Below the pieces are notes generated by a model. The model made no database searches and had not been told where the DNA came from. It worked only from the letters and a program-made list of their open reading frames with translations. Of a stretch of DNA of 64,000 bases, positions 1 to 64,000 are shown in pieces (the first letter of the stretch is position 1; each line of letters starts with the position of its first letter). The position numbers were made by a program, and so were the translations under genes. The stretch comes from Scatophagus argus (lineage: Eukaryota; Chordata; Actinopteri; Scatophagidae): contig NC_058512.1 of the NCBI RefSeq assembly GCF_020382885.2, positions 11,868,802 to 11,932,801 of the forward strand. Direction: 5' to 3'.

Positions 1-1752
1 AGATGCTGACTGTTACAAAATTGACTTAGACTCTGATCTTTATTGCCGAATTTTTGTTTGCAAGCTCATCTTGCTTTTATTCTCTTGAGAAATTATTTAC
101 GCACATTTCCAAAGAGAAATTTTGGAAATTTAATCAATCTTGATACAATGGATATAGAACTTACACAAATCAAGGGTGGAGTTTTAAGGACCTCATCATG
201 TATGTATCATCCGTTCTGCATTATCTTTTTTTCCTTAAGGTTCAAAGCAGCTTTATGAAAATGAGTTACATTTGAAATAATTCCTCTCAGGAGCAGATTT
301 TCAGATGATGATTAAAAACCAAGTCAGGATATAGACGTAGATGTCTTGGCTCTTTTGACCTGCTTTGTAATTCCAGCTTCATTTAAAACATTTAAATCTT
401 CATTCGAAAAGGAAAAATAACTCATTGGTCACTTTTTCTCAGGCCACAGTGTTCCCACAGCAAATGTTGAGTTCAAAGATGGAAACAATCATACTTGTGC
501 CAAATGTGCCAAAGGCAACATCGAAGTTGTGGATTTGATTTGAAGTCTGTACTTTTAAAGGTATTTTGGGTATATTGTCATCATTGACTTACGGGCAGGA
601 TTACAAACATGAACTTGGACTCCAGCCTTTGTGCATGGAATCTTTTATCATGGCAGTACAGACCACCAAATTTTCATTGTGAGAAAAAGATCATAGAGAA
701 AGTCTAGTTGGTTCCTTGTGGGCCACTAACAGGTAAATAGGTAAAAACAATAATGCACAATAAGTGCAGCCAAACATTTTGCTAAGGAAGGCACTGCTGA
801 TGGAGCCATGCGTGACAAAAAAATAAGGTTTTATTTGTGTCTGACATTGTATTTTATTACTTTTGATTTTCATACATGTTCATGACTTCAGATTTTCATA
901 TCACCTTGTGTCATACAAAACAACCAAAGGAGTTTTGTGATTTCTGGCAGCCATATTTGTTTTGATTTGGAGGCATAACTGTAGGAAACAGGCTCAGAAT
1001 GATTTCATAATGCAACAGACAGAGTATTGTTTTCATCCAGATTATTGGAAGCATCTTTGAGGACTCTGGAAATACCTTCAAAGCAGAGACTATTCTAAGA
1101 TGCACAATATTCTGTGAAATATCAAACAACATACAGTCAACTGTATTGTGATCAGTTCAATAAACAGCTGCCACACTTCATACCATGCAGATCTTATCCA
1201 AATCCAGAGACCCCCAACAAATATTTGGAGAAGTTAAGATGTTTAAGTTTTTGTGGTTTGTCCATACATTTGCAATTGCTGTGCCTGTCAATGCAAACAA
1301 ATGGCCCAACAATATATGACTCTATAGTGAGGCAACTGTGTGGGAACAAATGAAAGCTACAGTACATAATGACTCACTTTGGCTGTCATGGGTCCATAAA
1401 TCAGCGGCAGTTGCTTCTGTGAAGCCTCAACTGAAAACCTGTCCACAGTAAAAGGATGACTTACCTCACTTCTGCACTCTTTTTCCATTATGCCTGATCT
1501 CCATCACACCAGAACATTACTGAAGAGGGGTGGAGTGGGGGGAGCAGCAAAACCAGAATTGGTATTACTGCACAGTGAAAGAAAGAGAGAGAGAAGGGAT
1601 GAAGGGGTGTGAAGGAATGTAGCTGTTCAAAAAACTCTTTGATTTAGTGGTCACGGAGTCCGATGTGACTCACTCTGGCTCAAACAGCGTGGAGATCACT
1701 CAGACGTTCATCCCCCTGGTCCGGTAATTTTCTCTCTGTGTGTGTTTATACA

Positions 1753-1755
<3 letters not shown>

Positions 1756-1787
<32 letters not shown>
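1756..1787. repeat. (TG)n microsatellite
   Basis: An uninterrupted run of about 16 TG dinucleotides is followed by a GA-rich tract. It is a simple sequence repeat of the kind common in fish intergenic DNA. Confidence 0.95.
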
Positions 1788-1792
<5 letters not shown>

Positions 1793-3113
1793 GAGGGAGA
1801 GAGTATAAATTTATCTGCTGCACCTGAACTTGATGACTTGTGCATGTGGTAAGTTACGAAGCTTGTTAAATACAGACACCTGGAAATATGAGTTTGAAAA
1901 GGAAAAAGTCAACTACAGAGATGTTGTACTAATCCCCATTAAAAAGATCTAAAAAGATACTGTTAATTGGTATCATGAACATTTCTCCTGCACGTTTCTT
2001 CTGCTCATGTTTCTCGTGAGCACCTACTTGTAACGGGAAACGTGAACGACCACAGAGACAGGCAGATGAAAAAGTAGTTGAAGCATGAAAGTTTTCTATT
2101 TTCCCTGCTTTTGCCGTAGCCTCCAGCTTACAATGTCGACACATACAGAAAACCCCCACGATCCTGACACCAAGTCAAGTCAACTGGAATGTGTTACTAA
2201 CTGTAAAAAATGCATGGTTTTCAGTGGTTAAAACCATGTAGTACAAGGGCAGTGTTGAAACACTTGAAATCAATGCCTCATACCTTTGAAACAACTCACG
2301 AAATACAATACGCTGCCAAATACTGTACAGAAAAACTATCAGGTTAAAGCTGTCAAAACTGGGAGAAAAGTTCTCCGTTCTCTCCATGCCAACACCGTAA
2401 TACCTGTTCGGTGAGGTTTCAGTTGTTTTCCTGTCTACTGATGAGTATGTCATTTCATTGTCTTTAATAAGCTTTCACACCAATCAAAATAAACTCATGA
2501 AATTACAAGCATTCCTAGCTTTTTCATGTGCCATGACCAGATATTCCAAACACAATGAGAGAAATGAACAAGAATGAGACAAAAACATATGTACAAATGT
2601 CAGCCTAAAAATCAAAAGTCAAAATGAAAACGGAAGCACGTGGTACATGTATTTGTCTGAGACAGCATGGTCAAAAGGGAAAAATACATCTAGGTTGAAA
2701 AGGCTGGATGACCCAGAACAATTGCGTAAAAAGAAAACACTCTTTGCTCTATATAATCATTTTAGACCAACGATTCTGATGCTGGACACAACAGCATATC
2801 AGAGGAGATTTAAAGTGGCAGCAAGCCTGAGAATCTGGTTGAAAATGTCAGCCGACATGTTGGCTAGAACATCAGATCTGTTTATTCTAGCGACCTTGGG
2901 AACCTATCGCTCAACGAGAGACGTTTTAACAGCGTAACAGCCCTGAGAGGAGGCTGGCAGAAATAAATAAATCTTCATGTCAAATGAAAGAGATTTGTGT
3001 CTCAAGAAACATCACATCCCTTTATAAACCATGGCCTCTTGTACGCAGCGGGTGTCAGTCAAACTGCTCCCCTCCAACTCCACCAGGATCTCCTATTTCA
3101 CAAGGCTCAATTA

Positions 3114-3157
3114 GAGAGATAGAGAGAGAGGGAGAGAGAGAGAGAGAGAGAGAGAGA
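3114..3157. repeat. (GA)n microsatellite
   Basis: A GA dinucleotide run of about 20 units carries one GG interruption. It produces artefactual RE-repeat and LS-repeat open reading frames on the two strands, which should be ignored. Confidence 0.95.
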
Positions 3158-5733
3158 AAAGAGCCACTCCGTTCTTTCAGTCTCTGTGTCAACAGGCTGA
3201 GCATGAAGTTTCACTTTTCCCAGTGCACTTCTCACCTGTGTCTCACTGAAGTCATGCCAAAAATGATCATGTATAAGTAGAGTGTTTGCCTGTGTGCTGG
3301 CTGATGGTGAAAGTGCTCTTGTGTGTGTGTGTGTGCTGAAGGGAGTGTGTGTCTGTGCTTTTTGCATGTGCGCGTTAAAATCTCACATAAGGTATTTGGC
3401 AGGCTCCAATCCAAAAGTGTTGAGACACCACCTGATCTTTGCATGTCTGATTGTGTGTGAGTGTGTATCAATAAGGGCCTTGTGTTATCAGGCCTCTGCC
3501 ACCCGCCCTACACCAGTCTGATTGAAATGTAAATTGAAAATGTCATAAAGCCCATATTGTCAGCCAAACGCTAAGTTATGAAGAATTAATAACAGGCTCT
3601 TTCATTAGGGAAATGGCAGCACTCATTTGCTCTGATTTTCCTCCAGGTGGAATGATCCCATAATTACTTCAATATTGAGAAACACAGAGTTGAAGAAAAG
3701 AAAAAAAAAAAAAAACACATCTGGGATCAATGACAACATTTTCTTTAAAAACAATGTTCCTACTCTGACAGCGTTTGCTGGTAAGAACAACAGTGCTCTG
3801 TAAAATGGGTGTACTATACAATTGTTGCCATTTAGTCGCCGTGTTTCAAAGGTGTCAAAATTTTCTTGCAAATACAGTTTTATTTCTGTTCATGCAGAGG
3901 TTGTTGTTGATGTCTCTGTCAGTTACATTTGAGAGAATACTGTATGGTAACCAAAATGGAGCGATAATGAATCGGACACATTGTGGTCAAGTTTCGAATA
4001 ACAGTGGAAGAAAGAGGGGCTTTTGTCTGGACCACATGAGTGGAATCGTGTCAGTGCTGCTGGTTGACCATCCTGTTCATAATGTCCGTGACTCACTGTC
4101 TGTCTGTGGTGTTTTCATTTTCTCATTGACTTTCCCTGAACTTGTTTTTTTTTCTTCTCAGTTCATTGCAGTTGAATGTACTTAATGGCAAAATGGCGCA
4201 AACTGGGACTAGAGCTTTTTACTGCCACAATTCCAAAGCACACTTGTGTCATAATCATGTTATTCAATCGGCATCTAGATATGCCATACCTGTCAGGTGG
4301 ATGTATTATCTTGGCAAAAGAGAAGTAATGACTAATTTTAACAGATTTGTGCTTACAGTCCGAACAAAATATGTCCCCTGGTTACACAGACAAGAATTGA
4401 AAACAATTTTTTAATTGTCAAATGTGGGTCCTGTTTAAAATACCACACTAATGGTCAAACTTGTAGACATAAAGTAAACAGTCTAAACTTAAAGTAATTT
4501 GTATTTGGGACCTAACTAGGATAACACAAAGCACCATCTAGGCCTAGGAACTGAGGTTTGGAAAATGATATTAACACACTGGACTGTAACCATGGTCTTC
4601 CCGACTTTCATTCAGACCTGTCATGATGGCAGTGAGTGAGAAACCAGAGAAGTGTATTTTTATTGACTCTGGACCTCTGCCGTAAAATGTCAGGAGGGAG
4701 AACCCAGAGGCTGAGGTTGGACAGACAGAAAGAAACTTTCAGGATTAAAGGATGGGACACTGATACGGGGAAGTTCCTGTGTCCACAGCCTTGAGGGACA
4801 TTGAGGCTTCAATTGCCAGTCAGGGCTGTGCTTGTGTTTGGACAGATGCAGTTCATAAGAGAAGATTTAACAAATCAGAATTCACCATGATCCTTAGCTA
4901 ATACACAACTATGACAGAATAGTATTGTGTTAGTAAGAGTGGTTGTAACACCAAGACCAAAGATAGGAAGGCTAGGGAAAACCAGTTTGCCTCGTTAAGG
5001 ATATTTTCAGGACACATAAAAACAATTGGAATCATCTCTCCCCTGTTTTCTGACTGGCTAATGACCTAATGCGAGCAAAGGAGTACTGCTAGAGGGGGTT
5101 TGGTGAAGCAGCTGAAGAAACTGTTCAAATTCACAATTCACTACAGACCTAAAGTTGAGTGTTTTTGTTTATTGCTTTGTTTGCTACAAAATGACTGCGT
5201 GAACTTTTGGGAATGACCTTTACTTAATCCTCAAGGTTTTTATTCTTTCCTGCTCAAATGTGATGTGTTTTAATGAGGCCATCTGCGGCCTCACTTTTTA
5301 GAATTTGTTTAACGTCTAAATTTAAATTGGAATTTACACTGAGTGAAATTTATCAACTTGATAAACTTGGATCTCTGCTTTGGGTTTCCACCTGCCTCTG
5401 AGAAAAACATCAGGCTCTTTAGCTGCTAAAGGCTCAATGTTCACCAGCTAGTTGTTGTGTCTGACTGCTCTTTGTTGCTGATGCTGAGCAGGTACAGTGG
5501 GTTTTTAGAGCTGTATTGCTGACTGCCAGTTCAGCTGCCTGCTGTGGCCGACTACGATGGTATGAGAGCAGGGAGTGATGCATTTATAGTCATATACAGT
5601 CATTCATTTATGACCCATTGTCATAGAAACCAGACACCGGAACAAATCAGGACGTGTGTGGTATCTGAGAGCTCGTTGGTCATCATGTTATGTAAAAATT
5701 AGAAAACAGACAAGTAGCCTGTTTTATACAAGC

Positions 5734-5739
5734 TTTATT
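5734..5739 (-). terminator. Distal poly(A) signal, inferred hook3 3' end
   Basis: Read on the minus strand this is a canonical AATAAA in the context GTAAATAAAGCTTG. It is followed downstream on that strand by TG- and T-rich sequence near 5690-5712, a normal layout for a cleavage site. It is the best candidate I see for the far end of the hook3 transcript, because no other gene on this strand lies between it and the hook3 stop codon. Nearer AATAAA-type signals (for example at about 8391-8396) could give shorter isoforms. Confidence 0.5.
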
Positions 5740-7477
5740 TACAATGTCATTTCCAAGTTTTGCAGTGTAGGAAGCACATTTTCATCAAGAGGTCTTCATC
5801 GGACAGATGCTGGGCCTCTATGAAATCCATCTAAGTAGACATGAGTTTTATTTTTCTCACTTTCAAATGGCCAGACATCTCCTCTACCACTGTGACATAA
5901 AGAATGTACATAGTATGTTTCTATACAAGCAATATAAAACTTGGCAAATGGAAGGTTATTTGCTACTTGAATATGTAAAGAAGTTTGCCAATGAGTAAAA
6001 AAATACAGCGAACACTGCATGTGTAGTGATAAATGCTGACCTGTTAACAGCCATGTTGTTTATTTCATCTCTTTAACACACTTTGACTGGCCCACAGTGC
6101 TGTTAGGAGTCACTAGGGAACAGTGGGCTCATTTTAGCTTGGGTATGTAATACACCACATTTTGTGAAAATTACTGCAATACTCAATCAGTAAATTGTTC
6201 ATAAAAATTAAGGAAAGGTTTAGGGTTATAGCTCGGACAACACATCCAGGTGTCGACTAATTTTTTGATGAGAAATTAGCATTAATAAGGTTTGTACTTG
6301 GCTAGCTAGCTTCTGAAAAACAGTCCCTCTGGTTTGATTACTGAGATAATACCTGTGACAATCTTTCTGCCAGTATCTCATTATTTGCCAGTAAAATGGA
6401 GCAACAAAATACAGTGGCTGACTAGATGGGGCATGAATGGTGACATTAAATAACAATAATGTATCCCCAATGTCCCTGATATACATTTAAACGGGTCAAC
6501 CACAATGTGGATGCATTCCATTATATACAGATTTCTCACCAAACCAAAGACCGATGGAGATGGACGGCTAAAAGAGTTCTGTATACTATAGCTTACAGCT
6601 CAAACTGACGGTCGATGGTTTATAAAGCACAGATGTTGAGAGGACAAGAAGATAACTGGACAGAACATGGCATCTCTTTACTTTTGCAAATATACTGCAA
6701 AAGTTTGTTTTTTCTCCACCCACTTCTGTAGAATCTGATTTATCGTTATTTCGCCAACTTAACCCAACTCATGCGCTAACTTCATTTTAATGCAATAAGA
6801 TTTGCATAAGCAACATCTAATGAGCCTTTTCCCCCCACACGCAATACCAGCCTTTGTTGGTATCACTAAAACACTGGAAATATGATCAATTGCAGAGTAA
6901 CCATAAATTCACCAAATATTCAGTGAATTAACAGTGTAAAATGTGCTTTTTTTGTCAATGAGAAAATATTCATTTTCAAACATGACCACTTTCTTAGCAA
7001 AGTCACTTTCTAAAAAACTCCCAGTCCTGAAAAGACAGGAGGTTAATCCATGAGTTTTCCCCATTTTACACTGATCTGAGACACCACTGTCATTACATGG
7101 AAACAACTGCTACGCTGTTTCAAAACCATCTCCGCCTATTCTTGCATAAGACACGTATTTAACAGTATTTTGATGTCGTATGAATTCTTAACATCAATTG
7201 TAACAGTATAAGTGGTGATATAATAATACTATTAATAAAAAAAAGTAACAACACTGCTGTACAAGCGGCAAAAGAATAAATAAGCCATTAAGATAAAAAT
7301 GCACGGCATGAATTAAACCAAGGTTACACAATATAACATTTATGAATAAAATAGTTTAAAAACAAAAAAGCCCTCATTAAGCCTAATTAATCTCAACAAT
7401 ACTAATTTTTGTCAATTTTTTTTCACGTGAATGAGATTAAAACTCATCTAATTTTTTTTCTCTTTTCAAATAACACA

Positions 7478-7541
7478 ATAAGACTGGTCTTAAAAGACGG
7501 CATGCCTCGCTGCTATAAGGTTTAAGACCAGCCAGTCTTAT
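7478..7541. other. Inverted repeat, pre-miRNA-sized hairpin
   Basis: The left arm ATAAGACTGGTCTTAAA (7478-7494) pairs with the right arm at 7521-7541. The pairing is perfect apart from a four-base bulge (CTGG) in the right arm. The 26-base loop itself contains the palindrome GGCATGCC. It lies in the inferred hook3 3' UTR. It may be a UTR structure, a small MITE-like remnant, or a microRNA precursor; I recognise no known microRNA in it. Confidence 0.6.
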
Positions 7542-10500
7542 TTTTTTAAAATAAAGGCACTAAATTGGAGGATTCAACCATCTCTCTCTCTCCTTAGAAA
7601 AATATATGCACTTATGCCTATAGAATGCATATACCCTTGGGTTTAGGTTTTTCTTTTAGTCTTTCTCACCCATTGTGTTAATACAATATTAATAAGCTCT
7701 GGAAATAAAATTTAAATAACAAATTTATTTAAAAAGCTACACAATATGTACAATATGTAACAGTAACACCAACTTAAGTTTCCCTGTTACTGATACTATC
7801 ATGTATGAAGGTGTACTAGCAAAACACTGAAATACTGTGAAATACATGCAGGATTACTATAAACTGTGTGGTGTAAACTTCGAATATATATTGAATGAAT
7901 GTTTGACCTGTGAACAACAGGATCTTTAGATATTACCGAACAGTTTCCCTTTCTTCATTTTAAAACGGCTGGCCCTTTGAATCCAACCAAATGCAGTGCA
8001 TTAGCCTACATGAGCTAATGAACAAGTTCATATACTTACTTTTCCAATACTTTTTGAGGTGAATCAATCAAATTGTTTTTGGCTCAATTAGATGATGGGT
8101 TATTCGCTACTTAGACAAATAACACTACAGCCAACATAAGAGACACTATATAAAAATTCTATCAAATGTGCATTTTATGGAAAATAAGACACTAAACACA
8201 CATTTAATTCAAGCTGAACAAAAATTGCAAATAGGCTTAATGGGGGCTTTTATCGTAAATAAAAGCATATCTGTAACAATGTTATTCATTAAAAAAAAAA
8301 AAAAAAAAAAAGAAGTTATTTTGCCATCCTATGCTCAGACCGCAAACTGTCCAAATGCCTACAGGGCAACACAGTAATACCCCATAGGCTTTATTATTTA
8401 GTCCAAAACATGTTGTACTCACTAATACTTGAGATAAAACCACTTCTACAGATGCCATCTAGCCACATGTTTAGAGAGGCTGGGCAGAACCACTGCAGGA
8501 GATAAATACTTAAAAGTTTACAGGGGAGCCGACTGCTTTTTTTGTTATGCAGACTAAGCAAGTTACACCTCTCAAATATTTCTCTCACACTGATGCAAAC
8601 TCCCCTCCAACCATGTCGATAGAAACAGATAGGTGAAATTATGTCACTGAGGTATCCTGAAGAAGCAAGCAAATGAAAAAAATACACGCAAGGATTACAT
8701 AAAAAGGCTTATTAACAGACAAACTGCTTGAGTATGTACTGCAATATTCTGCCTCCATCCTAGGTATTTGTAACAGGTTGAATTGTAACAGACTTGATGT
8801 GGTGTGGAAGCACAAGCAGGCATGTCCATGAAGACTGAGAACAGGGAAGGGGAGGGAAACAGGGCAATGGAGTGCATAACAAAGAACAGGAGAACATGAG
8901 GAATAGGGAACTGGAGGGGTAGAAAGGAGTTTAATTGGGAGCAGAAGGGTGAAGGTTTGCTTTCCTGACCCCATCCCTCCTCAGGCTTATCTGGAGGTTA
9001 CAACGCATGACACTGCAGAGGGTTGTTAGTGCTCATGCTGCTGCCGCTGCTGTGCTGGTTATTCGCAGGCTCGAGTCAATGCAAAGTCATGCAAAAAGTA
9101 GGCAGGCAGGTAGTTCATGCATCGTGTGCCTCAGCCTGGCCAACTGTTGGCCAAAGACAGGCCGGGCCAGGCCACACCAGGCTTGGCCAGTTCATTGGTG
9201 TGTCAGTCATGCAGTGACATTGCTGTTGGGGGAGGAGAAAGAGAAACAACGGTGAGACTGCGAGGTCTGTTAGCCTGAAATTCTGGCCTTAATGTGAACA
9301 CATACAGAACAGAGTTAATGTGAAGGCTTCTAAAAGTACATCATGTTAATAAGAGATCAGTCATGATGTGCCTTAAAAACAAGGAAAATGTAAACAGAAT
9401 TGAAGAAAAAATTAGTTAAGCTGAGGACTTTAACATCTGCAACAAACATAATAAGCTTAATATTCCTATTTTAAGTGGCATAAGCAACTGTGTTGTATTT
9501 TTCAAAATCCCTTTAAACAATCCTTGAAAACTTTTTTTTTTTTTTTTTTTTTAAAACTATGATAACCAAATGAGTCAGTAAGCAAATCTGTGGTGTGGGG
9601 AGGGAAGCCTGCAGTGTTGCAAGGATAATATTGACCAAATACTGTGGCCCATGCATTTAAATTTATCACAATGGCACATGAGATGTTGTCTGAGACAACC
9701 GGGTAAATGCTGGTCGGAGTGAAACTGAACTGATGCCTTCCCTAGTTTGATCGATGACAGATAATGAAAACCAGTCCAAAATGTTATGGAGCACACTGAT
9801 CTTTGCGTCATCTACCTGTGGACCTTAACATTTGAAACAGATACAACAACCGATGTAGCTACTTTGCTTATTTTCTTAGGGGAAAATTATTTTTCACTCA
9901 CAATTATTGCTGTTTTTTTCCAAATCATATTGTCCTATTAGAGATCTTCAGACCATTTAGCAAGCAAATGGAAGATATGCATGTGCTGTCTGTACATCTT
10001 CCTATGTCTCACTGTATTTGTTGCTGACAATTGATCTAAATTCACAAAACATTAAACATGAACACATGTAAATGAAACTTTCTGTTACCTGCTGAAAGCT
10101 ACAGCTTAAGAGTTAAAACTGTAAATCCAACAACTCTGGTCAAAAAACAAGCTGAACTTCAAATGCTATCACAGGTAGAGATGTGCATAAATACTGCATT
10201 AGCAGACAAAGAGGTTCCTCTAAACAAAAATGACAGTAACTTGTGAAGAGGGTGTGTATTCTTCTTTGCCTTGGGGTCCAGGTCACCTGCCTGGCAAACA
10301 TCTGCCACAGAGTACAGGCTGATTAAAGTCAGTGGTTCACAGGGAAGAAGAGAGGGTGTCTGGGGTGATTAATCAGACCCTATCAAATGTGCTGGAGAGT
10401 GAAAAGGGTAAAAGCCTGGCATCACAGGTAAGGGTAAAATCTGCTTAGTTGGAAAAAAAGTGGTTTGGGCAGCCTTGCCTGGTATCTCTACCTCATGGAT

Positions 10501-10583
10501 CTGACCAAGAAGAAAAACAAAAGAAAATCAATAGGCAGAATGCAGGGAAACAAGAACGTCCATTAGAAATGAATGGAAATAGA

Positions 10584-10603
10584 GTGCCTTAAAAAAAAGG
10601 CAC
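10584..10603 (-). other. Short perfect hairpin in proximal hook3 3' UTR
   Basis: GTGCCTT and AAGGCAC form a seven-base stem around a six-base A (U in the transcript) loop, about 70 bases after the hook3 stop codon. The transcript strand carries GUGCCUU, which is the seven-base match to the miR-124 seed. Such a short motif could occur by chance. Confidence 0.5.
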
Positions 10604-10673
10604 ATCTACTGTATGAAAGTTCAAGGGATTTGTTAAGGTAGTTTGTTGCAGTATTTTTCTGCCCTGCAGCCAT

Positions 10674-13600
10674 CTACCTTGCGGTAGCTGGCTGGACATG
10701 GCCTGGATAGGAGCGGCGTGCGCTGGTGGCTTGTCTCTGCCGGGCCAAGAAGGACTGACCGGAGCCGGTGTTGGCAAGTCTGTCCTCAGCCGCCTTCTTC
10801 TGCAAAGACATACCCTGAGAAAAGATGCAGAGGGAGTATTATCATTGTTCTTAATGGTCACTGTCAGTATAATATGTCAGTTAGTACACAGAGACCCAAT
10901 AGCACAGTATGAGCCAGAACACTAAACTGTTTTAACACAGAGTGAGAGAGTCACCGCAGAATCAGCTACCGTCAGCCAACTAATCTTGATGCATGAGAAA
11001 GCAAATTAGCTTGAACAAAATATTAGCGCCAATTTAACAACTCATGAATGTTAACACTAGCTATTGATCAAATGTGTAACAGAGCAAATGTTGACTGTTA
11101 AGCTTATAGAAAGGCATATGCTGCCCTCTAGTGGTTAAAATACCTTCATGAATGACTTGTGACTGGCAAAAAAAAGTCTGCATTACTTTATGGTTACAGC
11201 TAACAAATATTTTTAACATAAATTAATCCAACAATTATTTTCTGTATTAATTATTGTTAATTAATTTATCTTTTTTTAATTGGTTACTTTGATATTAAGG
11301 ATTTTGTATATGATGACTTGAGTAGCTTTACTCCGGCATCTGACATCTGTGACTGGGCTCACAATGTCAGGCTGCAGGTCCTTCTTACCATATTGTACCA
11401 GGCTGACACAATCAGTTTCTCCTCATAATCTCTCTGGCCTTTTGTCTTGTCCATCTCTTTCTGTTTGGAGGAAACATCAAGCCACAAAAAATTAAGCAAT
11501 GCCAAGTGCTTTTTAAGTTATAATACACTGTCATCCAAAAGAGTTTTTGCACACTTCAAGAGGCTTCCTTCTCCTGTCAGTAGTTATCCATAAGGCAACT
11601 GGTACACCCAACTAATTTGCCATCTAATACTTAATTACCTCCAATGAGTGCAACATCCTCTCCTTTTCCTGCAGCTGGTTCTTCAGGGCCTGGACCTCTG
11701 GACCTGAACCCTGGTTCTGCTTGGGGTCCAGGGTTCGAATCACCTGGAGAGGACACATTCAATCACATCATCTACATTTTCTTGATGACCCACACCTATA
11801 ACAAGCATCAGTGATTACAGTACACCTTGCACAAGAAAGATCACCTGAACTTTGGTAGAAAAATGTACTCACGCTCTTGGCTTTTTCCAGGTATTTCTTA
11901 TATCTCTCCTCCATCAGTTTCATGTCCTCATCTTTCTTTTTCAAAGCCTCTTCAAGCTCGTCCACTCGTTGGGCTGAGGGGTGACACACACACACACACA
12001 TATTTGTTAAAAATAATAAGAACAGATGAAAAGAGAGGATGGAGGTTAACAGGTCAACACTCAGAATTCAACAGAGGTCCAAACTCACAGCAGGTGTTGT
12101 GTTTAAGCTCCATTTCGTCAATGAAGGAATTTTTCTTCAGTAACTCATTGTTTAACTCTCGTAGTTTCTCCCTGAGGAAGAACACAAAATATCAACATCA
12201 AAAGTGATCGTTTTAGGTCCAGCTTTACCTAAAATTCATTGCAGTAATGCAAGACTAAATCACGCTGTCGTTTTACATCGAGTTTAATGTCAGCCTGACA
12301 CAGAAAAGAAAAAAAACATACTTCAAGGTCTGTACATAACTTACATGTGCTCCTCGTATTTCTTCTTCAGAATGGAAGACTGAAAAAGACAAAGGATATA
12401 TTGTAACATTATTACAACCCATACCCCCTACATAAACTACAAACTAGAAACACTCAGTCAACATCACAGTTGTATTTCCCTTCTTATCCAACAGAGGGAG
12501 GTGTAGAACCAATAATGTTTGGAAGGGGTTACCAGTATGGAATAGTGAACTGCAAAATCTGTCAGGTCTGTCAGGCAACCAATAGAGAATTAATGTTTCT
12601 AATACTTATATTTTTAGAATTAGAGAAAGGTTGTAATTCCTTTTTTCATTTTTTTCATATATGTAGGCAGCATCAAACAACATCAAGGAGCAAGGAATGT
12701 TGGGTGACCACAGGAAGGGAAAATCTACATGTAGAGGATGGCAAAGGGCTGAATGAAGAATTAAAGATGCCTCTCTGATTCTACTAGGAAAATGTCCCAA
12801 CACATTGCTAGGAAAAAGTTTCTCTTTACTTTTGTGCATCAACTCAGTGTAATAATGGCATAAAAATCCTTCCTGAGGTAATTCTGGACAGATTATAATT
12901 CTACTCGCAAAGAAAATATACTGTATTTTGTAGTTCTTATTTTATTCTCTAAAGATGTATGATGTACAGTTTGCAAAATGTGTCACTTTATTACATTCTG
13001 AGTTGTTACACATTTGTTTCAGGAAGTCAAAGACTAAAGCAAACAGTGAAAGTTTAGAAGATTCAAGAAATTTGTCATAAATGACAAAGTTATACTTACT
13101 ATAGTCTGATTGTGGGAGCATTATTTGAAAAGAAAATGCACAAATATTTTATTGATTGGCAAGAATCATAGACCTGCCAAATGTGGATGATTTTACATCC
13201 GTGTGATAATCTGTGAAGGTGACACACTAGCTCCTAACGTAAATGACTGAAACTGTACTGACAATTCTACCTCTTGTGCACTGTCTTAGCTTAAGTGTAC
13301 TTTTTATAAACTTTATCACATTACATTATTATAAAATCCCGAAAACAACATGTTCTGGTCATCTCGAGTGAAAAAACAGATGATTAAAATAATAATAAGA
13401 AGAAACGTATAGAATGTTGGTGATGGCATGCAAAAGCTACACAGACGGACAGGATTGTTTAGTATTTTAAACTGGTTATTACTGTGGTTAATCACATGGT
13501 GGAGAAACACAGCAGCTCATGAAAGATGGCGTCAAACATGCAAGCTCTCTCTCACACATAAACCTTCTTGGGAGATGCTCCAAAAGCTCTTCTTCCTAAC

Positions 13601-16600
13601 CAGTTGTTCTCTACTAAAGACTAGTTCGAAGGAGACGGAAAACAGAGAAAATGAAAATGCTCCCAGTATGTCATGGAATATCTCCAACAAATTTGTGCTG
13701 CTCATTATATCACGGTCTGATCTGATGCTATCAACGCTATAGACAGAAACAATGTGGAAACAATGAGAAAGGACATACAAATGGAAAAACAAGTTGTGTT
13801 AGGAATACTTATTGTTAGGTGGAGTTAGTCACAACTAAAGGAGATCAAAAATGATTTGTTCTCTATGCAATGGGTCAAGCATGTACACACACATACAAAT
13901 GTGATATGTGTAAAACTGTTAACTCATTTTGCTGTTTTGCTTTCACAAGTCACTTGTGTTAAAATGAAATATCAAAAGCCTGAGCCTTTGGAAGGAGCGC
14001 TGTACTACAGCTTTGTCGAACATATTTATTTACCAAATTAGTATAATAAGAATTTGACTCTGTGTGGTTGTTGCCAACATTTCAACTGGTACCAGTTATA
14101 CACTTGCAGTGCTGGACCAAACATTTCATTACTCACATCATCCGCTTTGGAACCCTGTTCTTGAAGAGACTTCTGTAGCTCCTCCACCTGACTCTGTTCC
14201 TCCATCAGACGCTGATTGATTAGCCTAGATAAAAAGCACAAAAGGCCAGTTTGACAAGATCACAGCAATGAGCAAAATGCACACACTGGCAGATAAAACA
14301 ACATAGGGGCAGGTCACTGACTGAAAGGTTAGTATAGACAAAGGAAATCTTTGTGGGGAAATAAATGGAAGATTGATCCCCATTCCAACAGAAGGAAACA
14401 CAATCTTTCCACACGATACTGAACACAGAGGAGCACAGATGAGGAAGAGTGTTTTTCCTCATACAAGTACAAGTTGCTGTTAATTCCACACAGTTCTGTG
14501 CTTTTTGCAGACCTGTTCTCTGTCTCAAGTTCATTTTTCCTTCTGTTGGCATCCTCCAGTAGACTCTGCAAAAGTGCAATCTTCTCATTGTCTGATCCCT
14601 CCTGGGCCAGCTTCAACATCTTGTTCTCGTGCTGAAGACGAATCAAATGTTCTCTGTAAAAACACATTGGACAGAAGAAAGTGTTAATTTCTAATAAAAC
14701 TGGTAACTAATTATATACAGCTGGAATAAACCAATAACGGTTGTATAGGGACTCAACAACCCTACACAACATTTACCACATTACATCATTAATTCATTTC
14801 ATTATCATGACTAAAGATAACAGAGATCACCAACAACAAACACATTTTTAGTTACATAAGTGTATTTTTAGAGGAAACGCATAAGTCAAGATGCATCAGT
14901 TTTTTTGTGGATGAAGTTGCACATATCTTCATCATAAATATGGATTCACCACAATCTGCAAGTTTAGTGCCGGATTGATATCTTTATAAAAAATACTGCA
15001 ATGACTAAAAGCTGCAAACAGTTTGTAAATACACCATTCTTTAGCAACATCTAGAGGCATCTAAATCTATATATTGTGCATGCTGAAGAGCCAAGGGGTT
15101 ACAATCAAATGGAACTAAAAAGCAGGACTGAACACAGAAATGTTGTACAGGAAGACAGACAGAGAGCTTTGTCATACTGTAGAGTGAGACTGAGCAGAAC
15201 ATACATAACACTCAGGCTTCCCACTTCAAACTATCTACTTAACAGATAAGACTGGATGTGATGTTTGACAGTGTTGAGCATAGTCTGTCTCAGTCTGTGT
15301 TTTTTCAGGGTGTGGCTGCTGACTACTTTCCAATGGGAGAACTCACTAAATGTTTCCAGGCCAATTCACAGTTGCTGGACAGGAAAGGTTATGCCAGAGA
15401 TCGCAAAGTAAGACCAGAGAAGAGGTGCCAATAATACTTATACAATATTACACCAACATGATCATATTTCTTATGGTGGAGCTTTGATTCTTACTCTGCA
15501 GCAGATCCAAAGAAGAACTACATCTCCAGCTGTTGTTCTAGCTGTTTTATATTTGAAAGAAAAGTGGCAGGCACAAATCAATTCCAGATGTTGCTCATAA
15601 AAGCTACAGGTTGAATCTGGCAAAAAGAATTTCAGTACTCAACAATCACTGTTAGATGCTGAACTGACAACCAACAGACAGGAATGAGAGTGAATAACTA
15701 AGACACCCAGTTATGAGCTAGTTCTTCTCTTTAGATGCTTCACAGGAAACATCACTATTGCAACATCTTACTTCCATTTTCAAATGCTTGCAGGATATGA
15801 CATAACCTCGGGGTACAGTAGAAAAGCTTTTCATTACTCTACCACTAGAGAATAGTCTGGAGTGGGTTAACTCAAATAAGTTTTCTTTAGATTTGTACCT
15901 TTTAGAGGATTAAAATCAACATAAATAAATCACATCCACATTTTTCTTGGTTTGTAAAGCACGTCAGAAAACCCAGCCCTCTTGGAAAGCAGCAACTCGG
16001 CTGATGTAACTCGCAACTATTACATAACTCACTACAGGGACAGCTCTTTTTAGGCTTTAACACAGCAATGGGAGAGAGAGGAAGATGACAGAAACGCCAT
16101 CTGGCTGCAAAGTCCACACCAGCATCACAGACATGCCACACACACACGTCAGCAGAGAATTCAACTGCTTGCCTGTCATTGTAAAGCACCTCTCAAACAT
16201 GTTTGATGCCTCCCTAATGTTTACATTAATTTCCAAACCAAGATACATAAATATATTACATGATCTGATATTTGTTCCCCATAAACAGCTCTTTGTCACT
16301 ACATTCTCTTTTTTTCAAATAACTAAAGTGAAACAAGAAAACATTGGGTTCAAAATCATACCTAATCTCTGGGGTGGTGATCTCAGCAGCCAGTGAATCA
16401 GAACCGTCGTTGCTGGCCAATGGGAACAAACCTGAAACAAAAAGATGGCACCGTTACTGCAGGAAATTATTCTGGCTTGACCAAGTATGGCTAAAAAAAT
16501 AAATAAATAAGATGGCTTTTGATCATTTTACCTGATGTAAGCTGTCCCTCCTGGGCTTGGACGCAATGGAGCTCCTCAATAGTCTCCTTCAGAGAGTCTC

Positions 16601-19600
16601 TCTCTGTCCGCATACGCTATAGAGGGAGAGAAATGGACTTATGCAAAAATGTATATTGGTCTTTTTGTGGAGTAAAAAGAATACCGTTGGTTTATTCTAT
16701 CTTAATGTAGCAGTTCTTATGTTAATGAACTAAACTGTACATACATCCTTTTCCTTTTGCAGAGAGTCAACTTTCTCTTTGACACGTTTGTACTCAAACT
16801 CCATCTTGTCGGCCTTTTTGGATTCTTCTGACAGTCTGTTCTGAAGTTCAACCACCTGAACAGACAAAGGGAGGGTAATGACAAAACATTTTCTCTAAAA
16901 ATACACATAACCACGTGTGTGAGGGTTACACATACACTGCCCTCCATGTATGTAATGATTATTGCATGTGATAGTCAAAATGACTTTTAGTGAGGTACCT
17001 GTCTCTTGTATGTCTCCAGTTGGCTCTTGGCAGCATTCGCTTTTCGTAGCTCTTCTTCCAAACCGATGTTGGTCTGCATTAACACTGTGTTCTTCTCCTC
17101 CATAAGCTTATTCTAGAATATTGCAACAGAAATGTAGGTTTCAATTGTGCTGTTTAACATATAAATATTGTCAGTTGTTTGACTAACACAAAACAAACAA
17201 ATGGACACTCATGGTCCTGTTTAAATTCAGCAGAAGTCCTCACAAGGTTAAGTTGATACCATCATCTGTTGTCTGGGTGACTGTGTACCTGTCTCCTGAG
17301 GAGTCCCATGTCCTCTAATTTCTTCTTGTAGTGTTCCACTGTGCCCTCCAGCTTTGACACTTTGTCTGAAGAATGCCTGGAAGAGAAAAAACAGGTTCGT
17401 GTTATGCTATATTCGGAAAAGGAGGATGGAAAGCTTTACTAAAACTCTGTTTGTGCAGCAGCACACCTGTAACAACACAAGTCTGAAATAACAGGATAAT
17501 GGGTCGACTATATGTTATTTGTCTTGTGTCACCTCCTGTTTTTTGACTCATTTTCACTTCCATCAGGTCCTTGGTGCAAAACCTATTTCTTTTCAAATCA
17601 CTGATACCTTTAATTTTGGTTTAGCAAGCTGCTGCCAATACTTAATTTTGATAAATTTGATGTAGTCTGTCATGGATTATAAAAAAATAAAATTATCACC
17701 TGAGAGAGAGCCTCATTAGCCAAAGCAACAAGGATCATAGCTCTCTTACAGCAGTACCGATGAGCATGTGGTAGACTACTGCTGCGTGTCTATTAGTATG
17801 TATCTTCACTGAGACAAACAAAATGCATAATCAAATTCCTTGTAAATGTTCACATGCTTGGCAAGAAAGACTGAGCTGGCTAGACTCTTATACTTTAAAC
17901 CATCAAAGCTTTTATAAAAAAAAAATAAAATAAAGTATAAATGAACACATAATAAACATGATCTGTGAGACAATGATTGAATGGAATGACTTTTACAAAC
18001 AATGAACAGAATCTCTTTTCTTGATTAGGGTTTAGTTTGCTTTACTGAGGGAATGTCAGAGCCATGATTTTGCTTCCACGCCTAACCTGAGGACATCCAT
18101 CTCATCCTTGAGAGACTGGGCTTCATCAGCCAGAGAGACAAGCTCTTCATTCTGTGACTTTACATCCAGGAGTTCTTTTTCAAGCTCTTCACAACGGATC
18201 CGGTAGTCATCTTTTGAGGCCTCCAACCTAAGACAGAATTAACCACAATAATCATCTTTCAAATTTGAGGATTTTTGACAACAACTGAACTCCCGCTTTT
18301 TATGTGACAATATCTCTCTCCCTCTTGCAGCTAAGCACCTGAAGGTTTCCTCCTGCAGCTGCTCAAGTTGTGTCTGAAGCTGAAGGTGTCTGCGTCCAGC
18401 AGGGCTGTTTATATCCTCTATGGAGTCAGACTGGTTAAGTCTCTCCATCAGGACCTGGTTTTCTGCTAGCAAACTGCTCTTCTCCTCTTGCAGGGCTGCC
18501 ACCTGTGAGAAGGAAAATACCGAAAAAAGGGGGGGGCAAAAAACAGAAATGCCAAAAGAGGAAGGAGCAGGATGAAAGGGTGTCAATAGTGAGACACATG
18601 GGATCAGAAGAGGGGGGAGAAGATAGAGATTTGGATAACAGGAAATGAGAAAAAACAGAGGGAAAACAGGGATGGTATGGAGGATGGAACAGTTGTCGAG
18701 AGGGATGTTGAGAAAGGGAGAAAAGAGAAAGAGATGGCAAACAATTTAGAACGGAATGTCATTGGAAAAACATCCATATTATTGTATATCTCTCAAGCTA
18801 CTTGTACATGTAATATTTTCTTTACAGCATTCAATCTATTAATCACTGCAGCATTGATTTTGGTAATAAAGCAAGCACACACCAAAAACACGTCAACAAG
18901 GCAAACCAACAAACCCCATCTTCGCAAAGAGGGCTACATATGGTTTGATGTTGCCTAATCAGAATCATAGACAGGGTATCAAACTGCACACAAAGCAAAG
19001 CAGAAGCCTTTTTATGTGCCACATTACTAATTACAAAGTCTGCTGCATGTCATAAAATATAAGAACTGACCATATTATTTTCTAAATCTTAATTTTTTAG
19101 GAATAAATATAAAATATTTCAATTACATGACATGAACACGCTATTTATTTATTTTGGGACTTTGAAATAAATGTCATTGGGTTTTTCTGAGTTTTCTGGG
19201 AAAGTTACTTTTCTTTGAGCCTACACTGGCACATGGGACATCCACAAAACTGAATATGTCAAAGACATGATCAGGACAGCACAAAAAGAGGGAAATGGGA
19301 TCAGGACTCAGCTGTTTCATTCACAGAACCAGAAAAGGGCTTCCTACAGGTATTTAGCAGGTACAGGTATACTTGTGAGAAGTTATACAAGCAGACTGGA
19401 GTCTTTTTAATGACAAGGTTCCTAATATGCATTTTTTTCAACCAGTCAGTATAGTGTATAAATAATCTTAAGTTTGTGTAAATATTTGAGATATATTCAT
19501 ATATTTCACCAAGAAATAACTCCTTCCTGGTTCCAAAAGCCAAGTTTTTCCTCTTATCTACTGTTGCTGTGGGAAAGCATAAACCACACCAAGGTAAAAA

Positions 19601-22600
19601 GGCAGAGGGGTAATTAGTGAAGGGGTGACAAATGACACGCCCAGACAAAACTGCAGCTGTGGCTGGTGTGCCCTAAGAGGACCATGTGTATACGTGTGCA
19701 CAAACAGTTGTGCACTAACGTGTACACACACATGCACGCATATGTAGGAGAAGGGGACTCTGGATTCCAAAGGGGATGCTGGTGCAAGCAGACTGAAAAA
19801 ATCCAGGACTTTCAGACACACCACACACCATGGATGGAAAAAAGAGACAGAAAGAAAAATAAAGTTTGAATTTACCCTCTCTTCTAGCTCATTAAACTCT
19901 AACCTCAGTCTATCACGCTCCTCTTGGACATGGAGGGCCTTTAAAGCAAGGCATACAGTATTGGAATAGTCAGGAAATAAGAGGACACACAACAGGAGAG
20001 CAGGCCACCCTTTAAATAACAGCTCCGTTTCTTCTGCACTAACTGTGTCATAAGCAGTACGTTACATGTGAAAAAATATGATCAACTGCTATGAAGGTAG
20101 ATATAAAAAGTGGGTTACATTCTTTTTCCAAAAGTTTTAATGTTACAAACTGACAGGGAAATAAGTAAGCATAGGAAAGGGCCATCAGCAGCATTTGGTT
20201 TGATACCATATAATTACAGTGAACTTGTGCATAAAAGGGAGCTGCTTTTAAAGTGCAACCAAAAAATAGCTCGAAAAGTATGCAGTATGACACAATCAGT
20301 TAGATAGTAAAAGAGTTGCAAAATATAGCAGAAAAAGTAAGAACAAAACATTTAATTGGGTGAATATGAGAATACTACTTATTTATACCATCTTATTTTT
20401 CTGTTTAAATATATTCAACCTAATTAACAGCTACATTACTGCAAACTATATAATTGCTGTACATAAGACAAACTCATTTATTGACGGTATGTTGTTGTGT
20501 CTTATAAGGTAAAAATAAAACAAACAAACAAAACAAAGTGAATTCTATTTTGATTTTTCTGATTAATTTCAGTTCCAAATTGCATGCACAAGTATTGGTG
20601 CTCAAGGGAAACTCTTAATGCCTGACAATCAACATAGTGATATTTGACGAATTTCTTTTTAACACTTTCAGTGCTATGAATACATAGACAGTCCTGTGGT
20701 AATAAATGTACAAAAATAATAATATTATCCACTTCAACGTTAATTATTCACAAACTTTCTTCATAATAACAACAATAACAATAAGTATAATTTCAAAAAA
20801 ATGACATATAAAACCTCACCAGATGCACTGGTGGAGTTATGTTTTTCAGGTTTGGTTATTAATACATGTGATAGGAGTAGGACACTGTGCCATGATGTTC
20901 AAAATCAGCAGTTAAATAGCCTAAAACATTGTGGTTCTGACAGCATATGACCAACCTGCATGTCAAGCTCACGACACCTTTGGGAGATCTCTTCCTTGCT
21001 TGCCAAAGCATCATTCAGTTCCTCTGCTGTCTTCTTAAGCTGAGAACAGAAACAACATAAATAAATAAATACCAGGCAGATTTAATTTAATTTCCACACA
21101 ATTTTTTGTCCACTTGGATGAGACTAAAGAAACTCATTTACATCAAGGCATGGCCTAAATAAACATAATTTCCAAAAAATACCATGATATGTTTTTAAGG
21201 CACTTTGTACACAGTAATGATGACCCAGTATGACAGCCCTTCTGCTGAAGCTAGTTGTTACACAGATCCAGCTGTTTTACATGTCTGTGGCCAAAAAGGA
21301 AGAGAGTGAGACAGGATGTTTTATAGTGTAGCTTTGTATGCAATAACATGGATGTTGCGGTTTCAGTGGGAAATCCGGAAACTGGAGGGTGAGTTTAGCA
21401 CGTGAACGTTCAATATTGTACCTCAAAAGTCAAGTTTAGTGACTGTGTGGTAAAAGTGGTAACACTTTAAGATTTCAAACATGCATTAAGAGGCACCACA
21501 GTGAGCTTCTACAAAGCCTCTGTACCTGTCTGTCCAGATCCACGTATGAGTCATTTCCTCCCGTCACTGGAGTCTCCTTACTCATCAGCTAAAGAAACAC
21601 AGACAATCAGGTTAAGGGTTGAAGCACAAGTGTAGTCACCACCAATGCTTGTTTGACGTTGGCTCAGTGATGACAAACAGCACTTTTGTGTCAATTCAAC
21701 ATCTGCCCACTCCCACAGGATCCCACTGACGACCTGTTTCTGTTACTAATCTACACCTGACCAACCCCACATTATTCTTATTACTAATCATTCAGTATCT
21801 GCAGTTAATTTGACAGAGGTCTAAATAGATTTATAGCTCACTTCTTGGATGGCTGTCATGACAACGTGCTGCACTGACTCCTCCATCATCATTATGGTCT
21901 GGATGTATTCTAGAGAACACAGAGAAAGAAGTAGGGTTAAATTCCAGCTTCTGAGTCAGTTATTAATGCAAAGCGTGTATGGGATATGCACCTTGTTTCT
22001 GTTCACAGTTGACAGCACAGCCCAATATAAGCTGTAGCATCCTGCCGAGCTCTGCTGCGTCAGAATGTTCTCCAATGAGGTTAACATCGGGTAATGTGAA
22101 ATCGTTGATATGCTGGCCTAGGATCTATAAAGGGACAAAAGGTGTTTGATTTTTTTTTAATGATCGAACTACTTCATTATATGAATCTGAATTATTATGG
22201 CCTTCTCCATTCTTAAATTATTTAAAAATCGAGAAGGCCGTCACAACTATTGATGTAAAATGGATGGTGGGTACTGATCAAGTTTTATTTTTTTTTTTAC
22301 TTCAAAATGAATGCAATAGAGTGTTCTTGCCTCCTGGTTATAGTCGAGGATGCCTTTCAGAATTTTCTTCAGATTGCTGATCTGAAACAAGAAAGCGCTT
22401 ATGTAGAGGAATCCTCCGAATACCAGAAAAATCAATTCACACAATCAAACACAGGCTACACTTGAGCAAAGTTTAAATAATCTACGTTTCAAAGATGAAG
22501 TTACAAATTACTAATGTACACTTAACCAATATCAAGTAATTCTATATTTTAAAATGTAACATAACGGTAATGGATCAACATTCATACCAACATTTTTGGA

Positions 22601-25600
22601 GTTGGAAAGATCTGCTGTCATGTAGTTAATAGAGAAAAAAGAAACTGGCCTAACAAATCCTAAAGCATGCAGAAACAAACAATAACTGATACTCACCTTT
22701 AGCCTCCAGTTGTCGCCAACCTCTGGTTTTATTCTACTGATCCAAGCGTCATTGAAATATACAACATCTCTAGAAAATTCAGAAACACAGGAGAAAATAG
22801 GGATTAACAAGTGTTATCTTTTTTCTGTGTGCTCTTGTGAAGAGGCAAGGCACAGACAGCATGGGCAGATTTTTTTTTTCTTATAGATGAAGTGACAGTC
22901 CTACTAAATGTTTTATTATGTTTCTGTTTTATTGAGAGTTATATTTAAAGTACTGATGCATTAAACTGGAGCTGATAACAAAAAACTGGAGGGTAAAAAC
23001 TTACATTTTCTGCAGAACTTGGGCCATGACGATGCCACTCGTCAAGTCTTCCACTGTCTTGCATGGCGCCTCCACTCCAAATGTCTGGATCTAAAAGACA
23101 GACACGCAAACACACACCATAAGCACTGGGTGTAGTATAAAAGTATGCAATTACACCAAGTTGCCAGTTTATTTGAGGGCTCAGGCAATATAATCTCTTA
23201 GCAACATTCAAGAAACATTTAACATGATAAGCTACAACAGGTTCTCCTCCCAACGTTTCAGCAGCTCAAATGTGTGTAACTTGATGTTTTGTATGGGTTC
23301 TGGGTGACCAGCTGAATGCTATATTAACAGTGAAATACAGAGTTTATACTGAAATTGAACTGATGATTGCTTTTCCGTTTCACTTTCACTTTGATGTTCT
23401 AATGGGTTCTTACTTTCCCACCACCATTTTCTACCTTTTTCTATATTTCGATGTTCTCCTTAAAAGATACTGCTGAGCTAGAAGGCTTCAAGTCTCTGCA
23501 TTGATGGTGTCTTTCTACAGCAGCTATAAATAATAAATACAATCACACTGCTTTATCAAACGTTCTCTCAACTTTGCTTGTCATCATTGCTCAGTTTCTC
23601 TTACATCACCTCTATCGCTTTATCTGATCTTTTTTTCTTCAGACTTCACTTGGCATGTCTTTGTTCTCTTTCTATCCTCTGTACACCACTGTTTTTTTCC
23701 CCAGACTGAAAGTCTGTTGCCCAGCCAGTAGTGAATATTTTTCAGTGTACATGCCAAAGGAAGAGGGGAAATTGAGAGCAGAAATTCTGACAGGAAGAAA
23801 ATGACGAGGTTGAAATCCTGCACACACATCGCTCCGTCTGCGGCGCTTTTCATTTTGTGGCAGCTCTCAACCCTTCAGTCACAGATTTGCCAAGAGCAGA
23901 AGGCAGCAAATGACAGATTCAATAGACTGGCCAAATGGTTGGAGAGACTGTCTATCAACCAGGGACACTGGTTAAATCCCTGATGAAGGATTTATCCTGG
24001 ATCCATATGAAGTAACTGCAATAACTCCGGTTTCCAACATAAAATCTGCTCAAACTTCAAATTGCTGGAAATATTTCACTTTAAAAAGCAGCTACAGGCA
24101 TTGAGTTGGCAATAACATGTCATTTTACTTGATGTCTTATCAAACTTGAAACTGGCTGAAGAGCTCATTTTCTTAAAATAAACATGATGCAAGAACGAAG
24201 CAAAAGAGAATTCACTATGCTTTAACAACTTATTATTTTTAATTCTCTATAAATAATGCCCTTAGTCTTTCACACTGTGCAGCATTTCATTAAGTCAAAG
24301 AAAGAAAAGCCGCGCAATACTATTTATTAGCAGAGAGAGATATCAGTAAACAAGAAGACACTCGACACTGTACGCTGCAAAGGACAAACTCAACATGACT
24401 TGAGGACTACATGACACTTAAAATAACATTCACAAAACCATCTTATAAATTCCATGCTTTTAATATTATTTATACAAGGTTATAAGTGCTGTTTTACTTT
24501 ACACTGGATATAGTTGGTCATAAAGTGGAACACTTTTGATTTAATATGATCCTTGAAACTTTTGTCTATTTTCACACTGCAATGACTGCCAAATAACCTT
24601 CATGACGTCAATGTTGTTTATTTCACAGATATGTGTCTCCTTGTTTGTCAAATGATCATGTTTGCTGTAACATTACAGTGCAATTATAATGTGAAGTTGC
24701 ACAACTGTTTCCCTCTGTCGAAGGATAATCCTGAATGTGTAATCAGTACTGCTTGCGTTACTGTTGACATCAAGCCGGTGCTTGTTGTTACAATCATTGA
24801 TCTAACGATCAGTGGCATAATGCTGCTGCGAGAGGTGAAACACTGAAAACCTGCTTAACTTGGCCCAAGGACTTTCAGGTTGCAAGAAGTTGCAATAAGA
24901 TGTGTATCAGTAAGAAACATAGTAGCTAAAGCCAACCACTGGCCCTGAGCCAATAAAGAACCAAAACAATAGCCCCGATTATATAACAACTACCAGTGAG
25001 AGAAAACTGATCGGTAACAAATTGTTCATTCTACTTAGTTAACTTAACTGGACTGCAAACTTAACACTACAGAACAATCTATCTACAGAACACCCTTTCC
25101 TGTGATGCAACATTATCATGTCCTGGGTTCCACACTGACTTCCTGTGTTCATATGCTATTACCATATAATAATGGCAAACGAGAGGTCACATTAGAATGG
25201 ATGATGTCAAACATGCTGCATTAAACTGACCTTTCAGACTGAGCTCACTAACACGTAATATGAGTTGAAGCACTATATTAGTCACCTTCAATGTACTAAA
25301 TACTTGTTGTCCAACACATACAAATCTGTTGCATTTTGCTGGCTGTACTTTATCCCCTTATATGGGACTCTGTAGCTTTTTCTTGACAGCTAAAACTATT
25401 GTTCCCAAGCAGCAATGAGTTCTCATTAGGTCTACAAAACCTGTAGTACACATACCACTGGATTACAAAGCCTTTCAGCAGAACATATGCCCATGTGATG
25501 TCTCCTGAAAAGCCACCATCAAGCAGAGCCGGCAAGCAGCTTTTCTTTTGCTGTGTGGGACACTGTGCAGGCACTAGCCATCGGTCAGTAAAGCCCCATT

Positions 25601-28600
25601 TTGCCAGCTCTTTTCTGAATAACTAATGGCACATATATTGTGCTGTTAAAGGTTAATTGTGTCACACTTGATGCCTTGGATCCTAATCAAACATAACATC
25701 ACATATACAGAGACTTATTGCATTTTGGTTATTAAATCAGCCAAAACATACATCATGGTAAAAATAATATTTTTTGGATATCAATCTAGACTGTATAAGA
25801 ATCAATAAATAAATGTTTTATGTTATATTAAATGTTTATCTAAACTCTATGGGAAGTTCTTGAAAGACCTATCTATTTATGTTAGCATAATCATTCTTAC
25901 ATTTCAGCCTTGGCAATGACGCTTATTGTCGCTTTAAGTTAATTGCTTTCAAGTATTTTTTGAGTATATGTTTAACTTTTTGTTCTGTCACTGAAACCCC
26001 ACAACACCGGTTAGGTAACAGATCTATGAGTAGTGGATGTCCACCACAGTGTAGTGGCGTAATAATGTTATTTCTCTGCACAGTATATTTGGTCCTGTTA
26101 GTACCCAATTTGTGTGTGAGCAGCAATGTAATAACGGAAAACTAATTAATCTAGAAAGAAAACATAACTTGAACTGATGAAGTCTGAGGCTCGAGTTTAA
26201 CAAGATTTGCTCATGTTTCATGGTCTAACCAGATAACAGTCAACCTGCTTTGATCACACCATCGTCCACCAAATGTCCACCGCAACTCAGACCTACACAG
26301 AAAAATAAGAATGTCTGAAAGTGTATGAAACTTTAAAAGGCTATACAATGGACCCTAAGGACAGAAAATGCTTCACCAAAAGAAGTATTTACCATGATAC
26401 CCTAAGCTTTTTTAGCCAAATGAACAAAACCCAATGTAATGACAACATTTTCCATGAATCACTGAAAACAATTAGAGCAAAACAGAGCAAAAGCAAAAAA
26501 ATTACAACAAAATTAATACGATATTGCCGTTGAAAATAGGTACACAAAGTAAGCACTGGCATACAAAACAGAGACTGGGCAGACTAAGGTCAAAAAAAGG
26601 AAATCCACACCTAGGCGTTATGGAAACAGATGGAAGAGGACCCAATCAAAGTGCCCACATGGCCAGGACTGAAATGGGCTGCAAGAGCATTCACATGAAC
26701 TCACAATTAAGGTTGTTTGATACAATACTAACAAAAAAAAATTACCCTAGGCACACAAAACAGATTTTTTGGCACAATGTACCGGTAGAGGAAAAGGTCA
26801 CTGAATAAATACGTACATCGGTAAATGATCAAAGATGATAACAACAAGCACCAGGAAGATGTCAACAATGAAGTGAGCAATGCTGATTACAGATTCAGGA
26901 TTATCATTCGCCGCAGGGAAAACAATCTTGCAACTTCAAGCAACTACTGCAGAGTAACATTACAGCAAACACAGTCATCTGAATATGCGGGTAAACACAC
27001 ATCAGGGGAATAAGCAACAATTAGAATATCCATCTTGATACAAAGACAATAGGTAATCCATATGCAACAACTGCTTTCTTTTTCCTCGACAACCCTACTA
27101 TGCACAAGGGAAACACGCAAAAGCTATCAATCATAAAAACAACTTAAACAAAGGTAACAACAAAGGTACTGTACAGTAATAATATAATAATGAGAAAGGG
27201 TTATTTTGTTCTTAATAAAACACAATTCAAATCTCAACAGAGACACATACATGTGAATGCTATCTATAAGCATCAGTAGTAAATGTGAGCTCAACTGGTT
27301 TGCTAACCCCCAATAAACACAGAGAAAAAGGGACAAACAACAAGTGTAGCACGCTGTTGTCACGCTCATGACGTCAAAGTGCTGCATCCAGGTAGAGTCA
27401 TGCAGTGTAGATCAGAGAGCCAAACATGTCATTGTTGGTGTGAACGTCTTTACAGTTTCAGAGGAAAACAACACGATTGTTATTTGCAATGCATGTTCCA
27501 CAAGGTTTCAGAGAGGAGGGAAAAAGTCTCCTAGTTTTAATTGGAGATATGGGATGTTACATTACATTACATCATCAAGTGTGCATAATTTAGAAAGACA
27601 AAAAAGGACCTTGAAAATACTGGGATGGAAAAGAAAGAATAAAGCATTTGGCATTGATAACATTCTAATACAACCAGCTTTATCTTTTTAATATTAAAAT
27701 TATCTGTACAAGTGATGTATAATAGAAAGTAAAAATAAAAGTGAGAGTAAGTGAGTAAAGAGAAGTAAGAGTACAAAATGTCAGTAGCAGCTCAGTAAAT
27801 GGTCATGCGTTGGGCGTTATATGTGTCTTAGTATGTACATAGATTATATCTAAAATTGTGCTAAAATGTTCGGCTGGGTCTAAATTTTTTTGTGTTTGTT
27901 CTAAAACTCCATTTTAAAATGAAAATGTACTAGTGTGCACGTAGCCATAGTCTCACACTTTGTGACAGGTAAGTGTTGTGACTTCACAGTTAACAGGTAT
28001 GTGAGGAATGTTAGCCAGTCACATCATTACTAGGAACTATAAGAAAGGTCATTTTGAGTTGTCATAGATAAGATAAGCTATGACAACAAGAGGCAGAAGT
28101 GACAGATGCAGAATGCACATAGACTGTAACTGTGAACTGAATTTACCAGTTTGCCAAATGCCTTTCATACTGAACAATCATTTTAAATATCCACTTTTGA
28201 CAAAGATTAACTATTTTAATTTTAATAAATGCATTTTTTTCCCCTAGATGTTCCACACAAACTTGGAAAGGCCTACTTCTCAATTTCACAACAGGGAAAC
28301 CAATTGATTTCAAAGACATGTAAGGAAGCACATGACCATGCAGAAGCAGGGTCACTTGTGTGTACCAACCTCTGCAATAACCACATACATGTTTTCACTA
28401 TAAACTACTGAGATTTATGCTGGCGGTGTATTGTGAAAACATGTAAGTATGTATGTGCACTTTCCAACACATTCACAGTCCTGTTTATACATCTGACAAT
28501 TCTTTGATATGCAAGCTTAAGCTTCATAAATATGTCTTCACTTCCATTGATTGTTGCCTTTTTGCTATTTGAAAGCCTACATTACTTTTAAGAGATCCCT

Positions 28601-29494
28601 AGATTTAGTTTATTTTTTAAGATGTACGATGGGAACACTGAACGTCTATCAGCTTGGCTGTCATAGTCACGTCAGCAGTTTTATTTTTTCTCAGATTAAA
28701 ACATTAACTGTTGAACCCAAAGAACTGACAATCGGACGAAAAACACTTGGGCATTTTGGACGTACAATAAAATTATGAGGCCTCACTTCCAACCACATAG
28801 CTGCATTCCAACAACGTAAACATGCATGTGATCCTACAATCTGGTGTCTTGATTCCACTTGGTAGCTTATATATCGCTTTCAGGCTAGTCAAAGACAAGA
28901 ACGATTTAGAGCTTGCAAATCCAGTCACGGAAAGATAGTTAGCCTGCATGTGATATTTTTGATCAGAAGGGGGAATGGGGAAGGGGCATAATGATGCGCT
29001 TGACAACAATGACAGGAATTCCGAACTAAAGCACCGACACACTGTAACGGTATATCCCCAACCAAAAGGAAAACCCATGTTAAAAAAAGCGTTGAACCGT
29101 AATAGGGCCAATGTCTGCCGCTGGATCTCACTGCAATATAAGACCGAGCATTAGGGTGAGCTAACCAAACACCCGATTGCACAAAGCTATAACCAAAATC
29201 ATAGTCTTCAATGGGTAGTCGGGTTTGTTGGCGGCTAGCATGCAATACATCAGCAGCAAACAGCTGGCCTGCATACGTAACCAAAGTGAGCCCGTGTCAA
29301 TTTCCTCTAGCCTGCTAACGTTACCCCAGCCAGCTCATCGAGCTAGCATTAGCCCTGCATGCTAGCTAGCATCGCCGGCGCCGGAGAGCAGTATATCAGT
29401 GGAAAGAAGACAAAAAACTTCATATTTGTCAACTTACCCATGTCAATAGGCTTTCACAGAGCTCCATTCGGTCCAAGGACTCTGATGTACTCAT
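10674..29494 (-). CDS. hook3: Hook microtubule-tethering protein 3
   Basis: Hook3 is a cytoplasmic adaptor that activates dynein-dynactin and links it to cargo. The 23 coding exons, in transcript order, are 29494-29438, 23090-23005, 22769-22697, 22381-22331, 22124-21992, 21909-21842, 21588-21526, 21039-20956, 18502-18339, 18227-18087, 17376-17289, 17112-16999, 16855-16745, 16616-16532, 16431-16362, 14653-14513, 14224-14137, 12379-12345, 12171-12089, 11973-11873, 11743-11639, 11460-11389 and 10814-10674. They join into 717 residues (human HOOK3 is 718). Residues about 6-165 form the Hook (calponin-homology-like) domain, with VGDNWRLK and ILGQHINDF; the rest is coiled coil plus a C-terminal tail ending in GHVQPATAR. 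The phrases SDSIEDINSPAGRRHLQ and the tail identify Hook3 rather than Hook1 or Hook2. The start has A at -3. Intron 4 uses a GC donor. An extra in-frame cassette exon lies between exons 8 and 9. Confidence 0.97.
19876..19938 (-). CDS. hook3: Candidate in-frame cassette exon of hook3
   Basis: This 63-nt open segment lies in the large intron between hook3 exons 8 and 9. An AG acceptor (CTTTAAAG) precedes it and a GT donor (AGG then GTAAAT) follows; a possible branch point (CTGAC) is upstream. It is phase 0 at both ends, so it inserts 21 residues after Q205 without changing the frame. The peptide starts ALHVQEERDR and ends FNELEER. V4, L11 and L18 are spaced by seven, with A1, R8 and F15 in the paired heptad position, so it adds exactly three coiled-coil heptads. 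I know of no counterpart in human HOOK1 or HOOK3. The weak splice sites suggest alternative use; transcription is not shown. Confidence 0.6.
23091..29437 (-). other. hook3 intron 1
   Basis: This is the largest hook3 intron, about 6.3 kb. I found no coding exon in it. It contains a tRNA-like segment near 23.93 kb and a CpG-containing cluster of GCTAAC/GCTAGC motifs at about 29310-29375, next to exon 1. The remainder is AT-rich sequence in which I recognise nothing. Confidence 0.7.
23927..23990 (+). other. tRNA-like segment, possible SINE head or tRNA relic
   Basis: The sequence TGGCCAAATGGTTGGAGA resembles a tRNA A box (RNA polymerase III), and GGTTAAATCCC about 30 bases later resembles a degenerate B box. 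Between them CTATCAA could be a seven-base anticodon loop with T at position 33, flanked by a weak stem. No clean acceptor stem is visible, so a functional tRNA is unlikely. A tRNA-derived SINE or a chance match are both possible. Confidence 0.25.
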
Positions 29495-29500
29495 CGTTAT

Positions 29501-29557
29501 CTAACGTAGCCCGACTAAGAGTAGTAAACAGAGCTTGAAGTTAATAGTCGGGTTCAT
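29501..29557 (-). promoter_or_regulatory. Upstream ORF in hook3 5' leader
   Basis: An ATG at 29557 opens an 18-codon frame, MNPTINFKLCLLLLVGLR, that stops at 29501, six bases before the hook3 start codon. Its context is weak (T at -3), whereas the main start has A at -3. If the transcript begins upstream of 29557, most ribosomes would scan past it; those that translate it would have almost no distance in which to reinitiate. The transcription start is not known from the sequence. Confidence 0.5.
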
Positions 29558-29700
29558 GCACTCCCGGCGGTGTCTCTCTCGCTCTCTGGGTGTCTAACAA
29601 TCCGTCGGCCAATAGTCTGGTGCGCTGACTCGCCTGTCCGGGGTCTGCCAGAGGAAGGCTGGGTGGGCGGAGTCTATGGTGCATATAAAGGAAAATTCCC
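29558..29700 (-). promoter_or_regulatory. Probable hook3 promoter / 5' leader
   Basis: This GC-richer stretch lies directly upstream of hook3 exon 1. It includes a CCAAT element (plus-strand 29609-29613), a GGGCGG GC box (29665-29670) and several CpG dinucleotides (for example the GCCGGGAGTG-like run near 29570). This is the usual make-up of a broad housekeeping promoter. The start site cannot be placed. Confidence 0.5.
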
Positions 29701-32554
29701 AGGACTACTGAAAAGAAAACCTGTGGTGCTTGAATAACTTAAACTTAACTTAAACTTAAAATGTGAGGAATAAAGAGAAAAAAACACATTTGTTTGCAGC
29801 ACTGGCTTAACCTGCTGTAGGAACCTGAAGCAATATTGCTGGCTTCTGTCAGGCCCCCGTCTACCTTCTATTAGACAGTTTTAATTAGCCTTAGCTTTGG
29901 GAAAATTGCTAAAGAAACCTCAGTTGTGTTGTGTGTGTTGTTGTGCTTGATTGGTGCAAATAAAAACAAGTCTGTTTTATATAATTTGTGAGCAATCCCC
30001 AAAATAACTGCCAAACAAACAACTTGAAGACCTTTGGGGTCTCTCGGTGCAAAATCCAGCCTTACTTGCTTGCCACAAGAGCACAGACAGAATAGCATAA
30101 ATATGTTAGAAATCATCAGCTACATGTTTCTGGCATTCTAATAACAGTAAACAAGTTAAACTGGAGACAAGATGCAAGTTCAGGAAAGTGCATAGCTAAC
30201 TCACTTCTGCAGAAAGGCGGTAGTGGAGGTGTGTCTGTGTCATATTTGGACAGATTTGTCTGAGGCATCACCAAGTGGTATCCCCACTGACATTTTGAAC
30301 ATGTTATGGTTTCATAGCCTCAGTCACTTTGGGGCAGTTTTCTGTGGAAAAACTTTGATCTTGAGAAAGGCAGAGAGAGTCAGTGAAATAGAAATACTGT
30401 GAAATGACATGTGTAGGTGTTAGCTTGTAGGAGCAGAGGGAAATATAGCATCATATTACACGTTTACAAAGTGTATTTTTGATGTGTATTTGGGCATAAA
30501 TCTTTGGTGTTGTATTTTCAAATTGTAGAAGTAACATTTTGGAAATTCTGATGCATATTGCACCCAAGCTCTGACTCTTGCAGCAGCAATAGTACTTTCC
30601 CACCTGGGTAAGACTCTCACCTAACCAGTTCTCAGTTATAGAACAAAAGCATTTTAAGCACAAGCTATCGAAAACAACAGGTTTGAGGTTGCTTATACAC
30701 CCCAGAGACAAACTGATTAGTAGAAGCAGTGAAAAGGTGTGACGCACATCGGCACGCGACACACCTTAAAATTAAATCTTCCAAGTGAGACCTAATTGCA
30801 TTTTTTTGGTGCTCTGAAACTGTCAGAGAAACTGCACAAATATGAATTTTAAAGTCTGCTGCTCATCTGCCACATGAGCTTCTACTCCATCCCTCTACTC
30901 TTCACGAATGGGAGGGTCAATGCTGGATCAGCAAGCAGAGTCCTGAGAAAACAAATGGTCTGTATATAGTTTCAGTTACCACTCTGCAGCAGCCATTTTC
31001 AGCTTCAGGGTCAGGACCTCGCAAGGACTCACAGTAACTTTAGGGTGGCAAGAAAAGCTTAACTTACAGCTTACAAATTTAGCCTCTATAAATTCAAGAT
31101 ATTATGTACTTGTGATGATGGTCTCTATTAAACGCTCAGTTTTATTGGTGTCTTGTTTGACAGACAGATTTAAGAAACAAATGGAGTATGTCTCTTTGGC
31201 TGGAACGTCCAACAACGGTTGGTTCAATTAAAAAGCCACAAGTCAAAAAGGTTTAGAATCAAATCTGCATCTTTACTGTGCATCTGCTATTAACAGAACT
31301 CTTCAGTTGATCACTTCAGCAATCTGAGATCCCATTTATTCATTTTACATCCATTTAGCCTCCAAGAAAATTTTACTCAATTCTTTTTACGAATATTCAC
31401 AAAAAGTTAGCTGAATCACATACTGTACAAGCTAATTTTGAATATTTATTTTTTAAAATAATTTACGTACATATTTAAAAAGTAGGACACTCATGTTCCA
31501 AAAATTAACTGAAGATTTCCAAAAGCTAGTGTGCAAGAAGATGATCATCCACTGACTTTGTGCCTGATCGGGACTGTAGGATCTAAACAGGAGACAAGGT
31601 AACACCCAAAACTCACACCTACCTTTATAGTGACAAGGTAAACTTTGAGATAATAGGTTAACATTCATAACTTAAGCAAGTCTTTGATGCCTTTGGTTTG
31701 GCTTTCTTTTATGATCAGGAGATTACTCATTTTATTTTATGAAATCTGCCAGCTGAGAAGTTATTGCAAGGGGTGGATTGTCCTGCGTGTCATCAGCTCA
31801 GGTGAACGCATGCAGCAAGACTTCCTTAGATGTGATCAATAAATGTAGCCTTTTGGAGGCACAATGATTCAGTGATTTTCTCATAAGCATGAAAAGTTGT
31901 GTTTTTCAAGTCATTATGAATATGCATAGTCACAGGTTACTTATAAGCAGACTGTGATAGCACACAGTCAGATGGTAAGACACAGTTGTCTGACAGTAAA
32001 CAATTCAGATTCAAACAGGCAACTTTAAATGCATATAACTCAAGACACTGCCATCAGTACGGTACAATCAAGATCACATTATATCACATGTTGCCCCATT
32101 ATGATGATATGTACATTAACCAAAATGACTGTTTTGGCAATACTGACATAGATTGGAGTAAATGTTAACCATCCAGTTAGGGAGGATCTCTCAAGTGCCT
32201 GAAAGAATGGAAAAGATCGCCCTGTCTGGTTCAGAGGAAATATTCAACAACATCACATCCCTTCACAGCCATCCTTCTGCTGCCCTGTTGTTCGCCTTGA
32301 CCTCATTCAACCTCTGAGCCATTACTGGTGAATTCACTTTGTAGAGTCAACATTCTGAGCTTAATCTTTTGTTAACCTTTCTCCAGAGATGAAGTAACAT
32401 CCCAGGCTTCAAAGTAAACCTCTCTGAGGGAACCAGCACTATTGATCGACTGTCCTTTGAGCGTCTACTCAGCCTTTGCAGGTCCACCTCAGAAGCTGCA
32501 CTTGTTCCCGAGCCCGATATGAGCAAGCTGAGGTCTCTTTTCGTGAGTGAGCAC
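29701..32554 (-). other. hook3-rnf170 intergenic region with rnf170 3' UTR
   Basis: The interval between the hook3 promoter and the rnf170 stop codon must contain the rnf170 3' UTR. Minus-strand AATAAA signals occur at 31731-31736, 31335-31340 and 31445-31450, and any of them could end the transcript. I found no further coding exon or recognisable repeat here. Confidence 0.5.
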
Positions 32555-35500
32555 CTAGCCGTTCAGTCTCTGTGTAACCACCTCTCTGTACATGATAGAG
32601 ATGTACACAAAGAGAAGTAGGATTACAAAGAAATCGTCCATGAATCCCAGGAGACCGAAAAGTGCCTCGGGGAGGATGTCGAGCGGCGAGGCCAGGTAGG
32701 TGAGTGCACCAACTAAACAGAGAAGAATACGAATCCTGAACATCCAGAAGAGGCCACCCACAGAAAACATCTCCCTAAAGGCGTGACGAAGCAGGGTAGG
32801 CACATCGCGCAGCCTGTCCATAAACTGAGAAGACAGAAGAGAGAAAATATAAAGAGAAAGTCTGTTCTAAATATACATCTGCTTAGAATAAACTTCATGA
32901 GTTAGTCTCTCATCTGCATACTTGTGTCTTTTAACGGATTCTACAATTTGGAGGGACATTACAAATAGAATTTTAATCTTTCAAAAAAATCAAAAACATA
33001 ATAATCAATACTGCTTTCTACATACTTTCATAATATTTAATATAAGAGGACAAAGAGTGTTTCTAACAGCATAGTCAACCCTTTTCTATTTCAAGAACTG
33101 TTCCAAATCCCACATATGTGTACAGAATTTAAATATGAATATAAAGCAAATCGACTGCAGCCCAAGTATACATATGGCTGTAGTACACTCACAGATCTTG
33201 GCTGGCCTGAGAACCTGCGGTTGTAATCATTAATGTCTCTTAATATCAGCAGAGGTTCTGCTTCGCCATCCTGGACCCTCTGGGGACTGGCATGCTCATG
33301 AAATAGCGGGAAGAGCAATGTTACCTGGACAAAGAAAAAATAATCAACACGTGACAACACTGATGCCAAAATGTTATAGTATGACGTACACCTACATGAA
33401 TAAAAACATCTGAATGAAGAAACAGAAAGACTGTGTATGCAGTCTTACTGTGTAACAAAGTGAAACAGGATCAGAGGCTACCAGAAGAAGAAGCAGGACG
33501 ACTACAAACACCCTCACTAACACAAATATCATCCATCATACATTCTCTTTGACAGAAAACAATTAGACCTAAACATAAAAGGTCCAGTGTGCAATATGTA
33601 CATATGTTCTGTCTCATATGTACAGACAGAACAGGTCCTCTTCACTGACAAAATATAAACATAGAAGATGCATTTCCACTTCCTTCCAGAGTACAAACGT
33701 GAAGCCAAAATGATTGGGCAGTGGAGTTATTGCCCACAGACCGGCCTGACCCAATTAAAAGCACCAAAAGACCAAAGTTAGTGTTCATAGATGAGGATTT
33801 TCCATTTATCTCTATGGGTGAATCTGAAAGCAGGCAATATTAACAGTTACTTGTATGTCTGCCATGTGAAAAATTGTAATACTATTGATAAAGCTCAGCT
33901 CAACCATTCTACACCCAAAATTTATCACAAGTCTCACCGTTTGTCTGCAGATGGGGCACTTAATAGCACCCAACCAGGTGCCATATCTCCAGTAAGCTAT
34001 AATGCAGGAGCCTATACAGGACAAAGACATCACTTTATCACACAAACACACAAGTACAACAAAAGAGCTAATATCTCCTCAGTTATAATTTGAGTCATTT
34101 GAATTTTTACAACTATACTTGTTTCTGTGTATTATCTAAAGATAAGCCTCACATCAGTGTCTGCTAACCGAATCTAGCTAAGAAAACATGCTCAAGAAGC
34201 GATGATTGCTTTTTTCTCTCTGTTTCATGATATAACAACTTTGCATAGTGCATATTCCTAGAATCTCTATAACACTCTTACCACAGAAAAGGTGTCCACA
34301 ATTGGTTTCCACAGGCAGGACAGCCTGCTGTAAACACACAGGACAAGACATGTCGGTATAATACTGCTGTCTGGTCTCCGCCTGAGAATTTTCATCCTAA
34401 CAGAAAGAAATCAAACACACAGATAAGATAAACAGTAATCGCAGAGTAGATGATTCTGAAATTCATCTGTTGATTGAGAAATAAAATACAAGTGTATGAA
34501 AGATAAAAAGATAAAGCATATTTACCTAGTGCACAATATAGTAATTGAGGAAAAATTTCTTAAAAATTTATAAAATTTGTTTGTGGTTAATTTTAAGAAA
34601 CATAGTCCCTTTGCAGCTTCCTGTGATTTTAGGGCTTTTCAGCTTACTTTCCCAGCTTTCTACTACTTTCTAGTATAAATACTTAAAATGGTGCTCAAAA
34701 CTAAATACATCTTGATACAATAACACAAAAAATATTTGAAAGCATTATAATGGTAATACCCGTGTCTGACGTCTGGTGCAAGACTACCAGTTAAACCAAA
34801 CACAAAGGTGCTGAAATTGCAGTGTTTATTACTATTGTACGTCTGATTTTATATGTAAAAAAAAAACAGATTTTGTGTATTTGTGTTGTTTGTACGTTAT
34901 CTTAGTCAACCATACTTGTCCAGAATGTCTACAGTAGCATTTGGTTGTGTACCTGTTCTGTTTGGAGCTGTTGTCGGACAGCTCGAACGTGCTCCTGATT
35001 CTCAGGGTGAATATTCTGCTCCTCTTGTCTGTAGGGTCAAAAGGCAGACATTTAGAATCATAATATTCCACAGTCGAAACTTATGAGTGCAACAGCTCTT
35101 TAAACTATGCAAACTGATAAGATGATTTTATGTCCAAATTTTAAATCTTGGATTGGATGAATCTTCAAATGATATAAAGCAAAAGGTAAAAGGGCAGGCA
35201 GTTGTAGAAAATTCAGTGCTCTATTATCTGACCACAGTGGCCGAAACTGATCACTGTCTACTACCAACAGGGATGAAAAAACGATTGGTCCAATCAGTTT
35301 AATTTTAATGTTCATAAATATGAACCAGCAGTCTGCTACGTGGTCCACCTTTGACCACCTTTTACTGAAAAATGTCTAAATGAGTTTCTCCAAAAGTTAG
35401 AGTAACTCTGAATTATCTACTTTGTGATTCTTCTTTACATTCACATCACTGTGAATTTGCTGTATACCTGCAGAGCAGAGTGAGGAGGCCTGCAAGGAAG

Positions 35501-35607
35501 GTGATACTGAGGACCACAACAAACAAGACCTGGTTGCTGACACCCTCAATGAGGGTGTCCTCATCTTGGATCAGGTAGTCCAAGTCCCCACATTGACTGT
35601 CCTCCAT
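32555..35607 (-). CDS. rnf170: E3 ubiquitin ligase RNF170
   Basis: RNF170 is an ER-membrane RING ubiquitin ligase; the mammalian protein works with the erlin complex in degradation of activated IP3 receptors. The six coding exons are 35607-35468, 35028-34953, 34396-34282, 34011-33938, 33324-33193 and 32824-32555, giving 268 residues (human 258). A first membrane segment lies at about residues 29-46. The RING finger is C3HC4, with C90, C93, C105, H107, C110, C113, C129 and C132 visible. [15 protein letters not shown] follows, then two more membrane segments at about 212-227 and 243-258 around the conserved [17 protein letters not shown] stretch. The start has G at -3 and G at +4. The acidic linker before DINDYN is more divergent than the rest. 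All introns are GT-AG. Confidence 0.96.
33570..33700. repeat. Possible degraded interspersed repeat in rnf170 intron 4
   Basis: The phrase AAAGGTCCAGTGTGCAATATG resembles the start of a repeat family seen widely in fish genomes. No terminal inverted repeat or coding remnant could be confirmed, so the borders are approximate and the call is weak. Confidence 0.25.
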
Positions 35608-36433
35608 CACCCACAATCATATCCTACAACACTAGGAAACAAAGAGGCAAAAACAGGTTAGCATTTCACTGGACACTGTTCTGTTACTGAATTAATACTA
35701 TGTTTATTATTAATAAGTACTTTATGTATATAAACTGCTTTTAACAGTCTATGAATTATGTAAATACTGACACATCCTTTAACGCACCAGAGCAAGGACT
35801 GAGAGCTTTAAATGTCATGTTTTTGAAGATAACCAGAATCATAACTTTCTTGCTGCCACTGTCAAAAACAATCTAAAAACACTTCACATTTAAACACTTT
35901 CATTTTTCATTTTTCACTAGGCACAACACAAGCTTGCTGTTTGTCCCAATTGCAAGCAGTTTTAACTTCACAATGAGAACATCGGGGACGGTTCAAAAAT
36001 GAAAATTATAAGAAATAATATATATACAATAAATAAATAAAGCAAAGGAGGATGTTACTGCTTAGGGTTACTTTGCTGACATTATGAGCTAGCACTGTCT
36101 GTCGTAAGATTACCGTACTACTGCTCCCTGCACTGCTAACGTTAGCTAAGTTTAGCGTTGGCGTAGAGTAGCCATGACTCGCCAGTTAGGCTAAATATTG
36201 TGTTCGGATGCTGAGCAATCCCGGGTTTAGAAGACGTCTTGTGTTGCTGTTTAATACCTCTAGCTAATGTCTGACAGTGGAGGACACAACATTGTCTACC
36301 AACGTCAGCAGTATCAATACCTAAATATAATACAGAGCGTTATGACACACGAGCACAATCAAGCTAATAAAGTCCACATGTAACCTAGTAAACTGCAGTA
36401 TAAGATGAAACATGACGAAATGACCTCACGTAC

Positions 36434-36595
36434 CTATAATAGATCCGCTTAGACTTATCCACTCTGTTCTTGAGTCTCAAGATATTTTGCTTTCCAGAAA
36501 TGGCAGATTTTCAGAGACTGAACACAAGATGGCAATAACTGGCCAGAAGGAATTCAAAGCAGAGAAGAAGAAAAAAATTGGGCGTTCATGTACCA
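36434..36595 (-). other. Candidate non-coding first exon of rnf170
   Basis: On the minus strand, sequence ending GATCTATTATAG is followed at 36433 by a consensus donor, GTACGTGAGG. The next downstream acceptor on this strand is the one before the rnf170 start exon near 35.6 kb. A 5' UTR exon here would put the rnf170 promoter next to that of gpn3. The upstream border (about 36.5-36.6 kb) is a guess. Confidence 0.5.
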
Positions 36596-36948
36596 CCCAG
36601 CCAATCATAACAGTCAGCGTTTTTGTACTCTGAACAAAGATATATACAACAACAAAGAAACTCTAATATAGGAATGTGTTATAAATATATTATATAGGAA
36701 GTATTGCCGAGGAGCAACCACAGCCCTTCTCCGTAGGGCCGCGACACGAACGAAGAAACGCGAGAACCGTTATTGTACGTCAGTAATGTTTCTTCGCTCT
36801 GATTGGACGAACAAGGTTTCGCCGACTTTAAATATTCATGACTTGCTTGGTCATCATGGGAAAAAAATATCGGCTTCAGTACTTGTAAAATATAGCTAGC
36901 TATATTTGGTAGCTAAACTTTGCCACGGCACATTTTAACTGAGGCAAA
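36596..36948. promoter_or_regulatory. Bidirectional rnf170-gpn3 promoter
   Basis: The two genes diverge from this short interval. It holds a CCAAT box (36601-36605) and an inverted CCAAT (ATTGG, 36802-36806), a CpG-containing patch around 36735-36785, and the perfect palindrome at 36888-36907. No TATA box in a fitting position is evident. CCAAT boxes plus CpGs between divergent genes are the usual signature of a shared housekeeping promoter. A ten-codon upstream ORF starting at 36856 would be present if gpn3 transcripts start upstream of it. Confidence 0.6.
36888..36907. repeat. Perfect 20-bp palindrome upstream of gpn3
   Basis: The sequence AAATATAGCTAGCTATATTT is identical to its reverse complement. 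It ends 41 bases before the gpn3 start codon, in the core promoter or 5' leader. Confidence 0.95.
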
Positions 36949-39129
36949 ATGCCTCGTTATGCGCAGTTAGTTATGGGCCCAGCGGGTAGCGGTAAGGTGA
37001 GTTGTCCGTCATTCAGTTATACGTGCTGACGTCCTTTGCTATGTTATTAGGCTAAGGCGCTAAGCTATGGCGTGAGGTTCTCCTCCGCATGACGTTAGAC
37101 GTTAGCAGCCTTATAACTGTTTATTATTGGAGTTTTTATTTTCCATTTCAGAGCACCTACTGCTCCACCATGGTCGAGCATTCACAGTCCATTAACCGCT
37201 CAGTTCAGGTGGTCAATCTGGACCCAGCAGCTGAGCACTTTGACTATCCTGTCATGGCAGGTAAATAAAGCGTGTTTAACTTACATGAAACGATAATTAC
37301 GTCTAATTACAAAGAGTAAATCTTAGTCTTACATAACCCAGAACAGAGGTGTCACAAAATAAACACACGTGTTTTAAGGGAAGAAATATTGTTATTACAT
37401 GTACATGCAAGCCATTACCCATTAGACAATGTTTAATGTCTAAAGCACTACAGCACTATGATGGGGTTTGCTAACAATGAATGGATGGAGGTAGTTAGTT
37501 CATGTGAAGTAAAATATTACATATTTAAGTATGACCAGTGACCACATAGGTCGCAGAAACAGTATAAGAAAATAGTACAAAACAGTACATTGTATCATAA
37601 AGAGATAAGATTTGGGTTGCTTAAGTTCTGTTCTTCAAGACAACCCTATTTTTCTTCTGTGCCCTCAGACATCCGTGAGCTTATCCAGGTGGACGATGTG
37701 ATGGAAGACCATTCTCTCAGATTTGGCCCTAATGGAGGCCTGGTCTTCTGCATGGAGTACTTTGCTAACAACTTCGATTGGCTGGAGGAAAGCCTGGGTC
37801 ATGTCGAGGATGACTACATACTGTTCGATTGCCCAGGTAAACAGTGTGGCAGTGTGGGAACGCTGAAGCCAGTGCAGAATGCATTTACCCACTTCTGTTT
37901 GTGCTGGGTATGATCCTGTATGATTAGTACTGCTTGAAGAGCAAGGCAGCTTGAGTAACAAATGAACAGGAGATACTAAAATGAGATTTGCCTTGGTTTT
38001 CATTCCAGCATTTTTGATTATGAATTACTGTGTCACCAATATTTACATCAGAATTAGAGATACAGCTTTGTACCAGTTTTCACAGCTTTAATGCAGTTTT
38101 GACAAGTGGGTTGTTTTTGCAGGTCAGATTGAACTTTACACACACCTCCCTGTAATGAGGCAGTTGGTGGAGCAGCTCCAGCAGTGGGAGTTTCGAGTGT
38201 GTGGAGTCTTTCTGGTAGACTCCCAGTTCATGGTGGAGTCTTTCAAGGTAACTGCTGATCTGTACACTATCTTTATCTGTTTATGTGAGCCTCCTTTATG
38301 TCTAATCATACTTCATTTCTTAATTTACATAACTTAAAGTAGTTGTGAAAGCATGTGAAACATTTCCCCTCGTCTGTTAATGCAGTTCATCTCAGGAGTC
38401 ATGGCTGCTCTGAGTGCCATGGTGTCATTAGAGATCCCTCAAGTAAACATCATGACAAAAATGGACCTGCTTAGTCCCAAAGCCAAGAAGGAAATTGAAA
38501 AGTAAGTTTTTAATGGCTTCAACCTCAGTTAAGCTGTTATAAAAAAAAACCTAAGCCTTGTAAAAGAGGGCCGTCAGCTGTTTTCTTAATTCTTACTAAG
38601 TTAAGCTTGCCAATTAAACAGGCTTTGCTTTCACCAGGTACCTGGACCCAGACATGTATTCAATGATGGAAGATAACTCAGATACCATCAGGAGCACAAA
38701 GTTCAAGAAGTTGACTCAAGCCATCTGTGGTCTGGTAAGAGAAGTCTGTAATTTGATATTTCATTTTGTTTTGGGTCAGGATTTAGAATTATTTTGATAA
38801 GATGGTCTCTTTCTGTCTGTTCGTCCAGATTGATGACTACAGTATGGTGAGATTCCTTCCCTTTGACCGCACAGATGAGGAAGGTATTAACATAGTATTG
38901 CAACACATTGACTTCTCTATACAGTATGGAGAGGACCTGGAGTTCAAGGAACCAAAGGTGAAGAAACAAACAAAAATGAAACACAATGAAATATCATTTA
39001 ACAGTATGGATAAAGTAATTACAAGTTATTTTTTGTGATTCAATTTTTTTTTCTTTTCTGCAGGAGGTTGATGAAGAGTCTGCTAACCTAAATTATGATG
39101 AGATTTTTCAAGACAAAGTGGACAGTTGA
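36949..39129 (+). CDS. gpn3: GPN-loop GTPase 3
   Basis: Gpn3 is a small GTPase that acts with Gpn1 in assembly and nuclear import of RNA polymerase II. The eight exons are 36949-36996, 37152-37260, 37669-37836, 38123-38247, 38386-38501, 38638-38734, 38829-38957 and 39064-39129, giving 285 residues (human 284). The P-loop GPAGSGKS is at residues 10-17, NLDPAAEHF follows, the defining GPN motif is at 72-74 in [21 protein letters not shown] carries the switch region, and TKMD at 174-177 is the guanine-specificity motif. The acidic C-terminal tail is typical. The start has A at -3. The gene is head-to-head with rnf170 and in tandem with arpc3. Confidence 0.97.
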
Positions 39130-39168
39130 GGAGTAATGTGACTCCAAAAAAGGACTTGTCAGAGTTTT

Positions 39169-39174
39169 AATAAA
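39169..39174 (+). terminator. gpn3 poly(A) signal (proximal)
   Basis: AATAAA lies only 40 bases after the gpn3 stop codon. A second AATAAA at 39436-39441 would give a longer 3' UTR ending just before the arpc3 promoter. Confidence 0.6.
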
Positions 39175-39441
39175 ACATTTAAGGCTGATGAAGATACGAG
39201 ATTTGCGATATCAAACCCATATGGAGACCTATGGAGGCTGTAAGGACACTGAGGAAGGGACATGAGGAAGCACACTCTCCAAACATCATCACTTATCTTA
39301 TGTGATAAAAGTTTTCCTTTTTATATGCTTTTCTGATAAATTGTGATTTCATCCCATTCATGTTTCATTATTTCAAGACAATGGTCAAGTTTTAAAGAGT
39401 TGTTATTAAATCAATGTATTACTTATATATTTTTAAATAAA

Positions 39442-39626
39442 AGAAATACAAAAACTTGACTGCCTGTGTGAGAAGAACGTGTGTTTACCGCCCCCATGTG
39501 GTAGCTACGCCACATAACATGTAGCTACTTCCTGTTAAGCTGAAGGGTGGGACAGGCGGAAGCAGGGCTCTGAGGTGCTAGTATTTTTCTCTCGCTGAGC
39601 AGTTGGACTGATATATATCACTCAAC
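39442..39626 (+). promoter_or_regulatory. arpc3 promoter and 5' leader
   Basis: This short stretch separates the last gpn3 poly(A) signal from the arpc3 start codon. It is richer in GC than its surroundings around 39485-39600. The transcription start cannot be fixed. Such tight tandem packing implies that gpn3 termination and arpc3 initiation happen within about 200 bases. Confidence 0.45.
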
Positions 39627-42600
39627 ATGCCGGTGAGTGAATTCTACTTGATTATTGACCACTATAAGCGTCAGCTGTGCGATTTTAAGCAAAAAAATCT
39701 GCGTAGAAACACAGCTGTGTGATACAAGGCCTCCGAGTTAACGTTAACTGTGATGACGTTAGCATAGCTCGCTACCTACGTTAGCATTTGTTCGCAAGTT
39801 AGTGATGTAGGGCATGCCAGAAATGACAAATTTGCCGTTGTTTTATGTGCTTTTCTGTACAATGTTCCTAGTACAGTATCTGTAATATATTTGGTATCTT
39901 AGCCGTTACGACATATGTTACCGCTGTAGAGATGTCTTCGATGCTATCTGACAGAAATGAAGCTAGTAAAATATAACGTTGGGTGACAGCAACTTTTTCT
40001 CTTTTTTTTAAGGCGTATCACTCAAGCCTGATGTTCCCCGAAACCAGGCTGGTGGGGAATATGGCTTTGCTCCCCATCAAAACCCAGTTCAAGGGCCCAG
40101 CCAGAGGAGACGGTAATGCTCTATGGTCGTTTTAGTCACACAAGTGGAGCCAAGCCCTCTTAGTCACAGAAACACAAACGTTATTTTTAGTGTTATTGGT
40201 TTATTCACCAGCATAAGTCAGTTTCATGCAGGGTTTCGTGCCTTGTTATGGCACTGCTCAGTTCCTGATATATGCAGCAGCTTCACTTCCATATATGGCC
40301 TGAAGTGTGCATTCTTATGTTCACCTTCTTCGTTAAAGTCTGTTGCCATTTAACAACTTTTCAGTGTCCTTAAAGCGTGGTAAAGTGGATGTCCCTAATC
40401 TAAAGAAAGATTTAATAAGTAGTGAACAGAATTTTTGTTACAGGGTCAAATGGTAGGGTCACAGTTGGATATATTTTTCTCCACTGCATAACAGTAAACG
40501 TCAGATTACGACACTTTATCTGGGGATTATAATTGTATAATATTTGACTAATACGAGCAATGGCAGTCAAGGGAAGCTTGGGGTAGTTTCTCTGAAGCCT
40601 GTACAGGATATAACAAATCAGACATAGAGCTTTACACAACAGAAAAGTTAGCCGACCAGAACAGGAAATGACTCCCTGCACTGATAAACATGCATTATAG
40701 TTGCAAATTCTCAAATTACTCGTATGCATTGAATTGACATACTGATTGATACTTTTTTTTAACTTTCAGGTATAGATTCAGACATCATTGATGAGGCTAT
40801 CTACTACTTCAAGGCCAATGTTTTCTTTAAGAACTATGAAATCAAGGTAATGCATGTATTGTCACTTGTAATTTATTACAAATAAGGAATAATGATGTGT
40901 AAAATTTTAAAAATGTTTGGGTGAGGGACAAATATGTACCTCTGTTATGTGTTCGTTCCTGTCTGTGTTTTCTCTTCCCCATCTGTCTGTCTGTATTGAA
41001 GCAGCTGTGCTTTTCATTCTTCCACATGCCCCAGCCTGCTTCTTCCTGTTCCCCTCAGCCATGCATAGTCACTCAGGATTTAAACTGTGCAAATTTCTTA
41101 CTGTTTGTACCTGACTGAAAATGTACCAATTACAGCAACATTTATGTTTTAGACAAAATACATACTTTTCAGTTTAATTCCAGACATTTCAGGCAGTAAT
41201 GTGTGTGTGTGCTTTGTTTCTTTCAGAATGAGGCGGACAGGACGCTTATCTATGTCACACTCTACATTTCTGAATGCCTAAAGAGGCTACAGAAGGTAAA
41301 CTGCATGTTTGTGAATATACTGAGTTTACAGTGGTGGACATGTGCATTTTAAACTAACTTCATACAAATATTAATATTTGTAGCAACAATTAGAAGGCTT
41401 GTGTTAAAGTAGGGGTCCTAAATTAGTGGCAGGGATCCAATAGGGACTGACAACATCATTGGTTTTTTTTTTAGAGAGTCATTAAATGATGAGCAGAATG
41501 TTACTCACTGGGAGAGTGAATTAGCTGCTTGAATGCTTATTTAGTTGGGTGCTTGTAAAACAGGTAATTAACCCTTTGCATTGGTGTTTGTGTGTGCTTT
41601 TTACAGTGCAGCTCCAGGAGCCAGGGTGAGAAGGAGATGTATACTCTGGGCATCACCAACTTTCCCATTCCTGGAGAACCTGGCTTTCCTCTCAATGCTA
41701 TGTATGTTAAACCTGCAAACAAGCAGGAGGAAGGTAAGAACCAACCCCGATTCAAGGTCTAATAGTGCCTCCAGTAGTTGGCAAAGAGTAAGAAGAAAAC
41801 AAGAAATGCATGTCTTGCTCAGCCGGACATTTAGCCATATTTCTACTGATTGTTACCAGTGGATCATTTAAGCCCATTCAAGCTGTTGTCTGAATTAGTG
41901 CCAGTTCCCTCGTACCCTTCTCATTTTTCATGCGTCATCAAATTCCCAGCATGAAGTTAATATCAAGCCCAAAATAGCAACGACTGACCAGAGCCCCATC
42001 AGCTCTATGAAGCCTGGAAGTGCTGTTTCATGTGAACATGGTGTCTTCCAACTTTGTTCTTACAGCAGTGTTGTTGATCAAACTCAGTGGAAGTAGGTTT
42101 GGACATTTAGTCATCCCTCTTACTGAAATAACACAATGTCGATTTTGCAGCGAATCCTCTCAGAATTGTCAAAACTGTGCTTTAGTTCTAAAGATAAAAT
42201 ATGTTAAGGTGAGAGATCCACCTTTCTAGTTTGGCTGTAGCAGTAATGCATGAAAGATTGTGCTAAGGTGTGTCTTGTCTCATAGTGAAGTGCTAAAAAC
42301 AATAGTTGACGATGATATTACTCTTTCTGCAACCTTCTCCAGAGACTATGAGGGCGTACCTCCAGCAGATCCGCCAGGAGACAGGCTTGAGGCTATGTGA
42401 CCGTGTATTTGACCCCCAGACAGACAAACCCAGCAAGGTGAGTGCAGATTTATATGCACGTGACACTCACACCAGGTAATTGGCAAATCTAATAAATTAT
42501 GAACAGGTTTAAAACCATGATAAGAAAGGTGCATTGGACCAACTCTAACCCACATTTCCTGTGTCTGAGTGAATTATTCTGGGCTAATGTAACCTTTGTT

Positions 42601-42895
42601 CAGAACATAATCACTGGGTTAACTGCACCCAGGGCAGTTTAAATTGTAATAGAAAGCAAGGCTTTGTTACTAAAGAAAAGGAAAATTGAGCAGCAGTTCA
42701 AAATAGTTTCTCTCCAGATTTCAGCACTAAAATGCTGTATCCTGTTGCCTTGTGATGAATAGGTCACGTGCTGCCCAGTTGTATTTTTTTTAAGCCTTGT
42801 CACAGGTAGTTTCTTTGTTTCTTTTTTTCCAGTGGTGGGTGTGCTTTGTCAAGAAGCAATTCATGAACAAAAGTCTGTCAGCTCCTGGACAGTGA
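39627..42895 (+). CDS. arpc3: Actin-related protein 2/3 complex subunit 3
   Basis: ARPC3 (p21-Arc) is a structural subunit of the Arp2/3 complex, which nucleates branched actin filaments. The seven exons are 39627-39632, 40013-40112, 40770-40846, 41227-41295, 41607-41733, 42343-42437 and 42833-42895, giving 178 residues, the same as human. The first coding exon is only six bases (M-P). Recognisable blocks include [60 protein letters not shown] and the C-terminal [15 protein letters not shown]. The start has A at -3. All introns are GT-AG. Confidence 0.98.
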
Positions 42896-43065
42896 ACAAC
42901 TCAGGATCCACAGTTTCTATTCTACACCTGCAAGATGGATGGATGGATGGATTTTTTTCTTTGGGTGGGGTGTGCTTTTGTGTTGCTCAGATGATTTTAT
43001 ACTCTTTCAGTTTAAAGATATCTCATGTCTCTGGATGTTGACCATATTGAGCTGGTGCTTAATTC

Positions 43066-43071
43066 AATAAA
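43066..43071 (+). terminator. arpc3 poly(A) signal
   Basis: AATAAA lies 171 bases after the arpc3 stop codon, followed by TG/T-rich sequence (TGTGCTCTATTTTGTT). It fits the end of a short 3' UTR. A second AATAAA follows within about 25 bases. Confidence 0.75.
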
Positions 43072-43094
43072 GCAGTCAAGGCGATTGGAAAATA

Positions 43095-43660
43095 AAGGTG
43101 TGCTCTATTTTGTTACTATTGCATTTTATACTTAAAACAATTCACTCACATTGGGTATTGATTAACAGTAAGCACTGAATAAAGTTAAATCTGAAAAGTT
43201 AGACTAACTTGCGTAGAGGAGGGAAAGGGAAACATTTATAATTTAGAAAGTGGGTGCATCAAACTACTACTCAACAAATTCTGTCCTTATTAAGCATACT
43301 AATTGCTGTTATTGTTTACCTCTAATAAGTCACTTGAGCAGCACATCAATTTGTGGGTGCTATAGGCTTTTATTCCAGCAGACATTTTGACTCTTCACAG
43401 CAGGAAAAGCACAGGTTACTAATAACATTAACAACTGCTGCATTCAAGTGTCCCAGTAAGCTGTGACGGAGGCTCAGAAGCAATGATGCGGAATTCAGCC
43501 ATAAATTTCTTTATACCCTCTTCCTGCTGCGATGTGTCAAAATAAGTCTTATGTGAAGACGGTTTGTTTGAAGCTCTACTGTACAACGACGACACACAAC
43601 CTCTTCTGTAGACAAGGTGACTATGGTTTCAGGTGAGGAGTTAAACAACGTTTTTTTTTT
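43095..43660. other. Spacer between convergent arpc3 and ube2g1
   Basis: About 0.55 kb separates the two convergent poly(A) regions. I see no gene or recognisable repeat in it. Confidence 0.6.
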
Positions 43661-43664
43661 TTTC

Positions 43665-44455
43665 CAAGTAAGGACAAGCAGTTTTTATTTACAGTTAAAA
43701 AAAACGTAGCATGTTCATTAAAAACAGATTAACTGATGTACTGTCTTTGGTTTGTCCAAAATAGTTTTTCTGGATTCAAAACAAAAAAAGCCTTCAGATG
43801 TAGTCCTCATTGAAGGTAAGTTTCCTCTGCTGGCAGTAAAGGTTAAGGCAGCACTAGGTGATAAGTTTGCCCCCTCAGGGAGAGAAGGAACACGTTCTCT
43901 GCAGAACATGTAGGGTGTGCAAGCCAGTGTCTATTATTTCCATCTGTTTAACGACTGCAAATAACTCCAAAGTTGCATCATTGGTTAAATAAACGTAGAC
44001 CGGTTGGCTCAGTGTGGCAGGTTGAAAGAAAAACCTCCATAACAGACAAGATGCATCTAAAAATAATCTCACTCAAAATAAATAGGTAAATACAAAGCAA
44101 ACTAACCAACTTCAGAAAATGTGGCATTTATCATTTCTCCTAAAATCTGTTGAGTATATGCATAATTTGTCACATCTGTCCTCCTGTGAATGAAACCAGA
44201 ATTAGTCTGACGATTTTCCACCATCAGTTGCAAATCTTGTGGAAAATTGAAAAGTACTTTTGGCAGCGTAGATGCCACAGCAACATTCAATCTAACTGCA
44301 AGAGACAAATTAGTAGAGAAATATGGATTGATATTTTTTTTCCCCAGAGTATTTTTCTTCTTTCAGTGAATACTGAATGATGATACTGTTGTGCCCCGTG
44401 GTCATTTAGCTCACTTTGGAGTACCGAGCTGTCAAATTCCCTGTGCAGTTCCACC
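43665..44455 (-). other. Candidate 3' UTR exon of ube2g1
   Basis: An acceptor (TTGTTTCAG, exon starting GGTGGAACTG at 44455) matches a donor (GTAAGT at 44637-44632) placed 24 bases after the ube2g1 stop codon. The exon would run to a minus-strand AATAAA at 43684-43689. Because the junction is less than 50 bases past the stop, it should not trigger nonsense-mediated decay. Confidence 0.55.
43684..43689 (-). terminator. ube2g1 poly(A) signal
   Basis: Read on the minus strand this is AATAAA, and a long T-rich tract occurs on the plus strand at 43651-43663. It is a plausible end for the ube2g1 3' UTR, but no cleavage site can be seen. Confidence 0.5.
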
Positions 44456-44661
44456 CTGAAACAAAATAATCGTGTCAGTCTGGTCATCATCATTGGTTGA
44501 TGTATAAAACACTAGACTTAAAATGGCTTTACAAGGACAGCCCTCACCTAAATGATCAACAGTACCTTTATAGATCCAAACTACAGCTCACTGTGTGCAA
44601 TATGGTATAATGATCCCTGGTGGGTGGTTGTACTTACAATTTTGATGACTGGAGTGAGAGT

Positions 44662-47047
44662 TTAGTCAAAAGCCATCTCTTGACTCCTCCGCACACAGCG
44701 AGCCACCTTTTTCTTAAAAACCCCTGCAGGATCCTCCCGCCACTCTTTCTGCAAGACATTAGATATAGAAAACCCCTCACACTTCCTCTTGTGCTTTGTG
44801 TCTCACTGCTTCTTCAAAGCACATTTTGCACAAAAAGTGTGCTCTTTTTTTTTTTTTTTTTTTACAGTCAACTGCAGTAACTGCATTCAACTTAGTCATT
44901 TCACATTTTAATATCTTGAGACACATGAGACACCCTTAAGAAAACTAGGAATTAAATGCCTTCTATGGTCTCTTATGGCTTGCAAATAAAGTCTGAAACA
45001 TGGTCAAAAAAAAAAAAAATAATAACCCCAGCTTGAGTGTTCTTATGTGACACTTACAGCTGCATCCACATTGGCAGGAGAGTCTCCATTGGGGTCTGCC
45101 AGCATGGAAATAACACTGATCATGATGGTCTCTACTGTATGGATTGGCAGCCAGCGCTCCTCTGGCTTCTCATAGCCATACTTGTCCTCACCAGGTTCGT
45201 GCAGGATGGAGATGCAGACGTCGCCATTTTTTGCCACTGGCAGAAAACAAGAAGACAGAGAGACACATTTGTACTAAAGAAAAGATGAGATACTACACTT
45301 GTTGAGAAATGGGTAAAGTCAAATCTAATCCCTTTAATGTTGATGTCAGATAAAGGTTCAGTAGGTAGCTTTTATAAAAAAAAATCATTTAGTCGTATTT
45401 GCTGAAGCTGTCGCTGTCTCCTGAGAGCAGTACGATAGCTAATCTGAAAAATAAAACAAAAATCAGGTTCCTCTGACTCCTCCTCGTGCTCCATTTGCGA
45501 GAATCTGCTCCGCATGAGCAAAATCAAAGTCAAGCTTAATATCTTCAGCGCACTGCTTCAGAAGGAGAATGGCAAACACAATAGCTGCCGTAAAATACTG
45601 ACCATCCCTCATTTACCTACAGTGCACAAAACACGTGTCCCGGCTCCACAGGGAGCTTCAGGCTAATTATGATGGACGCCATTGTGCTCATATCAATGGC
45701 GAAAACATTTGTGTGTTGTGTACTAGCCAGGCAGCATTTGCTCAGCATGCCCAGTTTTCTTTTCTGTGTTATTAACCAAAGGGTCGGCGTGAAAGTCCAA
45801 TAATACAGCTCCCTCTTCCTGTAGAAACAGTCTTCCAGTATTTAGCTATCTTAACATTCATTTCACATTAACTGCAGAACAAAAAAATTTCAAATTTCAA
45901 ATGCTTTCTTTGATACTTTGAAAACAGTTGCTCGACAAGTGAGTTACCATTTGGATGCCAGATTTCTGTGATGAACTTCATCTTGGGAGGCCTCAGAGGA
46001 TAGTCATGGGGGAAGGTTAAGGTAGCTTTGAAGAACCCCCCTTCACTACAAATGACAGAGGATGATGTTAAAATTTATGCTGGGGATTGAGTGAATATAC
46101 AGCTCAGCTGCAAGTGACTGCAAGTTTAATGGTAAGTAATTTCACTCACAACAATGTGTCTTGAGGCCCGATGACGACCACTTCCCACTGATAGATGTCA
46201 TCGTCATCTATAAGACCTGCAGAAAAGCCTTCAACTGGGTTCTTGTTGAGCTCTGAAATTTAAGTCAGAATCAGAACCAGCTTTATTGTCCAAGTATACA
46301 TACAAGTAATTTTACAGTTTTTATTAATGCTGTCAATGTACTTCCACAGAAATATACATAACAGCTACTACAAGGACAACAAAGCAACCAAAAACAGGTA
46401 AAGAATAGACAGACCTATTACGTGGGCAAGTGTGTGAAATTTATAATGACAATAACGATAACGAACAACAACTTCAAATAAAACGTCTGGATACAAGTGA
46501 CATGTTTTTGTCAGTTGTAAACAATACAAATAGTACAAAAACATAAATACTGAACAGATATACATATAGACAAGTAGACATGTCTATATTTAGGATTTAT
46601 ATTGACAGTGCATAGAGATGTACAGGCCAAAAAGGCGTTCAGCTCAAACTGTAAAAATACGATCAAATGCAATATAAACTGTTAAACTTTGTCAGAGACA
46701 AAGCACATCAACATGGGGAGTAAGTACTTCACAGTTAGTTGGTGAGTGTGGTGATACTGAAAAAGCTTTAGTGCTTATTGAGCAACTAGCCTGAGTCATA
46801 TCCTCTGAACAGCTGTCCGGTAACAGATTTACGCCGTCTTTACACGTGCATTTCAAAGTTTCCTGTCACGAGCGGTATATGTCTACCTAAAAACGAATGT
46901 TAATCAAATAAAACAACGACAGGGACGAAACATAACTAGCGGTATCACGTGGTAGTTCAATATACAGCAAAATAAGCTCCAGAAGCAAGAGTTAGCCAAC
47001 TTACCTGCTAACTGTTTACGTAGTAACAACGAAGACTGTTCCGTCAT
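44662..47047 (-). CDS. ube2g1: Ubiquitin-conjugating enzyme E2 G1
   Basis: UBE2G1 is an E2 that extends Lys48-linked ubiquitin chains, in mammals notably on substrates of cullin-RING ligases. The coding exons are 47047-47005, 46252-46150, 46045-45948, 45236-45058 and 44748-44662, giving 169 residues (human 170). The HPN motif is at residues 79-81 (WHPN), the catalytic cysteine is C89 in NGDVCISILHEPG, and the acidic loop typical of the G-type/Cdc34-like E2s follows (EDKYGYEKPEERW). The segment from MKFITEIWHPN to SPANVDAA is nearly identical to human. The C terminus (REDPAGVFKKKVARCVRRSQ, ending MAFD) is more divergent, which suggests one of two teleost paralogues, though a and b cannot be told apart here. 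The start has A at -3. Confidence 0.96.
44845..44863. repeat. Poly(T) tract
   Basis: A run of 19 T lies in ube2g1 intron 4, close to the last coding exon. It is a simple repeat. Confidence 0.95.
45345..45735. repeat. Possible interspersed repeat in ube2g1 intron 3
   Basis: The interval opens with AAAGGTTCAGTAGGTAGCTT and is richer in CpG than the flanking intron, with phrases such as GTGTCCCGGCTCCACAGGGA. It reads like an old DNA-transposon or SINE copy of a type common in fish, but I could not find inverted ends or a coding remnant. The borders are approximate. Confidence 0.3.
46258..46720 (-). mobile_element. 5'-truncated LINE 3' end (L2/CR1-like)
   Basis: On the minus strand the segment ends with GACAATAAAGCTGGTTCTGA followed by TTCTGAC, the repeated-pentamer/hexamer type of tail used by fish L2/CR1-group retrotransposons. 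No reverse transcriptase remnant is present, so only the 3' UTR part was inserted. It sits in ube2g1 intron 1 in the same orientation as the gene. The 5' border is uncertain. Confidence 0.5.
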
Positions 47048-47345
47048 TTTAAAGCTGCCTCGGTATACGTTTTCTGTTGTTACTTGTATTAATAAAGAAA
47101 GCTAACTGACTATCAAACTGTCAACTCTGTTAAATTAACAATGGATCAAAGGAAGCAGAGCACACGGTCCACGTTTTCTACTCTGTCAGTCTGTCTGTCT
47201 GACAACACCAATAACATGAGTTAAAAAAAAATGAAAGAGGCACTATTGCGCTAATTTTGCCCTCAGAAAGGCCTGTCAGGCAAACTTTACTTTCCCACTG
47301 TGCCCTGTTCCCATGAGGTTCACTAGTTAAATAAAAGTTAAAGTC
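47048..47345 (-). promoter_or_regulatory. Probable ube2g1 promoter and 5' leader
   Basis: This is the upstream flank of the ube2g1 start exon. It is moderately AT-rich and holds a short TCTGTC/AGTCTGTCTG simple run near 47185. No TATA or CCAAT element is convincingly placed, so the promoter is assigned by position only. Confidence 0.35.
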
Positions 47346-50300
47346 AGAGTCATAGCCATGGACAGGGTATATGGCTGTTCATTTTGGCAAATGAGCTGGA
47401 ATTTATTGCGCACACAGCAAACGAAGTGCTGCCTGTGAGGCCTAACCCAGAGCCATACGATTTAATTAAAAAAAAAAAAAAATCTTTTTCTTCTTCGTGT
47501 AATTTCGCTGCAGGCTGTCGGGTGCATTACTGCCACTAACAGTTTGTCATAAATACTACACATTCTGTTTGTGTTCGAGACATCACATCCTTAGGTGTAG
47601 CCATGTCACATACAACAAGGCCAAATGCGTGTGGTGTTAATTTCATTATTTACGTTAAGAATTACCTGCATTTGTAATGTAGGTAAATGTAAATGTAAAT
47701 TTACATTGCAGGGAAATGTTACAAACGTTACAAAGCAATGTCTATAAAAAAAAACTGTATTCCCAGGTTGGTGTTTTGACTCTTTTGGACGATAGTGCAC
47801 TGTATGTTTAAATCAGTAGCAATGCAATTGAAAATACAATAAAATCACTCAGTATTTCCTGACCGCAGTCATATAGTGTGCAGAAGGCTGTAGCAGTCTG
47901 CACTAAAGTAAGAGTCAACTCATAAAAAAGTGTCCTAGTCTCAGTAGTATTATTACATCATCACTTTCCTTCAAATGTGTCCCCTTCTGAAATAATGGTG
48001 TACCATAATCCCAGTTGGTCCTGTCACTGCATCGGTGAAAGAAAATACCTGTTGTGGTGTTACTTGTCTGACACTGGTGAGAACTGACCATTCCTGTCTT
48101 AGCAGCAATGCCTAAATAACCATGTATGCTACAGACCTGCAAAAATCTGCTGGTGCAATACCCAGTTCTCCTTTCATAACCTCATCATCGTTTGGCTGTA
48201 CAGAAATATAGAATTCACATATTAGTGTTTGATACATATTTTCTATACACACCTCATATCTGTCTTCTCATAACTTTACTGTCTGCTGCATGTTTTAACA
48301 CATACAGAGAAATCAAACCATGTATAAAACTCTGAGCCAGTTTGTAAGCATTTATTTCTATTTATTGGCCTGTATGAACCTGGATATCATGATTTCAAGC
48401 TACATATTTTCCTTTGACTTTTAACACTACTGTACATCATCTAAGCTCTAAAACATTCCACTGCTGTGTTGGTTCATTTCGTTCGCTTTCACTGACTCAT
48501 GCAGTTTGTCTAACAGAGAAAAAAATACTTGTTTGGATCAGAGTTTTTCAAATTTATTCCGCATTCTGGGCTCGTCCAACCGGTAAGAGACCTGAGTATT
48601 GATACCTCACGTGCTAGAGTGGTTATATATCTCACCTGTTTTGAAAATGCCTAGAGATTCCCCAAGAGGAGCTGAGAAACTCTGCTGTGGAGAGAAATGT
48701 CAGCACTACCCTGTTTAGCCTGCTGCCATTGCGACCTGGGCCCTGATAAGTGGCAAAAAATGGATGGAGGGAACTTTTGAGCGCTAATAATATTACTGGC
48801 ATAATGAAACTATACTTACTGTGTATATGGCGGTCTCATTTGTGCAAGCTAATGATACAATTAAATGCAGTGTCATTTAGCCAGTGATATAGTACACTCT
48901 TGTTAAAAATCTTCTATGCATTTCCCTTTGTGCATATTATCGAAGAATGCACTCAAACCAGAGAGGAAAAAGACACAGAGCCCTGGTCAGCGGCTAATAG
49001 CAGGTAATTTGTTGCATTGATTAGAGCTGTCTCAATGTTGTTCTGAGGTCGAAACCACATTTGAGTATGGTATTGATACTCTTTAAACCTAGAAAGTGAA
49101 AGAGCTACTGAGCTACACCTCTTTACTAGAGAATTTACTATGAAATGGAAGATTGCACATCTTGTACATTATTGTACCTGTAAAAGTCTGGAAATCAGAG
49201 ATATAATCATTGTATTTTCTCTAAAATATCAAAAAGGTCTGCTGAGAAAAAAGAAGTGGCAGATTGGGACTGGCTCTGAGAAATCCGTTTCATTTTTTCT
49301 GTTTGTTTTGGCCGGGTTGAGGATGGCTTTTGAAGATGGATCAGCGCTAGGGACAACTTAATAATGAAGGCCATCTACTACCAGCTTATAAATGATAATC
49401 AGGCATATGTAACCTGAAAACGATGGAATTACGTTTCACGCGCTCCTCTAGGAATTTGATGTATCACGCAAACAACTTAGTGCCTGATGTCTTTAAGGAG
49501 TCTGTCTGATACACAGGGAGGGTTTTGCTCTATGAATTCAGCAACCCAGTAACCCTCCATCTTTGATTGTTGAAAGGGATTTAAGGTAAACACAAGTTTG
49601 AGCCTGAGGCACTGCTGTTCATAGAAACTGACCGAGATGTAAAGGCATTTTGCTGACTTGAACTCGACTGAACATAGAAGTCTCTATCCATTGTGAAAAT
49701 ATGATCAAAGCTATATTGACAAGGTTGTGCACAAAATTTGGTCAAAATAGATCCAGAGTGTCACCTGTGAATTTGACCCCGTGTACTGCTATCTATAACG
49801 TGTTTTAAGGTGAACTGCAGTTATTTAATGCACAAACCCTGTGCACATGACCACAATAGCTTGTTTCTCCACGTCCGTAATCAGAATAGTTACCGTTTGT
49901 CACACCCATACTCACACTGATAGCTATTATTTTTTAAATGTCTTGCAAACTGTTCCGTTTAATACCCAGATTTTGTTGTGTTACATTGTTTTACAGTTGA
50001 TACTGTAACATTTGTAGATGCAACCTGTAATTCCTCTGGTCAAACAGACTGCAGCTTTGTAAATTTGCCGTCGTGAGAGTATGCATTTATTCTCTTAATT
50101 CGTTTATGAGCTAGAAAGAAACGTACTTTATTATTCTACTCGTGAAACTGCAAAATAGCGTGGTGGGGGAAAGTCACTGTCATGGTGCTAAAGCAATTAG
50201 CGAAAAGGTTGTTACCACTGTTGCACTGAAAGCTAGTGGGATTACTCACTCTCTTGGGACTACAGTTGTAAAAAGGGTCACAACAATTTACTGCCTGGAA

Positions 50301-53300
50301 CCAACAGTGGGTTGTTTTTTTTATTCTTTCCAGACCAAAGGGGATATTGAACTTTGCACATCTTATTATCTAGGAAACCAAGTGAAGTAATTAATAGATT
50401 CAAACCTCAGGGGTGCGGAGATTGTGTGCTCATCTCCATCTGTTTGTTTTTTTCAATCTTTGACACACGAATGTCAAAGCTATTGCCACGAAAGTTGCAG
50501 TGCACATTCAAGCATCAGCAGGAGGAGAACTATTGATTTTCGTAACTCTTTGACCTTTCCTCTAGCAGGGTTTGTTAACTACAAGTGCTGTGGTTTCTTG
50601 ATTCAGGATCAGTGCTTGCTTGACTGTTTCTGACCAGCCCACGAGACCAAATTAAAAGCGTGCTTCAGTAGATGTCAGTAAAAGTACATTGGCTGGCTGA
50701 ATGTGGTAATCTAGACTAATTCCTTTACATTGTTTTCAGGAAATTTAATTGCAGTAATGGCTATTTATTGAATGAATGGATTTTGTTTAGAATGTGAATG
50801 TTTTCAATTTGAACTTCAATGCCATTAATATACTTCAGTGATGAGGTTATTAGACTAATTTTGACATGTAATTTATGCCTTTAAGACTCAATAGAAATAA
50901 AAATCCATTCCTTACAAAATCAGGTTATGTGAAAATCCAGGCATTTTGCGTTTCTGTTACCCTTTGATAGTTGTTTGGGTTTGAAGTTGGAACGTTTGGC
51001 GAGACCCTCAGAGTTTATCCACCTACACACAATCCTGACTGAATCCTACTTTTGCTTTTCATCGTTAAATCTTTTCAACGTGTGTGTTTTAATGACTGTG
51101 TGGGTTAACAGTGAATTTTCTGGGGTGTTTGTAGTCAAAAAAAGAAAAAAGTAAAAATTTCATAATCAGTTTGCAACATTTCCTTCCATTGTTTGTGAAG
51201 ACAATTTGATTAGATTTTTTCAGTTCATCCTTTGTTTATGTTTTCTTTACTGTAGATCCAACGGGCTCACTTCTTCTATGTAAAAACTGTCCTCACTGCA
51301 AGGGCTATGTACTGCAGAACTTACATCCTGAGAGAGACACAGAGAGAGACTGTAGCTTTAAATGAACTAAGTCCTCGATCACTTCCCTCTACATAACATA
51401 CAATCAATACGCTATGTTTATGAATCATCATTTTGCTCCATAGCTGACAGGTGTAGTGGTACATAACAGCAGTTTTCAGCAAAAGTACTGTGTATGCTAT
51501 CAACAAAAAATCTGAAAGATTTTCACACAAGACTAATTTTAATACAAGCTTGACGTAGACTTGGACTTTGACTTCAAACTCAAGTTAAAGTCATTCCCCT
51601 TACAAAATACAGATGGCTCACTGACTCGTTTGCTGCTTTCAGTTTCAAAAGTGGTTTATTTCAGGGATTTTATTACGTATCTTTTGCTTGTACACCACCT
51701 GGCCACTCAACCACCAGGAAAGAAAATAAACATTTCTGAGGCAGACATCAGGAATAAATAGATAAATAAGCAAAAATGCTATTATCTAACTCAGGATGAT
51801 GAGTCATGCTCACCCCAAAATAATCATAACTCTAACTGCCACAGACTTCAAAAGAAAGGGGGAAAATAATACTTAGAAACCTGTGGTGTTGTGAAATAAT
51901 AGCGATGATACATAAATATAAGACAGGGAGATGAAGAGAGAATAATATATGCACTTTTTTTTTCAAGGTACCCAGTGGAGAAGATGAACTGCAGATGGAT
52001 GTCAGTTTTCAACAGATGGCAGTGTGTCTCACACTTTATCTGGAGAGCGTCTAGGTCTTCAAGTGCTTAATATTACCGTGCAACGTGCAACATTGGTGAT
52101 TCAAATCGTTTGATAGTTTACGTATTTATCTATTTCTTCTATTCAGAGATTGTTGCTGCTGCAATTTTCGATTTGGATGCAATTTTTCTGTACAATCTTG
52201 CCCAACAAACACACCAGAGAGCAGCCCACTGCAACTACAAGTGAAGAAAATGTGTTAGATAAGAGCATCACTTTCCAGCTTTCCTTACTGATCATCTTGG
52301 GAATTTAGCGTGTAATTTTGCACTCACACAATGGCTTTTTCCACTCTTCATGGAACAGACTCTCCTGTTATTCTGTAAAGTTCTACTATATATTGGAATA
52401 ATACGTTGTGGGTCAGGGTTTACAGGCTCATTATCTTCCAATAGACAATAATTATTCATTCTATGTATGACAGCTCTAATGGGAATGACACAATGTTATT
52501 GGACACAATCCAAAACACAAGTTTTACACTGGATTTATGCAATTAGCCCTTACTTAGCCTGAAACAGTGTACTGAGAATGTGTGTTTTCTGTACAACCAC
52601 AGTTTTGAAGAACTCATCAGTGACAAGGATCAGCAACAATCAGTGAGTACATTTTGAGAGGAAAGACAATGGAAATGTTTATGGTGAAATTGTTCAACTC
52701 TGATTAGAAAATTTGCCTAAGCAAAGTGTCAGAAAGACAAGAGAACACAGAATACGCTTGGCTGTGGAGCTATTAGGTCCATTATAACAAAGTTTTCACA
52801 CTGGTACAGACACATTTCAAACTTCAGCCAAGGGTTGCTTCAGTGCTGGGTTAGCTCTGAGTTTGCACAGTTTTAACCCGAACAGGGCTAATATTGGTGC
52901 CGTTGTGAAACAGGGCTAAGATAAACAATGTAAACATTAGTTGCATGTTTAAATGGACATTTAACCGAGGGAAACAATGTCTGGAAAGGAGCTAAGAAAT
53001 CCCTGTATCTCTCTCTTTCCTCTTTCTCTCTAGTTTTCTTTCTCTATGTGGATCACTCAGCTGTTTTTCATTTGTCTAGATTTTTGTCATCAGTTTGTGT
53101 ATATCCTGATTATACTCTGCTAATATTGTCTTCTTCCTGGTCAAAAGGGTGGAGAGGAGGTGGCACAGATCCCACTGGGCCTCAAGCTGCTCATTTGACC
53201 TCCTGAATCCACATTCTTCACATGCATTTAATCATCTACATGCATCAAAAATGTTTTCATTGTAATCTGTATTTTTCTGTTGTTACTTTCTGTACACACA

Positions 53301-56300
53301 ACATTCTATTGCATGTATGTGCTTCCCAGGAGAGGGATCCCTCCTCTGTGACTCTGAGGTTTCTTTCATTTGTCCCTTGTTAGGGTCAAATGACAGGGAT
53401 GTTGTACACTGCACAGACTGTAAAGCCTCCTGAGGCAGGATGTATAAATAAAGCTGATTTGACCTGAGAAAAAGACAAAGGAAAGAAACTACAACCTAAT
53501 CTGATAAAAGGTGAAATTTGACGATTTAAGCTTGATGTTTGACAGTTCTGTGTAACTCTTACCAGTGTGTGCTTATTTTCACATGCATACACTCTGGTTT
53601 AAATAATGGTGTATTAAATCCCCCCAGGGACTGCTCAACACCCTGCATGGCTGATTACATCCTGCTTTGATTTAAATGCACTCATCCCTCACAAACATCA
53701 CCGGAGACCCCCACCCTCCCCACTCCTGTTCTGCCCGGAAATTAGTGGGCCAGTCAAAATGATTAATAAATGACTGGTAAATAAATCTAATTTTTTTCAC
53801 TGTACAGCCAACACATCATACTCAGGGTTCCAATATCACCCTGCCTGTCCAAATTTATTCTGATTTGTAAAAGTAGGTTTCCCAGTATATAGGAATTTTT
53901 AAAGAAAAGCATTTGGAGGCAAAGTCATTAAAGTTTTTTTTTTTATTTATTTTGTATTCTCATTTTGTCAACCTACTTCTTATTGGACAGCTGTAGCTAA
54001 CAAATTGATTAATTTTTTTTTGTTGTTGCATTAAAATGCTAATTATATTCTAACTTTTGCTTTTTTGTTATGAAAAGCCAACCCCAGGTCTCTGAAAAGT
54101 CAGTAAAAATCACACTGCTCACAACTTATGTCCACAGTAAAGCAGTAACTTGTGATGAAGGTCAGGGACCAGTGTGCACAATTTCTACTGAGTCTAAACT
54201 GGAGATAGACACATCATTATTGAGTAAACTTTGATTGCACAATGTAATGGCTATAGAATAATGGCATCATCTGCACCATGGCTCCCTATTCATTTTACTT
54301 TCACTATACAATTTTGTTTGCCATTGGGCACAAAATCTCCTGGGAGAATGCGGGCTGATGGGTGATCCAGCTTGGCACCATTACCATCTGCTTTCATATT
54401 TCCATTATAGACTAAATTAATGAATACACTTTTGTTCTGTGTTGTTGATAGTTGCTTCTGTGAGGAATATGAAAAGTGATCTGGTTGTCTTTGTGACAGT
54501 GGCTCCAACAATAATACCACTTTTAGATGAATTATAGATAATCGCTGAATGTGACAAATAACACCCTTTGAAAACAAAGGAATATACTTGCATGCAAAAT
54601 AGGCCTCTGATGTGTTTTTATTGCTTGTTGACATTTCAGTGCAGGACATTTAAAACCACCTCTGTAAGTACATCCTGTGGAAAACCGGGACAATATTTGC
54701 CACTTCGTGCTTATAAAAACCAATTGCCCAATCACCGAACATTGTCTAGTAAAGTAATAGGCAGAGGGCCCCCTCAGGCTTATGACCAGGAATAGCTGTC
54801 CTGATTGTCCTCTCAGTTGGTGGCCATGAATGAGAGGCTTATGTTCATTCAGTGTTCATCAATGTTCCGACTGATTCAACTATATGAATACACAACAAGC
54901 TATGAACCAGAGGAAATTGACTGATTAACAGGATTACAGGATGAAAACATGATTGACCTGGATAAAGCAACATTTAACAGAAACCATTCATGCACGCAAA
55001 CTGGTTGACAGAGACAAGGGGTGTGCAAAATTTGTTTAATATCCCACCTGAAAGAGCACTTCATGTTGAAATATTAATTTACTTTCGAGGAATTTATGAT
55101 TATGTGGTATTACATGAGGATAAAAGCCCTTGATCCAACGTGTACAAATACTGTTGATTTTAAATGGAAGACTTCTCTTTTGCAATTTTTCTTCTGCTTC
55201 AAGTGTTTAGATCAAATCCCTGTTAAGGGAGAAGTTGATAGATGGAGAAAATATTCTTACACTTGCTGCAGCTTTCAGGATTCATTTCCTTCAGTGGGTG
55301 ATGAGTGTTCCGATGCACTGTAATGTATTTATTTTTCTTCTGCGGAAAGCCATTCTTTGTCCTTAAGGCTCAATGACAATTCTTAGGATTAATTTACCGT
55401 TGATGTTTGAGAGCTCACATATGGGAAATTCTCAAGTACAATGAGACACCGAGGCACAAACAAGGTTACTGGTAACCTCCATCTGAGAAGCTGAATTTTG
55501 ATTTATTACTCTGCAACATGACTGTAATGAACACAGGTGGTGCAATGAGAACAATGGTTGGTATAATCACCTTTTGCCATCTTGCCTTAATGTGTCTGTG
55601 TTAAACCTAATCTCATATTTATACAAATCTGATAAAAATCTAACATTTTTATGCCATGTTTTAGAAAAGCATACGGAAATGTTCTATTTTCATTGAACAA
55701 TACTGCTGTTTTTTACTTCTCCTTTTAATGCTATCCATCCAATCAGTGCAATCGGCTGTTATTATGTGGTTACTGCAAAATCATGAACAGAGTGATTCAC
55801 AGCGAAGGTTACTTGTACTTTATGGAAAGATTGTGGAGTAGCTCAACCAATTTGATAAAATCACAATTTGATTAAAAAATTACATACACACACTGAGTCA
55901 GCCAGTGCACCTGAACAGAACACGCTGAAGAGTGTGTATTAGTCAACAAGTTGAGAAGTTTGTAGATAATGGCAATGGATAAATAGCCACAATTGATGAA
56001 TATATGGTTGAAACATCCAGTATCTCCCACTCTAAGTAGTACTAGCACAAATGCTGATTGAATTTTATGAGAAGGTCTTGTAATATGCACTATTGTGTCC
56101 ACTTGCATATCAATAGTTATTAATATTAAGTTTGATAAAATGATGGGAATTCCTCTCACAGTCCCCAAAACATGCACATTAGGATTGCAGCTGCTGGGGA
56201 TCAAAAACTTTGAGTGTTTTTATGCAGACAGAGGTTCCCCATGAACCCTGTCACCCACATCAAGTGTGCACTCTGTCTCAAATATCAAAACTTTGTCAGC

Positions 56301-58834
56301 CAGCTGCTTTGCATCCTAAAGATGATTGCAACCTCCAATCAGATTTACATATTTTAATGAGGCATATACATGGAGTGCTAACCTCCCATAAAAACAAAAC
56401 CCCCCAAAAGTGAGCCAAAGTAAGTTTAGAGCAGTTAAAAATATATTTATTTTTTTCTCTGTCTTTTACAGCGCCCAGTATACTTGTGCAAAGGGTGACA
56501 TTAAGGTGTCCCAGACTTCTTTGTCCTCAATTCTACTAGTTAAAGCACATATGGTCCTAATTACTGTGGGTACGTTCAGGGACTCAAAAAAAGAAGAGGA
56601 TAGTGCTCCCAAAGGCTTTTGGCAATTTTGGGTGCTTGACTTCTTGAAATTGAAAAGATATGCAGCCTCTAGACTATACATTTCTCCAAGGATTTCAGCT
56701 GATATACTGCCACTTCTAGCGTGATTTGGAACCCATGAGCTTGATGCAGGCATTTGAGCAGTAATAGCGGGGATATTCACCATCCTGCAAAGCACAATTA
56801 CAGTTAGATGTAGGCACCAAATCTGTAGATTTCTGATTGGCAATCTGAATTTGACAAACCTCCCAACTTGTCATTGAGAGTTATCCAGTGTGAGCTTCAG
56901 ACTAGAGGGCGACTGAAGCATTTATTTACTTCAGCTGCACTGAGCCTATTGATTGGGATAGTTAACATTCCTTGTGTACCGTTAGAACAGCCCAGACCTT
57001 ACCCAGGGCCATTTTTATTTTAGTTTCCAGCAGGCATATGTTGAAGTCTGACTGTTGCCGAGACAGGATGTGCGCTCATGATCAAAAACAACGTCAGTGT
57101 CTGCCTCAAGTGAAAAGAGCAATTTTCCACCCAACTCTGTTTTTACTGTGCCTACTTTGCATTATGTGCTTCTTTCCCTCCAGTCTTGTTTTGCTGTAGA
57201 TTGAGGAGAGGACAAAATAAAGGCGACTGCTGCAATTCCATCCCTATTGGCCCCTTGGCAAATTGGCCCTTTATCAAACGGGGGCCCCATCTATCAAGCC
57301 AAAGACGGGTATTGAAATTGCCCCACCGGCCACAAATCAGACCAATGGATCGGCCTTTATCTCAGACAAGGCCGTCATCACTCTGTAGTGGCTGGAAGGG
57401 GAGGAACTGGGCCATTTAAGAGCCTATCCTGCATTTCTTTGCTGATAGATGTAGCTGGCTTGACCTCCCTGTGACCTGGACCATCTGGACAAGGGCCAAA
57501 CCCGTGCCTAACCTGGTTCATTATCTGGCTGCATGTGTGTGTTTGATTCTCTTTCACTCCATGACTATGACTTACTTACTCTGTCTGTTTTTGCCCGATC
57601 CTGACATGCCTTCGCTGTCGGTTTTTCTCCTGCTCCTCTATTACTGTTAGCTCGAGTTTTCCTAACCTCCTAATCTTGTCTGTCTTTGTCTCTTCCCCTG
57701 TGCTGCCTATCACACACAGTCTTTTTCACCATTTTTTTTCCTAAATCTCCCCTCTCACTGCTCACATTCATTTTCTGTAGCCAATCAATGCAAATAGAGA
57801 AAGACCATAATGAAGGACAAGACAAATGGATGCTGTATTGTCAGCTGTGCCTCCCTAGTTCTAAATATTACCCTGCCTGCTATGATTGATGGAAAGCTGT
57901 ATTCAGGTAATACCTCACTCTTGCCACATTCCCACAAGCAGCTATCTGTAATGGTAGACTGCCTGGCTGACATAATCCTACTGTGTGTTTCTGTCGATAT
58001 GAATACCATAAATTTTAGTGTAAACATTGCTATCTCCACATTAAAGCTAATGTATACCGATGGTTACCCCCCTCCTGTGCTGATTCATGTTGAAACAAAT
58101 AAATTTAACCAGCAGGTCAAAAGTTATGAAAAAACTTCAAGCTGACAAGTTTAGATCTCAGAAGTGCGGCGACAGAGTGATCAGTCTGACCTGTGCTCTG
58201 TCATTCACTGGCAGGCGACGTCTTTGCTCATCCTCTCTGATCAATTTTTGTGACTTATGGGTTTAACTAAAAGCCCATCCACAATCTAATTCTCTTCTTA
58301 ATTATGTTTTAACTGCTCTGCTTTTATTTGATTAGATTCAATCACAGTGCAATGAACCCAATCAGAGACAGGGATATTATTTGTACGTGCAGATTCATTA
58401 ACATAAACCTGCTTTGCCGCTGGGCTGATTGGGAGGCACAAGAGCCATTATGAAAACATAGAAGTGAGAGTTTTAGAGGATCACTTTGGATTAGTACCAC
58501 TTGGGTCTTATATTTGTAGTTTTGGCCATAACTTCAAATAGCTGAGATAACTTTCTGCTCAACAAAGTGATACATACAACTTCACATCAGTCTGATGGGG
58601 GAAGAAACGTGAGAGGTCAGGCAATCAGACAGCTTCTAAACAAGCCACCAGGGTAGCCAGAATGTTTTTCACTTTGGATGGAAAAGTGAGCATATTCCAT
58701 AGGCTGCTATTAATAACACATTGGACAGGTAAACTGCGTGTTTCCACAGCAACAGGAAGTACAACTAGATTTTAAAAACTTTCATATGGATGAAAGTTTA
58801 CAAATGAACTGTTGGATTTTAATCTTTTAATCTC
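47346..58834. other. Gene desert with candidate regulatory elements
   Basis: No splice-bounded exon or protein-like reading frame was found in about 11.5 kb. The stretch contains a poly(A) run near 47.47 kb, a perfect palindrome AATGTAAATTTACATT (about 47691-47706), one fish repeat (53270-53467), and several blocks with the look of conserved non-coding elements: long unique sequence, homeodomain-type TAATTA/CAATCA cores and no coding frame. The best of these are listed in the findings. The rest shows nothing recognisable. Confidence 0.55.
53270..53467 (+). repeat. Teleost interspersed repeat, 3' part
   Basis: The sequence has the hallmarks of a repeat found in very many fish genomes: CTGTACACACAACATTCTAT, then GGAGAGGGATCCCTCCTCTG, TGAGGTTTCTTTCATTTGTC, GGGTCAAATGACAGGGATGT, TAAAGCCTCCTGAGGCA and ATAAATAAAGCTGATTTGA at the end. 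The centre of the usual unit is deleted here. The A-rich ATAAATAAA end suggests spread by retrotransposition, but the family name cannot be fixed by eye. Confidence 0.6.
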
Positions 58835-60380
58835 AGCTGCAGGCCCAGATGGTGTGAGCCCCAGGGTCATGAAAGCCTGTGCCCCCCAGCTAAGCGGAGT
58901 ACTTCATCATGTCTTCAACCTGAGTCTGAGTCTTCAGAGGGTCCCGTGGTGTGAAAGACATCATGCCTCGTTCCTGTCCCGAAGACGCCACGTCCGGGTG
59001 ATCTCAAGGACTACAGGCCTGTGGCCCTGACGTCACGCATCATGAGGACCCTGGAAAGACTCGTCCTGGAACAGCTCCGGCCCATGGTCCAACCACTTCA
59101 GGATCCCCTTCAGTTCCCCTACCAGCCCCACCTTGGAGTGGACGATGCCATCATCTACCTGCTGAACAGAGTCTACACCCACCTGGACAAGCCGGCAAGC
59201 ACTGTGAGAATCATGTTCTTTGATTTCTTGAGTGCATTTGACATCATCAGGCCAGCTCTGTTGGCGGAGAAGCTGACAGCGATGCAGGTGGATGCCCCAC
59301 TGGTGTCCTGGGTCGCAGACTATCTGACTGTACGCCTGAAGTGCTGCTTGTCAGACGAAGTGATCAGCAACACCGGTGCTCCACAGGGAACCGTCCTTGC
59401 TCCCTTCCTCTTCACCATTTACCCCACAGACTGCACTGCACAGAGACCTACCACCTTCAGAAATTTTCTGATGACTCTACAGTGGTTGGTGTATTACTGG
59501 GGAGGATGAGAGAGAGTACAGGATGGTAGTGGACAACTTTGTCACATGGAGCGGGAAAAACCACCTACAGCTCAATGTGACAAAGACCAAGGAACTGGTG
59601 GTGGACCTGAGGAGGACTAAGGCTCTAGTGATCCCTATCAACATCAAAGGGGCCACTGTGGAGGTGGTGGAGGAGTACAAATATTTGGGGGTGTACTTGG
59701 ACCACAAACTGGACTGGTGCAAGAACGTGGACATGTTTACAGAAATGGCCAGAGCTGCCTCTATTTTCTGAGGCGACTGAGGTCCTTCAACATCTGCAGG
59801 ACGATGCTGAGGATGTTCTACGAGTCGGTGGTGTCCAGTGCCATCACATATGCTGTTGGCTGCTGGGGAGCTGCCCAGAGCTGGGGGACACTAACAGTAT
59901 CAACAGCATCATCAAGAAGGCCAGCCATGTTGTGGGAGATGAACTGCACTCTCTGACGGTGGTGTCTGAGAGGAGGATGTTGTCCAAAATAAAGACTATA
60001 CTGGACTTTCCCTCTCACCCTCTCCACAATGTGCTGATCAGCTACAGGAGCTCGTTCAGCAGCAAAGCACCACAGAGCGACACAGGAAATCATTCCTGCC
60101 TGTCGCCATCAAACTGTTAAACTCTGTCCTGTGACGGACACACATACTTTTATATATACAATGTATGTATGGTTTTACACATGTAAAGACCTGTATTTTT
60201 AGATTTTTAACACATGTAAATACCTGTATTTTTAGATTTATATTTATCATGTTGTTTATCCTATTTTTATATCTTTCATTTTTCTTTCTTGGTCAGGAAT
60301 ACTGCAAGTGCAATGTCTGTACGAAAAAGAATTTCCCTTCGGGGATAAATAAAGGAATTCTGATTCTGATTCTGATTCTT
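58835..60380 (+). mobile_element. Dead LINE fragment with reverse transcriptase (L2/CR1-like)
   Basis: A 5'-truncated non-LTR retrotransposon. It starts inside the reverse transcriptase at AAGPDGVSPRVMKA and continues through YRPVALTSRIMRTLERLV, the first catalytic region FFDFLSAFDIIRP, GAPQGTVLAPFLFTIY and the FSDD catalytic motif (usually FADD). The C-terminal part holds HLQLNVTKTKELVVD and YKYLGVYLDHKLDW. The match moves through at least five frame changes (about 58950, 59460, 59520, 59720 and 59930), so no protein can be made. The endonuclease is missing. The 3' end is GGGATAAATAAAGGAATTC followed by TTCTGA-type repeats, as in fish L2-group elements. Confidence 0.85.
60177..60242 (+). repeat. 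33-bp tandem duplication in LINE 3' UTR
   Basis: Two adjacent 33-base copies starting ACACATGTAAA and containing ACCTGTATTTTTAGATTT differ at only two positions or so. They lie in the 3' UTR of the LINE fragment. Confidence 0.9.
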
Positions 60381-63300
60381 ATTGTCTGTCTTTGTTTTTT
60401 CAAATAACATTCGCTTACCTCATGGTTTAAAATCTGCATGACAGCTTGTGTTTCTTGCCCCACAGGACTTCTTTTTGGCAATTCAGCAGCATTCCAAGAT
60501 CTAAGCAATTAACCAGGTGAGTGCAATGTTTCTATTGTCAATAGAAATGATGGCCAAAGCTGCAAAAATGAGACAAAATATGTAAAAAAAAAAAAAAAAA
60601 GCAAGCATGTTGCTAATCCTCATGTGGTCCTGTATGCATACCACCTGTGACCCCAGAAATTTGAAATAAATGTTGGGTATTTTTGCTAATTGTATTTTTA
60701 CGTACATCTGGCACAAATGAAGTAGACTGCATACCGTAATGCCACTGCTTGCCCTTGGTGCAGGGCAAGAAAATGGAGCACTATGAAATGCTAATCAAAT
60801 TTAAGGGAAACCATTTCTGAATTCTCAAAGTTTTATCCCACCCCATCCCCTTGACTCAGTATGTGTGAGGTGTTATCAGTCCCTTGGGGGAAGCAAGGGA
60901 ACCTTGGCCTACACAGTCTTAGGGAAGGGAAAGACGGAAGTCTTCAGGGGGAAGAACACCCACACACACAATGGATGCCTGCAGAAAGTAAAACAGGTCA
61001 GGACTCCAGTGGTCTGATAAGGCAGAGGACTCATGAATTAAAGAGTGGTGGAGGAAATATAACATTTTTCCTTTCCATTCAGTCTATCGGGACTACTCGC
61101 TTGCCAGTGAAATTACCTGGAGAGAAGCTGGTCCGATAATGGACTGCCAGAGACGAGATTCACTCTGGTAATTTCTCTCTGCACGTAAGGGCAGATTGGC
61201 GCTGGAAATTCAAAACACTTTTTGCTGCCTTTTGGGAAATTTGAGAGATGAGGGAGTTACATTATCATAATCGATCATTTGTATCTGCTTAAATACCTAT
61301 TTTTCTACTGTGTAATGGAAGCCATTCTTCCACAAATCAATCCCTGTTGGTTGAATATTGGATTTATAAGGCTCATTGCGCTTAATTAAAAGAGCCAGTG
61401 GGAGCTGTCATCATTCCCTAAAGTTATGTATGTTCACTTATATTAAGGTTTCACTATAACATACAGTATTATATCAGTTTTTATTCAGAGCAACCATACT
61501 TTCCAAATCCACCACTCCAGCCAAGTTACTTGTGCAGATAAAAGGCCAAAAGAAACCTGTACCTTTGTGTTTTTGGGGGTAAATGAGGACCTTGGTTCTT
61601 CTTTATTCCTTCTGCAGAGAAGCAGATGATAAATATGGAAGTGGTAATGGCAGAGGAGAGGGCAGGGATGCAGTGGGTCTTCTTTCTGTAATGACTGGTT
61701 TAAGTGAGTGCTGTAATGGGCTGGGTTGCCAGGGCCAGTGATTTACGGGACCTCCTCCTGTCATCATGCTGTTGTGGTAGCTTGGAGGGTGAACCAGTGA
61801 GTTCAACATTCTTTCCCTATAATATCCTAAAAAAACGAAAAAAGAAAACATCAACACAAGATATATATGTATGCATATTAGCCTTTTTCATTCCTGCAAA
61901 GACAAGTGTGGTTCTGCATATTTATCACAGAGAGAAAGGGAGAAGAGTGGCCTTGTTCCAAGCTAACCTTTAACTGAGAGTGTGGGCGATACCATGGAGG
62001 TGTGCGCTTGCAAAATGATGAATGGTGCCCAGAGAGAAAAGCTGGATGCAATTTCTTACCATAAGCCCCAAAGTTGAAACTTTGAGAGGATCCTGACTGC
62101 AGCTGTACCTTGAAACAACTCCTGAGTCCAGGTTTATCAGATGCCTCCGGAATAATATACATGAAGTAGTTATTTCTCACTTTGAAAAAGGTTATAATGT
62201 CCTCCATGGGGTCTTTTGGTGGGCAAACAAAGTGAAGGGGAGCCTGAGGGGAGGAAAGGTGGGTAAATAGCTTCTCTAATGGAGTTCTAATCTGTGGAGG
62301 CAATCTGCAGAGAGCTGCCCCTGGCTGTGCCAGTTGGGGTGATGAGACAGAGGTGACAGCGTGGCAGTTATTATTAGTGGTATCATTGATCAGACACCCA
62401 CAGTGAAAGAGTTAGAGAAGGATGATGGATTCAGTGGCTCCAGTCCAGCTCAGACATGAAGCCTGTCAGGAGCGAATCAGGAAGGGGCTCAATGTGTCCA
62501 TGCAGAAAAAAAAAAGAAAGGATCAGGAGTAGGGGGTGTTGTTCTGTACTCAGGTGGGGTCTTGGTCATAGTTCAGAGATGGGTTGGCTATATTTGACAG
62601 AAATCATCCATCTCAGGCAGTGACCCATTCCAAATGAAAGCCTTTGTGTTTTTAGTCGGACTACAGACAACTTGTTCTCTACAAGGATATGGAGAAAAAC
62701 AAGACTAATCATTATCTTTTCATTTCAGTCTCTGAAGATTTGGATTGGTTGCTTGAACTATCCTGAACTATATGTACCTTTATTACTGCTGGTCATGAAC
62801 AAAAGAGAATGAACTTGCCCTCTCCATTTCCTGAGGATGGAAAAATAAAATTGGTCCCAAGTTGGGATGACTAACACTAGGCGTTTTATAATTGTATGTC
62901 AATAATCCTCACCCACTCATGATTACAGAAAGATTCCACAAAGAAAGTGAACAAATAAGAAAACAAGGCTAAGAGTCCACAGCTATGCTAGAAGCACTCT
63001 GAGGCTGTACTTGTTTATAATGTTCACCATCTTAGTTTACAAAGTAGAGCTGAGGTGGATGGGAGTATCATTCGTTTTGCAGGTGATCAGAATTAATAAT
63101 AATAAAGAAAAACAAAACAAAACAAATTTTCACCTGACAAAGGTCACGCCAAAGTTAGTCCCATTCAGAGGGGTAGGCCTGCATGAATGCATGAATGTCC
63201 GTATGACATACCACAAACAAACAAACAAATATATGTAAACCTTGTGGTGATTCTAGAGAAAAAGTCAGAAATTCTTAGGCTGCATACTTTAAACTTAAGA

Positions 63301-64000
63301 ATGTCATTTTGTTTGACAGAGTAATTTTCTGAGTCTTTATTATTGTGGTTTGTAGAATAGCAGGAGCAGCTTGTCAAGTTAAGATAATATGAGTTACTTG
63401 AGTTACCCTCCTAGGTTGTGTTTTCTTTCATTGGTGTTTTTTCCCCAAAGTGTTGTAATGCCCAAAGGTATGACATCTGGTGTTTCTCAAACACAAGCGT
63501 CCTTGGCAGAGATTAAAGACATGGGACTACAAATAAAACAAAAATGGCAAAATTAATTGTAAGACAAGTATTCATTTATAAATGCCTGCTTTTCAAGGTC
63601 ATCTTCGGTAGTGAATAACGTTCAAGAGGAACTCAATCTTGGAGGGAGGTTTAATGAGTGCTACCAAAGCAACTCACTGACATTTGCTGTGGGGTGGACC
63701 TGAAAGGGTTGTTCTTTTAAATACATACAATTTGATTTCACTTAATTTCTTCTGACTTTTGTGTTACAGCAAAGGATTTTGCAAAGTGTTCCATAGCTGT
63801 GCGATATCTTTTTGTCTTTAGAATTCAGTATGAATAATACAATTTTCTGCTGACAGCTTTGACACTTATTAATAATGTAGTTGCAAAAGTTCATCATATC
63901 TACTCAGTGAAATGAAAACAGGATTTTAATGCCACAGATTCAGACCAATGTGCCATGCCATCAGCTCAAATTTATATTCTACCTGGATGACATCTAATGT
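60381..64000. other. Right-end gene-poor region
   Basis: No protein-coding exon was identified up to the edge of the window. The interval includes a poly(A) run (60584-60600), a CNE-like block (61300-61440) and short simple repeats such as ACAAACAAACAAA near 63.22 kb. It continues the gene desert seen to the left of the LINE. Confidence 0.55.

What the first reader, a model, noticed from the sequence alone, without database searches (positions are those of the whole stretch)
19876..19938. In-frame three-heptad cassette exon in hook3
Seen: a 63-nt phase-0 segment with AG acceptor and GT donor lies between hook3 exons 8 and 9. It encodes 21 residues with V4, L11 and L18 spaced by seven. Known: human HOOK3 passes directly from ELDMQ to VAALQEEK at this point. 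Inferred: an alternative exon lengthens the first coiled coil by exactly three heptads, keeping register. That would change the distance between the Hook domain and the dynein/dynactin-binding coiled coil without disrupting it, and so could tune adaptor activity by splicing.
Basis: partly seen in the sequence, partly recalled or inferred. Interest (0 to 1): 0.72.

Follow-up and report, generated by a model that had tools for sequence, protein, structure and literature searches.

The report
Optional three-heptad exon in hook3
A fish gene for a cargo adaptor of the dynein motor carries, inside an intron, a small well-formed exon that would lengthen the adaptor's rod by exactly three coil repeats, close to the point where the rod probably grips dynein; whether cells use it still needs RNA data.

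Summary
Window 19938-19876 (minus strand) is a 63-nt phase-0 segment between hook3 coding exons 8 and 9, with AG acceptor and GT donor, encoding ALHVQEERDRLRLEFNELEER. Chance is unlikely: its splice-plus-codon score is 27.6, the best in the other 21 hook3 introns is 8.4, and 0 of 3000 simulated introns reach it. Its a/d positions (A V R L F L) fit the one heptad register of seven that is best for both flanking exons. A genome search found only the exon itself, and no comparable exon turned up in that intron of hook1 or hook2. I judge it a real coding exon, probably optional; no RNA or other fish genome was available. One refinement: the insertion point appears to lie inside the likely dynein heavy-chain site (HBS1), between Gln197 and the glutamates that open exon 9, and the cassette carries its own QEE at the same spacing. 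Inclusion would keep an HBS1-like start and push downstream contacts about 3.1 nm along the rod. Seven capped paper searches listed no paper that I recognised as describing this exon.

The parts
19876..19938 (-). candidate cassette exon, 63 nt, phase 0-0, ALHVQEERDRLRLEFNELEER (three heptads)
19939..19951 (-). acceptor with short pyrimidine tract (ccttgctttaaag), score 6.09; position -3 is A, not the usual pyrimidine. A CTGAC branch-point-like sequence lies about 31 nt upstream of the exon (read by eye)
19870..19875 (-). donor AGG|gtaaat, score 6.24
20956..21039 (-). hook3 coding exon 8, 84 nt (28 residues, four heptads); ends QRCRELDMQ, holding the predicted HBS1 glutamine Q197
18339..18502 (-). 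hook3 coding exon 9; opens VAALQEEK, the predicted HBS1 glutamate patch
19731..19736 (-). TGCATG (RBFOX-type motif, recalled) 140 nt downstream of the exon; the motif is no more common in the window than chance gives (63 found on both strands, 58 expected)
10674..29494 (-). whole hook3 coding region, 23 exons, ATG to TAG
   Evidence: Pfam HOOK_N and HOOK

Best explanation
The segment is a real, probably optional coding exon of hook3 (the confidence below is for this part). When included it inserts three whole heptads after Gln205, keeping the coiled-coil register. Shown: splice signals, phase, coding-like codons, register fit. Inferred (about 0.4): the insertion falls inside the dynein heavy-chain site HBS1. 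Exon 8 ends with its glutamine (QRCRELDMQ) and exon 9 opens with its glutamates (VAALQEEK). The cassette opens ALHVQEER, so QEE and a basic residue sit at the same spacing from Q197 in either splice form, and exon 9's own patch moves 21 residues on. The long form would thus still grip the light intermediate chain and heavy chain, but the second half of its HBS1 is different and every downstream contact (dynactin, elbow, the Spindly-like LAAEI at 453, autoinhibitory partners) lies about 3.1 nm farther away. The expected effect is a splicing-controlled change in dynein-dynactin activation or in HOOK3 autoinhibition, not in cargo choice.
For: Score above all other hook3 introns and above 3000 of 3000 simulated introns. 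Both splice sites lie within the range of the gene's own. a/d residues A V R L F L in register a, the best register for exon 8, cassette and the start of exon 9 alike; 0.5% of 100,000 residue shuffles do as well. No control candidate of equal score has the same heptad score. 8 of 21 identities with the first 21 residues of exon 9, including QEE at the same place; among 1942 in-register pairs inside hook3, 1.2% score as high and 0.4% have 8 or more identities. HBS1 is described as QxxY/H followed by glutamates in BICDR1 and HOOK adaptors (PMC7615804, passages), and in recalled human HOOK3 letters (to residue 433) the only such site after residue 160 is Q197RCH200. First coils of adaptors have a rather regular modelled length of 35-39 nm (PMC9481740, passages), so 3.1 nm is a sizeable change. 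HOOK3 is autoinhibited, with CC2 cross-linking to CC3 and CC4 (PMC11996680, passages).
Against: No transcript evidence at all. No other fish could be compared; bacterial and viral collections gave no relative. This fish has QRCR and no QxxY/H in the coil before residue 656, so the HBS1 placement is uncertain; the HOOK3 row of the published alignment is in a figure I could not see. hook1 and hook2 show no comparable exon, so it may be lineage-specific and dispensable. Splice sites alone prove little: hook1's matching intron holds an open phase-0 segment with stronger sites (sum 18.9 against 12.3) whose peptide does not look like a coil. A study of human brain and HeLa reports no alternative splicing of Hook exons, data not shown (PMC4370497, passage). 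In 400 kb of control DNA 19 clusters score as high, 8 of them with both sites comparable, real exons not removed, and two unassigned + strand candidates in the window score higher (30.9 and 27.9).
Confidence: 0.66

Rival explanations
1. The exon is real but constitutive in this lineage: all hook3 transcripts of this fish carry it, and the short form is the human-like state.
For: Splice sites are within the range of the gene's other exons. Nothing in the sequence proves skipping.
Against: The acceptor is in the weaker part of the range (4 of 22 lower). The Pfam HOOK profile fits better without the insert (696.6 against 683.4 bits), and hook1 and hook2 keep the same phase-0 junction with no insert found, which favours the short form being functional.
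Confidence: 0.17
2. A relic: a once-used exon that still looks intact but is no longer spliced in.
For: No RNA evidence of use was available; not found in hook1 or hook2.
Against: Frame, both splice sites and heptad pattern are all intact, which neutral decay would soon break (inference).
Confidence: 0.08
3. A chance pseudo-exon.
For: Long chance-open frame around it (167 codons); 19 clusters as high by score in 400 kb of control DNA, real exons not removed, 8 with comparable splice sites; an open segment with stronger splice sites in hook1's intron.
Against: 0 of 3000 simulated introns reach its score and the next hook3 intron scores 8.4; no control candidate has its heptad score; register match P 0.005.
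Confidence: 0.07
4. A real optional exon whose role is not dynein geometry but another surface, for example a binding or modification site, or modest tuning of coil stability.
For: Many residues outside a/d are charged; adaptors with a much shorter coil, such as JIP3, still activate dynein (PMC7615804, passages).
Against: I recognised no motif beyond the QEE resemblance (by eye, no motif search run); the exact three-heptad length and the register match suggest that coil geometry is what is kept.
Confidence: 0.2

Closest known systems
HOOK3, vertebrate dynein-dynactin activating adaptor (Pfam HOOK_N PF19047 and HOOK PF05622)
   Same: The host gene: Hook domain and coiled-coil region; the protein without the insert matches Pfam HOOK_N at 11-156 and HOOK at 197-707.
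   Different: The 21-residue insert lowers the Pfam HOOK score, is absent from recalled human HOOK3, and was not found in this genome's hook1 and hook2.
HBS1, heavy-chain binding site 1 of activating adaptors (BICDR1, HOOK, JIP3, Spindly; a putative one in NuMA)
   Same: Glutamine followed by an acidic patch (PMC7615804, PMC11623564, passages); the cassette junction keeps Q197 and QEE at the canonical spacing.
   Different: The motif would here be split by an intron and its second half exchangeable by splicing; the fish residue after QRC is R, not Y or H.
Heptad-unit alternative exons of coiled-coil proteins such as tropomyosin (recalled)
   Same: Exons that swap or add coil without breaking register.
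   Different: Tropomyosin's are mutually exclusive exons (recalled); here one exon is simply added.

Membership tests
hook3 (HOOK family adaptor) | N-terminal Hook domain and HOOK coiled-coil region | tested here: met
   HOOK_N 241.6 bits, HOOK 696.6 bits; exon-by-exon match to recalled human HOOK3
hook3 (HOOK family adaptor) | hook3 rather than hook1 or hook2 | tested here: met
   match to recalled human HOOK3 along the gene; two other hook genes lie on C6 and C16 (56.1 and 33.8 bits against 100.9 here), called hook1 and hook2 by recalled sequence
cassette exon | AG acceptor, GT donor, length divisible by 3, same phase as the skipping junction, no stop | tested here: met
cassette exon | both inclusion and skipping junctions occur in RNA | not testable with these tools
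cassette exon | conserved frame and splice sites in related species | not testable with these tools
   no other fish genome held (one search states no relatives); two searches found no relatives in bacterial and viral collections
register-keeping coiled-coil insert | insert of whole heptads with hydrophobic a/d in the register of both flanks | tested here: met
   21 residues, a/d A V R L F L (five of six hydrophobic), best of 7 registers, shuffle P 0.005
HBS1-containing segment | QxxY/H followed by glutamates | tested here: inconclusive
   recalled human HOOK3 has Q197RCH200; this fish has QRCR; glutamates follow in both splice forms
duplicate of exon 9 | DNA similarity beyond that of shuffled sequence, in exon and flanks | tested here: not met
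   27 of 63 nt identical (codon-shuffle P 0.023); local alignment with flanks scores 21, within the range of shuffles

The most novel reading that the evidence does not exclude
hook3 uses splicing as a geometric switch: the intron splits HBS1 into a fixed glutamine half and an exchangeable glutamate half, and the cassette carries its own glutamate half, so including it keeps heavy-chain docking while moving dynactin, Spindly-motif and autoinhibitory contacts 3.1 nm along and around the rod, giving tissue-specific adaptor activity.
Probability: 0.25. Interest if true: 0.75.

Novelty: new variant of a known kind. Interest (0 to 1): 0.5.

Why it matters
How strictly adaptor length and the HBS1-to-Spindly-motif spacing govern dynein activation is open: modelled first coils are of regular length (35-39 nm, PMC9481740, passages), yet a shorter adaptor also works (PMC7615804, passages). 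A natural splice form that adds exactly three heptads at HBS1 would be a ready-made test, needing only two otherwise identical proteins, and would add splicing to the ways in which dynein adaptors are tuned.

Tried and rejected
Duplication of exon 9 or of the 403-423 segment as origin: the protein resemblance is notable (scores 27 and 38), and 0 of 1942 in-register pairs within hook3 reach 38. But 4.7% of hook3 coil 21-mers, any register, have a best match elsewhere in the coil of 38 or more, DNA similarity to exon 9 is weak, and 403-423 straddles the exon 13/14 junction, so I treat it as convergence or very old. Repeat origin: a search of the 570.7-Mb genome with 175 bases around the exon returned only the place itself; the tool warns that this does not prove rarity. 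Paralogous exon in hook1 or hook2: in the matching introns tblastn gave no sense-strand hit to the cassette better than E about 9, and an intron scan listed 6 and 2 open phase-0 segments, none coil-like to my eye. RBFOX regulation: one TGCATG 140 nt downstream; the motif is at chance frequency in the window. A longer alternative donor giving 39 residues loses coding character. Rfam: no family at gathering score in the window. PDB by sequence: no chain at E up to 0.001 for a 103-residue query around the site.

The first null (coiled-coil codon model, 0 of 400 simulated introns) was repeated with a whole-CDS codon model, which is less favourable; the 27.6 and its counts come from that. In these models the cassette itself was left in the intron background (slightly against it) and was never in the coding set. 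On checking I found that one peptide (for 32651-32695) had been put together from two frames and was no real translation; one search repeats the scan with in-frame window DNA.

Full report
What is there. hook3 occupies 29494-10674 on the minus strand. Starting from a tblastn probe with recalled human HOOK3, I set all 23 coding exons by their splice sites; the joined frame has 718 codons including the stop and no internal stop. Coding exon 8 is 21039-20956 and coding exon 9 is 18502-18339. Between them lies a 2453-nt phase-0 intron, and in it 19938-19876: AG, 63 nt, GT, phase 0, ALHVQEERDRLRLEFNELEER.

Is it more than chance? I scored every phase-0 AG-to-GT open segment of 30-180 nt by acceptor, donor and codon log-odds (coding exons of hook3 against its introns; the candidate was not in the coding set). 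The splice matrix is recalled, of Shapiro-Senapathy type. The candidate scores 27.6. The best in the other 21 hook3 introns is 8.4. Of 3000 simulated introns of the same length (second-order Markov from the hook3 introns), 0 reach it and the maximum is 24.1. Over the whole window, both strands, it ranks 11th; of the 10 above it, 8 overlap true hook3 exons and 2 on the + strand (32651-32695, score 30.9, and 35479-35574, score 27.9) could not be assigned; the in-frame stretches around them match no Pfam family. It ranks above the true exon 7, which scores 20.5.

Results against. In 20 stretches of 10 kb from the same genome (400 kb with both strands, real exons not removed) 19 clusters reach this score with the all-CDS codon model, 8 of them with both splice sites no more than 1 bit below the candidate's; with the coiled-coil model 9 reach the corresponding score, 3 of them with such sites. 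Many of the peptides read like real exons, which I did not check. Scaled to 2.45 kb of one strand, 8 in 400 kb is about 0.05 and 3 in 400 kb about 0.02. None of these candidates reaches the cassette's heptad score of 7.4; the maximum is 3.9 among the 63 rows of the all-CDS model. In the matching intron of hook1 one open phase-0 segment has stronger splice sites (sum 18.9 against 12.3) but its peptide does not look like a coil.

Register. Exon 8 is exactly four heptads, the candidate exactly three. Scoring hydrophobic a/d positions in all seven registers, the same register is best for exon 8 (LTLAKICL), the candidate (AVRLFL) and the start of exon 9 (VLKLNLL); 0.535% of 100,000 residue shuffles do as well in that register. 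This test does not use the splice signals and is, to me, the strongest sign that the peptide is meant to be read.

Where the insert falls. Published text describes HBS1, the adaptor motif for the dynein heavy chain, as QxxY/H followed by a patch of glutamates in the BICDR1 and HOOK families (PMC7615804, passages), or as a conserved glutamine and acidic patch (PMC11623564, passages). In the recalled human HOOK3 letters (to residue 433) the only QxxY/H after residue 160 is Q197RCH200, followed by ELDMQVAALQEEK; the fish has QRCRELDMQVAALQEEK and no QxxY/H between residues 162 and 655. The splice junction after Q205 therefore cuts between the glutamine and the QEEK patch. The candidate's first heptad gives ALHVQEER: QEE and a basic residue at the same distance from Q197 as in the short form. 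Over all 21 positions it has 8 identities with the start of exon 9; 1.2% of 1942 in-register pairs inside hook3 score as high, 0.4% have as many identities. HBS1 placement in HOOK3 is my inference; the published alignment is in a figure that was not readable.

Likely mechanism. Hook domain, light-intermediate-chain site and HBS1 glutamine keep their spacing; the acidic half is replaced by the candidate's version; everything downstream moves by 21 residues, about 3.1 nm (0.1485 nm rise per residue, recalled). With a supercoil pitch near 14 nm (recalled) this also turns the downstream coil by roughly 80 degrees. AlphaFold models give first coils of BICD2, BICDL1, HOOK1, HOOK3 and TRAK1 a rather regular 35-39 nm (PMC9481740, passages); HOOK3 has coils at residues 160-239, 240-440 and 480-665 (PMC12152161, passages); and HOOK3 is autoinhibited, with CC2 cross-linking to CC3 and CC4 (PMC11996680, passages). 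A longer first coil could change docking along dynactin or the fold-back. Against a strong effect: few if any contacts between adaptor coil and dynactin filament were seen with JIP3 and BICDR1, and JIP3, with a much shorter coil, activates dynein (PMC7615804, passages).

Origin and relatives. A genome search with the exon and flanks (175 bases) returned only the place itself, with the tool's warning that this does not prove rarity. hook1 (C6) and hook2 (C16), so named from recalled sequence, keep the same phase-0 junction, but tblastn and an intron scan found no comparable exon there. DNA similarity to exon 9 is weak (27 of 63; codon-shuffle P 0.023; local alignment with flanks not above shuffles), so recent duplication is not supported. 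Bacterial and viral collections hold no relative of a query from exons 9-10. A genome-wide search with the junction peptide did not complete (last tried).

Literature. Seven searches: HOOK3 with splicing or isoform terms (20 of 42 papers listed, 20 of 50), dynein adaptors with splicing (20 of 48), HBS1 and adaptors (15 of 86), hook3 with zebrafish (20 of 52), splicing terms (25 of 1236 listed, none of these holding hook3, so uninformative) and HBS1 with HOOK3 (3 of 3). No listed paper was recognised as describing this exon; I saw listings, and passages of eleven papers, no whole text, so absence from print is not shown. One paper on human brain and HeLa states that no alternative splicing of Hook exons was found, data not shown (PMC4370497, passage). 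Another follows a HOOK3 'ex2' event in differentiating muscle cells (PMC8764412, passage), by its numbering a different exon.

Verdict. Estimates: real coding exon about 0.9; optional about 0.7; measurable effect on dynein-dynactin or autoinhibition about 0.4.

Noticed in passing
22331 (donor of hook3 coding exon 4, minus strand): The intron after exon 4 has a GC donor (GAG|gcaaga), a rare but known class.
   Followed up: no
32651-32695 and 35479-35574, + strand: Two exon-like open segments between hook3 and the GPN-loop GTPase gene score slightly higher than the cassette (30.9 and 27.9) but match no Pfam family; unassigned.
   Followed up: partly
58955-59509, + strand: Reverse-transcriptase fragment (Pfam RVT_1, 69.4 bits), probably of a LINE-type element.
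   Followed up: partly
about 37100-42440, + strand: Exons of a GPN-loop GTPase gene (Pfam ATP_bind_1; GPN3 by recalled sequence) and then of arpc3 (Pfam P21-Arc) next to hook3.
   Followed up: partly
hook3 residues 403-423 against the cassette at 19938-19876: The cassette resembles VDSLQKEKDRMRTERDSLKET more than any two in-register hook3 segments resemble each other (0 of 1942 pairs reach 38), though that stretch spans an exon junction.
   Followed up: partly
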